This document shows, in pieces, positions 1 to 64,000 of a DNA stretch of 64,000 nucleotides. The position numbers were made by a program, and so were the translations under genes. The DNA lies in NCBI GenBank assembly GCA_948144175.1, contig CANXME010002103.1:124001-188000 (forward strand). Direction: 5' to 3'. Numbering within the stretch: the first letter of the stretch is position 1; every line of letters begins with the position of its first letter. Under the pieces are notes generated by a model that was not told where the DNA came from, ran no database searches, and was given only the letters and a program-made list of their open reading frames with translations. This DNA is from Closterium sp. NIES-65 (lineage: Eukaryota > Streptophyta > Zygnematophyceae > Desmidiales > Closteriaceae).

Positions 1-290
1 ATCCGCGTCGGCAGCGCAGAGGAGGGCGGAACGGAGGGTCGCGCTCGCCTGATCCGCGTTGGCAGCGCGGAGGAGGGCGGAACGGAGGGTCGCGCTCGCC
101 TGATCCGCGTCGGCAGCGCGGAGGAGGGCGGAACGGAGGGTCGCGCTCGCCTGATCCGCGTCAGCAGCGCGGAGGAGGGCGGAACGGAGGGTCGTGCTCG
201 CCTGATCCGCGTCGGCAGCGCGGAGGAGGGTGGAACGGAGGGCCGCGCTCGCCTGCTCCGTGTCGGCACCATGATGGGAGGCAGGGAGGC
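1..290. repeat. 51-bp GC-rich tandem repeat (minisatellite)
   Basis: A 51-bp unit beginning CTGATCCGCGTCGGCAGCGC repeats about five to six times with few changes from the window edge. Diverged copies continue to about position 420. It lies just upstream of a retrotransposon gag frame and probably forms part of that element's leader. The left limit is outside the window. Confidence 0.9.
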
Positions 291-797
291 GGGGCGCGCT
301 CGCCTGATGAGCATTGGCAACGAGATAGAAGACGGACTGGCGAGTCTGGCTCGCCTGATCCGCAGGGGCACAATGAGGGAAGGGCAAGGGGCGAGGCACG
401 TTCGCTAGATCTGCAGCGTAAGCAGGGAGGGAGATGGGAGGAGGAGTGGCATCTACAAGAAAGTCGTCGCGGGCATGGAGGAAGAAGGGATGAGAGATCC
501 CCACCGTCCGAGAGGCACTGGCAGCGCGGAACGCTAAGGGAAGGACGGGCGAGGGCGCATTGCTCGCCAGAGCGGCAGTGGGGGCGAGCAGGAGCACGGA
601 TGAGTGCGGAGGACCTGCGAAGCGAGGCGGGACAGGACCAGCGCAGAAGCAAAAGGGGAGGCGGCGGTCTGGCGTACAGCACGGAGTGCGCCACAGAGGC
701 AAGGGAAGGAATCGAGAGGGCAAGGGAGAGGGAGTCATCAAGAAGGCAGACGAGAGGACTGATTGAACCATGGGGAGACGGTTGGGGGAGCATAACG

Positions 798-1730
798 ATG
801 GCCACGCGAGTGGAAGTGCCGGCGCGATTCTCGGGAGATCAGCACACGGGGCCTACACTTAAGAACTACCTAATGCAAGTGGGGAGTGTGAGGTACAGAT
901 GCGAGAGGAGCGTCATGGACTCGGTGGACTTCTTCCTGAGTCTGCCGAATACATTGGAAGGGGAGGCAGAAACGTTGTACAGGATGAAGATGGACGAGCT
1001 ACTGGAGAAGGCAGGGAGGTATGGGGAAGACCCCACGGAGGCGTTCTTGAGGCGGCTGCAGCGGAAGTTTCCTGGAAATACAGCAGAGCGGATAAGAGAG
1101 TTTCAGGATTTTAGGAGGGGGCGGAGCGAGTCGTTGCTCACCTACTACAACAGGCTGATCAATGTGGCGGAGGATGTGACATGCTCGGACATGGGCCTAC
1201 TCGTTAGCAAATTCCTCGATGGGCTGGACAATACCATGGGGAATGGGCTGCGAATGAAGGTTTACACACTGGGGGCAGACGCGACACTAGATGAGGTGTT
1301 TGAGTTAGCGGAGAAGATGGAGCTTGCGCAGAGGAAGTATGAAGCATACCGGCCCCGAACGACAGAGAAGAGCCGAGAACCGACCTGGGCAGCAGTAAGG
1401 ATGGCTGAGGATAGGGGAAGGTCAGAGGGACGAGGGGATGGTAGGGCAGAGAACAGGACCTGCTACAGATGCGGACAGTCGGGGCACGTTAGGAGAGATT
1501 GCAAGAACTGTGATTGCTGTGGGAAGCCGGGACACTTGAGGAGAGAGTGCCCAGATCCATCAGGGTGTGAAATCTACAGCAAGAAGGGACGTGAGGCGAA
1601 GGACTGCTACCAACGGGAGGGGACAGCAAAGGGGAACCCGGAAGAGCTCAAAACGGCTACAACCACAGCTGCAGGCACTCAGACCAAGGCAGGAAGCGGA
1701 GGCAGGAACGAGCGCCAGAGATGGGGATGA
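798..1730 (+). CDS. Gag-like protein with tandem CCHC zinc knuckles
   Basis: The frame is open from an ATG at 600, but I prefer the ATG at 798 (MATRVEVPARF), where retrotransposon Gag-like sequence begins. The first two thirds resemble a capsid domain: FPGNTAERIREFQDF, then a TYYNRL segment and a helical FLDGLDN region. Near the C-terminus are two clear CX2CX4HX4C knuckles, CYRCGQSGHVRRDC and CDCCGKPGHLRREC, and a degenerate third with its middle Cys and His lost. Such knuckles bind the element's RNA during particle assembly. The frame stops at 1730 and the next frame overlaps it, a usual gag-pol arrangement. About 310 residues, within the Ty3/gypsy Gag range. Confidence 0.7.
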   Translation: MATRVEVPARFSGDQHTGPTLKNYLMQVGSVRYRCERSVMDSVDFFLSLPNTLEGEAETLYRMKMDELLEKAGRYGEDPTEAFLRRLQRKFPGNTAERIREFQDFRRGRSESLLTYYNRLINVAEDVTCSDMGLLVSKFLDGLDNTMGNGLRMKVYTLGADATLDEVFELAEKMELAQRKYEAYRPRTTEKSREPTWAAVRMAEDRGRSEGRGDGRAENRTCYRCGQSGHVRRDCKNCDCCGKPGHLRRECPDPSGCEIYSKKGREAKDCYQREGTAKGNPEELKTATTTAAGTQTKAGSGGRNERQRWG

Positions 1731-3468
1731 CAGGGAAGTAGGGCAGGATGTGCAACGCGCGTATATGGCCTGGAGGGGAAGGGAAGAGATGGGACTACGC
1801 AGTGGAGGGGAGGACAGCCAGCAAGAGCACCGACAAAAGGGAGGAGAGAAGGGGCAGCAGGCAGAGGAGCCAACTCCAAAGGACGTTGTGGCTCGCCACC
1901 CGCCGGACGGGCTAGTAAGCCAGATTTCAGCACTGGTGGTGAGAAATGGGGCGACGGCAATGGAGGGGGAGAAGGACAAGACGGTGATCACAGACACTGG
2001 AGCACGGAGTAGGAAGTTGGGGAAGGTCATGGCAGAAGAACTGGGACTGATAGCACCAGAGAAGCAGCTAGCAAAGGGGATGGTTGTGACGACGGCAGAA
2101 ACGGGGGAACTTGAGTGGATGGCAAGCACCCATGCTCCGACTGAACTGACACTATTGCCAGGGAAGAAACAGGGGGCACAGAAGGGTATGCCAGCAGTAG
2201 CAGAAGTGGAAAGCAAGGCAGAGAGGGTGGGGGCACAGACGTGCACACCAGAAGTAGTAGAACCGGAAGGGAGAGAAGAGAAGGTGAGAACACAGGCGTG
2301 TGTACCAGCAGCGGCGGAAGCGGACAGGGAGAACGAGAAGGTGGGGGCATGGGCATGTGCTCCAGTGAGAACGGAAGGGAAAGAAGGGAAGGTGTGGGCA
2401 CAGGCATGCACATCAGCAGTAGCGAAAGCGGAAAGGAAAGATGAGGGGATGGAGGCACGAGCGTGTATATCAGCAGCAACGGGAGCAGAGGAACGAGACG
2501 AGCAGGTGGGGGCACGAGCTCAGGTGGGGGCACGAGCTCAGGTGGGGGCACGAGCTCGTCGGCTCGGGACGTGCCGGCAGAACTTGGTGCCCGCCCAATA
2601 TCTGCAGGAGGAAATAGCCGTTGTGGGACGGGCTTGGGGGAGGAAGGTGCAGGGCATTTTAGAGCCAATAAGGACAAAGGCACGAGTGACTAGGAGGTGC
2701 TACAGCAAGCTTTACCCATGTAATCGGGGGGGACAGGAGGTACAGGCACTGTCAGCGCTGGGGGCAGACGAAAAGGGCGAAGAAGGGAAGGCGGGACCTG
2801 CTATGGTGTATGATCACAAGGAGGGCAGAAGGGAAGAGCCCACGGCTCTGGAGCGAGAGTTAGCCATGAGGAATGGAGAGAACATCACGGCAGCCCCAGG
2901 TGCGACTAAGCTGAAAGGAAGGAGGGCGTTGGGGAATACAATGAATGAGCAGATGATGAGGTCGGAGTCACTACAGGAACGGGTACAGGGTGGAGGGAAA
3001 GCAGAGGCAGCAGCGGTCCCGCGAGGAGCCTTGTCCTGCATGGAAGGGGAGTATCCAAAGTGGAAGGTGGGAGAGACAGTGAGCGAAGAAGGGAAGAAGG
3101 TGATGTTGGCAATATTAGCAAAACACAGGAGGCGATTGGCCTTACAAGCGGTGGGGAAGGGCAGGGTAAAGGAGAGGCAACGCAAGGGAGAGGGGAGAGT
3201 GCCAAAGGGAGTCTGTGAAGGACAGGAGGTATCCCTGAAGAGCGTGAAGCAGGACACACTGGATGTGGGGTTGGGGACTGTGCGATGGAAGGTCAAGGGG
3301 GTGCGCCCCTCAGGGGTGCTGGTACTGGACAATGAGAAGGGGGCACAGTTGAAGGAGCACCAGCCGAACACAGCTGTGATCAGAGGGACAGGGCCTCAGC
3401 GTGCTGGTCCTGTGACCCGCGCTCAAGCTGCTCGAGCACGGGCACAGGAGGGGGCAGAGAGTGGCTGA
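1567..3468 (+). CDS. second ORF: retropepsin-like remnant plus repetitive tail
   Basis: This frame overlaps the end of gag in another register (open 1567-3468). Near 1980 it reads VITDTGARSRKLGKV followed by AEELGLI, the look of a retropepsin active site (DTGA) and its flank. After that it does not become a reverse transcriptase. Between about 2160 and 2560 it carries five or six diverged copies of a unit of roughly 28 residues of the form VxAxACxPxxxxxEGKE. A short VGARAQ run and a basic, Gln- and Lys-rich tail follow. No YxDD, integrase or RNase H motif is visible in any frame here. It could be a pol replaced by repeat expansion, or an ORF that never held RT. The protease call is moderate; the rest has no known function. 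Confidence 0.45.
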   Translation: MKSTARRDVRRRTATNGRGQQRGTRKSSKRLQPQLQALRPRQEAEAGTSARDGDDREVGQDVQRAYMAWRGREEMGLRSGGEDSQQEHRQKGGEKGQQAEEPTPKDVVARHPPDGLVSQISALVVRNGATAMEGEKDKTVITDTGARSRKLGKVMAEELGLIAPEKQLAKGMVVTTAETGELEWMASTHAPTELTLLPGKKQGAQKGMPAVAEVESKAERVGAQTCTPEVVEPEGREEKVRTQACVPAAAEADRENEKVGAWACAPVRTEGKEGKVWAQACTSAVAKAERKDEGMEARACISAATGAEERDEQVGARAQVGARAQVGARARRLGTCRQNLVPAQYLQEEIAVVGRAWGRKVQGILEPIRTKARVTRRCYSKLYPCNRGGQEVQALSALGADEKGEEGKAGPAMVYDHKEGRREEPTALERELAMRNGENITAAPGATKLKGRRALGNTMNEQMMRSESLQERVQGGGKAEAAAVPRGALSCMEGEYPKWKVGETVSEEGKKVMLAILAKHRRRLALQAVGKGRVKERQRKGEGRVPKGVCEGQEVSLKSVKQDTLDVGLGTVRWKVKGVRPSGVLVLDNEKGAQLKEHQPNTAVIRGTGPQRAGPVTRAQAARARAQEGAESG

Positions 3469-3997
3469 GGCAGGACAGGAACAGAGAAGAGTAAGAAGGA
3501 CAGAAGGAAGGGCAGATGGCTGGCAATAGCAGTTTTCCGACAGCTGTCACCGAATATGCATGATTATGCATATAAGGTGCCAGAGTATGCGGTGTAGTTA
3601 TGGTGTAGCAATGTTGAGTGTGCACATTGTAGGGCAGGTAGTTGGGGACCAGGGAAACTGACGCGAGGTGGGTAGGAGAGCACCGAGGGGTGGAATCCAA
3701 GGAACCAATGTGAACGAACCAACCCAGGCTCGAGCCGCACATTGAGAAATGCACGGTTTGAGCCTGGGCCAGGTAAATTCACTCTCTCACACACACCCGA
3801 TGCTTTTCTCTTGTTATTCTCTCATACTAGTGGAAAGTTGTTACCTCAGATCTAGCATCCGGTGGCACGCCACTATGGGAGGACCTACGGGGTGAGGGAG
3901 GAAACTCTTTCATAAATGAGAGTGGCTGAGGCAGGACAGGAACAGAGAAGAGCAAGGACAGAAGGAAGGGCAGATGGCTGGCAATAGCAGTTTTCCG
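3459..3997. repeat. 80-bp direct repeat, copies 461 bp apart
   Basis: About 80 bp at 3459-3541, containing TGGCTGAGGCAGGACAGGAA and ending TTTTCCGACA, recurs at 3920-3997 with a few changes. The first copy overlaps the end of the upstream retrotransposon ORF. The 380 bp between holds no gene. It contains a polypurine stretch (GGGTGAGGGAGGA) just before the second copy. It may be a recombined LTR boundary or a very small terminal-repeat element. Confidence 0.6.
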
Positions 3998-4118
3998 ACA
4001 TCAGGCCAGCCATTCATTCTGATGCATGATGAGTAGCCACCAGATCCTTTTTTATTAGTGTACTACCTACCTATACCCCGAATTCTAAGCAGCTAACATG
4101 CAGCCATTATGGGCAAAC

Positions 4119-6164
4119 TCAACGCCCTATGGATGGCTTCAATTGCAGCCAGCTCTTGAGGCTATCAGTCATGGAGAAAGTACCCGTGAATGAGATCACA
4201 CCAGACTGTGAGCCATGAGACCTCTCAGGCTCCCTCCCTCCACCTCCACACAACTCAGAAGGCATCCCTTGGTTGCTTGTCCCTTCTTCTGTCACAACAT
4301 TCTCCCACTCATCCTCCTCGTCAGGGCAGTGCTTGTCAATGAGGGCACTGAGGCGGTATGCCACATCCTTCATGGTGGGTCGCCGTGTGCCGGGAGACTT
4401 GATGCAGTCCAGAGCCAGGTCTGCAAAGTCCACTATGGCCTCCTCACTTACTGCCGGCATCTTGCTGTCCCTCAGCTCCTCCACCTCATATGTCTCCACC
4501 AGCTTCATAGCCTAGAGGGCAACGTACACATAACACGAATGGATAATGAATGGTGAGGCAATGCAAAGCAGCAAGCGATGAAGCAAGGGAGGTGGAAGGC
4601 AACATGACAACAAGGAAGCAGTGTAAATCAGCATAAAAGGAAGTCAGACGCATAAACGTAACAGGAAAAACGAAAAAAGAAACGAAGTCCAGAATAAACG
4701 TTCAAGATAAACGTTCAGCCATAAAGTAACGAAGTCAGACGAATTCTACATCTTATCAGCATACCCTTTGTCTTATATGCAAGTTTCCAACTCTTATCCA
4801 AAACAAAAAAGAGTTTCATACTTGATGTGCATACCCATTTTCTTATATGTGTTTTTGGGTCGACATGGGGTGACTTGCCACTCAGCAGCTGAAGAAGCAC
4901 AATTCCAAAGCTGCAAGCAATCATCCATTGTGTGCAAAGAAATGGACAGATGTAGAGATACCAATACGAGGTACACGAACGAACTCAACGAACTCAACAT
5001 AGCCAAGGGGATAAACAAAAAGTGCAAAAGTTCATTGTGTCATGGAAAGGAACAAGCATGTACAGCGGTAAAGAAAGCAATACTGGGCATAACCTGGAAG
5101 ATTTACCAAAAAAGAAAAAACAACAGAAAAGCACAATCGCGTTGTGCAAAGGAACAAGCATGCGCACCTGAACACGTCACTCTTGACAGTGATGACGTTG
5201 GTGCGGTTGTAATCTGGATCCACATAGCCCGGAGTGCCGGCCACCCGAGTGGCATCAGCATCGCCGTGAGTGAGGCGCTTGAGCAGCCCAAAGTCAGCCA
5301 CCTTGGCTTGCATGTCGGCAGACACAAGGATGTTGGCCGGCTTGATGTCGCGGTGAACGATGGGTGTGTCAAACCCATGCAGGTACGCCAGGCCCTCTGC
5401 TGTTCCCTGTGCCAGGCGCAACCTCTGGCGCAGCGAGAGTGGACCTGGGCCATGCAACATGTATGCCAAGCAGAGCACATGATTTCATGAGTGGCGGTGT
5501 CATGTCCTTTGCAGAAAAACAAAGCAAAACAAAACAGACAAACAAGTAAACGCTGTTCGACAATTGTGCTAGTGCGACTCACGCTTGGTCCTGTGGATAT
5601 GGTACTCGAGGTCCCTGTTGGCCATAAACTCGTACACGAGGATCTGCTCCTGCTTGCCCGTCTCCACGTTCTGGTCCAGGCAGAAGCCCAGCAGGCGCAC
5701 GAGATGCACGTGGTGGAGAGAGGCCATGGCTCGCACCTGCAGTGAGAGCACAATGAAGGCACGTGCACATGGGCATGAAAAAGTGAGACATGCATTTGCA
5801 GATCAGCATTTTGGGAAACAAAGAGTGCCATGTCTTTGTTGTGGAGAGAGGCCTTTGATCGCACCTGCAGCATGGACACACATGAAACAAGATCAGCATT
5901 TTGGGAAGCAGAGAGTGCCCTGTTGTCTCGTGACGTCTTTTCTCGTGTAAAGGGAACTAAAGGCATGCATCACCTCCGTTTCAAAGTCGTTGGTCATGAT
6001 GGTGGAGCGCTTGATGGCCCACAGCTGCCCTTGTGGCGAGCGGCCTTTGTAGACAACGCCAAATCCACCCTTGCCCAGCACATTGTCCTCCGACCAGTTG
6101 TTGGTGGCACTCAGCATCTGCTGCAGCGAGAACTGCTCACACACGTCCAACCCCTCCCACTTCT
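4119..6164 (-). other. RLK kinase-domain exons
   Basis: Five exons (5974-6164, 5583-5736, 5168-5444, 4836-4910, 4119-4511) encode a full Ser/Thr-type kinase domain. Visible motifs in order: glycine loop GKGGFGVVYKG, catalytic lysine in WAIK, an LVYEFM hinge, HRDIKPAN (an RD kinase with all catalytic residues), DFG, the activation-segment end GTPGYVDPDY, SDVFSFGI of subdomain IX across a splice junction, and the conserved Arg of subdomain XI in RRPTM. This is an apparently active kinase of the plant RLK/Pelle family. The tail after the kinase is acidic, then Ser/Gly-rich, ending at a stop at 4119-4121. Junctions such as CAG|GT and AAG|C keep the frame, so this part looks intact. Confidence 0.9.
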
Positions 6165-9100
6165 CTGCACACAGAAAATTTTCAGACCAGAGGTGTGAGA
6201 GACTAAGGGTGTAGATGCGTGGACAGAGCATGAGAGCAGAGCAGAGGCGAGCAAGGGGGCAGAGTAGAGGCACGAAAATTGAGAGAGGTGGAAAGCGGGG
6301 AAGGAAGCCAGGAAAGTGTGCAGTAATGGGGGAGATGGAATGGAAGTGAAGGGTTTGAGGGGCTCACTCTGTCCGCGGGGCCACAGCAGCCATGCGACCA
6401 TAGAAGCCAACAGCGTGAAGCCAGCAAAGCTGCCCAGCACAATGCCCACTATGGCACCCGTCGACAGAGACGACACTGCCGGGGAGTGGACATGGGGCGG
6501 TGATAAACATGTGTATAGCAGAAGCCTCATGAAACGTGGTTACTGGTGCAGAACATAGGAATGAAATGTGGAGCTGTAAGAATGAAGCAAGGGTTACCAG
6601 TGGTGGTGTTGGTGGTGGAGTGGACGATGGCACATGTGGAGGAGCCGTTGCCCGAGTCGACTGCACTGTACCCCGCATCACAGAGGCACGTGAAGCTGGA
6701 GGGGGAGGCGGGGGCAGCCGGCACACACGCCCCATGGCCGTCACACGGGCCGTTGTCTGTGATGCTGCAGAACGCCTGGCAGGCTACCGTGCTGCGCTGG
6801 GTGGCGTTGACCGAGCACTTGCTGCTCGGGGTGAGAGTCAGGCAGTTGCCCGACAGACTCACCCTCGCTGTCTTGCCCCGCTCATCCACGAGAGCAAGAC
6901 TGCCGCACTTGCCACCAAACTCTTGCCATGCAAAGCTGTCCCTTATGCCCAGGTTGTTGGGCTCGTTGATCTCAGTGGGGCAGACCTTGCAGCCAGCAGC
7001 AAAGAGCACCCCATCTCCAAAGAAGAAGTTGTGAGCCAAGTTGACGAGGGCATTGTCATCCCCCGCTTTGTTGTCGAAGGTGCGAACGAGGGCACCGCCG
7101 CTGGTCGTCAGCATGTTCTTGAAGTCGCGGTTGATGCGCCCATACAGACTGTTGCCGCTCACATCACTGTGGAAAGCACAGGGGGATCACGGAGGGCAGG
7201 AGATGATATTGAGTGTCTGATCGGAGGCCGTCCCACCAGATAATGATGTTTGTGCAATGCCCATGTTGAGGGTGCGAGCTCCCATGGATGGTACTGAGAA
7301 TAGAGTATGCACGGTAGGCTCACATTTGTGTGATACAGTTGTCAAAGAGGCAGTCTGGCAGGGGTCCATAGAGGGAGTTGTTGCTGATCATGCTGCAAGC
7401 AGCACGGCACACACCATGCCGCGCCATGAGTCGCACACCCACACAGAAAGGCAAACACACAACACAAAACTGAAACTACTTCATACGTTTTAACAATCTC
7501 CAAAATCATGAAAACAGGAGATATTTCCCCCCCCCCCCCCCTTTTTTTTAAGGTCCGTAAGAAAGAATTCCTTAAAAAATATATATATATATATATATAT
7601 CTATCAAGTGTATAACTGTCACTCACAGGCGCCACAGCCAGGGCAGCGAGCACATGCCAGGTGGCAGAGGGCCTTCAATGTTGTTGTTGTCCAACCAGCT
7701 AGGGAGACATACAGAGAATTGGCAGGAACAAAGACGGAAACAATTCCATCAAGAGCAGGGGGTGGAGTGGGGATGGCACAGGTGATGCTTGCGTGTTTTG
7801 GTCTCTTGTATTCATTTCATGGTGTGGAAGTTTGCTAGGTCTGTTATGGTAACGATGTACTGCAAGCTTATGCATGTGCTGTGTGTGTTGCACTGTTCTT
7901 TAAAATAGTAGAGGAGGAATGTAGAGGAAGGCACATGGCACGCTTACATCTGTTCAAGATTCTCCAGTTGGCTGATGGCAGCTGGCAGAGTGCCACTCAG
8001 ATGGTTGTTGGCCAAGTATCTGAAGAGCAACAGCAATGGCAGGGAGACATTCCGATGAGAAGCAGCGTATGCAAGAGGAGTGCAGGCTGGTGCAAGAAAG
8101 GAAAGTACCATTGGGCAGAGGTAGGAACGTGTGATGGGCACTCAGAAAGGGGATCCCTAAACACATGCGGCTTACATGTATGTCAGATTCCTCATGGTGA
8201 AGATGGCTGAAGGGATGGTGCCTGTCAACTGGTTGTTGTTGAGAAAACTGCAGAGCAGGGAATAGCAACGGGGTACGTTGGTTGGAAGTGCGAATGAAGC
8301 ATGTGTAGCTGCGTGTGTGCATAGGCTGCCACTGCTACCTTTCTCATGCCATTGGCTGCGTGCCACTACAAAGGTTCGACGGTGACTTCTGTACACGGCA
8401 TCCCACCTTGTTCAGATGGGAAAAGCTCCATAGATATGTGCTCATGGCAGGCATCACAAGGCTCACATTGCTATGCCAAGGCATGTGTTTTGGCTCGTTG
8501 TGGCACAAGAAGAGAAGAGGAGGCTCACATGCCAATGAGGGTGGTGAGGGTGGAGATGGAGTTGGGAATCGACCCTGTGAAGTTGTTGGCGCTGAGATTT
8601 CTGCGCCACAAACAACACAGGCGAGGCAGCAGCGAGATAGCCTGTCGTGAGTGGGGTGAACGCTACAGCTTACTATGGGTGACCCAACCGACCCGACCTG
8701 ACCCGATTTGGGCGTGGGTTAGACGGGGGGTCAGGTCCAGTCTTCCTGGGTCGGAGTTTCCTAAATCCTGACCCGACCGGGCCTTAAAGGACCGGGTCAC
8801 GCCTGACCCGCCCCCGGGTCGGTACAGGTACCTATTTTTGCCCAGGCTCTGCGCAGAGCGGGTGAAAGCGCCGATCTGCACAGATATGGAAGCAGAATGC
8901 AAGTTAGATTTCCACCCATCGAATTTTGACAATCTCTATCCCTCTTTTTTTTTTCTTTTAAACAGTCAACGTTTTTCACCAAGATACAATTTCTTTTTTT
9001 TTTCAGACCAAAACTCTCGAAAAGTTCGGGTGAAAATATTGTCCGTGATTTTTACCCCCCAAAATTAAAAAGAGGCGCAATTTTGCACCCTGCTCAGACC

Positions 9101-12100
9101 AAGATTGAGCAAGCGTTGTTTAGAGTGAGAAAAGGAGGAAGAGAGTGTGAGAAAACTTATATTACATCTCTGCACAGCTGATATTCCAGCGTGAGAAGTC
9201 TGGTAAGGAGCCCGTGAAGTCATTTCCACCCAGGTCACTGCACACAATTCAAAAGAAGACGAAGATTCCATAAAAGTTAACCATGAATGTACAGCGTTGC
9301 ACCAGGAACACACAATGGTGGCAACACACACAGTGGTGGCAGCACTCAGTGCTTCAACTTCTTACAGTATGCCAAGAGAAGTTGTGACCCTGAGAGTCCG
9401 TGGGAGTTCCCCAGAAAGAGAGTTGTTAGATACTTTCCTGGGTTCGGAAATTAAAGAGGAGGCTGGATGCAGCAGTTACAAAACCAAGGATACTCCCTAA
9501 GCACATGAATGAATCGTGGCCTCTACGAGGCTGACAATGAGCTTGGGGTGGAAAGTTGGAACAGACATGCGGTTGTTTTTCAAAAACTCGACGAGTAAAA
9601 CTCAACCTGGCTCGGTCAAGTTTTTTTCCAGAGGATTCTCGCACTCGACACTCGACCCGTGACGAGTCCCCCAAACGAGTTGAGTTTCGAAACTCGACTC
9701 AATGCACATGTCTGAGTTGGAAACTTGAGAGATGCAAGGAGAAACAAACAAAGCAGGTAGCATGCGAACTCCTGTTTTTGGTGTTTGGCAGTGGAGCAAA
9801 GTACTTGCAAAATACCATTTGACATATCAGGGATAGTAATATTTACCCTTTAGTTGAGAGAAAGACAAGGCGGGAGAAGAGATTCTTCTGAAACATGTGT
9901 ACTGGAGCTGCTTACAGCAGGTTCAAACCGGGTAGCCGAAGCAGCCCGGATGAGAAAGATCCATGGAAATTGTTGTCATTGAGGTTTCTGCACAATGGTA
10001 ACAATCAAGAGCCTCGATCAAAGTGGCCTCAGAAATTCAAGCACAAGGCTAAGCAGATCCTCAACCCTGCTACAGTTCGCAGTAGTGCAACTTACAGGTA
10101 GAAAAGGCTGACAAGCTTGGTCAATTCGCGGGGGATAGTCCCTGTGAAACTGTTGTTGGCCAAGATTCTGCCATGACCATTTTGATTGCGATTGCCATTT
10201 GAGTTGTTCAGGTAGGAGGAACTACTGCAAGAAATGGCAGCAGCTACTTTATCAGTGCAACCCGCCTTTGTTTGAGGTCATGCATGGATGCATTACAGGA
10301 ATAAAAGGCTCTTATGCGCAGTTCCGCTGGAAACGAAGCAAACGAGAGTGAGCCGGTTCGGCTCGGTGCTTTGCTTTGCTTGCGTTCTTGCTCCTTTAGT
10401 GCAACCCGCTTTTGTTCAAGGCCACAAGTGGATGTCTTACAGGAATACAAGGCCCGTCTGGCGCAGAATAAAATCTGGGAAGGTTCCTGTGAAATGGTTG
10501 TTTCCAACATCCCTGAATGAGGCCCACAGCGTGGTTGGGAAATAATGAAACAAATACTTAGGAAAGCACATTCACTCATGTACAGGCCACTGCATACGTG
10601 CTTTGGCACTTGCATATGAAGGCAGGAAAACAGTAGTGTGAGTGAAGATCCGACAACAAGCACACATCCAGCATGAATTGGAATACAAGGCTACATGAAT
10701 TGATAACCGAAGCACGGGCGCACAAATACTCAGGTGAACTTAGAACAGGGGCAGTCACAACGCTTACTGTTGCTGCATCCCACCCACCCGATTAAGCTCC
10801 ATGAACGGGGTCGTTGCATTGATGAGTTGAGATATCGATCGAGAGGACTCACAGATAATAGAGGTAACTGATTGCTGTGAAGGACGCGGGAAGCACACCA
10901 GAGAAGTTGTTGTTATTGATCAGTCTGCATAGCCAGTACAGAAGAGAGAGGGTCCTAGCTCAGATGTTGCAGGCAGCCAAAGTGGACCAAGGGAAGCGAT
11001 GGAAAGCAAGGTGAAAGGAAGCAGAGTGAGGGAAGGAAAAGGAAGCAGGGTGAGGGAAGGAAAAGGAAGCAGGGTGAGGGAAGGAAAAGGAAGCAGGATG
11101 AGGGAAGGAAAAGGAAGCAGGATGAGGGAAGGAAAAGGAAGCAGGGTGAGGGAAGGAAAAGGAAGCAGGGTGAGGGAAGGAAAAGGAAGCAGGGTGAGGG
11201 AAGGAAAAGGAAGCAGGGTGAGGGAAGGAAAAGAAAGCAGGGTGAGGGAAGGAAAAGGAAGCAGGGTGAGGGAAGGAAAAGGAAGCAGGGTGAGGGAAGG
11301 AAAAGGAAGCAGGGTGAGGGAAGGAAAAGGAAGCAGGGTGAGGGAAGAAAAAGGAAGCAGGGTGAGGGCCAGCTGAGGTGGTGAAGAGGGGAGGGGAGAG
11401 GACTCACATCTCTTGGAGCCATGTCATCTGAGCCACCACGTCAAGGCCTGAGCTGAGATTGTTGAAAGAAATGTCTCTGTCACGTGAAGCCCGGGCACGC
11501 ACGCGCATGCCCGCACACACACATAGATATAGGCAACCAGCTTAATGCTGGGAAAGTTGCAACTATGGTCAAACGAGGCACAGCAAAGAACAATCAGTAA
11601 CACGTGACGTGAGGCCCTCCAGTTGATTCTGTTCATGCAGCAGTTTCATGTAGTGGGGGCAGGGAGAGGTATATGGGGGGGGGAGAGCAGCTTGGGGAGA
11701 GACATACAGACTGTTCATCTCAGTGAGGCGAGTGAAGGTGCTGGGGATGGCTCCTGTGAACTGATTGTAGGACAGCTCACTGCAGCCAGGGCAGCCGAGA
11801 GGAACCATTGCAGATTAGAAAGGGAGTGACACAAGATTTGAGAAATGGGGTGAGACCGTGAGTGCAGGTGGGAGGAGAGCCCAAAGGGTGAATAGGTCCG
11901 GAGGTTAGAAGATGAGTGTGTAAAGATGAGAAAACATGGGGGCCTCACAGATAAGAGAGGTTGGGCAGAGCCAGCAGGTGTGGTGGGATGGGCCCAGTGA
12001 AGGCATTGTGCTCGAGGAATCTGGATAGGCAGACAAGACAGGAGGCGACAAGAGAAAGGGGAAGAAGAGTGGAGCAAAGGATGCGAGGCCATGAGGGATA

Positions 12101-13260
12101 AGTGAAAGGTGGGAGAGAAGAGGCCATGGGGAATAAGTGAAAGGTGGGAGAGAAGAGGCCATGGGGAATAAGGTTTTGAAAGTACAAAGTGAAGATGGAG
12201 TGCAAGGTGGGGGGGCAGGGTTGAAGGGCCTGATGGTCACATCAGGACAAGAGAGACGGAAGAGAAGGGCGGATGGAAAACTGAAGTAAACGTGAAAATG
12301 CTGCACAGATCAAAAGAGGGAAAAACAGGAAGTGAGAATGGGGTGGTTGTTGTGGCTTGGCATGGCAAGGTAAGGCACGAAGCCATACAGCAGCAAGTGT
12401 TGAAATGTTGGTGGTGTTGAAATGTGAGACATTGAACCAGCAACGAAGTGATTGGGAATCACATAGGGGTGATTGGAACTTGACGGGAAGTGGTTTGGGT
12501 TACGGTCGGGAAGGAAATCGGAGTAGTTTGCGGGGCAGCCTCGTTACATGGCATGGAGCTGGAATTCAGGAATTTGTTCGTAAGCCTGTGTGAAAGCACT
12601 GGTGCAGACCATCCCACTGGAATGGCGGGTGGCTACTTCGCAAGTGAGGTTGCATAAGTCTGCAGCTACATACTTTTTCATGGCTTTCTGCATGATTGGT
12701 TGAAAGCATCAAGGTTAGCAGAGGCAGTCAAAGGATGCCAGAGGCTTGTGCCTTGAGCAAAAAAAATTGGACCTCCGACAGAAAAAGAGTAAGGGGTCCA
12801 AGCACAGAAACAAAGGACTGGAAGATCTAACGAGGCAAAGAAAAATCGCTCAGCAGGGAATGCATGAAGGAAAGGAGGAAGCTGATTTTTGAAAATATAC
12901 TGCATCATGAAGGTATGGGAAGTGGAAAGTCCTGGGGTGAGGCTTGTGACATACATTGACTGGAGGCGGAGGGAAGAGTGACGTACATTGACTGGATGCT
13001 GGTGGCAAATGCAGGGGGAACTGTACCAGACAGTTGATTAAAAGAAAGGTCTCTGCAGTAGGGGGGGGGGCAGGAAACAAGTGGTGTACGGAGTGAGGAA
13101 GGGACGATGGATACAGACAAGGACAAACAGAGTGAAGGTTGGACAATGGAAGCGCGGAGGACACATGAAACGCACATTGCAGTCAGGTCAGTTAGGGCCG
13201 AGAATGTTGCCGGAATGGTGCCTTCAAATTGGTTGACTCCCAAGTTACTGATAAGAGGGG

Positions 13261-13339
<79 letters not shown>

Positions 13340-15742
13340 GGCCCTTGGGAACACCGACGTCCTCCTACAACTGCACGCGCTTACCAACACGGCGCTAGCG
13401 GGTAAACTGAGCGCCGAGGCTGCAGATCTACTCACCGCTTCGCGCCTGCTCGCCTTCACGAAACCCCAAGGCGGAACTAGGCCAATAGCCGTGGGCGAAT
13501 GTCTGCTGCGTATTGTCACAAAGGCGGCGCTCTTCCTGGCCGCCCCTGCAGCGCGCGACCACTTCACCCCGCTACAATTCGGTGTGGCGATCGCGGGGGG
13601 CATCGAGGCAGCGATACACGTGGCCCGCACCTACCTGGAGGAGTTCCCCGGAGCAACGGCCCTCCAGATCGACCTGGCAAACGCTTTCAATGCCGTGGAG
13701 CGCGCGGCGGTGTTTGAAGGACTGAAAGGCACGAAGCTTGACACCCTGGTCCCCCTCGTCCGCCTCTCATACGGCCGCCCATCAGCCCTCTACCTCGACC
13801 ACGATTTCGAGGCGGAGCCTCTACAGAGCGCGCGAGGCGTGCGCCAGGGTGACCCACTGGGGCCTATGCTGTTCGCGGCCAGCATCCATCCCTGTCTCGC
13901 TGCAACGGCGACGGCCCACCCAGAGGTGGTCCTCCTCGCGTACGCAGATGACATCACCCTGCTAGGCGAGACTGCGAGCTGCACGGCGGCCTTCAACCAC
14001 CTCACGGAAGCACTTCTCAGCCACGGCCTGTCCCACAACCCCGCGAAATGCGAAGCATGGTCCGCCACAGCCCTGGAGCCCGCTGCTCTGCCCCACGGCG
14101 TCACTATCTCCCGGGACGGGATCCGCGTCTTGGGCAGCCCGATTGGGCCCCCCGCCGGCTGCGCTGCCCGAGTGCGGGAACGCCTTAAAGCTGCTGCTGA
14201 ACCGCTCCCGCTCCTCTCCCAGATGGACCCGCAACTCTGCCTGCTCCTACTTACCCGCTGCGTGAGCCGCCGCGCTTCGTTCATGGTCAGAGCCACGCCG
14301 CTTGAAGCCCTACCGCTGAGGGAATGGTCCGCCTGGGGGGAAGAACTGTTCCATACCTACCTTGCCGCAGCACACACAGAAACCCCCAGAGCCCGGGTCG
14401 AGAGGGAGAGGATTTGGCACCAGGCCGCCCTGCCCGCGTCCCTGGGAGGCCTGGGCATCACCAACCCTGCAGTGGAGGGGGGACATGCCTACCTGGCTGC
14501 AGTCACTGCTGCTGCACACCTGCTGCGAACCTTCGGCGACGCGGCAAACCCTGCTCTCACTGGACTGCTGCCGCTAATGGACTCCAACGAGGAATCTACG
14601 TCCCTCCTCCCAAGGCGCCTTGCTGCCCTAGAAGCCGCGCTGCCTCCTGAGGGGATCGAGGCCCTCCAAGTGGGGAGACAGAGACCGGACGGGCCAAAGC
14701 TCCAACAGTCGCTCTCCCTCGCGGTTCAAACTGCAAGGTTCATGCAACTGCTCGAGAGCTCGCGGGAGATGGAGCTCAACCCACTGTTCGGACACACGCA
14801 GCGGCTGCAGTCCCTCTTGGGCCCCGGCGCAGGGGACTGGCTGCTCGCCGTCCCGCTGATCTCCTCCCTCCGCCTCGGGCCCTCTCAGTTCTCCACAGCG
14901 GCCTCCTTCCGCTTAGGCCTCCCCCTACCTGTGCCAAGGCGCTGCGACTGCAGATACCGCACCACATTCCCCGACGACCGCCTACCGAACCATTTGATGC
15001 GGTGCGAGAAAGGGGGGGGGAGAATTGCAACCCACAATGCCCTTCGGGACGAGTGCGCAAAGATAGCTGCGGAAGCGGGCTTCACCGTGCATAAGGAGAC
15101 AACGGCTTACTCACCGGTCGAAAACCTCAAAGCGGATATCTCTATCCGCCATCCCGACACCGGTGAAGTGTGGATCTGTGACATCACGGTCACGGACCCC
15201 GTCTCCCACCAGGATGAATACGCCCGTAAAGCTCCCGGTTGGGCTGCTAGAATGCAGGCGGACAAGAAGGCAAGCAAATACGCCAGGCGGAGCGCTTGGG
15301 TGGGCTTTTACGCCTTGGCGGTTGAGACCTACGGTTACCCCTCGAGTGGAGTCCTGGAATTCCTTCACAGCTGCGCGGAGTTAGCGGCCATGCGGCGGTT
15401 CAACGCCACCCCCAAGTCGAGGGAATGCGCCAAGCTACTCACCGAGTACCGGCAGCGGTGGAGTGTGACCCTGCAGAGAGCGCAAGCCACTGCCCTCAGG
15501 GATAAGACCCATGAGGCCCTCACGGCGGATGCGCTCGGCCTGCAGGGCCCGTTTACTCCAATGAGTGAAGGGCAGCTGTATCAGTTGATAGAAGACCCCT
15601 CCGGCCATTAGGGCCGGGCGGGGAGGGGGGGGCTGGGGCTGGGATAGTGCGGGGTTAGCTGCTGTTTTGCTGTAGCCTGGCCGTGAGATTGCTGTAGCCT
15701 TACCATCTGTGTACCTCGCTGACATTAATACCAAGGCCCGTT

Positions 15743-15823
<81 letters not shown>

Positions 15824-18800
15824 TGGCCTAGTTCCAGTCCTCAGCCGTTTTTAGGCCTCTCTAGCCTAGTCTCCTATCCTTAGCCGTTTTTAGCCTGTTC
15901 TTCCTAGTATAAAGCCCCTAGATCTCCGCCCATGGGGCTCATTATTCACTGGTGAGTTCAGTTTACTCTCCAAAATCAGCGGCTCGCGCCGGCCGCCTTC
16001 GGCGGCCGCCGCTCGCCAGCGCGGCCTACGGCCGCGCGTGAGGGGTGGCAAGGGAGTAAGCGCCTGGCAGGTCAACATGGGGCAATACAAAAAGGAGGCA
16101 TAGATCTACGGCAGGTACAACAACACCCCCGCGCGTGAGCACACCGCCATGGGGAAGCCCAAACCCAGACCTGCTACAAAGGGGCCTGGCAAGGGGAAGT
16201 CTACCGCTACTCAACGAGGATCCAACACAGCCTCCCGTCTAGCCAGCGCAAGACGGACGCGGCTGCCGCAACAAGGTCGAGCGGGTCGCCCCGGGCTGAA
16301 GCAGCAAGCCGCGCCAAAGCTCCAGGGCCGGGCCCGAGGGCAGCCCCAGGAGAGCCCGGCACATAGCCAATCAGGGGGAGGTAATGCTGCAGCTCCTCCG
16401 CCACCGCCACCGCCGCCGACTGCTCCGCCGGCTGCATCGCCTCGATCTGCACCTCCTGCTGCATCAGTGTCACGTGCAGCTGGTCGAGCACATATGACAG
16501 GAGTGTCATGCACGTCCCAACGTGCATCACGCGTTGCTCGACGCGAGTTGGGGGCGCGCCAAGAACCAAGGCAGGGGGAGGAGGCGGGCTCGGGGCGCGC
16601 GGGAAGTGTGACGGGGGAACTTGGGGCATTGGGGGACGAGGCGGTAGCGGTTGGAAGGGTAGGGGAAAACGCCGCAGTGGGGACTGTGCTGGGGGTCGCT
16701 GTGGTGCCCAGGAGGGCGGCTGGATTGGTGCTTGAGGGAGATGCTGCTGCTGCTGCGACTGCAGCTGAGACGGTGGCGGACCCTGTGTTTGCTGGCGGTT
16801 CTGCCGCTGCCGTTGGCGGCGGCTCAACTTCACACGCTGCCGCCCCACGGGCGGCACAGAAGGAGGCGGAGGAGCCAAGCCCGGGCGTGGATCAGGAGCA
16901 GACCGCGGAGGCGGTGTTGTCGGCGTCACCGGCGCCTGTAACGGCGGCTGTGCTGGCGGCAGTGGTGTCTGCTGCGGCTGGGGAGCAGGGCGCAGCCCCG
17001 TCGGAGGTTGACGCGATGCCTGTCGCTGCGAACGCCGGAACGCGTGTACCTGCCGCGGCCGCAAACAGGCAGGAGCGCGGCCAGGCGGAGGGTGAGTTTC
17101 TGGGACCTGCGAACGGAGCCTCTGCCGGCGCCGCACGGGCGGTTTCGAAGAAGAAGCCGCGTGCCCAGCCAGCGCCGAGATGGCCCGGAGCAGGGCTGGG
17201 ACCTGGCTCCCCGGGACCCCTCCTGGGCTGGCTTCTGCAAGGGCAACCGCCATCTGAGCGAGCGCATCGGTCGTCATCGGTGAGCCAGCGAGAGGTGCGG
17301 GAGGAGGCTGAGGCTGGAAGTCGCCCGCCCGGAATCTCCCGGGACGCTTCCGCCCCCAACGTTACACCAGCAACGGCAGTGCACGCTGAGGCTCCAGGCA
17401 CCACGAATGCCGTTGCACACAACACCCGCCACGCGACGCGACGAGCGGCAATAACCTGGGGACCGCCCCGGGGAGGTCGGACACCGTGGCTGCCGGCGGG
17501 ACGTGGAGCTACGGGCGTAGTGGCAAGAGCGCCAACAAGCGCGGGGAGGACTCAACGGGGGGGCGGTACACGGGGAGCGCGCGGAGGGCGAGGGGGAAGG
17601 GCCCTGGTAGGGGGATCTGAGATCCCTGTGCGAGTTGGCACCTGGCGGGAACGCCACGACAGACCAGAGGCGGGGGCAGCACCAACGAATGAGGAGGACG
17701 CAGCGGGCTCTGAGGACAACGGTGGCGACCCAGAATTTATGTGTGGGGACGAAGCTGAATCTGAGGAGGTGTCCCTGGAGGAGGAAACTGGGGTGGACAG
17801 GAATGCACCCAACACACGGGGAAGAGGGTCGAGGGGGGATGGGCAGAACCAACAAGCTGTGGGAGATACAGGTGGAGCAACGGATGCGACAGATGTCTTC
17901 TCGCCTACGGACATGGCGAAGGACGAGGCCATCTGGCAAGAAGCTGGGGGTTGGGATATGCAGCAACTGCAACGTAGTGACCAGCCCTTCCTTGTCTGCC
18001 GCCTACCTCCACAAATCCTAGACAAATACAGCCTTTGTCTGCTGGCGCCACTTCTGAGGCTGGAGAAGTTCCCCTCGTGCCTAGGTGCGTGGAAGATTCT
18101 TCTCTTCCTACCGAGGCTTACACTACGACCCTCTCCCGAACCAGTTGTTGGGAGCCGCTGGGCTCGAATTGAGGCTCGGCTGCACCAATTTCAGCAGGGG
18201 AAATGGGAGGGACTTTTCGAGGAAGCTGGCATTATCCCCGATACCGAAGCCCCGCTACGACACCAACCGGACGACGAAGGTGTTTGTGCACGTGCCGAAG
18301 GGCTAATGAAAAAGGGCAATATCTCGAAGGCGGTTGCTGCGTTACACACCAGCCCACTCGCGGAACCCAGTTCGGCAACCCTCGCTGCACTCCGGGCGAA
18401 ACACCCACATGCCGAAGACGATCTCCCAGCCTGGGTAACAGGGGTAGCAACTTCTGAGCTCGCCATCCAGATCGACGCACTTCGCGAAATCCTGGCGAAG
18501 TGCCCGAATGGGGTGGGTGGGGGGCCCTCTGGAACGTGCTTCGAGCACCTCAGAGATCCTGCTCTCGCAAATGAGGAGATATTAATTCTACTCGCCAAGA
18601 CAGTTAACAATTTCCTTAGCACTTACCAGTCACAGGAGCTGCGCGACCTTGCCCTATCCTCACGCCTGATAGCTTTGGAGAAACCGGGGGGTGGGTCAGG
18701 CCTATCGCGATTGGCGAAACATTGCTCAGAGTAGTAGCGAAAGCAGCTCTACACTCGCTCGGCCCCAAGATCCGTGAGTTCTTTCTCCCGGTCCAATTCG

Positions 18801-21280
18801 GCGTGGCCATCCCGGGGGGAGCGGAGTGCATCATACACTCGGTTAGAGCGCTACTACAGGAGGACGTCTCGCGGATCGCGCTGCAGCTGGACGTAGAGAA
18901 CGCGTTCAACAGCGTCGAACGCAGGGCTTTCTTCGAGGCGCTGCAATGGTCTAACCTCAACCCCCTACTCCCCCTGGTCCGAAACCTCTACGACGGCCCG
19001 TCGAGGCTCCTGGTCGACCAGCGTTTTGACACTGAGTACATCTTGAGCTCCCGCGGAGTTCGCCAAGGCGATCCACTCGGCCCGCTCCTGTTCGCGGCGG
19101 CGATCCAGCCAGCACTGCTGAGTGTGGCCACTACTCTGCCGGATGTGGCGATCGTTGCCTACGCCGACGACATTACGATTGTCGGCCCGCGTGAAGCTGC
19201 CTGCCTCGCCTTCGACACGATCGCTGCGGCTTTGGGAAAAGCAGGACTGCGATGCAACATTGCCAAATCAACGGCCTGGGGGAGGAACGCGAGCGAGCAG
19301 CAGGAGAAGTTGCCGCTTGGGCTGACCTCGAACCCGGGAGGAATCAAGGTGTTGGGCAGCCCAGTTGGGACTGATGACTTCTGCACGGACCACGTACGGG
19401 CGGCGCTGGGGGAGGCGGCATCACCGCTCCTCATTTCACAACTGAACGCGCAGCACGCGCTCCTTATGGTCTCACGCAGCATCTCACGGCGGATCTCGTA
19501 CATGCTCCGGACGACCCCGGCTTCAACACTAAGTGTGCGAGAATGGAGGGAGTGGAGTGAGGCTCTCCTGGGCTCGGCGCTCACCGCGGCGAAACTACGG
19601 ATCCCCACCTCCGAGCTTGAGCAGAGCCTGCTGTGGCGTCAGGGGACACTCCCCATCCGCCTGGGTGGCCTCGGGGTGATCGACCCTATCTCTGAGGCAC
19701 CCGCGGCATACCTGGCTTCAGTCACGGCGGCACACATCCTACTGAGGCAGCTGAACCTGCCAACGGACTGCCTCCTGAGCCGGGCGACACAGCTCCTCTC
19801 CCACGAGTGGGCCCCACTACCACCTGAGACCAACCCCAGAGCCACGATGGAGGGTAACCTCCCTGCTGAAGCCCGAGCAACACTAGAGCAGTACAGGGCA
19901 GGGGGTCTGGGCACTGGGAACCTGCAGCTGGGGCTGTCCAAGTCTATCAACCAGCGGCGGGCGTTGGAACTCCTAGCAGACACACTTCAGGACCGGCCGG
20001 GGGAGGACAGGGGCCACGCCATCCGCCTCATCAGCCTCAAGGGGGTGGGTGCGGGTGACTGGCTCCATGCCATCCCAACAAGAGGAGACCTTAGCTTATC
20101 CCCTGGTCAATTCTCGATGGCCTTGGGCCTGCGGCTGGGCATGGAGCTGCCGGTCGCCGAGGTGTGTCCGTGCAAGCGGGAAAACGCGACGATTGCCGAT
20201 AAGAGCCTCCTCAATCACCTCCTGCGGTGTGGGGATGGCGGGGACGTCGTAAGGACCCACCACGCCCTGGTTTTCGCGGCTCTCAGGATGGCCAGGGACG
20301 CGGGTTACAAAACGTTCCATGAGACCACGGCTTTCTCTCCCCCCGTCCTCCGAAAGCGTGCAGACCTGGCCATCCGAGACCAGGAGTCAGGGGAAACGTG
20401 GGTGACGGATGTCACGGTCACGGATCCAGTGTTGCAGAGGCGGGACAAGAGAGCCAGGAAGCCGCCTGGGTGGGCAGCGGAGGAAGCTTCCGAGGGAAAG
20501 CACAGGCTCTACGAGGGCCGCCCTAGCTACGCTGGGTTTTTTGGGCTGGCGGTAGAGACGTATGGGGCTCTGGCCAAGGACACGCAGCAGTTCATCCGTA
20601 TGCTAGCCACCCATGCCGCCAAGACGAAATACAGGAAGGGACGCCTCACGACGACCGCCGCCCGACTCAATGCACACTTCAGGCAACGGTGGTCCGTGGT
20701 GCTCCAGCGCAGCCAGGCGATCTCCATCCTTTCCAAGTCAAACCGTGCAGTGGGAGCGGCTTTCCCACAGGCAGCGGCGGACCCTTGGGCACCTCGGCTA
20801 GGTGACCTATGGCAGACCTTGGAGGACGAGTACGATGAGAGACACGCCCCTGTCAGGGCGGCCTGAGGGGTTTAGGGTGCCAGGGAGAGAGGAACATGGT
20901 GACGGGAGGAGGAGGGGTGGCGGCAGGGGAGGGGTACATGGGTGCGGTGAGAAGCAGAGGGGGGTGTGCTGGGTTAGTGTGGGTCAGAGGGAACAGGGAT
21001 AAGGAAGGGCGTCTCAGGGAAGGTGCGAGGAATCGGCGGGTCGGAGGGGGATAAGGGGAGGCTGTGTGGTACGGGAGGGGAATAGCGGAAGAAACACGGT
21101 TCCCATGGTCTTGAGCCACTGGGGATCGGGCTGCTCTGACAGTTAGGGGTGCTCTAGGTTGGATGGGCTTGCCCTGTTTGCTTGTTTAGTTCTGGCCCCC
21201 TGGCTGCTCCAATACCTAGGCTACCTAGTTACCACCACCTGCCCTGCCTGTACCTTGTGACCCATTTAAATGCATGACTG

Positions 21281-21367
<87 letters not shown>

Positions 21368-24300
21368 CCCTTAGCAATCTGCCCTCTGCCTGATCCCTCT
21401 GCCCTCTGTCCTCCAGAGCTATTTAAGGGCTGTTTGGGTCTCTTTCTCCTCATTATTTCGTGTTCCTGGTGGCAAGGATTTCACACGGGATCAACACCTT
21501 CAAAGGGGGGTACAAGCAGCGCAAACAAGCAAGGGAGTGGGGAGCAATCAAGGGGATCGGCATGCAATTCTACACGCGGCGGAGGCCTACATCGTGTACG
21601 GCTCCGTCCCCTCCACCTCAAGCATCAAGCGCATGCACGCCGACACCGCAAGGAGGAGATGCGCCGACGACTGAAGCGTGTCCACGGTGGTCCCGACTCG
21701 AGCAGCCCCTACAAGATCCTCCACGTGGCGGGGGAAAGTACGCGCTAAGGGCGCTACCCCGGCGGGTGCTTCCGACACGGGTGCCAACGGCGACTCGAGC
21801 GATTCTGCCAAAGACACGCAGGATCCTCGGGTCTTTGGACCGTAACTGCTCGGAAAGTTCCGCGTGGCCCCACTCACCGCCAGCTGCAAGTTCGCCACCA
21901 CCTTGCACGCCTCCGCCAGATTCAGAATCCGGCACATGGTCAGCATGGGGTCTCTCCCCGCGCGAGTGGGGGGAGGTGCAGTCGGCGCTTCGCGCGGAAA
22001 CGCCGTCGGCCAGCCAGGAGTCCGGCCAACAGAGAAGCGCTGTGCGGAGAAGTCCGGGACCTGAGCCCTCCCCTCCCGCGCGGGCAGATACTCGCGCAGC
22101 GTCGGCGCACGCAGAGGAGCCACCTGGCCGGGGTCCGCAGCGAAGGGAGGGCCGTTGGTCACCTCAATGTGTACGTGAGTCGGCTCCCCACTCACCCGCG
22201 CCTGCCGCACCACTTCCGCAAACGCATTCGTGGCGCGATCGAGGGCAGGATCCTGCTGGCGACCATTACCGCCTCGCCCACCGCCATTCCACTCCACCGG
22301 CCTCGTCGGCCTCCGGAACCAGCCGAGTGCGGACGCGGGGGGGACTGCTCGCGGCGACCCGAATCCCAGCGACGCCCAGGCGACCCCCTCCCCCGCGTCG
22401 CCGGAGATCGCCGCGGAGAGCGTTGCGCAGGGGATCGCGCTCGGGGTGAGAGCTGGCCTGCCCGACCACGAGGGGATGGGCGGCGAGGAGAGCGAGGACG
22501 CGCAGGGGAGCGCTGATCCCCTTCCCTGCGCTGATGAGGTTCGCGATGCTCAGGAGAAGGGCGGCGAGGAGAGGGCTGCCGAGGAGGCTGACGTGGAGGC
22601 GAGCGCCCGCGCTCCTGCTGCGGCTGACCGTCCGGGCGGTTCGACGCAACACGTGCAGGGGCCCACGAATACTCCGGTGAGGTGGGGCGCGCGGCAGGCC
22701 GATGGGGAAGAGTTAGCACTCGCTCGAAGCGGCGGACGGGCTCGCTTGCGGAGGGGTGTGCAGGGACACGTGGACGAGGCCCGGCAGGCGCTGGCTCTGG
22801 CAGCGCGCTCTCCGCGGAGCCCTCCAGCTCCGGATCTCGTCTCGCGGATGGGTCCATCACCCCCGATAGTACCGCAGCCGACGCCAGCGCGCCGACGAAG
22901 CGAAGACGAGGCGGACGCGACACCTCAGACAGGGCGCGCGGGAGCTGCAGGAGGAAGAGCAACGCGTGGAATCCGCGTGGGACGCGGCGGTAGCCGCCGC
23001 GGACGACGGGGAAACAGGAGAGGACGAAGAGGTGGTGGAACACGCGGTTCGAACCGGCGCCGCACTGGTGCAAGCGGCTACGCGAGGAATGCAGAAAGGC
23101 TGATGCGGGACGGCGCGGAAGGCGGCGAGGAACCGCTTAGCGAGGAAGCAGAGGAGGAAGTGGAGAATGACGAAAGTGACAGGGGTGACCCTGCTTTTAA
23201 CCCTGAAAGAGAGGGGATGTTGGGAGCAGAAGCCGAGGAGGGCGAGGAGGAGTTGGAACTCCTGCTTCGGGGAGAGGAGCTCCCCAGCCCGAATGCCAAA
23301 GGCGAACCTGCCAACCGAACCACATCTCAAAACCGAGCCGCGGGGGGGAAATCAAGCAAGGAGGGGAAATCGAGCCGCGACAGAGAACGGAGTTGACTCT
23401 GCGACAGCCAATGAGAATTCGGCAGCCCCAATTCCAACCCCCCCGATGCTCAAACCTGACGACCTGGTGAAAAAATCTGACCTGTTCGCCCAGGTTGCAG
23501 ACTGGGACCTTGGCCCGTTGCGCGACAGTCGCCAGCCCCCACTCGCCCGCCACCCTCCAAAAGACCTTCGCGAATCTTTCGCGATTTGCCTGCTGACACC
23601 GTTACTCCACCTGGCAGCCAACCCCGAGTCAGAACCAGGTTGGAAGTTGCTGACCTTCCTCCCGCGCATACTTCTTCGCACCTCGTCAGCTCGTAAGCCT
23701 GACTGGAGCGCAATGATGAACCGGCTCCTGCGTTTTCGCCAAGGGTTCTGGACCGGCCTCTACGAAGAAGCTGCCGAAGCGAACTCCCTCCCTCCGCAGC
23801 CTCGCCACGCACCTGACACAACTGGAATTCTCGCCAGAGCGGAGGGTCTGGCAAAGCGTGGTAACCTCTCAAAATCGTTGCAATCCCTGCAAGCCACGCC
23901 CGTGTCACCTGCCTCACCTGAAGTTCTCGAGGCCCTCACGACGAGACACCCACCTGCATCCCAATCGCTACCTGATTGGCTACACGCTGCCACAGCAGAA
24001 AACCCTCCCGCTATCGAAGCCCGCGACTTCAGAAGGCTCATCGCCAAGCTCCCCAATGGAGTAGGGACTGGCCCCTCAGGAACTACCTTCGAACACATCT
24101 GCGATGCAGCCCTAGGAAACGCCGAGGTTTTCACCCACCTCTTAGCCCTCACCAACACGGCTCTAGCGGGGAAACTTCCTGCCGTCGCGGGGGAGCTCCT
24201 TAACGCCTCTCGCCTGTTGGCCTTCACGAAACCGCACGGAGGGACGAGGCCGATCGCGGTTGGAGAATGTCTACTACGGATCATCGCCAAAGCAGCTCTC

Positions 24301-27300
24301 TTCCTGATCACGCCAGCCGCTAGATCTCACTTCGTCCCGCTTCAGTTTGGCGTGGCAGTAGCGGGGGGCATTGAGGCTGCTATACACACGGCGCATACTT
24401 ACCTGGAGGTGCATCCTGAAGTAGTGGCGCTGCAAATCGACCTCGCGAACGCGTTCAACGCAGTCGAGAGGAGAGCGGTGTTCGAGGGGTTGAGGAACGA
24501 AGTGCTTGAGAGTCTCACCCCCCTGGTCCGCCTATCTTACGGAGTCCCCTCCTCACTCTTCCTCGACCATGAATTCGCGGCGGCTCCCCTGCAAAGCGCC
24601 AGAGGGGTCCGCCAAGGAGATCCCCTCGGCCCCCTACTATTCGCCGCCAGCATCCACCCCTGCCTCGTTGCGACGGCAGCGGCTCACCCGCGGGTCGTCC
24701 TACTCGCCTATGCCGACGACATCACGCTCCTTGGTGACGCGCCACATTGCGCCGCGGTCTTTGACCACCTCACCGCCGCGCTCGCCTCCATGGGGCTCCT
24801 CCACAACCCAGCTAAGTGCGCGGCTTGGTCCGCCGCACCAATTGACCCTGCCTCCGTTCCCCCGGGCATCACCGTCTCGACCGAAGGGCTGCAAATCCTC
24901 GGCAGCCCCGTCGGCACAACACAGGGCTGCGCCACGGCAGTCAGGGACAGACTCACGGCAGCAGCGGAACCGCTCCCGTTGCTAGCGCAAATGGACCCGC
25001 AGCTCTGCCTCCTCCTCCTCACACGTTGCGTCAGCCGCCGCGCCTCATTCCTGGCAAGGACAACCCCGCTGGAGGTCTTACCCATCGCAGAATGGTCGGC
25101 ATGGGGGGAGCGGCTGCTCCACGCGTTCCTAGAGGCCGCGCACATTGTCGCACCAAGGAGCGACGAAAGGAGGCGTATTTGGCAACAGGCAACGCTTCCC
25201 GTTACCTTGGGGGGTTTGGGCATTACGGACCCGGCCGTGGAAGGAAGTTACGCGTACCTCGCTTCGGTGATCGGTGCGGCTCACCTCCTGCACTCGCTCG
25301 CCGACTCCCTACACCCCGCCATAGCTGCACTGCTCCCCCTTATGGACTCTGTTCCGGACTCCGCAGCAGCCTTGCCCTCGCGCCTAGCTGCAACTGAAGC
25401 AGCCCTGCCTCCTGAAGCCATGGAGGCCCTTCAGGCTGGTAAAAGTGACCCCAAGGGACTGAAGCTCCAGCAGTCCCTGGCCCTGGCAGTCCACACCCGC
25501 CGCTACCTCCGAGTGCTGAACACGGCGCGGCATATGCGCCCAAACCCCCTCTCAGGGCATGCTCAGCGGATGCAGTCCCTGCTGGGCCCGGGAGCAGGGG
25601 ACTGGCTGCTGGCAATCCCACTCTCTTGTGCGCTGAGGCTGGGCCCCTCCCAACACTCTTCTGCTTCCTCCTTCCGCCTTGGCCTCCCCCTCCCTGTCCC
25701 AAGGCGGTGCGACTGCCGATACCGCACCACCTTCCCTGATGACCGCCTCCCGAATCACCTTATGCGCTGCGAGAAGGGGAAAGGGAGGACTGCCACACAC
25801 CATGCTCTCAGGGATGAAATCGCAAGGATAGGGGCGGAAGCAGGCTTCACGGTTCACAAGGAGACCTATGCCTACTCTCTGGTTGAAAACCTTAAAGCGG
25901 ATGTCTCCATCCGCCATCCCCTGACCGGAGAAGTGTGGCTTTGTGATGTGACCGTGACCGACCCGGTGTCCTACCAGGACGAGAACTGCAACCGCGCACC
26001 TGGTTGGGCGGCTAGGGCAGCAGCTGCTCGGAAGGAGGAGAAATATGCGGGACGGAACGCGTGGGTGGGGTTCCACGCCTTGGCCGTGGAGACCTACGGC
26101 TACCCGTCGCCGGGGGTGCTGGCTTACCTGCGGCAGTGCGCGGAGCTGGCTGCGAAGCTCCGCTACAACGCGGCCCCTACCTCTCGAGAGGCTGCCAAGC
26201 TGCTGACGGAGTACCGCCAGCGCTGGAGCGTGTGCCTCCAGAGGGCGCAGGCAAACGCCCTCCGCACCAAGACCAATGAGGCCCTGGAGGCGGACGAGCT
26301 CAGCCTGCAAGGGCCGTGGGCCCCCCTCAACGAGGGGCAGCTGCACCAGCTGATTGAGCCCCCGTCTGACCACTAGGGTCGGACAGCGGGGGGGGGGAGA
26401 GAAGTAGGTGATGGTTGATAGGCCTGCTTGTTTGCCTAGTTTGCACGTGTCAGCTTCAAACCTTTGTACCACCCTTCAGCTAATACACGGACCATTCGAG
26501 AAGAAAGAGTGTGTTGTTTAGAGAGCCACTGAGATGCTAGGCTTTAAGCAAAGGAAAACGCTGCCTTATTTCTGTAAGAGACCAGTTCTGGTTCGAGTTG
26601 AACCATTCGAAACCTTCAAATCAAAGCAAGTGAGGCACATCCAACTCCAGGTTCGCATCGCAGCTCGAGCAGTACGGGTTTCCTAGAGAAGCAATTCAAG
26701 GGCTGCAAAAGTTCATCTCGTTCCGCTTGTTTTTGGCAAACAAAGACTCCTCGTTGGTTCGGATACTTGCTCAATCCCAGACGCCACAGTAGGGAGAATC
26801 TCGGTATGGCAACATAGCAGGATGGCAAGTTGGTATGGTAAACAGTAACTCACAGATTTTGCAGGTGGACCAGATTGGTCCAGCTATTGGGGAGGTAGCC
26901 TTCCAGGTTGTTTCCGTAAAGGGACCTGCAGAATGAGTGTGAGAGCAGGCAACAGACGGACGCGCGAGTATTAACTGGTGGGAGTTATGAGAATCTAGGG
27001 CAGAAATTATGAGTGATTTTCTTGAGACAGCGTTGCGGCAACAGAGACGGTCTGAGTGGGCCACCACAGTACGCTAATGCATATCACCTCTAACGAGGCA
27101 CGCTCTTACATTGCATGTCAGCCGCTTTCCCAACACCCTAGCTGCTTTCCCAACACCCTAGCTTCTTTCCCAACACCCTAGCTGCTTTCCCAACACCCTA
27201 GCTGCTTTCCCAACACCCTAGCTGCTTTCCCAACACCCTAGCTGCTTTCCCAACACCCTAGCTGCTTTCCCAGCACCCTAGCTTTCAACGAAGCGATTCC

Positions 27301-30300
27301 CAACATCCTATAGAAGAAATTCCCAACACCCTAACAGCTTTCCCAACACCCTAACAGCTTTCCCAACACCCTAGCTGCTTTCCCAGCACCCTAGCTGCTT
27401 TCCCAACACCCTAGCCGTACTAGCTTTCAACGAGTAAGAAGGAAACCCGATTCCTGAAGAGCTGATGCTAAGGATCCTCACCAATTTAAAGCCACACTAA
27501 ACTCACAGGAAGGTGAGTGCTGTGAGCTGAGAGAGGTCATCATTCAGCAATCGCCCCTGCCGGTGTGGATACTTTGAATACACGTTCCTGCGCACAAGAA
27601 GATGCCGGCAAGATCCAGCACACTCAGAGCAGCTCAATCACAGCCATTGCCATGGCACGCGTGGTCATCCCCGTGCCTCGTGTCGTGGGGGATGTGGCGT
27701 GTGTGTGACAATGGTGGAGTTCGAGAGTGAAGTAGGGGGGTGAAATAGGAGGGTGAAGTAGGAAGAACCCTAAACCCTAAACCCTGGAGCTCACAGATAC
27801 TGAAGGTTGGTGAGTTGAGTGACCCAAATGGGGAACTCCACAAATTGAAGGTTGGATAGATCCCTGCAGCAGGGAGGAAAGCAATAGCAGAGCACGTCAC
27901 GTAGACAAGCCAATGGAGCTGCAGTCATGTCCGGCGAGGGGATGGGGATGGGGATGGGGATGGGGATGGGGATGGGGATGGGGATGGCGATGGGGATGGG
28001 GATGGGGATGGGGATGGGGATGGGGATGGGGATGGGGATGGGGATGGGGATGGAGATGGGGATGTGTTACTCGTGCACACCAATGAATCCGCTTCACCTG
28101 TCCCATCGGACTTGAGTAGAGCTTACAGTGCAGTGAGGGCAGTCAGGTATTGAAGCTCTCTGGGTATCTCCCCTGTGGCGTTGGTGAGCCTACTGACATG
28201 CCTGTGGTCATGCACATGTAATCAGCAATAATGAAAGAACTACCATTGGCAATCGTGAGCTGGTATGGATGGAACAAATCACATGGTGACAAGCACATTA
28301 AGAATAGGAACGGGGAGCCACCACCGTCCCGTACGTTCTTATATCGCAATGATGCTTACAGCTGATGTAGGCTTCTCAGGTGTGAAAGAATGTGCAGGGA
28401 GGACAGGTCCCCTGTGAATGCCAAGTACTGTAGAGACCTGGTTGAAGAGAGGGAAGTGCGACATGGGAGAAGCCATTGCAGATAGTGTAACGTAGCAGCA
28501 TGGGGACTGCTGCATCGCACGATGTGGTGTGCAGCGTGTTAGGGTGGTTCGCCGCTACCCTATTACCCACCTGAGCACTTAACCTAGGGTTGGTACAACA
28601 ATGCTAGGAGCGGTGGGTAAAGTCAACAATGTGCGGAATCTAGTAAAGCTAGAACGGTGGGGCTGGACGGAAAATGAAGGAGAAGCAATTTGCCTCAACC
28701 TAAATGTCCAACCGCAATTGAACCATGCTTGGTACAAACGCAACAGGTCAGTTTTCGTTTCAGGGTTGGTTAGCGAATCTGGTTCCACCATACGGCACGT
28801 GGCTAAATGCGGCACACGCATTACACGAGGCTCCCAACTCTTTCTTAATTGCTGAAAAAGTTTTGTTTGAGCCGAATTGTGCAATTCCTTGTTTTGAACA
28901 AATATGTAACTGAAAATTAAAAAATTCTCCAGCCACAACTTTTCCCTAACGTCATCTAAAGGCGATTGCTAAACTAAGACAGCGAGGCTGGATAACACAG
29001 TGGAAGAAGAGTGACAGTGACAGTGACTGCTCACAGGAATAACATCGGCTCGTAAGGCGAACTGTGTTTGCATTGCGTGAAGTGAAGTGAAGTACAGTAT
29101 TTGCAGGTTGGTGAGGGAGGAGAGCCAGGCCAGTCCGTCCAGAGTGCCGATGAAACTGCTACCAACAACCGACCCAATAGCTCTGTGTGCACATGGGGCA
29201 TGCAAGCAGCAACAGTGCACATGAAGGGTGCACGTGGTACAGTTAGTGGGATATGGGACCACATGGGGCAGCCACGCAGCCATGGGGATGCAGGGTTTAG
29301 GGGAAATAAGGATATTACTATTTGGAATACACGAGGACTTACGAGTACGACTTTTGAGTCGACTCAAAAGTACTTGTACAAGCGATTGGTAATGAACGGC
29401 GTGAGAAAAGAGACAGGAAATGATAGTTGTGGTAGGGAAGGGAAATAAGGATATTACTATTCCAGTTTAAAAAATTTGCAGGAACAACGATCAATCCAGC
29501 TGGAAAGAGCAGAATGAGGGGGTGCAGAGGAGTGAAGGAGAGTGTTGGATGGTCATATTGGATGGGCATATTGGATGGGCAGGGCAGGGTCCAACATTCA
29601 GTTAACCTGGTATGGAACAATGGAAGAGCAACACTCACCAATGGAAGAGCAACACTCACAGGTGCGTGAGGTCAGTGAGAGTGGCGAGGGATGGAATGGG
29701 CCCGAACAGATAAAAGTAGGTCAGATCACTGTGGGATGGGATGGGATGGGAGCGAATGAACAGCAGTGGAGATGGCGAGAGGAAGCCTGAGATCAGCAGT
29801 GGTAAAATGGAGCCTTGAGATCTGTGACTGGCATTGAAGTTTTGCAGCTTGTGGTGTGGCTAGTGCGCAAGGGAGGCATGCAAGGGCGGGAAGAGGGTAT
29901 GTTCAGTTGTGGCATGTGAATGCAAGAACGAGATGGAAGGACAGAGCAGTACGAGGTTGGGGCGAGGCCATGGCAAACTAAGGAAAGGTTAGGTACTAGA
30001 TGCAATGCATGCAAGATGGATGTAGCGGAGGGAGAGGGAGGGTGGGTGGGAGGGTGGGTGGGTGGTGACGCACAGGAGTTGCAAAGTGGAAAGACCGGTG
30101 ATGGAGGCAGGTATGGAGGGAGGGGAGGAATTCGGATAAGGCTGTATTAGCTTTGAATTCCTGCCAACACACGAATGCATGCACGCACGCAATACCAACC
30201 AGCTCCCATTCCTCCCCCATCTCCCGTCCACCCCAGTTCCATTCTTCAAATATCCAGTCCTCCCCCATCCCACCCCCCACATCCTTCAACCCATCTCCCC

Positions 30301-32248
30301 CCTTGTCCGGAGTGCAATGCTCCCGCACACACACAATCCAACACAATCAAGTGGAGCAGACAGCGGAAGGGCGACACAGTGAAACACTGTGGGGGAAGGG
30401 AGAGGACAGAGGGGGCCAATGAGGAGTAACGACGGAGTACTGAGGGGGCATAGAATCTCCCGGTGCCTTCAACTAGGCTGGCCAAATCGAGGGTTATTCT
30501 GCGCTGCAACAGTCCCCTTGTAACACGTTGGTGTAAGACTGGAGGCATTACCCCCGTGCGGCCCCTGGTGTCAAACGTCCTCGTTTGGTTGGATCAGGGG
30601 GTTAGCTTCGCAGGAAGCTCGGAGTTCGGTTACCACATTCAAAATTTTGCTCCACCACAATTTCATGCGAAAAACGTGGCTAGCTGGATTCGAACCTTTC
30701 CCAGCCAGATATACAAAAACGTGGCTAGCTGGATTCTGAATACCAATACAACGCCGGTGACATAGACCACGGCCTAACTGGGAGGCAATTACAGCAACGA
30801 GGGGCAATTTGGACATGTTAATAAAGGGAGACACACAGCACCGAGCAGAAATCTAGGGTAACGAGAACAGCGAGTGGCGGAACGATTCTCACAGGGCAAC
30901 GATCCTCACAGAGAAACGACTCACAGGGAAACGACGAGCCCGTTGGGGCTGCAGGTGACGCCTTCCCATGCAGAGCACGCCGTGGTGGCGTTGCTGTTGC
31001 CCGCCCACACGCCCCACGCTGCATTCAGCTGCAGCAGCGCCTTCACTGCCGGTACAGGGAATGCAATTGGGAGGGGAGAGGAGGGTGGGGAAGAGGGGGA
31101 GGGGGGAGAGGGGGGGAGCGCGTCGTGGTGGCGTTGCTGTTGCCTGCCCAGATGCCCCACGCCGCATTCAGCTGCAGCAGCACCTTCACTGCCGGTACAG
31201 GGAATGCAATTGGGAGGGGAGAGAGGAGGGAGGGGAAGATGGGGAGGGGGGGCATGGGGGGGGGATGCACGTCGTGGTGGCGTTGCTGTTTCCCGCCCAC
31301 TCGCCCCACGCCGCCTTCAGCTGCAGCAGTGCCTGCTCTGGCGGCACAACGGGGAAATGGGAGCACATTTACTGCAGAAAAGAGGGCGGGGGCAATGGAC
31401 GGCACAACTACCTCAGTGCCGGCACGTGCGCCTGGGCTGGGTCGGTGTGACGTCGCACTTTGAAGGGCGGCCCGCACTTTGACGTCGGATTCTCTCTCGA
31501 ACGCCTGCGGGCTAGTGTTAAGGGCATTCCGCGGCTGCACCAAAATAACACCCTCGTTTTGACCCTGTGATTAGCGAGGTGCTATACTCTCTCTGCTCAT
31601 GACAAGAGGAGCTCTGAGTGCGAACTCCGGATCCCATTCGAAATGGGAGGATGATATCGCGTGAGGAAGCGCGCTGAGCTCTCAGTGTGAGGAAGCGCGC
31701 TGAGCTCTCAGAATGAGGAAGCGCGCTGAGCTCTCAGTGTGAGGAAGCGCGCTGAGCTCTCAGAGTGAGGAAGCGCGCTGGTGTGATGAAGCGCGCTGAG
31801 CTCTCAGTGTGATGAAGCGCGCTGAGCTCTCAGTGTGATGAAGCGCGCTGAGCTCTCAGTGTGATGAAGCGCGCTGAGCTCTCAGTGTGATGAAGCGCGC
31901 TGAGCTCTCAGTGTGAGGAAGCGCGCTGAGAGCCTGGACTGGACAAACCGACTCACATTGCGAATTTTCAAGAACGATTCCAACGCTCGCGTCGGCCGCG
32001 GCAGTGCCGCCGGTAGCGGCGAGCTTTAGAAGGGAGCGTTGGGCACGGCTGGGCCGAGCGCGAGACAGCAGGCGTTGTCTGGACAGAAGCCGCTGTGGGA
32101 CATCTCGCCGCGGCGGTGGGCGATTAGTAGTAGTACTAGTAGCGCTGGAAAGGGAGCAAGCAGCAGCGCCGTTAGTGAGCGTGGCTGCGAGGAGGAGAAT
32201 CCACGCTCCGAGATTAGAGCGTGCGGCTGCACGCCCGGGAAAACGCAT
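4119..32248 (-). CDS. LRR receptor-like protein kinase, multi-exon
   Basis: Membrane receptor kinase on the minus strand. Exons that I could join by GT-AG sites and reading phase, 5' to 3': 31957-32248, 30925-31045, 29660-29728, 29096-29182, 28360-28437, 28127-28192, 27795-27863, 27507-27587, 26854-26925, 13176-13247, 12987-13052, 11949-12020, 11708-11779, 11408-11476, 10853-10924, 10441-10512, 10096-10167, 9916-9987, 9366-9437, 9166-9237, 8529-8600, 8176-8247, 7948-8019, 7627-7698, 7324-7392, 6598-7166, 6368-6475, 5974-6164, 5583-5736, 5168-5444, 4836-4910, 4119-4511. Order in the protein: signal peptide, LRR cap, LRR array, EGF-like Cys-rich stretch, transmembrane helix, kinase. All LRR exons keep phase 2 across the 13.6-kb TE-filled intron, and no second TM or kinase intervenes, so I treat the two LRR blocks as one gene. 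An exon may be missing near 30440-30500 (ITLDLASLV). Fusion of two genes remains possible. Confidence 0.72.
6368..6475 (-). other. RLK transmembrane exon
   Basis: A 108-bp exon, starting after GGCAG and ending before GTGAGC, encodes one membrane span of about 21 residues (AIVGIVLGSFAGFTLLASMV) followed by the basic stop-transfer residues WPRGQ. It joins the EGF-like exon upstream and the kinase exon downstream in phase, defining a type I single-pass receptor. Confidence 0.9.
6598..7166 (-). other. RLK Cys-rich EGF-like exon with last LRR
   Basis: A 569-bp exon begins with the end of an LRR (GNSLYGRI) and runs through a membrane-proximal Cys-rich region. A pair CKVC and later CSITDNGPCDGHGACV, then FTCLCDAGY, follow the spacing of an EGF-like module. 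It ends in a Thr/Asn-rich stalk just before the membrane exon. LRR ectodomains with an EGF-like module next to the membrane are not the common LRR-RLK plan of flowering plants, so the combination is worth noting. The EGF call rests on cysteine spacing only. Confidence 0.7.
7529..7603. repeat. poly-C/poly-T run and (AT)n microsatellite in RLK intron
   Basis: A run of about 14 C then 8 T at 7529-7550, and an AT dinucleotide tract near 7580-7601, lie in the intron between exons 7627-7698 and 7324-7392. No coding content. Confidence 0.9.
8676..8840. repeat. GACCC-motif-rich intronic patch, possible transposon end
   Basis: GACCC or its complement recurs many times (GACCCAACCGACCCGACC, then GACCGGGTCACGCC and CCCCCGGGTCGG). 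Subterminal arrays of short motifs in both orientations are typical of hAT ends. I could not find matching terminal inverted repeats with a target duplication, so this is only a candidate remnant. Confidence 0.35.
9562..9714. mobile_element. 153-bp hAT-like MITE in RLK intron
   Basis: The ends read CAGACATGCG at the left and, as its inverse, CACATGTCTG at the right. They are flanked on both sides by the same 8 bp, AGTTGGAA (9554-9561 and 9715-9722). An 8-bp duplication with short YAGRCATG-type inverted ends is the hallmark of hAT DNA transposons. The interior is packed with ACTCG/CGAGT motifs, as in the larger hAT at 51653. It has no coding capacity and sits between LRR exons 9366-9437 and 9916-9987. 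Confidence 0.75.
10252..10475 (-). repeat. local duplication copying the end of an LRR exon
   Basis: About 60 bp starting AGTGCAACCCGC at 10252 recurs near 10399. The second copy covers the 3' end and splice donor of LRR exon 10441-10512. In the first copy the donor reads GTAAT and the LRR frame is not continued, so it is probably a non-functional partial copy inside the neighbouring intron. A weaker third trace lies near 10660. Confidence 0.6.
11016..11375. repeat. 24-bp minisatellite, 15 units, in RLK intron
   Basis: The unit GGAAGCAGGGTGAGGGAAGG plus four bases (AAAA) repeats 15 times with few substitutions, all purine-rich on the plus strand. It ends some 30 bp before LRR exon 11408-11476. 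It is pyrimidine-rich on the transcribed strand and could influence splicing, which is untested. Confidence 0.95.
13263..13336. repeat. (GA)37 microsatellite, 5' junction of element 1
   Basis: A pure GA tract of 74 bp follows AGGGGGG in the RLK intron and runs directly into the truncated 5' end of the first non-LTR retrotransposon at 13337. Confidence 0.98.
13337..15611 (+). CDS. RT / restriction-like endonuclease polyprotein, partial
   Basis: The open frame runs through the GA tract, but only the part from 13337 belongs to the element. Order: RT fingers and palm with TKPQGGTRPIAVGE, LQIDLANAFNAVER, the RQGDPLGP motif and the YADD catalytic motif near 13938; a thumb/linker region; a Cys/His cluster (CDC then, some 16 residues later, H and C, near 14942-15004); then KADISIRHP, GEVWICDITVTDP, fitting the D and D/E-x-K core of a restriction-like endonuclease (REL). 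Known: REL-type elements of the R2, R4, NeSL and Utopia groups nick a specific site and prime cDNA there. The frame is open, but the N-terminal third is missing, so it is not autonomous. Confidence 0.8.
13337..15743 (+). mobile_element. non-LTR retrotransposon copy 1, 5'-truncated, (GA)n-flanked
   Basis: The copy starts within the RT region immediately after a GA tract, at a point matching about 24105 of copy 3. The junction shares GA, as expected if reverse transcription stopped early and joined by microhomology. It ends with a 3' UTR of about 130 bp whose last bases, CCCGTTC, run directly into (GA)n at 15744. There are no LTRs and no poly-A tail. The 3' UTR resembles that of copy 3 (GTACC, TAATAC, then a final TTCGAGA). 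Confidence 0.9.
15744..15820. repeat. (GA)n microsatellite between elements 1 and 2
   Basis: Seventy-seven bases of uninterrupted GA separate the 3' end of copy 1 (CCCGTTC) from the 5' end of copy 2 (GAATGGCC). Confidence 0.98.
15991..16035 (+). other. two perfect GC hairpins in 5' UTR of copy 2
   Basis: GGCCGCC-TTC-GGCGGCC (15991-16007) and GCGGCC-TAC-GGCCGC (16021-16035) are perfect inverted repeats with 3-nt loops, 13 bp apart, some 110 bp before the start codon at 16149. They could be a structured 5' leader. A role as ribozyme or translation element is speculation. Confidence 0.7.
16149..20866 (+). pseudogene. RT/REL polyprotein of copy 2, one frameshift
   Basis: Reads from ATG 16149 to 18734 (861 aa) and resumes in another frame from about 18690 to the stop at 20866. 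The join lies in the GGGGGGTGGG run near 18685, where the KPGGG-VRPIAIGE motif is split by one base. It could be a mutation, a homopolymer error or a programmed shift. The N-terminal 550 residues are Ala/Pro/Arg-rich and then acidic. From about 17990 comes the family-specific block (LLAPLLRL, WKILLFLPRLTLRPSP). RT follows with LQLDVENAFNSVER, RQGDPLGP and YADD near 19160. Downstream are a Cys/His cluster (CPC with H and C, 20165-20228) and the REL core RADLAIRD, WVTDVTVTDP near 20360-20430. Confidence 0.8.
16207..17277 (-). other. antisense ORF opposite N-terminus of copy 2
   Basis: A 356-codon minus-strand ORF faces the low-complexity N-terminal part of the plus-strand frame. It has an N-terminal segment, a Pro/Gln-rich middle and a helix-like C-terminus (MTLLSYVLDQLHVTLMQQ, then LQHYLPLIGYV). 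That reads more like folded protein than the Ala/Pro/Arg string on the plus strand. Copy 3 has minus-strand frames at the same place with a similar RV...LL..V....LM pattern. GC-rich DNA opens antisense frames by chance, so coding status is uncertain. Confidence 0.3.
21284..21364. repeat. (GA)n microsatellite between elements 2 and 3
   Basis: About 81 bases of pure GA lie between the 3' end of copy 2 and the 5' end of copy 3 (GATCCCTTAGC). Confidence 0.98.
21587..23073 (-). other. antisense ORFs opposite N-terminus of copy 3
   Basis: Two overlapping minus-strand frames (22192-23073 and 21587-22297) face the N-terminal region. The first is Ser/Arg/Pro-rich with many SPRRP-type steps, like an RS domain. 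The second ends in a helix-like segment (TLQSSAHLLLAVSACMRLML). Their position and layout match the antisense ORF of copy 2, a weak sign of selection. The chance-ORF explanation in GC-rich DNA is not excluded. Confidence 0.28.
22230..23396 (+). CDS. N-terminal ORF of copy 3 (acidic/basic low-complexity)
   Basis: A 388-codon frame ends 23396 and overlaps the RT frame. Its tail (DRGDPAFNPE, then GAEAEEGEEELELLL) matches in character and position the acidic stretch just before the RT block of copy 2 (GGDPEFMCGDEAES). In copy 2 both parts share one frame. Copy 3 therefore probably had one continuous frame, now split near the G run at 23341-23348, or it uses two overlapping ORFs. No DNA-binding zinc finger is visible. 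Confidence 0.45.
   Translation: MARSRAGSCWRPLPPRPPPFHSTGLVGLRNQPSADAGGTARGDPNPSDAQATPSPASPEIAAESVAQGIALGVRAGLPDHEGMGGEESEDAQGSADPLPCADEVRDAQEKGGEERAAEEADVEASARAPAAADRPGGSTQHVQGPTNTPVRWGARQADGEELALARSGGRARLRRGVQGHVDEARQALALAARSPRSPPAPDLVSRMGPSPPIVPQPTPARRRSEDEADATPQTGRAGAAGGRATRGIRVGRGGSRRGRRGNRRGRRGGGTRGSNRRRTGASGYARNAERLMRDGAEGGEEPLSEEAEEEVENDESDRGDPAFNPEREGMLGAEAEEGEEELELLLRGEELPSPNAKGEPANRTTSQNRAAGGKSSKEGKSSRDRERS
23167..26376 (+). CDS. RT / restriction-like endonuclease protein of copy 3
   Basis: Open for 1069 codons, with element-specific sequence from about 23400 (SATANENSAAPIPTPP). Family block: LLTPLLHLAANP, then WKLLTFLPRILLRTS near 23640. The short RLIAKLPNGVGTGPSGT leads into RT: KPHGGTRPIAVGE, LQIDLANAFNAVER, RQGDPLGPLLFAAS and YADD near 24711. 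A Cys/His cluster (25707-25770) and the REL core KADVSIRHP, GEVWLCDVTVTDP (25897-25960) follow, then a conserved basic tail ending QLIEPPSDH. The protein both nicks DNA and copies its RNA at the nick. All catalytic motifs look intact, making this the most likely active copy if the N-terminal shift is an artefact. Confidence 0.8.
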   Translation: MTKVTGVTLLLTLKERGCWEQKPRRARRSWNSCFGERSSPARMPKANLPTEPHLKTEPRGGNQARRGNRAATENGVDSATANENSAAPIPTPPMLKPDDLVKKSDLFAQVADWDLGPLRDSRQPPLARHPPKDLRESFAICLLTPLLHLAANPESEPGWKLLTFLPRILLRTSSARKPDWSAMMNRLLRFRQGFWTGLYEEAAEANSLPPQPRHAPDTTGILARAEGLAKRGNLSKSLQSLQATPVSPASPEVLEALTTRHPPASQSLPDWLHAATAENPPAIEARDFRRLIAKLPNGVGTGPSGTTFEHICDAALGNAEVFTHLLALTNTALAGKLPAVAGELLNASRLLAFTKPHGGTRPIAVGECLLRIIAKAALFLITPAARSHFVPLQFGVAVAGGIEAAIHTAHTYLEVHPEVVALQIDLANAFNAVERRAVFEGLRNEVLESLTPLVRLSYGVPSSLFLDHEFAAAPLQSARGVRQGDPLGPLLFAASIHPCLVATAAAHPRVVLLAYADDITLLGDAPHCAAVFDHLTAALASMGLLHNPAKCAAWSAAPIDPASVPPGITVSTEGLQILGSPVGTTQGCATAVRDRLTAAAEPLPLLAQMDPQLCLLLLTRCVSRRASFLARTTPLEVLPIAEWSAWGERLLHAFLEAAHIVAPRSDERRRIWQQATLPVTLGGLGITDPAVEGSYAYLASVIGAAHLLHSLADSLHPAIAALLPLMDSVPDSAAALPSRLAATEAALPPEAMEALQAGKSDPKGLKLQQSLALAVHTRRYLRVLNTARHMRPNPLSGHAQRMQSLLGPGAGDWLLAIPLSCALRLGPSQHSSASSFRLGLPLPVPRRCDCRYRTTFPDDRLPNHLMRCEKGKGRTATHHALRDEIARIGAEAGFTVHKETYAYSLVENLKADVSIRHPLTGEVWLCDVTVTDPVSYQDENCNRAPGWAARAAAARKEEKYAGRNAWVGFHALAVETYGYPSPGVLAYLRQCAELAAKLRYNAAPTSREAAKLLTEYRQRWSVCLQRAQANALRTKTNEALEADELSLQGPWAPLNEGQLHQLIEPPSDH
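27115..27415. repeat. 20-bp minisatellite in RLK intron
   Basis: The unit GCTGCTTTCCCAACACCCTA repeats about a dozen times with some decay, in the intron upstream of exon 26854-26925. It contains ACACCCTA but is not a telomere array. Confidence 0.95.
27765..27786. repeat. short interstitial telomere-type motif
   Basis: Two copies of CCCTAAA followed by CCCTGG form a plant-type telomere motif (telo-box) just downstream of LRR exon 27795-27863 in the sense of transcription. It is far too short to be a telomere, but it supports a streptophyte origin. Confidence 0.85.
27937..28066. repeat. (GGGGAT)n hexamer tract in RLK intron
   Basis: About 20 near-perfect GGGGAT units, with two or three substitutions. 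The G4 runs could form G-quadruplexes on the plus strand, the non-template strand being minus for the kinase gene. Confidence 0.95.
30440..30500 (-). other. possible additional RLK LRR exon
   Basis: After a possible acceptor GCGCAG the minus strand reads ITLDLASLVEGTG, which would join the cap exon in phase (SL|ITLDL). No good donor in the expected phase is visible, so the 3' end is unresolved and the exon is left out of the gene model. Confidence 0.3.
30890..30934 (-). repeat. three tandem copies of a splice donor
   Basis: The 15-16-bp unit CTCACAGRGMAACGA occurs three times side by side. On the minus strand each supplies a CT|GTGAG donor for the LRR-cap exon. Donor choice would lengthen the exon by about 15 bp steps, but the first in-frame downstream codon is a stop (TGA), so only the first donor (exon end 30925) preserves the protein. 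Confidence 0.6.
30925..31350 (-). other. LRR N-terminal cap exon and two upstream partial copies
   Basis: Exon 30925-31045 encodes the cap KALLQLNAAWGVWAGNSNAT, then WEGVTCSPNG, the usual LRRNT_2 look with its paired cysteine. About 143 and 290 bp upstream on the minus strand are partial copies (31123-31188, VLLQLNAAWGIWAGN; 31268-31345, ALLQLKAAWGEWAGN) that keep the acceptor and 5' half but run into G/C-rich simple sequence instead of the WEGVTC half. The nearest full copy joins the signal-peptide exon in phase (T|TG AAG). The partial copies look like leftovers of a tandem duplication. Confidence 0.7.
31660..31930. repeat. 26-bp minisatellite in RLK intron 1
   Basis: The unit TGAGGAAGCGCGCTGAGCTC plus six bases (TCAGTG) repeats ten to eleven times, with GAGG/GATG variants, directly after the donor of the signal-peptide exon. 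It has no spacers and is not a CRISPR. Confidence 0.95.
31957..32248 (-). other. RLK first coding exon with signal peptide
   Basis: ATG at 32248 begins MRFPGRAAARSNLGAWILLL and continues AATLTNGAAA, a basic n-region, hydrophobic core and small residues suited to signal peptidase. An Arg/Ser-rich stretch and a short helical part ending ENSQ follow. The donor CAAT|GTGAGT leaves one base that joins the cap exon at 31045 in frame. The start is supported by this join and by the signal peptide; no in-frame upstream ATG was considered better. The 5' UTR and promoter lie above 32249 and show nothing I can define. Confidence 0.6.
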
Positions 32249-33683
32249 TTAGGCGTGCGGACTCAGAATCGTCGTCTGACAAAGGAGAGTCTGGCAGGTC
32301 AAAACTTCTGGCGAACAAAAGTTCATCGCGGAGGCATTGGCCCCAATTCGAGTTTAAGTCTGGAATTTGCTGGAAAGTTGCTGCTGGGTTGTAGCGAGGG
32401 TAGGAGCTCGACGGGGTGGAGCTGACGGGGTGGGCCGTGCGGTGCGGGAGGTGGTGAAGGAGGAGGTTTTCGGATAGGGAGGGGATAGAACACGCCTGCC
32501 GAACCAATGCCATCGAGACTCTCCAGATAGGGTTAGGTGAGATTATCTCGAAGCGTGTAGTTTGTGGATGGGAGCATTTGTGGACAAGAGCCGGCATCTG
32601 GAATCGCGAATACCTAGTAAGCAACCTAGCTAGTAACGTTTCGTGCGTTTTAAAACGGTCCAATCGTTTTCTTCTATGTTCATGTATGTTACAGCTCGTT
32701 ACTGTGCGATGACGGTCCGAACTTTTATGAGGTCGTGAAGCAATGCTGAAAATCCTTTACAGATATTTCTTTTACAACTCACAACACCTTTGAGTGCACT
32801 TTCAAATCTAACACGCGATAGAAAAATATGAAGACAAAGTAGCTGGCTGCTCCACATTCAGCTCGGCCCAACCGTCGCCTAGAGGCATTACTATACAGTA
32901 TCGAGTCTAGATAGACTAGACTATTATAGTCCAGTGCCCCCGGTTGCCCCCATCCAACAACCTCTCCGCCCACCCTCCCCCCTCCTCCTCTCGTCCTCCC
33001 CGCCCATCCCTTTTTCTCCCCATCCCTCTCCCGCCCTCCCTGCTTGCTTCCTCTGCCGCTGCGACGCTGCGACATTGCTGCTGGCCGTTGTGCAGTTTCA
33101 CTTCACATCACACCAGCACAGAACCGTACAGATATGAAGTGCAACAGACAGCTTTTTATTCCACTCCTGTAACAGTGTGGCAGCCGAATGCTGCCAAGTA
33201 CAGTGCAGGTGGGCGGAAGTCAAGCGCCACCTCACCAACTGTTCGTATTGGTCAAACGCCTCAACCTACAGCTGGGCGACCAGGTCCTGACGCACAGCCC
33301 AACACAAACCCTCGCGCGAAAATTACGAAACGCAGAACACCGAAGTTCCGACCGCTTGCCGACTTCGCCAACAACACCGACGAAATTACAGCCCCGTAAC
33401 CAAGCTCGCCGTCCAATCCCGTACCGCAATAATTCTCTGAATTTCACGGCAGGTTCATTTCAAAGGGGTTGGGTTACCATTGAGAAATTCATAGAGAGTC
33501 GCGACTTGGGAGTGCGACTCGATATTTGAATGTGCTCTATAAAATTGTACTGTGAAATTTGTGAACTCATAGTGCAATTTCCAGAGAACTCCAGAGAGCA
33601 CTCTACCCTCGTTTTTCTAGCCTACTAAGGCTGCTACTTCCCTGCCAGCAACGTTTCAACTCCCATTCATCATGGCCCACTAC
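32249..33683. other. intergenic, probable RLK upstream region
   Basis: No supported gene. A CT-rich stretch occupies about 32935-33060. Several frames of 60-150 codons are open but have no family features. The stretch ends at the AAGGC target site of copia element A (33684-33688). Confidence 0.6.
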
Positions 33684-33688
33684 AAGGC

Positions 33689-33819
33689 TGTCAGAACATC
33701 ATAGCTTATGCTTTTGTGTAGGCTGTAGTGGGGTAGCCCATATGGGGTACAACCCAATTAGGGTTAGTACTTGTACCCAACTATTTCATAGTTCACTCAT
33801 TCTCATTCACACGTTCTCA
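33689..33819 (+). repeat. 5' LTR of copia A
   Basis: 131 bp, TG...CA ends, matched by the LTR at 48357-48487. It contains GGGGTAGCCCATATGGGGTA and an AATTAGGGTTAG motif. Confidence 0.95.
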
Positions 33820-33949
33820 TGGTATCGAGCAGGTTCCCCCGTGGGAACTGTGCCTAGGGCCCACCACATCGACCTTTTTTTTCCTGCCCGAAGCGCGCTC
33901 CGCCCGAGTCGCACTTCGGGTCTCACCTCGTCGAGCCGCCCTAGCGCCG

Positions 33950-34610
33950 CCCCCATTTCCCCTAGTGGCCCCGCCGCACGTCGCCTCGCGGCCCCGTCGC
34001 CCTACCTCGCGGCCCCGTCGCCCTACCTCGCGGCCCCGCCGCCCTACCTCGCGGCCCTGCCGCCCTACCTCGCGGCCCCGCCGCCCTACCTCGCGGCCCC
34101 GCCGCCCTACCTCGCGGCCCCGTCGCCCTACCTCGCGGCCCCGCCGCCCTGCTCAGCGGCCTCGCCGCCCTTCTGCAGCGGCCCCGCCGCCCTACTCTTG
34201 CGACCCCGCCGCCCTACTCCTGCGGCCCCGCCGCCCTACTCCTGCGGCCCCGCCGCCCTACTCCTGCGGCCCCGCCGCCCTACTCCTGCGGCCCCGCCGC
34301 CCTACTCCTACGGCCCCGCCGCCCTACTCCTGCGGCCCCGCCGCCCTACTCCTGCGGCCCCGCCGCCCTACTCCTACGGCCCCGCCGCCCTCCTCCTACG
34401 GCCCCGCCGCCCTACTCCTGCGGCCCCGCCGCCCTACTCAGCGGCCCCGCCACCGTTCACCAGCGGCCCTACCGCCCTACACCGCCCGCGCCGCCCGAGC
34501 TGCCAGAACAGCCCGAGCCGCCCGAGCCGCCCGAGACACCCGAGCCGCCCGAGCCGCCTGAGCCACCCGAGCCGCCCGAGCCGCCCGAGCCGCCCGAGCC
34601 GCCTGATCAG
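33950..34610 (+). repeat. GC-rich tandem repeats in leader of copia A
   Basis: Short units such as CGGCCCCGCCGCCCTACTCC (about 21 bp) and CTCGCGGCCCCGCCGCCCTA repeat some 20 times, followed by GAGCCGCCC repeats. They lie between the primer-binding site and the gag start at 34780. The region is open in two frames as Pro/Ala/Leu- or Pro/Arg-rich peptides, which I regard as chance. Confidence 0.9.
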
Positions 34611-35260
34611 CCGAGTCGCCGGTGCCGCGGAGCCGCAGTCGCTACTGAGCCGTCCGAGCAGCCGTGTTGCCGTGTAACTGCACTACTGAGCTGCCCGACT
34701 TGCCCTGTCTCGTGAGACCAGTGCTTCTGTCACTGCACTGCCCCTGTCCTACAGTTGGTCTCGCTAGTCTACCGCTGTCATGGCTTCCCCTAGTCTTCTC
34801 GCTTTTGACGCTGAGGGTCGAGCCATTGACTTTGAGGTTTGGGTAGATGACTTGCAGCTCTTCTTACAGTGCGATAGGGCAGACGGTCTCTCCCTCTTTG
34901 ACCTCACCTCTAGCGCCTCTCCTGCCCCTGGTGCTGATGGTGACCCCACTGTTCGCTCCCAGTGGGCCACGCGCGATGCTGCGGCACGTCTTGCTGTGCG
35001 TCGCCACCTACCTACCTCTGAGCGCGCGCACTTTAGTCAGTACAAGAGTGCTCACACCTTATACGACGCTGTAGTTGCGCGCTACTCTTCCCCTGCCACT
35101 GCTGCACTGAGCCGCCTCATGCTACCGTACCTCTTCCCTGGCCTTGTTGCCTTTCCCACAGTCGCTGACCTCGTTACGCACCTCCGCACTAGTGACACTC
35201 GCTACCGCGCCGCACTTCCTGCTGAGTTCTGCGCCAAGAATCCCCCCCCCATGTACATCA

Positions 35261-35388
35261 TGTCAGATTTATATGACATAGTTTCTGTAGGCTATAGTGG
35301 GATAGCACATATGGGGTACAGGGTTTCTAGGGTTGCATTTGTACCCAATCTTCCATAGTCATTTCATTCCTGTTTTCCTTACTTCACA
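35261..35388 (+). repeat. 5' LTR of copia B
   Basis: 128 bp with TG...CA ends, matched by the LTR at 42546-42673. It is shorter than, and diverged from, the LTRs of A. Confidence 0.95.
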
Positions 35389-35489
35389 TGGTATAGAGCG
35401 GGTCCTGCCTTAGGACCGTTTTTTTTAGGGCCCACCGAAGCGCGCCTCGAGGCGCGCCTTTTTTTTTTAGCGACCCCTCGGGTCGCCTT

Positions 35490-36330
35490 TTTCATCGCGG
35501 CCCCGCTGTCCCTCAGACGCGGCCCCGCCGCCTCTCCTGATCGCGGCCCCGCCGCCTGTTTGATGCGGCCCCGCCGCCTCCCCTGACGCGGCCCCGCCGC
35601 CTCCCCTGACGCGGCTCCGCCGCCTCCCCTGACGCGGCCCCGCCGCCTGTTTGACGCGGCCCCGCCGCCTCCCCTGACGCGGCCCCGCCGCCTCCCCTGA
35701 CGCGGCTCCGCCGCCTCCCCTGACGCGGCTCCGCCGCCTCCCCTGACGCGGCTCCGCCGCCTCCCCTACCGGCCCGCCGCTGCACCTGCCGGCCCGCCGC
35801 TGCACCTAGCGGCCCGCCGCCTCTGACGGCCTCGCCGCTGCACCTGCCGGCCCGCCGCCTCTGACGGCCTCGCCACTGCTCCTGCCGGCCCGCCACTGCA
35901 CCCTACGGCCCGCCGCTGCACCCTACGACCCGCCGCCTGCACCTGCCGGCCCGCCGCTGCACCTGCCGGCCCGCCGCTGCACCTGCCGGCCCGCCGCTGC
36001 ACCTGCCGGCCCGCCGCTGCACCTGCCGGCCCGCCGCTGCACCTGCCGGCCCGCCCCTGCACCGGTCGACCCGCCGCTGCACCTGACGGCCCCGCCCCTG
36101 CATCTCCTGGCCGAGCCGCCCCAGCAGCCGAACCGCCCGTGAGCCGAGCCGCCCGACGCCGAGCCGCCCGGGACCCGAGCTGCCCTGCCGCCGAGCCGCC
36201 CGGGAGCCGAGCCGCCCTGCACCCGAACCGCCCAGCCGCCGAGCCGCCCGGGAGCCGAGCCGCCCTGCGCCCGAGCCGCCCAGCAGCCGAGCCGCCCTGC
36301 ACCCGAGCCGCCCGGTCGCTGAGCCGCCTT
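35490..36330 (+). repeat. GC-rich tandem repeats in leader of copia B
   Basis: CTGACGCGGCCCCGCCGCCT units (about 22 bp) give way to TGCACCTGCCGGCCCGCCGC units (20 bp), then GAGCCGCC repeats, filling the space between primer-binding site and gag. Units differ from those of A, yet the position and base composition match. Confidence 0.9.
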
Positions 36331-36427
36331 TCTGCATACCTGCACGACCTGCCCTGCCTGGTGAGCACAGTCCCACTGACACTGCGAGCTCTTTCCCTAC
36401 TGCTTGCACTGCGTCGCTGTCGTCGCC

Positions 36428-37744
36428 ATGGCTACCCCTAGTGTCCTAGCTTTTGACGCTGAGGGTCGCGCCATTGATTTTGAGGTCTGGTTAGACGACC
36501 TGCAGCTGTTCTTACAGTGCGACAGGGCTGACGACCTTTCTCTCTTTGATCTCACCTCTGGCGCCTCTCCTGCTCCTGCTGCTGATGCTGATCCCGCTAT
36601 CCGCTCTAAGTGGGCCACCCGCGATGCTGCTGCACGTCTTGCTGTGCGTCGCCACCTCCCTACCTCTGAGCGTGCGCACTTTAGTCAGTACAAGAGTGCT
36701 CAGACCTTGTACGACGCTGTAGTTGCGCGCTACTCCTCCCCTGCCACTACTGCACTGAGCCGTCTCATGCTTCCCTACCTCTTTCCTGACCTCTCTGCCT
36801 TTCCCACTGTCGCTGACCTCATTACGCACCTCCGCACTAGTGACACTCGCTACCGCGCCGCCCTTCCTGCTGAGTTCTGCGCTAAGAACCCCCCCCCCAT
36901 GTACATCGCTCTCTACTACGTAGTCGCGTGCCTCCCTGACTCCCTTCGCGTCGTCAGGGACCACTTTCTCGCAGTCTGTCCCACCACCCTCACCGTCGAC
37001 CTCCTCGAGAAGGCCCTCCTCGCAGCGGAGAAGAGCATAGACGCTGTAGGTGCTTCTCGTGGTGACCCTCGCACCCCCATCTTTGAGGGGTGCTCTCCTT
37101 CCCCCTTGCTGCCCTCTGTTGCCTCTGCTGCTGCTGCCGACCTGCTTGGTCTTGAGTCGGTCGGCGTGGCGTCTGCCCCTAGTGGGAGACGTCGCTCCAG
37201 CAAGGGCAAGGGGGGCAAGGGCGCGGGTGGAGCTGGAGGGGGCGGTGGCGGTGGCGGCGGTGGCGGCGGAGGGAGTGGGGGTGGCGGCGGGACTAGTGGT
37301 GGAGGTGGTGGTGGTGGTGGCAGCAGTGGCGGAGACGGTGGTGGTGGTGCCAGCGGTGGTGGTGGAGGCAGCGGCGGAGGTGGAGGCGGCGGAGGTGGAG
37401 GCGGTGGAGGCGGCAGCGGAGGAGGCGGTGGTGGTGGAGGAGGTGGAGCTGGTCGAGGTGGTACCCAGCAGCGTAGCGGCGGTGGTGGTGGCCAGCGCTC
37501 GCAGCGGCAGCAGCAGCAGCGCTCGCGGGACATCCCTCCGCCTCAGCAGCTTCGTGAGTGGTACGCTGGGCGTCAGAGGGGTGGGGGTACTGGTCCCTGC
37601 ACCTACGTTCTTCGTTCCGGCGACCGCGCGGGTGAGCAGTGTGGGGGTGCCCACGCCACCCAGCGCTGCTTTGGCCGCCTGACGGACGCTTGGCGTCAGC
37701 AGTTCCCTGGGGCTAGTGAGATCCCTCGCTGGGATGAGCTCTAA
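36428..37744 (+). CDS. Gag of copia B
   Basis: Starts MATPSVLAFDAEG at ATG 36428 (an in-frame ATG lies at 36404). The first 200 residues are the copia Gag core (LQLFLQC, YDAVVARYSS, LPYLFP, TRYRAALPAEF). Then comes a long poly-Gly/Ser region with over 100 glycines (37220-37460), an Arg/Gln segment and a Cys/His cluster (C...CGGAHATQRC). Gag packages the element RNA into particles. The frame ends RWDEL-stop at 37744, where A reads through (RWGELSRAG). B lacks one base there, so Gag is separated from Pol either by a mutation or by a frameshift site. Confidence 0.85.
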   Translation: MATPSVLAFDAEGRAIDFEVWLDDLQLFLQCDRADDLSLFDLTSGASPAPAADADPAIRSKWATRDAAARLAVRRHLPTSERAHFSQYKSAQTLYDAVVARYSSPATTALSRLMLPYLFPDLSAFPTVADLITHLRTSDTRYRAALPAEFCAKNPPPMYIALYYVVACLPDSLRVVRDHFLAVCPTTLTVDLLEKALLAAEKSIDAVGASRGDPRTPIFEGCSPSPLLPSVASAAAADLLGLESVGVASAPSGRRRSSKGKGGKGAGGAGGGGGGGGGGGGGSGGGGGTSGGGGGGGGSSGGDGGGGASGGGGGSGGGGGGGGGGGGGGSGGGGGGGGGGAGRGGTQQRSGGGGGQRSQRQQQQRSRDIPPPQQLREWYAGRQRGGGTGPCTYVLRSGDRAGEQCGGAHATQRCFGRLTDAWRQQFPGASEIPRWDEL

Positions 37745-37747
37745 GGG

Positions 37748-40700
37748 CTGGTGTAGCGATCTTTGATCTTGATTTTGATGCTATCCTTGCTGCTATGTAT
37801 GTTGTGGATTATAGTGAGGAGAATGAGGGTTACCGTTGTTTCCAGCCCGACCCAGGCATTGGTACTGCTGCGCTAGGTGCTTGTGAGGCTGCTGCTCTAG
37901 GTGCCAGTGCGTCTGTGCTCTCAGGTACTGGTGAGACTGCGCTCTCAGATACTGCGTCGTCCTCGTCCTCCCTCACTTTCACACTTGACTCCGGAGCTTC
38001 TCGCTCCTTCTTTCGAGACCGCACTACCCTTACGCCGCTCGGCCGGCCGGTTGCGGTCTCCCTTGCTGACCCCTCTGGGGGTCCTGTCCTGTCTCACTTC
38101 TCCACTGTCCTCCCGTGTCCGGCTGCCCCTTCGGGCACCCTGTCGGGTCTGTACCTTCCCTCGTTCTCTACGAACTTGGTGAGTGGAGCGGACCTGCAGG
38201 ATGTGGGGGTTCACCAGTTCACTCCTGCGAGTCAGCGGGTGACCCACTGCACGGAGGCACGCACAGGCCGACACCTGGCCACTTTCTCGCGTCGGCCGGG
38301 GTCGAGTCTCTACACCCTGACCGTTGAGTCTCCTCCTGTCCCTACGTCTGGTCAGGTGGCTGCGTCGGGTCAGGTGCTTGCTGCTGCGTCCCGGTCAGGT
38401 CCTGAGTCTGCCCCCTGTTCTTGTCGCCTCCTGTCTCACGAGACTCTCCTGTGGCACCACCGTCTTGGCCACCCCTCCTTGCCCCGTCTTCGGAGCATGG
38501 CTTCCCGTGTCCTTGTCTCTGGTCTTCCCCAGTCTCTCCCTCCTCTCCCCTCCGGGCCAGGACCTTCCTGTGTCCCCTGTGTCGAGGGTCGCCTCCGGGC
38601 TACTCCTCACTCCTCCCACTTCCCCCCGACAGAGGCTCCCCTGCAGACGCTTCACATGGATGTGTGGGGCCCAGCCCCCGTCCGTGGGCAGGGTTACGAG
38701 CGCTACTTCCTGTTGGTGGTTGACGACTACTCGCGTTACACCACAGTCCTCCCCTTGCGCAGCAAGGGTGCGGTCACTGAGGTGCTGATCGACTGGATCC
38801 GCGAGGCTCGTCTCCAGCTCAGGAAGAGCTTTGGCTCGGACTTTCCTGTTCTGCGTCTGCACTCGGACAGAGGCGGAGAGTTCTCTTCTCGCCTTCTGCG
38901 GGACTACTGTCGTGCACGGGGGATCCGCCAGACCTTCACGCTTCCGGACTCACCACAGCAAAATGGGATTGCTGAGCGCCGCATTGGCATGGTCATGGAT
39001 GTCGCTCGTACGTCCATGATGCATGCGGCTGCCCCCCATTTTCTGTGGCCGTTTGCGGTGAGGTACGCGGCGCATCAGATCAACCTTCACCCCCGGGTCT
39101 CTCGGTCTGCGATGTCCCCAGCCTTGCTGTGGACGGGGAAGGTTGGCGATGCGTCTGTGTTCCGTGTCTGGGGATCTCGGGCGTTTGTCCGCGACTTGTC
39201 TGCGGACAAGCTGTCCCGTCGTGCTGCTCCCTGTGTCTTCCTTGGCTTCCCCACTGACGCCCCAGGGTGGCAGTTTTACCACCCCTCCTCTCGTCGTGTT
39301 CTGTCCTCCCAGGACGTCACGTTCGACGAGTCAGTCCCCTTCTACCGCCTCTTCCCCTACCGCACTCCTTCCCTCCCCCCTCCCCCGGACTTCCTTGTGC
39401 CGGTTCCCCCCCCGGTAGACCCCCTCCCCCCTCAGGTTCCTGCCCCCTCAGGTGTGTCCCAGGTAGACGCCGTTGACCCGGTCGAGGTTACTGGTGACTC
39501 TGGTGCTGCTGCGGGTGCTGAGCTTGGGGGTGCTGACTCTGGGGGTGCTGTGCGCGGGGGTGCTGAGCCTGGGGGTGCTACTGCTGGGGGTGCTGGGCCT
39601 GAGGGTGCTACTGCGGAGGGTGCGGAGCCTGGGGGTGCTGGGCCGAGGGGTGCTGTGCCTGGAGGTGCTGGGTCTGGGGGTGCTGGGTCGGGAGCTGCTG
39701 AGCCTGGGGGTGCTGAGCTGGGAGCTGCTGAGCCTGGGGGTTCTGCGTCTGGGGCTGCTGAGCCTGGGGTTTCTCCTGCTGCTGCGTCTCGCCGGGAGCC
39801 CCTCTCTCCACAGGAGCTGCGCGAGTGGTTCGCTCGCCGCTGGAGGCGTGCTGCTGAGTCTGGAGGTGCTGCTGGAGCTGGAGCTGGAGCTTCTTCGACC
39901 GTCGAGGGTGCGGGTGCTGCTGGTCCCGGAGCTGCTGGACCTGCGGGTCCTCCTGGAGCTGGAGCTGCTGCGGGCGCTGGTGCTGAGCCTACTTCTGTTG
40001 GTTATGCCGCTGGAGGTGTGGGTGGCGCTGGTGCTGTCGCTGAGGGTGCTGGTGCTGTCCCTGCTGCGTCTGGAGCTGCCGCGCGGCCTCGGCCGTACTT
40101 CGTTCCGCTCCTGCAGCAGGTTCTTGGTCTTTCTCCTCCGGTAGAGGGTCCACCGCCTGTCCAGTCACAGTCCCTGCTGGAGCCTTTCTCTCCGCTGCCT
40201 GCTCCCTCTCCTTACACTAGTCCTACTGGAGGTCTTGCTGAGCGTTGTGAGCCTGCGTCTCGTCCCGCGTCGCCTGTTCGTGCTGCTCGCGCTAGTGGTC
40301 GCAGTTCGCGTCAGCGTCCTCCTCCTGTCCCTGGCACGCACCGGATGTCTTTGCGTCCGTCCACTGCTCCTCTGCGTGCCTCTTTGCCTTCTCCTCCTGA
40401 GTCCTCTCTTCCTGCGCTTGCCGACCCTGGGTCGGACTCTCTTCGTGCTGCCAGTCCTACTGTCACGCGTCTGCTTGCTACTGTCGTCACTGACCCCTCT
40501 TTTGAGTCCACTGCTGCGTCTGCTCTAGTCGCTGAGCTCGTCGACTTTGCTGCTCGCTGTCGTCTCGACTACGCTGCTAGTCTTGTTGCTGAGTCTGCGT
40601 CTGTCTGTCCTCCGTCCGTCGGGGGTGAGTGTGCTCTTGGCACGGACGTCCAAGAGGACAGGCAGGAGGAGTTACAGTGTCTAGCGACTGCTTCACCTCA

Positions 40701-42330
40701 TCTCGCGTCTGTACTGCTTGCCCCTGAGGGAGACCCGGATGCACTAGACATCCCGACTCCGCGTTCTTACGCGGAGGTCGTAGAGGGTCCCTACTCCTCT
40801 CAGTGGCAGGCAGCTATGGATGCAGAGATGGCTTCCTGGAAGTCCACAGGCACCTACGTAGACGCGGTTCCCCCTCCTGGGGCGAACATCGTCAGTGGCA
40901 TGTGGATCTTCAGGGTGAAGCGGCCGCCGGGCTCTCCACCTGTCTTCAAGGCACGGTACGTTGCTCGTGGCTTCAGTCAGCGGCAGGGAGTTGACTACTT
41001 TCAGACCTTCTCTCCCACCCCGAAGATGACTACTCTTCGGGTGCTGCTGCACATAGCCGCTCAGCGCGACTACGAGCTTCACTCTCTCGACTTCAGCACT
41101 GCGTTCTTGCAGGGTAGCCTGCACGAGGAGATCTGGCTTCGCCGTCCACCTGGCTTCACTGGGACTTTCCCCCCTGGCACCCAGTGGAGCCTCCGACGGC
41201 CAGTCTACGGTCTCCGCCAGGCACCGCGTGAGTGGCACGACACACTGAGGACTACGCTTGCGGCTCTTGGGTTTGCTCCTTCTACTGCTGACCCGTCGCT
41301 GTTTCTTCGCACCGACACTTCCCTGCCGCCGTTCTACATCCTCGTGTACGTCGACGACTTGGTCTTTGCCACAGCGGACACTGCTAGACTCGCCTACGTG
41401 AAGTCCGAACTGCTGAAGAGACACACGTGCACAGACCTGGGTGAACTGCGCAGCTACCTTGGCTTGCAGATCACTCGGGACAGAGCACGCCGCACCATTA
41501 CCTTGACTCAGTCACACATGGTGCAGCAGGTCCTTCAGCGCTTCGGCTTCACGTACTCCTCGCCTCAGGCCACTCCTCTGCCTACTCGCCACTCACTCTC
41601 AGCTCTGCCTTCGAATGAGTCCGTAGAGTCGAGTGGTCCGTATGCAGAGCTTGTTGGCTGCCTCATGTACCTGATGACCTGCACACGACCTGACCTTGCA
41701 TACCCTCTGAGCATTCTTGCTCGCTATGTTGCTCCTGGGAGACACAGACCAGAGCACATGGCTGCAGCGAAGAGGGTATTGCGCTACCTGTGCAGCACGT
41801 CGGGCATGGGGCTAGTGCTTGGAGGGCGGAGTCCAGTGGTCCTTACCGGCCACGCGGACGCTTCTTGGGCTGACGACCAGGCTACGCAGCGGTCGTCACA
41901 GGGTTACACCTTCAGCCTTGGTTCCGGCTCTGTCTCGTGGCGGTCTACTCGCTCGTCTTCGGTTCTCGGCTCCAGTTGTGAGGCTGAGATCTACGCCGGG
42001 GCCATGGCTGCACAGGAGCTTCGCTGGCTCACCTACCTGCTGATTGACGTTGGAGAGCCGCCTCGTTCTCCTCCAGTGCTGTACGTAGACAACAAGGCCA
42101 TGCTGGCCTTGTGTCGAGAGCAGCGCTTGGAGCACAGAACGAAGCACATTGCTCTCCGCTACTTCCTTGCTCGTGAGCTGCAGCAGCATGGTCAGTTGCG
42201 ACTTGCGTACGTGGCCTCTGAGGCCAACACTGCTGATGTGTTCACCAAGGCACTCGCGCCTTGTGACCATCAGCGCTTTTGCACCCAGCTGGGTCTTGTG
42301 CCTGTCTTGCCTCACTTGCTCTCCTCTTGA
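37748..42330 (+). CDS. Pol of copia B (PR-IN-RT-RNaseH)
   Basis: Open to 42330 with no internal stop, and with recognisable coding from about 37748 (VAIFDLDFDAIL in A's equivalent; ATG at 37795). Order: protease DSGASRSFF near 37987; GAG-pre-integrase HHRLGHPSLPR near 38456; integrase catalytic core with HSDRGGEF near 38863 and PQQNGIAERR; a low-complexity (GGAEP)n linker about 39480-40080; RT with FKARYVARGF, DFSTAFLQG and YVDD near 41347; RNase H with DASWADD, EAEIYAGAM and VDNKAML. The stop follows LPHLLSS. All catalytic motifs look intact. Translation would need the upstream frame restored or its own initiation. Confidence 0.9.
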
Positions 42331-42545
42331 CTTCACTTGTACTGTGACATATATATATACCTGCTCTTGCTTGTCTAGTTCTATATATATATATGTCTGT
42401 ACTCCTGCATGTGAACTGGCCTCTGGCCCTGCTCTTGTGCTCGGACTGTGTGGTGACATTGTGATCCACCATGAGCTTGCTCTGCTTTGCTTTACCTGAC
42501 TGGTCTTGTGACCCCTTGTTCTCCCCCACTTTGCCTATGGGGGTG

Positions 42546-42673
42546 TGTCAGATTTATATGACATAGTTTCTGTAGGCTATAGTGGGGTAGCACATATTGG
42601 GTACAGGGTTTCTAGGGTTGCATTTGTACCCAATCTTCCATAGTCATTTCATTCATGTTTTCCTTACTTCACA
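42546..42673 (+). repeat. 3' LTR of copia B
   Basis: 128 bp, near-identical to 35261-35388, preceded by a polypurine tract and followed by the CATCA duplication. Confidence 0.95.
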
Positions 42674-45600
42674 CATCACTCTCTATTATATTGTCACTCG
42701 CCTCCCTGACTCCCTTCGCGTAGTCAGGGACCACTTCCTCTCAGTCTGTCACACCACTCTCACTGATGACCTCCTAGAGAAGGCCCTCCTAGCAGCGGAG
42801 AAGAGCATAGTCGCTGTAGGAGCCTCTCGTGGTGACCCTCGCACCCCCATCTTTGAGGGGTGTTCCCCTTCCCCCTTGTTGCCCTCTGTCGCCTCTGCCG
42901 CTGCGGCCGACCTCGTTGGTCTTGAGTCGGTCGGTGCGGCGTCTGCCCCTTGCGGGAGACGCCGCTCTGGCAAGGGCAAGGGGGGCAAGGGCGCGGGTGG
43001 GGCTAGCGGGGGTGGTGGAGGTGGCGGTGGGGGCGGCGGGGGGAGTGGGGGTGGCGGTGGGAGTGGTGGCGGGGGTGGAGGTGGCAGTGGCAGCGGCCGA
43101 GGCGGAGGCGGCGGTGGCGGTAGCGGTGGGAGCGGAGGCGGCGGTGGCGGCGGAGGTGGAGGCGGCGGTGGTGGAGGAGGTGGAGCTGGTCGGGGTGGTA
43201 CTTCTCAGCGGAGCGGCTCCGGGAGTGGTCAGCGCCAGCAGCAGCAGCAGCAGCGTTCTCGGGACATCCCCCACCCTCAGCAGCTCCGTGAGTGGTACAC
43301 GCAGCGTCAGAGTGGTGGGGGTTTTGGCCCGTGCACCTACGTCCTCCGCTCCGGCGACCGCGCAGGTGAGCAGTGTGGGGGTGCTCACCCCACCCAGCGC
43401 AACTTTGGCCGCCTGACGGACACTTGGCGTCAGCAGTTCTCGGAGGCTAGTGAGATCCCCCGCTGGGGAGAGCTGTCTAGGGCAGGCGTAGCTATCTTTG
43501 ATCTTGACTTTGATGCTATCCTTGCTGCCATGTATGCTGTGACTATTAGTGATGAGGGTGACTGTTACCAGTGTTTCCCGCCCAACCTGGGCATTGGTAC
43601 TGCTGCTCTAGGTACTGGTGAGGCTGCTGCTCTAGGTGCCAGTGCGTCCGCGCCCTCAGGTGCTGGTGAGTCTGCGCTCTCAGGTACCACGTCGGCTTCG
43701 GCCTCCCTCACCTTCACACTTGACTCAGGGGCTTCTCGCTCCTTCTTTCGAGACCGCACCACACTCACGCCGCTTGGTCGGCCAGTTGCAGTCTCCCTGG
43801 CAGACCCCTCTGGGGGTCCTGTCCTCTCTCACTTCTCCACTGTCCTCCCGTGTCCGGCTGCCCCCTCTGGCACCTTGTCTGGTCTTTACCTCCCCTCGTT
43901 CTCTACGAACTTGGTGAGTGGTGCTGACCTGCAGGATACGGGGGTTCACCAGTTTACTCCTGCGAGTCAGCGGGTGACCCACTGCTCGGACGCTTGCACA
44001 GGCCGGCACCTGGCCACGTTTACGCGTCGGCCGGGGTCGAGCCTCTACACCCTGACCACTGGGTCTCCTCCTGTCCCTGCGTCTAGCCAGGTAGCTGCGT
44101 CGGGTCAGGTGTTTGCTGCAGCGTCCAGGTCTGGTCCTGAGTCTGCCCCCTGCTCGTGTCGCCTCCTGTCTCACGAGACTCTCCTCTGGCACCACCGCCT
44201 TGGTCACCCCTCCCTGCCTCGTCTCCGAGGCATGGCTTCCCGTGTCCTTGTCTCTAGTCTTCCCCGGTCCCTCCCTCCCCTTCCTCCGGGGCCTGGTCCT
44301 TCCTGTGTTCCCTGTGTCGAGGGGCGGCTCCGCGCTGCCCCTCACTCCTCTCAGTTTCCCCTGACAGAGGCCCCGCTGCAGACGCTTCACATGGACGTGT
44401 GGGGCCCTGCCCGCGTCCGTGGACAGGGTCACAAGCGCTACTTCCTGCTGGTGGTTGACGACTACTCGCGTTACACCACAGTCTTCCCCTTGCGCAGCAA
44501 GGGTGATGTCGCTGAGGTGTTGATCGACTGGATCCGCGCAGCTCGTCTCCAGCTTAGGAGGAGCTTCGGCTCAGACTTTCCTGTTCTGCGTCTGCACTCT
44601 GACCGAGGCGGAGAGTTCTCCTCTGGCCTTCTGCGAGCCTACTGTCGTGCGCGAGGCATCCGCCAGACCTTTACGCTTCCGGACTCTCCACAGCAAAATG
44701 GGATTGCTGAGCGCCGCATTGGCATGGTCATGGACGTCGCTCGTACGTCCATGATGCATGCGGCTGCCCCCCATTTTCTGTGGCCGTTTGCGGTTCGGTA
44801 CGCGGCGCATCAGATCAACCTTCACCCCAGGGTCTCCAGACCGGAGACCTCCCCAGCCTTGCTGTGGACGGGGAAGGTCGGCGATGCGTCTACGTTCCGT
44901 GTCTGGGGATCTCGGGCGTTTGTCCGCGACTTGTCTGCGGACAAGCTGTCCCCTCGTGCTGCTCCCGGTGTCTTCCTTGGCTTCCCCCCTGACGCCCCTG
45001 GGTGGCAGTTCTACCACCCCACCTCTCGTCGTGTTCTGTCCTCCCAGGACGTCACGTTGGACGAGTCAGTACCCTACTACCGCCTCTTCCCCTACCGCAC
45101 TCCTTCCCTCCCCCCGCCACCGCACTTCCTTGTGCCAGGTCCCCCCCTGATAGACCCCCTCCCCCCTCAGGGTCCTGCCCCTTCAGGTGTGTCCCAGGTA
45201 GATGCAGTTGAGCCGGTCGAGGTTGCTGGTGACTCTGGTACTGCTGCGGGTGCTGAGCCTGGGGGTGCTGACTCTGGGGGTGCTGCGCGCGTGGGTGCTG
45301 AGCCTGGGGGTGCTGCGTCTGGGGATGGTGTGATTGGGGGTGCTGAGACTGGGGGTGCCGAGCCTGGGGGTGCTACGACTTGGGGTGCTGAGCCTGGGGG
45401 TGCTACGACTGGGGGTGCTGAGCCTGGGGATCCTTCGCCTGGGGGTGCTGCATCTGGAGCTGCTGAGCCTGAGGGTGCTGAGTCTGGAGCTACTGAGCCT
45501 GGGGGTGCGGAGCCCGCGGCCGCTGGACCTGCTAGGGTGGCGTCTGGCGGTGCTGGGCCTGCTGGCTCTCCGGTTGCTTCGTCTCGGCGGGAGCCACTCT

Positions 45601-48356
45601 CTCCACAGGAGCTGCGCGAGTGGTTTGCCCGGCGCTGGAGGCGTCCTACTGGAGCTGGTGCTTCTTCGGCTGCTGAGGGTGCTGGTGTCGCCGGTCTCGG
45701 AGGTGCCAGTCGTGCGAGTACTACTGGAGTCGGAGCTGCTGAGGGTGTTGGCGCTGAGGCTACTGCTGTCAGTCCTGGCGACGGTCCTCCTGTGGGTGTT
45801 ACTGGTGCTGCTGGAGGTACTAGAGCTGGAGGTGCTGTTGACGCTGGTGCTGCCGCTGGGGGTGCTGGTGCTGTCCCTGCTGTGTCTGGAGTCGCCGCGC
45901 GGCCTCGGCCGTACTTTGTTCCGCTCCTTCAGCAGGTTCTTGGTCTTCCTCCTCCCTTAGAGTGTCCACCGCCTGTCCAGTCGCAGTCACAGTTACCACC
46001 GGTCTCCCCACAACCTTCTCCTTCTCCGTACACTGGTCCTACTGGAGGTCTTGCTGAGCGTCGTGAGCCTGCGTCTCGTCCTGCGTCGCCTGTTCGTGCT
46101 GCTCGCACTAGTGGTCGCAGTTCGCGTCAGCGTCCTCCTCCTGTCCCTGGCACGCACCGGATGTCTCTGCGTCCGTCCACTGCTCCTCTGCGTGCCCCTT
46201 TGCCCTCTCCTCCTGAGTCCTCTCTTCCTGTGCTTGCCGACCCTGAGTCGGACTCTCTTCGTGCTGCCAGTCCTACTGTCACGCGTCTCCTTGCTACTGT
46301 CGTCACAGACCCCTCCTTTGAGTCCACTGCTGCGTCTGCTCTTGTTGCTGAGCTCGTCGACTTTGCTGCTCACTGTCGTCTAGACTACGCTACTAGTCTT
46401 GTTGCTGAGTCTGCGTCTGTCTGTCCTCCGTCTGTCGGGGGTGAGTGTGCTCTTGGCACGGACGTCCTTGAGGACAGGCAGGAGGAGTTCCAGTGTCTGG
46501 CTGCTGCTTCACCTCATCTCGCGTCTGTACTGCTTGCTCCTGAGGGAGACCCGGATGCACTAGACATCCCGACTCCGCGCTCTTACGCGGAGGCCGTAGA
46601 GGGTCTCTACTCCTCTCAGTGGCAGGCAGCTATGGATGCAGAGATGGCTTCCTGGAAGTCCACAGGCACCTACGTTGACGCGGTTCCCCCTCCAGGGGCG
46701 AACATCGTCAGTGGCATGTGGATCTTCAGGGTGAAGCGGCCGCCGGGCTCTCCACCTCTCTTCAAGGCGCGGTACGTGGCTCGTGGCTTCAGTCAGCGGC
46801 TGGGAGTTGACTACTTTCAGACCTTCTCTCCCACCCCGAAGATGACCACTCTTCGGGTGCAACTACACGTAGCCGCTCAGCTTGACTACGAGCTTCACTC
46901 CCTTGACTTCAGCACTGCTTTCCTGCAGGGTAGCCTTCACGAGGAGATCTGGTTGCGCCGTCCCCCTGGCTTCACTGGGACTTTCCCTCCTGGCACCTAG
47001 TGGAGCCTCCGACGGCCAGTCTACAATCTCTGCCAGGCACCGCGCGAGTGGCACGACTTACTGAGGACTACACTTGCGGCTCTTGGTTTTGCTCCCTCTA
47101 CTGCTGACCCGTCGCTGTTTCTACGCACCGACACCTCTCTGCCGCCGTTCTTCATCCTCGTGTACGTCGACGACTTGGTGTTAGCCACAGCTGACACTGC
47201 TGGACTCGCCCACGTGAAGTCCGAGCTGCAGAAGAGACACACGTGCACAGACCTGGGTGAACTGCGCAGCTACCTTGGCTTGCAGATCACCCGGGACAGA
47301 GCACGCCGCACCATTACCCTGACTCAGTCATACATGGTGCAGCAGGTCCTTCAGCGCTTTGGCTTCACATACTCCTCGCCTCAGGCCACTCCTCTGTTTA
47401 CTCGCCACTCGCTCTCAGCTCTGCCTTCGGATGAGTCCGTAGAGTCGAGTGGCCCGTACCCAAAGCTTGTTGGCTGCCTCATGTACCTGATGACCTGCAC
47501 ACGACCTGACCTTGCATACCCTCTTAGCATTCTTGCACGCTATGTTGCTCCTGGGAGACACAGACCAGAGCACATGGCTGCAGCGAAGAGGGTGTTGCGC
47601 TACTTGTGCAGTACGTCGGGCATGGGGCTAGTGCTTGGAGGGCGGAGTCCAGTGGTCCTCACTGGGTACGCGGACGCTTCTTGGGCAGACGACCAGGCTA
47701 CGCAGCGGTCGTCACAGGGTTACACCTTCAGCCTTGGTTCCGGTTCTGTTTCGTGGCGGGCTACTCGCTCGTCTTCTGTTCTCGGCTCCAGTTGTGAGGC
47801 TGAGATCTACGCCGGGGCCATGGCTGCACAGGAGCTTCGCTGGCTTACCTACCTGCTGATTGACCTCGGAGAGCCGCCTCGTTCTCCTCCGGTGCTGTAC
47901 GTAGACAACAAGGCCATGCTAGCCTTGTGTCGAGAGCAGCGCCTGGAGCATAGAACGAAGCACATTGCTCTCTGCTACTTTCTTGCTCGTGAGTTGCAGC
48001 AGCGTGGTCAGTTGCGACTTGCGTACGTGGCCTCTGAGGCCAACACTGCTGATGTTTTCACCAAGGCACTTGCGCCTTGTGATCATCAGCGCTTCTGTAC
48101 TCAGCTTGGTCTTGTGCCTGTCTTGCCTCACTTGCTCACCTCTTGACCTTGCTTGTACTGTTACATATATATACACCTGCGCTTGCTTATCTAGCTTTCT
48201 ATATATATGTACTCATGCATGTGAACTGGCCTTGCAGCCTTGAACTTGTGCTCGGAATGTGTGGTGACTTTGTGATCCACCCTGAGCTTGCTTTGCTTTG
48301 CTTTGCTTGACTGGTCTTGTGACCGCTTGTTCTCCCCCACTTTGCCTATGGGGGTG

Positions 48357-48487
48357 TGTCAGAACATCATAGCTTATGCTTTTGTGTAGGCTGTATTGGG
48401 GTAGCCCATATGGGGTACAACCCAATTAGGGTTAGTACTTGTACCCAACTGTTTCATAGTTCACTCATTCTCGTTCACACTTTCTCA
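48357..48487 (+). repeat. 3' LTR of copia A
   Basis: 131 bp, near-identical to 33689-33819, followed by the target duplication AAGGC. Confidence 0.95.
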
Positions 48488-48492
48488 AAGGC

Positions 48493-48687
48493 CTCATCAG
48501 ACAGATAGACTACTATAGCCTATTATTTCCACATGCACGCGACACTAAGTAAGTCGTATGTGAAGGCAAGCATTGGCTCGCTTCCCAGCTCTCGCCTCTC
48601 GCCTTGCCCAGGCTCGCTCAGGTAGCCACGAGATGGCCGGCCGAGCAACGCCCAAAATAGTCGAGCGACGACTGAATCAGCTGGGCG
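48493..48687. other. short host segment between copia A and F-box gene
   Basis: About 200 bp of original flank, continuing the sequence interrupted at 33688. No promoter elements can be named with confidence. Confidence 0.5.
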
Positions 48688-49960
48688 ATGCCGCAGTTAT
48701 CCAAGCGACGGCGAATCGGTCAGGCAATGGATTCTCGCTCATCGTGCGCCGTCGCCGAGTCTCCCGACGACGATTCCGCCTCTCCAATCCATTCGCTATC
48801 CGACGACCTTCTCACCTCCATCCTCCGCCTAGTCCTCGCCGCCAATCCCACCGCATCCGATACAAGCACATCCGATATAAGCACCGGCGATTCTCGCCCG
48901 CCGTACCAAGTGGCTCTGGTCTGCAAGCGCTGGTCCCGCGTCGCCTCCCTCACAGTCCTCTCCGCCTCTTCCGCCGCCTCCTCCGCTGCCTCCTTTTCCC
49001 CCAAGCGCGAGCTCCTCTCCCGCCGGCTCGAGCAAGCGCTGCGCAAGTTTCCGAACCTGACTCGCCTGCACCTTGACAGCCACACGATTGACTTCATCGA
49101 TGATCGTTTCCTGCGCGTCCTAGGCTCGGCATGCCCGAACATGACGTACCTCTTCCTGGGCAAGGTTCGGCTGCCGGTTCGGCCGCCGCTCGTCGACGCG
49201 GTGAGCGAGGCGGGTCTCGCGAGCGTGTTTCGCGGCTACCAGCGGCTCGAGCACGTGAGCGTGCACTGCGCGCCGAACATCAAAGCACTCCCCGCGTCGC
49301 TCCTCGATCTTTCCGCGCTGCCCCGGCTGCAGCTCGAAGCGCCGAGTTTAAAGCTCTTTCCGGAAGTCTCCCGGGGGAGATTAAGTACGCTCCGCGATTT
49401 GCGGCTGCTGTCGTGCAACGCGCTGCCGTGCCTGCCGGACTCGCTCGGCAACCTCGCGGGTCTCACGCATCTGCGCGTTGAGAAATCCGACAATCTCGAG
49501 CAGCTGCCGGATTCGTTATGCGACATGCAGCTGCTCGACGTCCTCGTTATAAGCTCCTGCTACTGGCTCACGTCGCTGCCCGACGATCTCGGGCAGCTGC
49601 CGTGCCTGCGCGTATTGGAGCTCGACGGCTGAGGGGGATTGCTGGAACTGCCTTGCTCGCTGCCGCAGCTACACTCCCTGGAGCGACTCGTTATAAGCCG
49701 ATGCGGTAACCTTACGCTGCTGCCCGAAGACATCGGGCAATTACCACTTTTGCGCGAATTGGAAATCAGCAAGTGCCATCGCCTCGTCGGCCTCGCGCCC
49801 TCCCTGCCAGACCTAGCCCAGCTCGAGTTCCTGGAAGTTTCCGACTGCACGCATATAGAGTCTTTACCCGACGATCTCGGCTGTCTATCCGTTCTTAAAA
49901 CCTTGCGCCTCGCCTTGCTCTCTAATCTCTCCTCTCTGCCCAAACCCTAGACCAGCTGAC

Positions 49961-50090
49961 TGTTAAAGTTTGAAGAAAGAAAGAGGATTGAACTAGCAGG
50001 AATGAGGATACAAATAGCAAAACCCTAGAAAGGTTGTACTCGCTATAGAGCAACCCACTACAGGCTAGAACATAAGATAATATTCTGACA
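49961..50090 (-). mobile_element. antisense copia-type solo LTR
   Basis: Read on the minus strand it starts TGTCAGAATATTATC and ends CTTTAACA. It shares the TGTAGTGGG...GTACAACC...TAGGGTT layout of the LTRs of copia A and B, and is 130 bp long. The 5-bp target duplication CTGAC is at 49956-49960 and 50091-50095. No internal region remains, so it is a solo LTR left by LTR-LTR recombination. It interrupts an LRR of the F-box gene. Confidence 0.85.
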
Positions 50091-50439
50091 CTGACCTGTC
50101 TGCGGGAGCTCCAATTAGAAGATATTGATAACCTTTTAGGCCTGCCCGAACCAGTAACGAGCCTCGGGCAGCTGGAAAACACGTTCTGGGACTATCCTGC
50201 TCGCCGAGCCTGCTCGAATCTGTAGGCGCGCTGACCCGTTTGAAAGAGTTGCAGCTGCGTCACTGTAAGGGGTTAACAAGTCCGCCTGTAGCGATGCGCG
50301 CGATGATGCGATTAGAGAGGCTGGTGGTGGAGGAGTGCTGCGAGCTGGTGGCTCTGCGCCTGCCGGTCGGGGAGGGCGTAGGTACGTCTGGAGGGGAAGG
50401 AAGTGTAGCTAAGAAGGTGGAGGAAAAGCAGCAACAGGG

Positions 50440-50625
50440 GCTGCAGCAGGAGCAGAAGGGGGGGCAGCAGCAGAGACAGCAGTAGGGGCAGCAGCAAGGG
50501 CAGAAGGGGGGGCAGCAGCAGGGGAAGCAAGGACAGTAGGGGCAGCAGCAGGGGCAGCAGCAGGGGCAGAAGGGGTGGCAGCAGCACGGGAAGCAAGGAC
50601 AGCAGGGGCAGCAGAGGTAAGAGCA
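50440..50625. repeat. GGGGCAGCAGCA-type simple repeat
   Basis: Purine-rich GGGGCAGCAGCA and AGAAGGGGGG units repeat imperfectly within the F-box/LRR pseudogene. They would encode Gln/Gly runs in the gene's frame. Confidence 0.85.
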
Positions 50626-51652
50626 GGGTCAGATAGTTGGGTTGGATGCAGCAACAGCAGCAGCCGGTTCAGCACCGCTCCCAACCACTCTCACTGACAG
50701 ACTCAATCATCTCACTCTCATGACCAAATCTCCTCCTGTCCTTTCCTCCCCCCTCCCACCATTCACCTCCCCCCGCCTCTGCGCGCTCATTCTTTTAGGC
50801 TGCGCGTCCTTGCGCGCCCTCCCCGCTTCCCTGACTGCCCTGGCTGAGCTAGAGCGGCTGGTGGTAACCAGATGCACCGCGTTACAGTGGGCGCCGGGGA
50901 ACGTGGCTCATATGCAGGGGCTGCGGGAGTTGAGGCCGGATGGGTGCAGAACGGTGCTGCTGCCGTCGTCGCTGGTGTGCTTGGGGCGGCTGGATAGGCT
51001 GATTGTAATGGGTGAGGTGGGGGAGGGGATGGGGATGGCGATGGGGGACATTAATGGTAGCATGGATGGCGGCGGCAGCACCAGCAGCGGGTGTGTTACA
51101 ACCATGGAAGGTGCTGCTGATAGGTGTAGCACTCGAGTTAGTGGCAGTATAGATGGTGCTGCCATGGTTGCAGACACACTAAGCAAGGGCGGCAGCTCCA
51201 AGGGCTCTGCTGCTGCTGCTGCTGCTGCTGCTAGCAAAGCCGCTGCTGGTGGTGGTGGGGGTGGCGGGGGTGAAAGAGGGGCTGCAGGTAAACCTCAGAG
51301 CATCCCAGCCCGCAATAATACCAAAGGTGGCACTATGGCAGATAGCAGCAGCAACATCAGCAGCGGCGACAGCAGTAACCATGGTGGTAACTGCATAAGC
51401 ACGAGCACAAGCAGCAGCTGAAATGGAGGCAGCAACGGGTTCATCGTAGCACAGTCACACCCTCAGAAGCACAACCACCACCTGCACCCGAATCCTCACT
51501 CACACACACCTCTTACACACGATTCCCTACCTTCCCTTGTCCCATCCAGTCCAACCGATTGCCCCTCCTCTGCCCCCGAGCCCTTCTCCTCCTTCCTCCC
51601 CTCGCCGCCCCTCGCTCTCCCCCCCGGCATGGGCCAGCTGGCGCAGCTGAGG

Positions 51653-52633
51653 TAGGCATGAGCAAATGCCAAAACGAGTATTACTCGACCCGTTTTCAGC
51701 CTACTCGTTTTGAAAACGAGTCGAGTCGAGTATTACTCGACCGAGTAATTTTACCCCTAGACCCGACTCGTTACTCGTGAGAAATAACGAGTATTTCATT
51801 ACTCGGACCGAGTAATTAAGTACTCGTTTTGGATCAATTAATACTTGAATCGATTTGTGTTCTATATTTTTTTTTGGTGGCGAGGCAAGTAAGACTCTCC
51901 TTGCTGAAGCATCCTGCCAGATAACTCTTAAAGTAGTGTTTAGCTGGCGACCATCCGCCTATTGAGCGAACTTTCGCACGGGCTAGGAGATTTGCTTGGC
52001 GTAAGTTAGGCTGGGTGGGGTGGATATGGATAGGTAGCAAATTTGGTTTGGTAGGAGCGGGGTTCCGCAGATCTGGGTTGGTAGAAGTTCGAAATCGTGT
52101 AGGCTGGTTTGCGGGGTCACGATTTCGTAAATTTTGTTACTTGGGTTGAAAAGTGCAGAATTTCACCGGGATTGGGTTGTGGAACGAGGAATTCGCGAAT
52201 TTCGATATCTGAGTTGCCACGTGGAAATCCAGCCAGCTCACTGCGTTTTCCGTACCCTCACCATTTTACCCTAAACAAGCATTAGTAGGCAGGCCGATCG
52301 AGTTAGAAAATATCTGAGAACACAATTCTCGACCAACTTCTAGCCCCCCAGGGAGGCCGCTTGTGTCTGGGCTCGCAATTTACTCGTTTCGAAATCGAGT
52401 AATCCGGTGCTCGCGAGTACTCGTTTACTCGCGAGTACTCGATTACTCGCGAGTAATGATATTACTCGTTACTCGCTTTCGAAAACGAGTAAACTGCGAG
52501 TACTCAATTAAAAACGAGTAATACTCGACTCGAGAAAACCTAGTAATTTCTCGGAAACAGCCGACTCGTTACTCGCCCAAAACGAGTAACGAAAACGAGT
52601 CGACTAAATTACTCGACTCGTTGCTCATGTCTA
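51653..52633. mobile_element. 981-bp non-autonomous hAT transposon
   Basis: Terminal inverted repeats TAGGCATGAGCAA (left) and, as complement, TAGACATGAGCAA (right) are flanked by the 8-bp duplication AGCTGAGG at 51645-51652 and 52634-52641. Removing the element and one duplication restores an LRR (GQLAQLRELEVSGF). Both subterminal regions are dense in ACTCG/CGAGT and AAACGAG motifs in both orientations. Known: hAT transposases bind repeated subterminal hexamers. There is no transposase ORF, so mobility would need a partner element. Confidence 0.92.
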
Positions 52634-52799
52634 AGCTGAGGGAGTTGGAGGTGAGCGGCTTTGATTCCCTCTCCGCTGCCGCCCTCCCTTGCCTCCCTCT
52701 CCCGCCTCACCCGCCTCTGCCTTACTGGGTGCATCAAGCTTGCCTCCTTGCCTGACCTCCCATGTGGTGCAGTTGCTGCTGGTACTGATTCCTCTTGCT

Positions 52800-52885
52800 G
52801 CTGTGGTTGCCCCTCCTCCTCCTCCTCCTCCTCCTCCTCCTCCTCCTCCTCCTCCTCCTCCTCCTCCTCCTCTTGCTCCTCCTCC
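52800..52885. repeat. (TCC)n tract, poly-Ser in pseudogene frame
   Basis: A run of about 25 CCT/TCC triplets lies inside the LRR part of the F-box pseudogene and would encode a stretch of some 20 serines. Confidence 0.95.
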
Positions 52886-53393
52886 TCCTTCAAAACCCCT
52901 TCTCCCACTGCCCTTAACGGTACTTTCTTCCTCCACCTCACCAACCTGAGAGACCTGCAGCTCGACTCCTGCCTCTCCCTTTCCTCCCTCCCTGCCTCCC
53001 TCTCCTCTCTCTCTCCTCCCTCAACCGCCTCCACCTCGCCTTCTGCTCCTCCCTCTCCGCCCTCCCGCCACGCCTCTCCTCCCTCGCCCACCTCCGCTCC
53101 CTCAACCTCCAAGAGTGCATCTCCCTCACCTCCCTCCTCCCCTCCCTCTCCTCACTTATTTGGAAGGGCTTTACCTCAAGGGCTGCATCCAGCTGAAAAG
53201 CCTTCCAGGCGATATTGGTTATTTGCCGAGGCTAAGGGAGTTGGATATGAGGGATTGTGAGGGGTTGCTGGCCCTGCCTGGGTCAATCATGCACCTTACG
53301 GGGCTCAAGTGGCTCGATATCTTTGGGTGTAGCCGTCTAGATAAGAACTCGGTTCCTGCAAGGATAGGACAAGCCACGATTTATCGGAGCTAG

Positions 53394-54224
53394 GGTGCTT
53401 GGGCTTGTGCTAAAGTTAACCTGAACAAGTTAGGCTAACTAGTAATCGCATAGGCTGTGGCACTGAGCTGTAGTCGTAATTATATGAGTAGGGTGAAATA
53501 TGAACTGGAAGTTGCAATACTGTAGATGCAGTTTGTTTATTATTCAAGAAACGATGCTTCCATGCATAAGCAGTGCTCGTCACTACAGCACGTACATCAC
53601 TGCAAAACAGGGTGCCCCGTGATTGGTGGACTGACCTGCTGCGTTTAGCAGTTCCGTAATGTAATATGCCCAGGTAGTCGAAATGTGTACGTACACACAA
53701 TCACCTTGACATTAATGGAGCTCCTTCAAACGGACAAGTAGCCCTGAGTGGGAGCTCATTATCCACTCCCCCAGTCGTGTGCTAGCTCAACGGATTCCAA
53801 CTGCTGGCTTTTGTTCCTGGATACCCCGGTCCACATACCACAGGCTTCGAGATGACCACCTAACCTAAACCAAATCTTGAAAGACTCTGGCATTACCCCT
53901 CCCTTTCAAGACTCCACAACTTCAATGGTTTACATACGGGCCGTATCCGTTGCCAATTTGTTTAAAGCAGCGGTATACATTTGGCAGCACTGTTGCATCT
54001 GTACAGTAGTCAAGGCAATTTTGCCTCGACGAAGAGAAAAACAGAATTGCGAGTGTTGGCGAAAAACTGACGCGCTTCAGTTGTGAGAGAGCCAGGGTTT
54101 GGAAGGTTGAGAGTCACACATTGTCAAACTCTCCCGACAACACCTTCCACCAAACACACTGCATAGAATAAGCATCTAATAGTCACTGGAACGTGTTGAA
54201 GTAGCCATGGCGGTGAGCGGAGAC
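53394..54224. other. intergenic stretch with no recognised feature
   Basis: AT-richer than the surrounding elements. I see no coding region, RNA gene or repeat that I can support. Confidence 0.6.
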
Positions 54225-54687
54225 TGTTAGAGCGTATTCCTTGTTGGGCTGAGAAAAAGCCCTTAGGATCTTTGCAGGGGTGAACTCTGAGTAGAACTGA
54301 TGTAGTAGCGGAAGCGTTTAATGAAGAGTTGTGAACCACCTTGCGCTAGTATGTGAGGGCAAAGTAAGTTGATTAAAGCAAAGAGATACAGGGTTATATA
54401 AGAGTACAAGGAATATGAAGAGATACAGTTGTAACTACTTTACTGTTGCTGTTGCGGTTCGATACAGTGACGACTCGGGCAACTGCTCTGTAGCGAGTCA
54501 GTTGTGTGTCCTTGCTGTCGCGCTGTACTTGTCAGGTCAAAGGTCGCTCACCTTTGACTTTCGCGTAACCTCCAGCAGTTACTTCAACCTCCGAGGGTTG
54601 ACTCGCTGGTGCCTCGATATGCTTCGCTTCGCTTGTGCCTTGGTGTTTCGACACGACAGAGGCACTTAAGCTTGATTGTTTCCAACA
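54225..54687 (+). mobile_element. possible LTR fragment
   Basis: Begins TGTTAGAGCG and ends TTTCCAACA (TG...CA), with a TATA-like GGTTATATAAGAG near 54392, as in an LTR promoter. No 5-bp target duplication matches across the ends. An inverted copy of the start, GGAATACGCTCT, lies at about 54806, and ATTCCTATCCTCGTATCA near 54687 is matched inversely near 54788. It may be an LTR next to a rearranged partner. Confidence 0.35.
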
Positions 54688-54861
54688 TTCCTATCCTCGT
54701 ATCAAGAGAACCTCATATCAACCTCCCACTGAAAATTCCCCTAAACCCAAAACCTCTCGCTAGTTTTACCAGGCAAAAGGTACAATCCTGATATGAGGAT
54801 AGGAATACGCTCTTGGACCAGCAGCGCGACAACGTCCTTAGGCTAGGGTGAGTGATTAGCC

Positions 54862-55281
54862 ATGTTCTCTACAGTGAATGCCGCCGCTTCACTGGCTCTA
54901 ATCGGCATGAATTGCGCCAGCTATGCAAGCAATTTGCAAGCGGAACTAGCGCCCGCTAGTAAATGCATTCTGCTCGCGTCACTTGCGCCAGCTATGCCGG
55001 CATTCCATTCTCGTCAAATGCGCCAACTTTGCCCACGTTTCGCGAGAGTGCCGCTCCGCACATGCTGGCATTCCGCGTGCGCCAGCACAGCTAGCGTCAT
55101 TATTATGCGCCCCACAACACATCGAACGGGATTCATACAGCGGGGCGCGTTTGCATTGCGCGCGCGGTTGACGCTCGCGCGCCAGCAAACAGCACGCGGT
55201 CCGCCAGAGGCCCGCGCGCCAGCGATTCGCCATCCGAAACCGCGCGTCCCGCAAGCCAGCCTATACCGCAGCTGCCAGTAA
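54862..55281 (+). CDS. hypothetical ORF, weak
   Basis: A 139-codon frame with no recognised domain. It is Ala/Arg-rich, with repeated GCGCCAGC and GCATTC-like words at the DNA level, which suggests decayed repeats rather than a gene. Listed so the stretch is not left blank. Confidence 0.1.
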   Translation: MFSTVNAAASLALIGMNCASYASNLQAELAPASKCILLASLAPAMPAFHSRQMRQLCPRFARVPLRTCWHSACASTASVIIMRPTTHRTGFIQRGAFALRARLTLARQQTARGPPEARAPAIRHPKPRVPQASLYRSCQ

Positions 55282-55349
55282 CGCTAGCAGCCGCCAGCGC
55301 TAGAGCCTTCCGCCGCCCACATCCGCCCACAGACGCATGGCCCCTTCCG

Positions 55350-56205
55350 AATTCGCCCTTCCGTATTCCCCCTTGAGAGATCCCCCTTCCGCATTCCCCC
55401 TTCCGCATTCCCCCTTCCGCATTCCCCCTTCCGCATCCCCCTTTCCCCATCCCCCTTTCCCCATCCCCCCTTCTGCATTCCCCCTTCCGTATTCCCCCTT
55501 CCGCATTTCCCCTTCCGCATCCCCCCTTCCGCATTCCCCCTTCAGCATTCCCCCTTCCGCATTCCCCCTTCCGCATTCCCCCTTCCGCATACCCCCTTGC
55601 GCATTCCCCCTTCCTCATTTCCCCTTCCGCATTCCACCCTCCTCATCCCCCCTTCCGCATTCCCCAATCCGCATTTCCCCCCTTCCGCATTCCACAGTCC
55701 TCATTCCCCCTTCCGCATTCCCCCCTCCGAATCTCCCATTGCGCATCCCCCCTTGCGCATTCCCGTTCCGCATTCCCCCTTTCGCATTTCCCTTTCCCCA
55801 TCCCCCCTTCCGCATTCCCCCTTCAGCATCCCCCCTTCCGCCATCCCACCTTCCGCATCCCCCCTTCCGCATTCTCCCTTCCACATTCCCCTTTCCTCAT
55901 TTCCCCTTCCGCATTCCATCTTCATCAATCCCCCTTCCGTAATCCACCATCTGCGTTCCCCCTTCCGCGTTCCCCCTTCCGCGTTCCCCCTTCCGCGTTC
56001 CCCCTTCCGCGTTCCCCCTTCCGCGTTCCCCTCCGTTCCCCGTTCCCCCTTCCGCGTTCCCCCTTCCGCGTTCCCTCTTCCGCGTCCCCCCTTCCGCGTT
56101 CCCCCTTCCGCGTTCCCCCTTCCAGGTTCCCCCTTCCCCATTCCCCCTTCCGCGTTCCCCCTTCCGCGTTCCCCCTTCCCCATCCCCCCTTCCACGTTCC
56201 TGCCT
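55350..56205. repeat. 14-bp CCCCCTTCCGCATT minisatellite
   Basis: About 60 imperfect units of the pyrimidine-rich unit CCCCCTTCCGCATT, shifting to CCCCCTTCCGCGTT after 55950. Both strands are open as repetitive peptides (Pro/Ser/Phe on plus, Arg/Lys/Gly/Glu on minus), an effect of a 42-bp in-frame period (three units). I do not regard these as genes. Confidence 0.95.
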
Positions 56206-56424
56206 CAAACTCACTCCCTCGTGCTTCTTGCCTCATAGCCCCTTATTTCCCCCATGCTAGCTCCATGTTTCTCCCCTGCAAACCCATGATTCCCCCCTGC
56301 TAGACACATATTCCCCCCCTGATAGCCCCATATTTCCCTCCATGCTAGCCCTGTTTCCCCCACCATGCCTCAAGTTTCCCCTCATTCTAGCCCCATGTTT
56401 CCCCCCTACTGCTGGCCCCATGTT

Positions 56425-56585
56425 TTCCCCCAAGCTATCCCCAGTTTTCCCCCAAGCTATCCCCAGATTTCCCCCAAGCTATCCCCAGTTTCCCCCCAGC
56501 TATCCCCAGTTTTCCCCCAAGCTATCCCCATCATTCCCCCAAGCTATCCCCATGATTTCCCCGAGCTATCCCCATGCTCCCCGAG
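56425..56585. repeat. 22-bp CCCCCAAGCTATCCCCA-type repeat
   Basis: Units of about 20-22 bp built on CCCCCAAGCTATCCCCAGTT, about seven copies. Diverged relatives (CATGCTAGCCCCATGTTTCC) are spread over 56240-56420 and 57720-59050. Confidence 0.9.
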
Positions 56586-56586
56586 C

Positions 56587-57475
56587 TATTCACCTTCGCT
56601 TGTCACTCCCTCTTTTCCCTCCCTCCCCTCCCCTACCAAGGCTGGGTGGTGAGTGCATCGCTGCTCACAGCAGCATGTGAAGTGCTCACCAGCAAAGGAA
56701 CCTCTCAGCTTGCACAGTCTTATTCACCTTCGCTTGTCACTCCCTCTTTTCCCTCCATCCCCTCCCCTACCAAGGCTGGGTGGTGAGTGCATCGCTGCTC
56801 ACAGCAGCATGTGATGTGCTCACCAGCAAAGGAACCTCTCAGCCCGCACAGTCTTATTCACCTTCGCTTGTCACTCCCTCTTTTCCCTCCCTCCCTCCCC
56901 TACCAAGGCTGGGTGGTGAGTGCATCGCTGCTCACAGCAGCATGTGAAGTGCTCACCAGCAAAGGAACCTGTCAGCCCGCACAGTCTTACTCACCTTCGA
57001 TTGTCACTCCCTCTTTTCCCTCCCTCCCCTTCCCTTCCAAGGCAGGGTGGTCTGTACATCGCTGCTCACAGCAGCATGTAAAGTGCTCACCACCTAAGGA
57101 ACCTCTCAGCCCGCACAGTCTTGCTCACCTTCGCTTGTCACATCCTCTTTTCCCTCCCTCCCCTTCCCTTCCAAGGCAGGATGGTCAATGTATCGCTGCT
57201 CACAGCAGCATGTGAAGTGCTCACCAGCAAAGGAACCTGTCAGCCCGCACAGTCTTACTCACCTTCGCTTGTCACTCCCTCTTTTCCCTCCCTCCCCTCC
57301 CCTACCAAGGCTGGGTGGTGAGTGCATCACTGCTCACAGCAGCATGTGAAGTGCTCACCAGTAAAGGAACCTCTCAGCCCGCACAGTCTTACTCACCTTC
57401 GCTTGTCACTCCCTCTTTTCCCTCCCTCCCCTTCCCTTCCAAGGCAGGGTGGTCAGTGCATCGCTGCTCATCTTA
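56587..57475. repeat. 134-bp satellite, seven units
   Basis: The start ATTCACCTTCGCTTGTCACT (or ACTCACC) recurs at about 56588, 56722, 56856, 56989, 57123, 57257 and 57391, a steady 133-134-bp period. Each unit contains a C/T-rich part, AAGGCTGGGTGGT and CATCGCTGCTCACAGCAGCA. A decayed unit lies near 58330-58550. The frames shift from unit to unit, so it is not coding. Confidence 0.95.
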
Positions 57476-59700
57476 GCGTGTGGAACGCTCTCAGCCGGCT
57501 GGCTTGCCAACTGGGGCCGCTCAATCGCCTGGGGTCTCTTGACCAGTCGGCCATATGTCTCGCCATTCTGGCTGCTCTCGTCGCTGGTCTGCCCCTTGCT
57601 GCCAACCCTGCCTGGTGGGTGCATTGGTTGCTGCACTGGTGGTGGTGCCTTGCCGTGCATGCCCTTGGGTGCCTTCCCGAATGCTCGCCGCACTCCTCAC
57701 TTCCATGCCTACATGCTCTCCCCATTTTTCCCCCCGTGCTAGCGTCATGTTTACCCCCAAGCTTTACTCCCATGCTTCCCCCATGCTATCCCCATGATTC
57801 TCCCAAGCTATCCCCATGATTCCCCTATGCTATCCCCATGATTCCCCCACGCTATCCCCATGATTCCCCCTGCAGGCCCCATGTTTCTCGCTGCAGGCCC
57901 CACGTTTTCCCCCTGCGCTCATGTTCATATTCCCCCCTGATAGCCCCCTATTCCCCCCATGCTAGCCCAATATTTTCCCAATGTTAGACTCATCTTACCT
58001 CCCCTTCTAGCCCCATGTTACTAGCCCCATGTTTTCCCTCTGCAAGCCCGAAACTACAAATCGCAAGCCCCATACTTCCCCTAAAGGTTGCCCCATTTTC
58101 CCCCCCATGCTAGCCCCATGTTTCCCCCCTACTGCGGGCCCCATGTTTGCCCCAGTCTAGCCCCATGTTATCCCCCTGCAGGCCCCACGTTTCCCCCATG
58201 CCAGACCCATTTCTTCCCCATGTTAGCCCCATATTCTCCTCGTGATAGTCGGTTGCTTCCTCGCTGCCAGCCCCTTGTGTCCCCCCATGCTAGGCACATG
58301 CTTATACAAGGTGCTAGCCCCATGTTTAGAAGGCTGGGTGGTCAGTGCATCACTGCTCCCAGCAGCGTGTGGAGCGCTCAGCAACAATGGAACCTCATAG
58401 CCCTCACACTCTTACTCGCCTTCCCTTGTCACATCCTTGCTTCCCTCCCTCCCCTCAGCCTTCCCAGGTTGGTCAGTGCATGAAAGCACTGAGCACCGTG
58501 TGGAGCACTTAGCAACAAAGGAACCTCACAGCCCTCACAGGAGGGCTGTTTCCTCCCATGGTAGCCCCCTATTTCCTCCCATGGTAGCCCCCTATTTCCT
58601 CCCACGGCAACCCCTTTTTTATCCCCATGCTAGTCCCATGTGTTCCCCATGCTAGCCCCATGTTACCCCACTATCGCTGGCCCATATTTCACCCATGCTA
58701 GCTGCATGTTTCCCCCATGCTATGTTTCCCCCCTACTGCTGGCCCCAATGTTTCCTGCCAACTGTGGGCCCCATGCTTCCCTCGGGCTATGTTTCCCCCC
58801 TACTGCTGGCCCCATGTTTCCGCCATCGTTGGCCCCATGTTATCCCTGTGCTAGCCCCATGTTACCCCCCTACTACTAACCCAATGTTAACCCCGTGCTA
58901 TGTTTCCCCCCTACTGCTAGCCCCATGTTACCCCCCTACTACTGACCCAATGTTAACCCCGTGCTATGTTTCCCCCCTACTGCTAGCCCCATGTTTCCCG
59001 CGTGCTAGCCCCATGTTTAACCCCTGCTATCCTTGCGTTTTGCCCCTATTTGCCCCGTATTTAGGTGCAGGCTAGCTTGCACATATCTTCCAAAGGCACA
59101 ACTCCCTCACACAAGGCGCCACGTCCACCAAGGCAAAGAGGACAAAACCAACGATTTTGCACGAGGTGAGACAGCGGTAATCCTCCCTACCCTGCCTTGC
59201 CGTTTCACCCCTGCCCTACCCCTTCTGCCCTGCCATTCCCCCGCCACCATTCACTACCTGCTGCGCTCCTCCTTCAGTCCAACTCCAAACCTGCCCTGCC
59301 TTTACCCCACTGCCCTTGCATCCCTCCCTACCCTGCCCTCCCTTCCCCCTTATCTTGCCATAAGGTACCCCCCTGCTAGCCCTCCCTTCCCTGACCTCCC
59401 TTCCCCCTTATCATGCCATAAGATATCCCCTACTAGCCCTCCCTTCCCCGTCATCATTCCCATCAGTATACCCCCTGCTTGGCCTCCCTCGCCCCTCATC
59501 ATGCAAACGGTTTCCCCCTGCAAGCCCACCCTCTCCCGTCATCATGCCATCGCTAGCCAGCCCTCTCCCATGCGGTGTGTTCGCCTCATCCCATGGGCGG
59601 GCCCACCGCAATCAAAGGGGCTGGCCAGCCCTCTCCCATGCGGTGGGCTCGCCCCATTTGATACTTCAAATGCATATGTTGCTAACAATCAATTTGGGTG
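57476..59700. repeat. degenerate C/T-rich repeat zone
   Basis: Diverged CATGCTAGCCCCATGTTTCC and CCCCCTACTGCTGGCCCCAT units alternate with single-copy pieces (57480-57700) and, from 59080, CCCTGCC-rich sequence. I see no gene in it; long Pro-rich plus-strand frames follow the repeats. Confidence 0.75.
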
Positions 59701-59713
59701 CATGGTGTGCAGA

Positions 59714-60189
59714 ATGGGTCGTCCGAGAAAGATCTCCTCCGCAACATGGAGATCAAGGGTAAAAGAGATTGTAAAGGGCAAGGACCAGGCAAGCCTCGCG
59801 ATATCAAAGACGATGCGAATTCCAATTTACTACTTGCGGTGTGGTTTGAGCTCGCTGATGGGTGAGGGTCGAACCGCGACAGTGTCCGACTTGGTGTACT
59901 TCCTTATGTACGCTGGGTCAGGGGCAAAAGATGCTCTCATGATGGTAGCGAAAAAAGCTGGTGAGTGGAGTATTTCAATGCCCCTGGTGTTTTAGAGTTT
60001 GAATGAATGAACCTCAACCCCTGTCTGTACCAGGGGAACGCATGTTGCCGCCACTCTGGCGTTGAAACCACGATTGGTCAGGTGCGGACGGTGAAGAGGC
60101 ACAAGGGAGAGTGGAAGAGTATTTGGCGAGGTTTACTGAAAATTTTCAACGACGATGGGATCGTGCAGCTGGTCGGCCCGAAGCGTTGA
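59714..60189 (+). CDS. small gene-like island, AT-hook-like N-terminus, function unknown
   Basis: From ATG 59714 the frame reads MGRPRKISSATW, whose GRPRK resembles an AT-hook. It continues as a normal-looking mixed-composition protein (RIPIYYLRCGLSSLMGEG, VYFLMYAGSGAKDALMMVA). A donor GCTG|GTGAGT at 59960 and an acceptor TGTACCAG|GGG at 60033 suggest an intron. Joining them gives a short tail ending at 60065. A different frame after the acceptor stays open to 60189 and also looks coding (TIGQVRTVKRHKGEWKSIW, LLKIFNDDGIVQLVG). The exact exon join is unresolved. I do not recognise the family. It could be a host gene piece or part of an unknown transposon next to the gypsy LTR at 60202. Confidence 0.35.
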
Positions 60190-60201
60190 TAGAAGGGCAA
60201 C

Positions 60202-60571
60202 TGTAAGAGTACGACGGCTTATGCTGGCTTTGCTAGCTTGCCTAGACTTTATTACGCTATATCTAGCTTGGGTTTATTTCATCATGCATAGATATGTTTG
60301 ATTTCCTAGGTTAGGTGCATTCCTATATTTTATTTTAGTTATAGCACCGAACCAGGTTACGTGTACCGAACTCAAGCCTATCCGGTTTCCACCGAACTGC
60401 TTTCTACTGAGTTCAGAAAGGTTCTGTTTGGGACGCTTCGCGACCCTCAGAACATTCGCGTAACACTTGGGTTACCTACCTCGTGTCGAGCCTATATATA
60501 GCCTCATGTTGTACCCAGGTGGATCATTCAATTCAAACCCACTTTTCTGAGCTCGATCCTAGATCCTCACA
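60202..60571 (+). repeat. 5' LTR of Ty3/gypsy element
   Basis: Starts TGTAAGAGTACG and ends CCTCACA, with a TATA box (CCTATATATAGCC) near 60490, and is followed by TTGGTCATCAGAGCC, a tRNA-Met-like primer-binding site. The 3' LTR lies beyond the window, so the left boundary is inferred from TG and from the flank. Confidence 0.6.
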
Positions 60572-61003
60572 CTTGGTCATCAGAGCCTATTTGCACGCGA
60601 AGTTTTTCGACCGCTAAAACCTAGTTTTTAAAACCGCGGGGGCGACGACGGAAAGCGCCGATTTCGAGTGCGTAAACCAGTTCCGCGCTGTTTTCTAACG
60701 TCCCCCTCGAACCGGTTTTCAAACACTTCTCAGGCCCAGTGGCGAAAAAGTTGGAATTTCGATCGTAAGATCGATTCGAATCTCAACGGCCCTGAGAATT
60801 TTGCCAAAAAAAGCTGGGAAATTTGGAGCGTCAGATCGAATTTCTTCTCAACGGCCGAGATTGGACGCGAATTTCAGCTAAGGGAGAATTACACGACTAG
60901 CAGAAACAGCGCTCGTCATTTCTACAATCGATTCCACTCGCAGTGAGTAGACGAGCGCCTAAAAAATATTATTTTCGTCGCACATCTTCCTGGAAATCGC
61001 GAA

Positions 61004-62386
61004 ATGGAGGAAAATGGTGATAATTCCATACGAAAAATTACAGAGTTACACACCGGCTTGGACCAGACGCGAGCGGCACTCCAGCGAATAGAGGTGCTTC
61101 TTGCGAACCAGTCGGCAGCCGCCACGGCAGTAGCGAACGCAACGGCGAATGCAGCAGCGACGTCAGCAGCAGCAGCGGTGACACTGGCACTTCACCTAGC
61201 ATCAGCGGCAGCGGCTACAGTGAATCTTGAGGCGGCACATCCGAGGCTATCGGAAACGTTCAATCCGAATGCGAGAGACACCGACGTCCGTCGATTCACT
61301 GCGACCCTCGAAATTTACTTCAAGGCAGTTGGCTGTACGACCCCGACACACGATGCAATGCGGATTCGGCTTACAGCGGCACTGTTACAAGGCCCGGCGC
61401 TTGAGTGGATTTACAATAGCAACGAGGTCCGAGGCGAGGGGTTATGGACGCAGTTTCGGGAAGCTTTAATTCAACGTTTCGAGCCAATCAACTCCAGCTA
61501 CATGGCGCGGCAGCAGATTCACCGGCATAAACAGTTCGGCAGTGTAACACAGTACACGCAGCAGATGGAGAGCCTCTTCAACCAAATTACCGACCTAACC
61601 GAAGGGGAAAAAATCCAAGCGTATACTGAGGGGCTAAAGATGGAAGTCCGCCGACAGGTGATTGCCGCGAACTACAACAACTACCGCGACTTGGTGTGTG
61701 CAGCAGAGAGATTCGATGCGTTGACTCAAGGTCGACCCAAAACACAACGACGCGTGCTGAACAGATCATTCGGCACGGAGCAATCGGCACCACCCACGAC
61801 CGCTGACCCGATTGATATCGACAAGATCGACGCAAAGCAACGGCCGACAAAATATGAGAACTGCGAATTTTGTGGTGCAACAGGACATCGATTCTTGGCG
61901 TGTTGGAAAATGAAGAAGGCACTAGCGGAACTGAAGGGCAACAACAGTGCAGCACCCCCGAAGTCAAAACACATGGTGACTTCGGAGCGGGTGAAAAAAG
62001 GAGGACACGATGGCGCAAATTTAAAACGCCTCGACCAGCAGGCAACAGGGGAAATCGCCGAGACGAATGGAGAATCCGCGAAACAAGACTCTGCACCGAC
62101 CGGGAAACTCCACCCGAACACCCCTGAGAGTAAGAATATTTCCTCTCGATGTTTTCAAGCCTGTGAAATATTTAGGGGAGATTTCAAGGCCAAGAAAAAG
62201 CCTTTTGACATTATTCAGGTACCTGAGAAGTTGGGCAAACTACTCCGGAGCGTTGAAGAGGGTCATGCGTTCCAAGGAGTTAATATTCTCTCCCTGCAGC
62301 ACATTGTTAAGGCTCCCCACTGCGCACAGGTGAAGCCACACAGCTGCGAAGGCTTAGGGGAAGGTTCCAGGCCAAGTCAAAGCTGA
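61004..62386 (+). CDS. Gag of gypsy element
   Basis: A 460-codon open frame. An N-terminal coiled-coil-like part (ITELHTGLDQTRAALQRIEV) is followed by an Ala-rich stretch, then a retrotransposon Gag capsid domain (LSETFNPN, ALEWIYN, LWTQFREALIQRFEP, YTQQMESLFNQI, YTEGLKMEVRRQV). One zinc knuckle CEFCGATGHRFLAC (CX2CX4HX4C) lies near 61862. The tail past about 62000 is polar. It forms the particle shell and binds RNA. It appears intact and is followed by pol in the same direction. Confidence 0.85.
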   Translation: MEENGDNSIRKITELHTGLDQTRAALQRIEVLLANQSAAATAVANATANAAATSAAAAVTLALHLASAAAATVNLEAAHPRLSETFNPNARDTDVRRFTATLEIYFKAVGCTTPTHDAMRIRLTAALLQGPALEWIYNSNEVRGEGLWTQFREALIQRFEPINSSYMARQQIHRHKQFGSVTQYTQQMESLFNQITDLTEGEKIQAYTEGLKMEVRRQVIAANYNNYRDLVCAAERFDALTQGRPKTQRRVLNRSFGTEQSAPPTTADPIDIDKIDAKQRPTKYENCEFCGATGHRFLACWKMKKALAELKGNNSAAPPKSKHMVTSERVKKGGHDGANLKRLDQQATGEIAETNGESAKQDSAPTGKLHPNTPESKNISSRCFQACEIFRGDFKAKKKPFDIIQVPEKLGKLLRSVEEGHAFQGVNILSLQHIVKAPHCAQVKPHSCEGLGEGSRPSQS

Positions 62387-64000
62387 ATCGGCCTCGGATA
62401 AATCCTTCTAACCCTACTCAGTTGAAAATTGATATGGAGTCAGGAGCTTCGAGCGCAGGACCGAGGGATGATCTATTCGACGTACCCTAAAAGCGAAACC
62501 ATTTACGGCTGCTCGGAGCAGCAACAACCACTACTCCTTGAGGTGATCTGCAAAGGGCGACGCCTCCAGGCACTGGTGGACAGCAGTGCGTCTCACTCGG
62601 TGTGCGACCGCAGGACGTTGGAGAAAATTGAAGAATCTTCAGAGGAGACCAAGTTCACGGCACTGATGGTAGACGGTGCGAAACTTCCCATCCACGGCGA
62701 AGCATCACTGCAGCTGCACATAGGGGCGCTGAGGTGGAAGCCGGCATTGCTATTACGAACATCACGGGTTTAGATTTCATCTTGGGGCGAGATTTCCTGA
62801 AGCGGTTCAGCCCCGAGATCGACTAGGTCAACAGGAAGGCATGCATCTACAACAATGGGAAACGAGTGGAGCTGCGAAGCTGGACGGATACAAGTAACGT
62901 TCCTAAAACGACACAGGCACGGTTCAAACGGACGGTGAACGAGAGTAACACGCGTTACCTAGCACTAATCATGGCAGCAGCAGAGGAGGAGAAGCCAAAC
63001 ACAGAGCTACCTGCAGCAGTGAAGGAGGTCTTGGAGCAATACAATGATATAATGCCCAACGACCTACCTCCAGGCGTTCCTCCAGCACGCATCCATGAGC
63101 ACAAGATCATGGAGGAACCAGGTGCGAAACCCATCTCACATGCACCATACCGCCTTAGTCCGTCCGATCTGACAGACATGAAGAAGCAGATCGAGTATCT
63201 ACTTGACTGACAACTGATCCGCCCATCCACCTCTCCCTACGGTGCACCAGTCCTCTTCACTCCAAAACCAGACGGCATTTTACGGATGTGCATCGACTAC
63301 CGCGTACTGAACAAACAGACAGTAAAAAACAAATATCCCATACCGCGCATAGACGATCTACTGAATCAACTGCGTGGTGCAACAGTCTTTTCGAAGCTAG
63401 ACCTACGGTTGGGTTACTGACAGATCAAGATGGCAGACAACTCAATCCACAAGATGGCGTTCCTTACCAGATGCGGCTCCTATGAATACTTGGTGATGCC
63501 GTTCGGACTCTACAACGCACCAACAACGTTTCAGGCAGAGATGAATCACATCCTATGGCCCCTGCTGGATGAGTGCGGGGTGGTGTACCTGGATGATATT
63601 CTCATCTACTCCAAGAACATGAAGGAGCACGTGGAGCATTTGCGGAAGGTGTTCGAGATCCTGCAGAAAAACAAGTTCTACGTGAAGCTGTCGAAGAGCG
63701 ACTTTGCACTGAAGAAGGTGCAGTTTCTCAGGCAAATGGTGAGTGGCGAGGGTGTACACGTGGACCCGCAGAAGATTGAAGCCGTCAAGAAATGGAAAGT
63801 ACCGGAGAACGTGAAGGAGTTGCAGCAGTTCCTAGGCTTTGCCAACAACTACAACAGGTTCGTGCCGCAGTACGCTAAGATAGCAGCGCCACTGAGTGAC
63901 CTACTGAAAAAGGATACGCCCTACAAATGGGATACTCCTCATCAGCAAGCCATGGAGCAGTTACAGACAACACTGACTGCAGCCCCAGTACTCATCCTAC
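62387..64000 (+). pseudogene. Pol of gypsy element (protease and RT), partial
   Basis: Protease: QALVDSSASHSVCD near 62565, where the usual DSGAS is changed to DSSAS. The frame stops at 62773 and coding resumes in another frame by 62866. RT follows with in-frame TGA at 63208-63210 (just before [16 protein letters not shown]) and at 63412-63420 (LGY-stop-QIKMAD). The rest is typical: [32 protein letters not shown], the catalytic YLDD near 63588 and the connection region FLGFANNYNRFV. The window ends in the start of RNase H. A lost protease glycine and two stops make it a pseudogene. Confidence 0.88.

Follow-up and report, generated by a model that had tools for sequence, protein, structure and literature searches.

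The locus described here raises the question of why three non-LTR retrotransposons should stand one behind another on the same strand with GA repeats at every boundary, and whether these repeats are the target of the elements, their product, or the trace of some other process. The window, that is, the whole stretch of 64,000 nucleotides that was analyzed, contains this array, and the surrounding contig and the rest of the assembly provide the material for comparison. We consider it highly probable (about 0.9) that these are R2-like non-LTR retrotransposons of a Closterium-type alga that encode a restriction-like endonuclease (RLE) and whose usual target is the (GA)n microsatellite, entered in one orientation.

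On the plus strand, the array reads (GA)37, copy 1, (GA)38, copy 2, (GA)40, copy 3, and imperfect GA (Table 1), with the three elements bearing a reverse transcriptase (RT) all on that strand, between and 3' of the GA tracts. The tract scans and the RVT_1 matches agree with the preliminary description of three tandem non-LTR copies bounded by GA, and each of the three 3' ends quoted there indeed meets GA sequence. Copy 1 is 5'-truncated, given that its start falls within the coding region; the zinc knuckle CDCRYRTTFPDDRLPNHLMRC and KADISIRHPDTGEVWICDITV can be read in its translation. Copy 2 is encoded in two reading frames (16149-18734 and 18722-20866), with a frame change near 18.7 kb, and the first G of its 5' end, GGAATGG, is the last base of the preceding GA tract. 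Copy 3, in which the frame of the N-terminal part is broken, begins with (G)GATCCCTTAGC. Copies 1 and 3 are 70% identical in DNA (over 2,308 columns) and 73% identical in protein, and the 43% protein identity of copy 2 to either of them is in keeping with its original designation as a diverged family that uses the same type of site. In 264 kb of the contig (the window and 200 kb), searched by tblastn with the three copies at E <= 1e-6, the array copies are the only REL copies, and the only GA/TC tracts of at least 10 units are the three junction tracts and one TC-rich satellite locus; of the 250,750 positions outside the array, 10 (~4 per 100,000) begin a sense (GA)4 and none begins a (GA)8. 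Because REL copies are otherwise absent from these 264 kb and long GA/TC tracts nearly so, their occurrence together is not a matter of chance.

Table 1. Features of the array, in window positions; the GA tracts were located with Tandem Repeats Finder together with an exact scan, and a slash marks the 3' junction of an element.
Feature	Positions	Strand	Description	Support
(GA)37	13263..13336	+	Left outer tract; GATAAGAGGGGGG directly before
Copy 1	13337..15743	+	Non-LTR element; frame 13338-15608; 3' UTR to 15743; CCCGTTC/GAGA	RVT_1, E 4.3e-20
(GA)38	15744..15820	+	Separates copies 1 and 2
Copy 2	15821..21283	+	Diverged family, ~5.5 kb with 5' UTR; 3' UTR to 21283; GACTGCTT/GAGA	RVT_1, E 1.4e-16
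(GA)40	21284..21364	+	Separates copies 2 and 3
Copy 3	21365..26497	+	Copy-1 lineage, near full-length; main frame 23167-26376; GGACCATTC/GAGAAGAAAGAG	RVT_1, E 3.6e-18
Copy 3, RT domain	24229..24900	+	Residues 355-578	RVT_1; alignment of 51 sequences
Copy 3, predicted zinc knuckle and restriction-like endonuclease core	25708..26034	+		Alignment of 51 sequences
GAGAAGAAAGAG	26498..26509	+	Imperfect GA, right outer flank

The encoded protein points to the class of the elements. RVT_1 is found in all three window copies and, together with the fold matches given below, indicates an RT of the non-LTR type; across 51 aligned sequences, QGDPxGP and both aspartates of YxDD are invariant, and the residues of the zinc knuckle (C848, C850, H864, and C868) and of the endonuclease core (D927 and K956, which, by analogy with R2, we take to be catalytic) are at least 90% conserved. 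The best seven PDB matches of the modelled protein are all R2 entries, each aligned over more than 900 columns with TM-scores of about 0.45-0.52 by query, and LINE-1 comes next in the ranking; the fold alignment with R2, at 964 columns, takes in the whole protein and not the endonuclease part alone. The conserved residues and the predicted fold support an RLE (REL) non-LTR element with an RT, a C-terminal zinc knuckle, and a putative PD-(D/E)XK-like core, and thus sustain the REL label initially attached to the array. No Pfam endonuclease/exonuclease/phosphatase match indicative of an APE endonuclease was obtained in five window frames and 15 relatives, a scan limited by broken N-termini, and no C2H2-like motif of the sort that forms the N-terminal zinc finger(s) of R2, NeSL, and R4 elements was seen in the N-terminal frame of copy 2, one copy 3 frame, and eight relatives, the N-termini being broken or those of gene models. 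R2 itself has the same order of RT, linker, zinc knuckle, and restriction-like endonuclease and provides the top fold matches, but its target is 28S rDNA as opposed to the (GA)n of the Closterium elements; a quick tree, arbitrarily rooted and with other clades missing, provisionally places three R2 RT segments, which fill only 16-20% of its columns, separately from the Closterium clade.

The constancy of the 3' junction extends across the assembly. The best 59 of 4,083 candidate relatives of copy 1 were scored, and 3' windows were read for all 57 located outside the window; these copies, like the 62 of the copy-2 lineage, are the top scorers of thousands of candidates, so that old copies are under-represented. 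The 3' end is visible in 52 of the 57 (the exceptions being L062, L064, L066, L067, and L088), and every one of these 52 ends, at most 47 distinct sites once five same-flank pairs are merged, adjoins GA-type sequence on the sense strand, rather than the 28S rDNA that characterizes insertions of the R2 clade; the sequence is exact GAGA in 51 cases and AAGAGAGA in one. The GA run has at least four units at 45 of the 52 ends, at least eight at 35, and at least 15 at 25, with lengths right-censored in 17 short windows. A stricter terminus pattern matched 41 of the 57 copies, and a wider one required GA to follow; recounted with no condition on the downstream bases, the motif GG[AC]CC[AG][TC]T is present in 53 of the 57, with GA within two bases in 51. 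In L066/L067, this motif is found near the beginning of the coding part and does not mark the terminus, and the L098 window begins within the terminus (CCATTC/GAGA).

Adjacency to GA regardless of tract length would also be observed if GA were the element's own 3' tail, that is, if the RNA ended in GAGA, slippage in reverse transcription expanded this ending to (GA)n, and insertion were non-specific. There is a precedent in the RTE elements of Lepidoptera, which are reported to create microsatellites at their 3' ends (PMC2887409, partial text), and L063 and L093, in which GAGA gives way to non-repeat DNA with no visible repeat, are compatible with such an origin. Together with L051, L065, L083, and L090, they make up the 6 of 52 ends that meet only two or three GA units, so GAGA alone might sometimes suffice; at L073/L075, (GA)4 is followed by antisense REL coding DNA. 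The 5' side, however, argues against a tail. In all six full-length copies chosen for reading, picked since their 3' flank was not another element, 7-23 GA units directly precede the common 5' end GGATACCCC, and truncated copies, namely, window copy 1 and those after L043/L050, L047/L048, L052, and L059, also begin directly after GA. Moreover, the outer flanks carry native imperfect or compound repeats: L033 lies within a GA stretch that continues imperfectly beyond the 5' end of the element, at L039 a compound (GA)17(CA)n comes next, and L045 adjoins a GA-rich satellite similar, on visual inspection, to the element-free one at C1805. Same-strand REL sequence follows the GA in 11 (nine after merging same-flank pairs) of the 36 copies with a longer stretch of 3' flank, a pattern that non-specific insertion would not yield. 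The pure tail hypothesis was judged unlikely given GA on the 5' side, and we regard it as quite improbable overall.

Targeting of (GA)n, as originally proposed for this lineage, is well supported by the visible 3' ends, apart perhaps from the six with only two or three GA units, and by all six chosen 5' ends. The corresponding expectation, that copies across the assembly would be flanked by GA in the same orientation, was borne out on the 3' side at large (52/52 at sense GA-type sequence) and on the 5' side for six copies only (6/6). The same repeat thus occupies both junctions in a fixed orientation, as in microsatellite-specific elements (3', 52 of 57 copies; 5', the six chosen; copy-2 lineage, 4 of 61), and a target-site duplication is not discernible inside a repeat. 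The outer flanks of four of the six copies read at the 5' end are mutually dissimilar, that of L076 not being reached because the sequence upstream is repeated 5' UTR. A search for (GA)20 listed five loci, two of which hold REL elements adjoining the GA and three of which are without an element.

In the copy-2 lineage, all four copies that were read, out of 61 listed outside the window, adjoin GAGA. Among the 121 listed copies, there are 13 neighbour pairs less than 10 kb apart, 12 of them on the same strand, compared with 0.17 expected under random placement; without the two pairs of the window, there are 11, of which 10 are on the same strand. Head-to-tail neighbours therefore recur beyond the window, in agreement with the suggestion that the elements build arrays in one orientation. 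Such rows could conceivably be produced by unequal crossing-over between GA tracts or by assembly joins there: GA tracts of ~80 bp readily recombine and are easily misassembled, and some listed neighbours (C1841 and C2000, C128) may be duplicated segments or haplotigs. However, the window copies differ by 30% in DNA (copy 1 vs copy 3) and by 57% in protein (copy 2 vs either) and hence are not duplicates; single copies in dissimilar flanks are likewise GA-bounded on both sides; the same junctions are found on dozens of contigs, some longer than 5 Mb; and an 80 bp tract is short relative to long reads. Given the diverged window copies and the single copies with the same junctions, assembly artefact and tandem duplication were judged unlikely, and recombination or joining appears exceedingly improbable as the source of the rows.

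Insertion into (GA)n can be envisaged as follows. The element protein, through a part that we infer to read GA, would bind GA/TC repeat DNA, and its endonuclease would nick the TC strand; the element RNA, ending in GAGA as a result of read-through into the flanking GA, would pair with the TC 3' end, which, once paired, would prime reverse transcription; and the 5' end of the element, full or truncated, would be joined to the GA remaining on the other side. Because GA remains on both sides after insertion, the site would be reusable, and later insertions, including those of diverged families, would give rise to rows of head-to-tail elements, each separated from the next by GA. A more far-reaching and, in our view, rather doubtful extension is that the whole Closterium REL clade makes and lengthens (GA)n, such that most long sense GA tracts would be seeded by elements and then become landing sites for sister families; this target-building would follow from each RNA carrying flank-derived GAGA and each insertion laying new GA.

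The microsatellite-specific RLE elements described so far come, to our knowledge, from animals. Dong and the R4 clade, as well as HERO, all with animal hosts, are RLE elements, as the Closterium elements are, and Dong differs in its repeat, inserting at TAA rather than GA. SART1Bm, the endonuclease of which is of the APE type, also has a repeat target, but one consisting of TTAGG repeats. In this case, a short target-like RNA sequence has been suggested to base-pair with the bottom strand (PMC7265360, partial text). The Togen elements, which are NeSL-related RLE non-LTR elements of fish, resemble those of Closterium in combining the RLE type with a dinucleotide microsatellite target, and differ in repeat and host, (TG)n in fish versus (GA)n in a Closterium-type alga; some HERO families are microsatellite-specific as well (PMC4640811, partial text). 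FoTeR and MoTeR, grouped with CRE/SLACS, are RLE elements tied to a simple repeat, and FoTeR carries 5' tandem repeats comparable to those of L076, but these elements reside at chromosome ends, whereas the Closterium elements occupy dispersed (GA)n (PMC12857005, partial text). Here, a diverged clade in an alga closely related to land plants appears to have kept one dinucleotide target. With dozens of insertions, many near-identical and with clean junctions, the minimum repeat number, the orientation, and the role of RNA pairing become directly testable. The elements would account in part for how GA repeats, tandem rows of retroelements, and unusual gene models come about in Closterium assemblies, and add a candidate enzyme for repeat-directed insertion.

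The closest named relatives, and nearly all of the named relatives overall, are from Closterium, consistent with the streptophyte host lineage assumed at the outset, and the GA target is common to lineages that part at the deepest node of the Closterium clade (copies 1 and 3 with L033 vs copy 2). No relative was confirmed on viral contigs, and the relatives' gene models P0001-P0163 contain no Arg-Glu or Ser-Leu runs, which are GA-coded and served as a proxy for the flanks. In the interval 15700-21800, where copies 2 and 3 have their 5' ends, no HDV-like ribozyme or other RNA family reached the threshold; three sub-threshold snoRNA matches fall within the same interval.

The three retrotransposons of the window all lie on the + strand, the 3' end of each (3/3) runs directly into GA, and three GA tracts bound them, which bears out the preliminary description of tandem restriction-like endonuclease (REL/RLE) elements in one orientation. 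Copies 1 and 3 share 73% protein identity, and copy 2 shows 43% to either, in agreement with its assignment to a diverged family that also uses a GA site.

Positions of the array and of 5' UTRs with a TATA-like box (window coordinates unless a contig or locus is named)
Feature	Position	Strand	Remark
GA tract, left outer	13263-13336	+	
Copy 1	13337-15743	+	5'-truncated within coding region
GA tract, copies 1/2	15744-15820	+	
Copy 2	15821-21283	+	long, with 5' UTR, broken frames
GA tract, copies 2/3	21284-21364	+	
Copy 3	21365-26497	+	long, with 5' UTR, broken frames
5' UTR with box, window	15821-16010		
5' UTR with box, window	21365-21480		
5' UTR with box, locus L076	C1843:160347-160647		
5' UTR with box, locus L033	L033:2577-2700		

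The proposed REL-type identity is supported by several lines of evidence. Pfam recognizes RVT_1 in copies 1, 2 and 3, and no other domain above cut-off in five window frames. When copy 3 is aligned with 50 further sequences, the RT motifs are kept, and a zinc knuckle (C848, C850, H864, C868 in copy 3) is conserved together with the endonuclease-core residues D927 and K956, putatively catalytic by analogy. An AlphaFold2 model of the element protein (mean pLDDT 83.4) has an R2 protein as its top Foldseek match (E 1.1e-21, 964 columns, TM-score 0.52, rmsd 8.2), a second R2 match at 1.9e-21, and human LINE-1 lower, at 5.1e-15; the PDB sequence matches of copy 3 comprise five from R2 and a single group II intron RT. 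No N-terminal zinc-finger motif was seen in the scanned frames of copy 2, copy 3 and relatives, the N-termini of which are broken. The best 36 of 58 protein matches of copy 3 are from Closterium, with identity up to 99%, Diplonema being one further named match, and those of copy 2 add strains Yama58-4, NIES-65 and NIES-68. In a quick maximum-likelihood tree, where R2 was the only named clade alongside, 20 Closterium rows form one group (SH-aLRT 100), the deepest split of which separates copy 2 from copies 1 and 3; the L033 element occupies its own branch on the side of the latter. One distant relative, P0039, has in a single frame an RT and, after it, a ubiquitin carboxyl-terminal hydrolase domain.

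The copy-1 protein search of the assembly (874 Mb, 2,400 contigs) yielded, as the best 59 of 4,083 candidates scored, two copies inside the window and 57 outside. The 3' windows of all 57 were read, 39 reaching about 300 bases past the junction, L047 reaching about 135, and 17 being short; five (L062, L064, L066, L067, L088) show no terminus. The 52 visible ends read GGMCCRYT plus about one base (L098 by its last six bases only), and the expectation that most copies outside the window would adjoin GA on the sense (coding) strand was upheld at 52 of 52, with exact GAGA at 51 and AAGAGAGA at L087. The GA comprises at least four units at 45 of these ends, at least eight at 35 and at least 15 at 25, with two to three units at six (L051, L063, L065, L083, L090, L093); in contig C1805, which carries the window, 10 of the 250,750 positions outside the array are the start of a sense (GA)4. 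The terminus pattern behind these counts required GA; recounted without this condition, the motif is present in 53 of the 57 copies, with GA within two bases in 51, and its occurrences lacking GA afterwards, L066 and L067 only, lie early in the coding part. With a common flank in each of five pairs (L043/L050, L047/L048, L069/L070, L073/L075, L083/L090), the distinct 3' sites number at most 47. In L062, a copy-1-type element, the 3' UTR is interrupted by DNA whose other strand shows, by eye, a 3' end like that of copy 2, a short run of GA and a piece resembling a 5' UTR.

In the copy-2 search (best 62 of 3,895 candidates scored, 61 outside the window), GAGA directly adjoins the 3' end in all four of the 61 that were read, one junction being visible for four bases only, at the end of the sequence read there, and one lying in imperfect GA. 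Starting from the repeat, a (GA)20 search gave 82,268 overlapping matches, the first hundred of which fall in five loci, all read: two have REL elements directly at GA, and three have none. L033 is a long element with a GA tract on its left, continuing outward as imperfect GA, and (GA)30-A-(GA)30 on its right; L031 consists of two convergent elements, each 3' end lying at a GA tract, one element 76% identical to copy 2 and the other about 48% to copy 1.

Six copies chosen for long frames and a 3' flank without REL all have GA directly before a common start, GGATACCCC (7 units in L076, 12 in L077, 23 in L078, 9 in L079, 10 in L080, 16 in L081). GA thus stands on both sides, and not as a 3' tail alone, in keeping with the claim that insertion preserves the target. 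Farther out, four of the six 5' flanks are mutually dissimilar, that at C1668 is the 3' end of another copy, and that at C1843 is a repeated 5' UTR unit. The 5' UTRs of diverged lineages have in common a TATA-like box (CTAGTATAAAG / CTATTTAAGG), with TCATT(A/G)TT slightly downstream; in L076 the first ~140 bases, box included, form a tandem repeat together with a GA stub, in the manner of a promoter monomer.

Both the unvarying orientation and the 3' end fixed at GAGA agree with target-primed reverse transcription that starts at a nick in the TC strand, and in which the end of the element RNA would pair with the TC-strand primer; target-like RNA sequences of SART1Bm that may anneal to the target are a precedent (PMC7265360). 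Microsatellite-specific RLE elements are already on record, namely Togen, specific for (TG)n, and some HERO families, as described in PMC4640811. Titles and abstract openings in the literature disclosed no (GA)n-specific RLE element and none in Closterium. Kojima and Fujiwara published a screen in 2004 whose title names microsatellites as targets; animal targets of the (TC)n type may be among those it covers, and would, if so, reduce the novelty of the dinucleotide itself.

Arrays also occur outside the window, as anticipated. Among the 121 copies listed, 13 neighbor pairs lie within less than 10 kb, 12 of them same-strand, against 0.17 expected under random placement; two pairs are the window's, leaving 11 outside, 10 on the same strand. 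A visible end together with a longer 3' flank is available for 36 copies; in 11 of these, REL sequence on the same strand follows the GA, or in nine after merging L043 with L050 and L047 with L048, the flanks of the latter two being the same. The downstream match starts at most 12 bases from the GA in seven (L043, L048, L050, L052, L055, L059, L071), and 137 (L051) and 96 (L054) bases further on; L037 and L071 open with the same bases after GA. Antisense REL coding DNA occurs in the 3' flanks of L073 and L075. Contigs C1841 and C2000, possibly duplicates of one another, each have a truncated coding region of copy-2 type about 300 bases after one of copy-1 type. Four Closterium gene models (P0004, P0014, P0018, P0063) appear to cover two adjacent REL copies, with the RT motif or the endonuclease motif present twice, or the endonuclease ahead of the RT, and fit arrays elsewhere. 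At C222:1260116-1264448, two copy-2-type coding regions on one strand are 65 bases apart, a gap too small for a 420-base 3' UTR as in copy 2.

Within 264 kb of C1805 (the window plus 200 kb), no REL copy besides the window's three was found (E <= 1e-6), and GA/TC tracts of at least 10 units outside the array are confined to one TC-rich satellite locus. A GA/TC-rich satellite with GGTCGA spacers lies at about 260.5-261.9 kb of the contig, outside the window; the L045 element adjoins a satellite resembling it by eye, and satellites with GA blocks may also be targets. Elsewhere in the window are two consecutive Ty1/copia-type polyproteins (37795-42330 and 42597-48146; RVT_2, rve, gag_pre-integrs), the second split over two frames, a Ty3-type gag/capsid frame (61004-62386), and dense minisatellites (55341-59550 and 33967-36328), including one of 60 copies of a 14-base unit and one of 6.6 copies of a 134-base unit.
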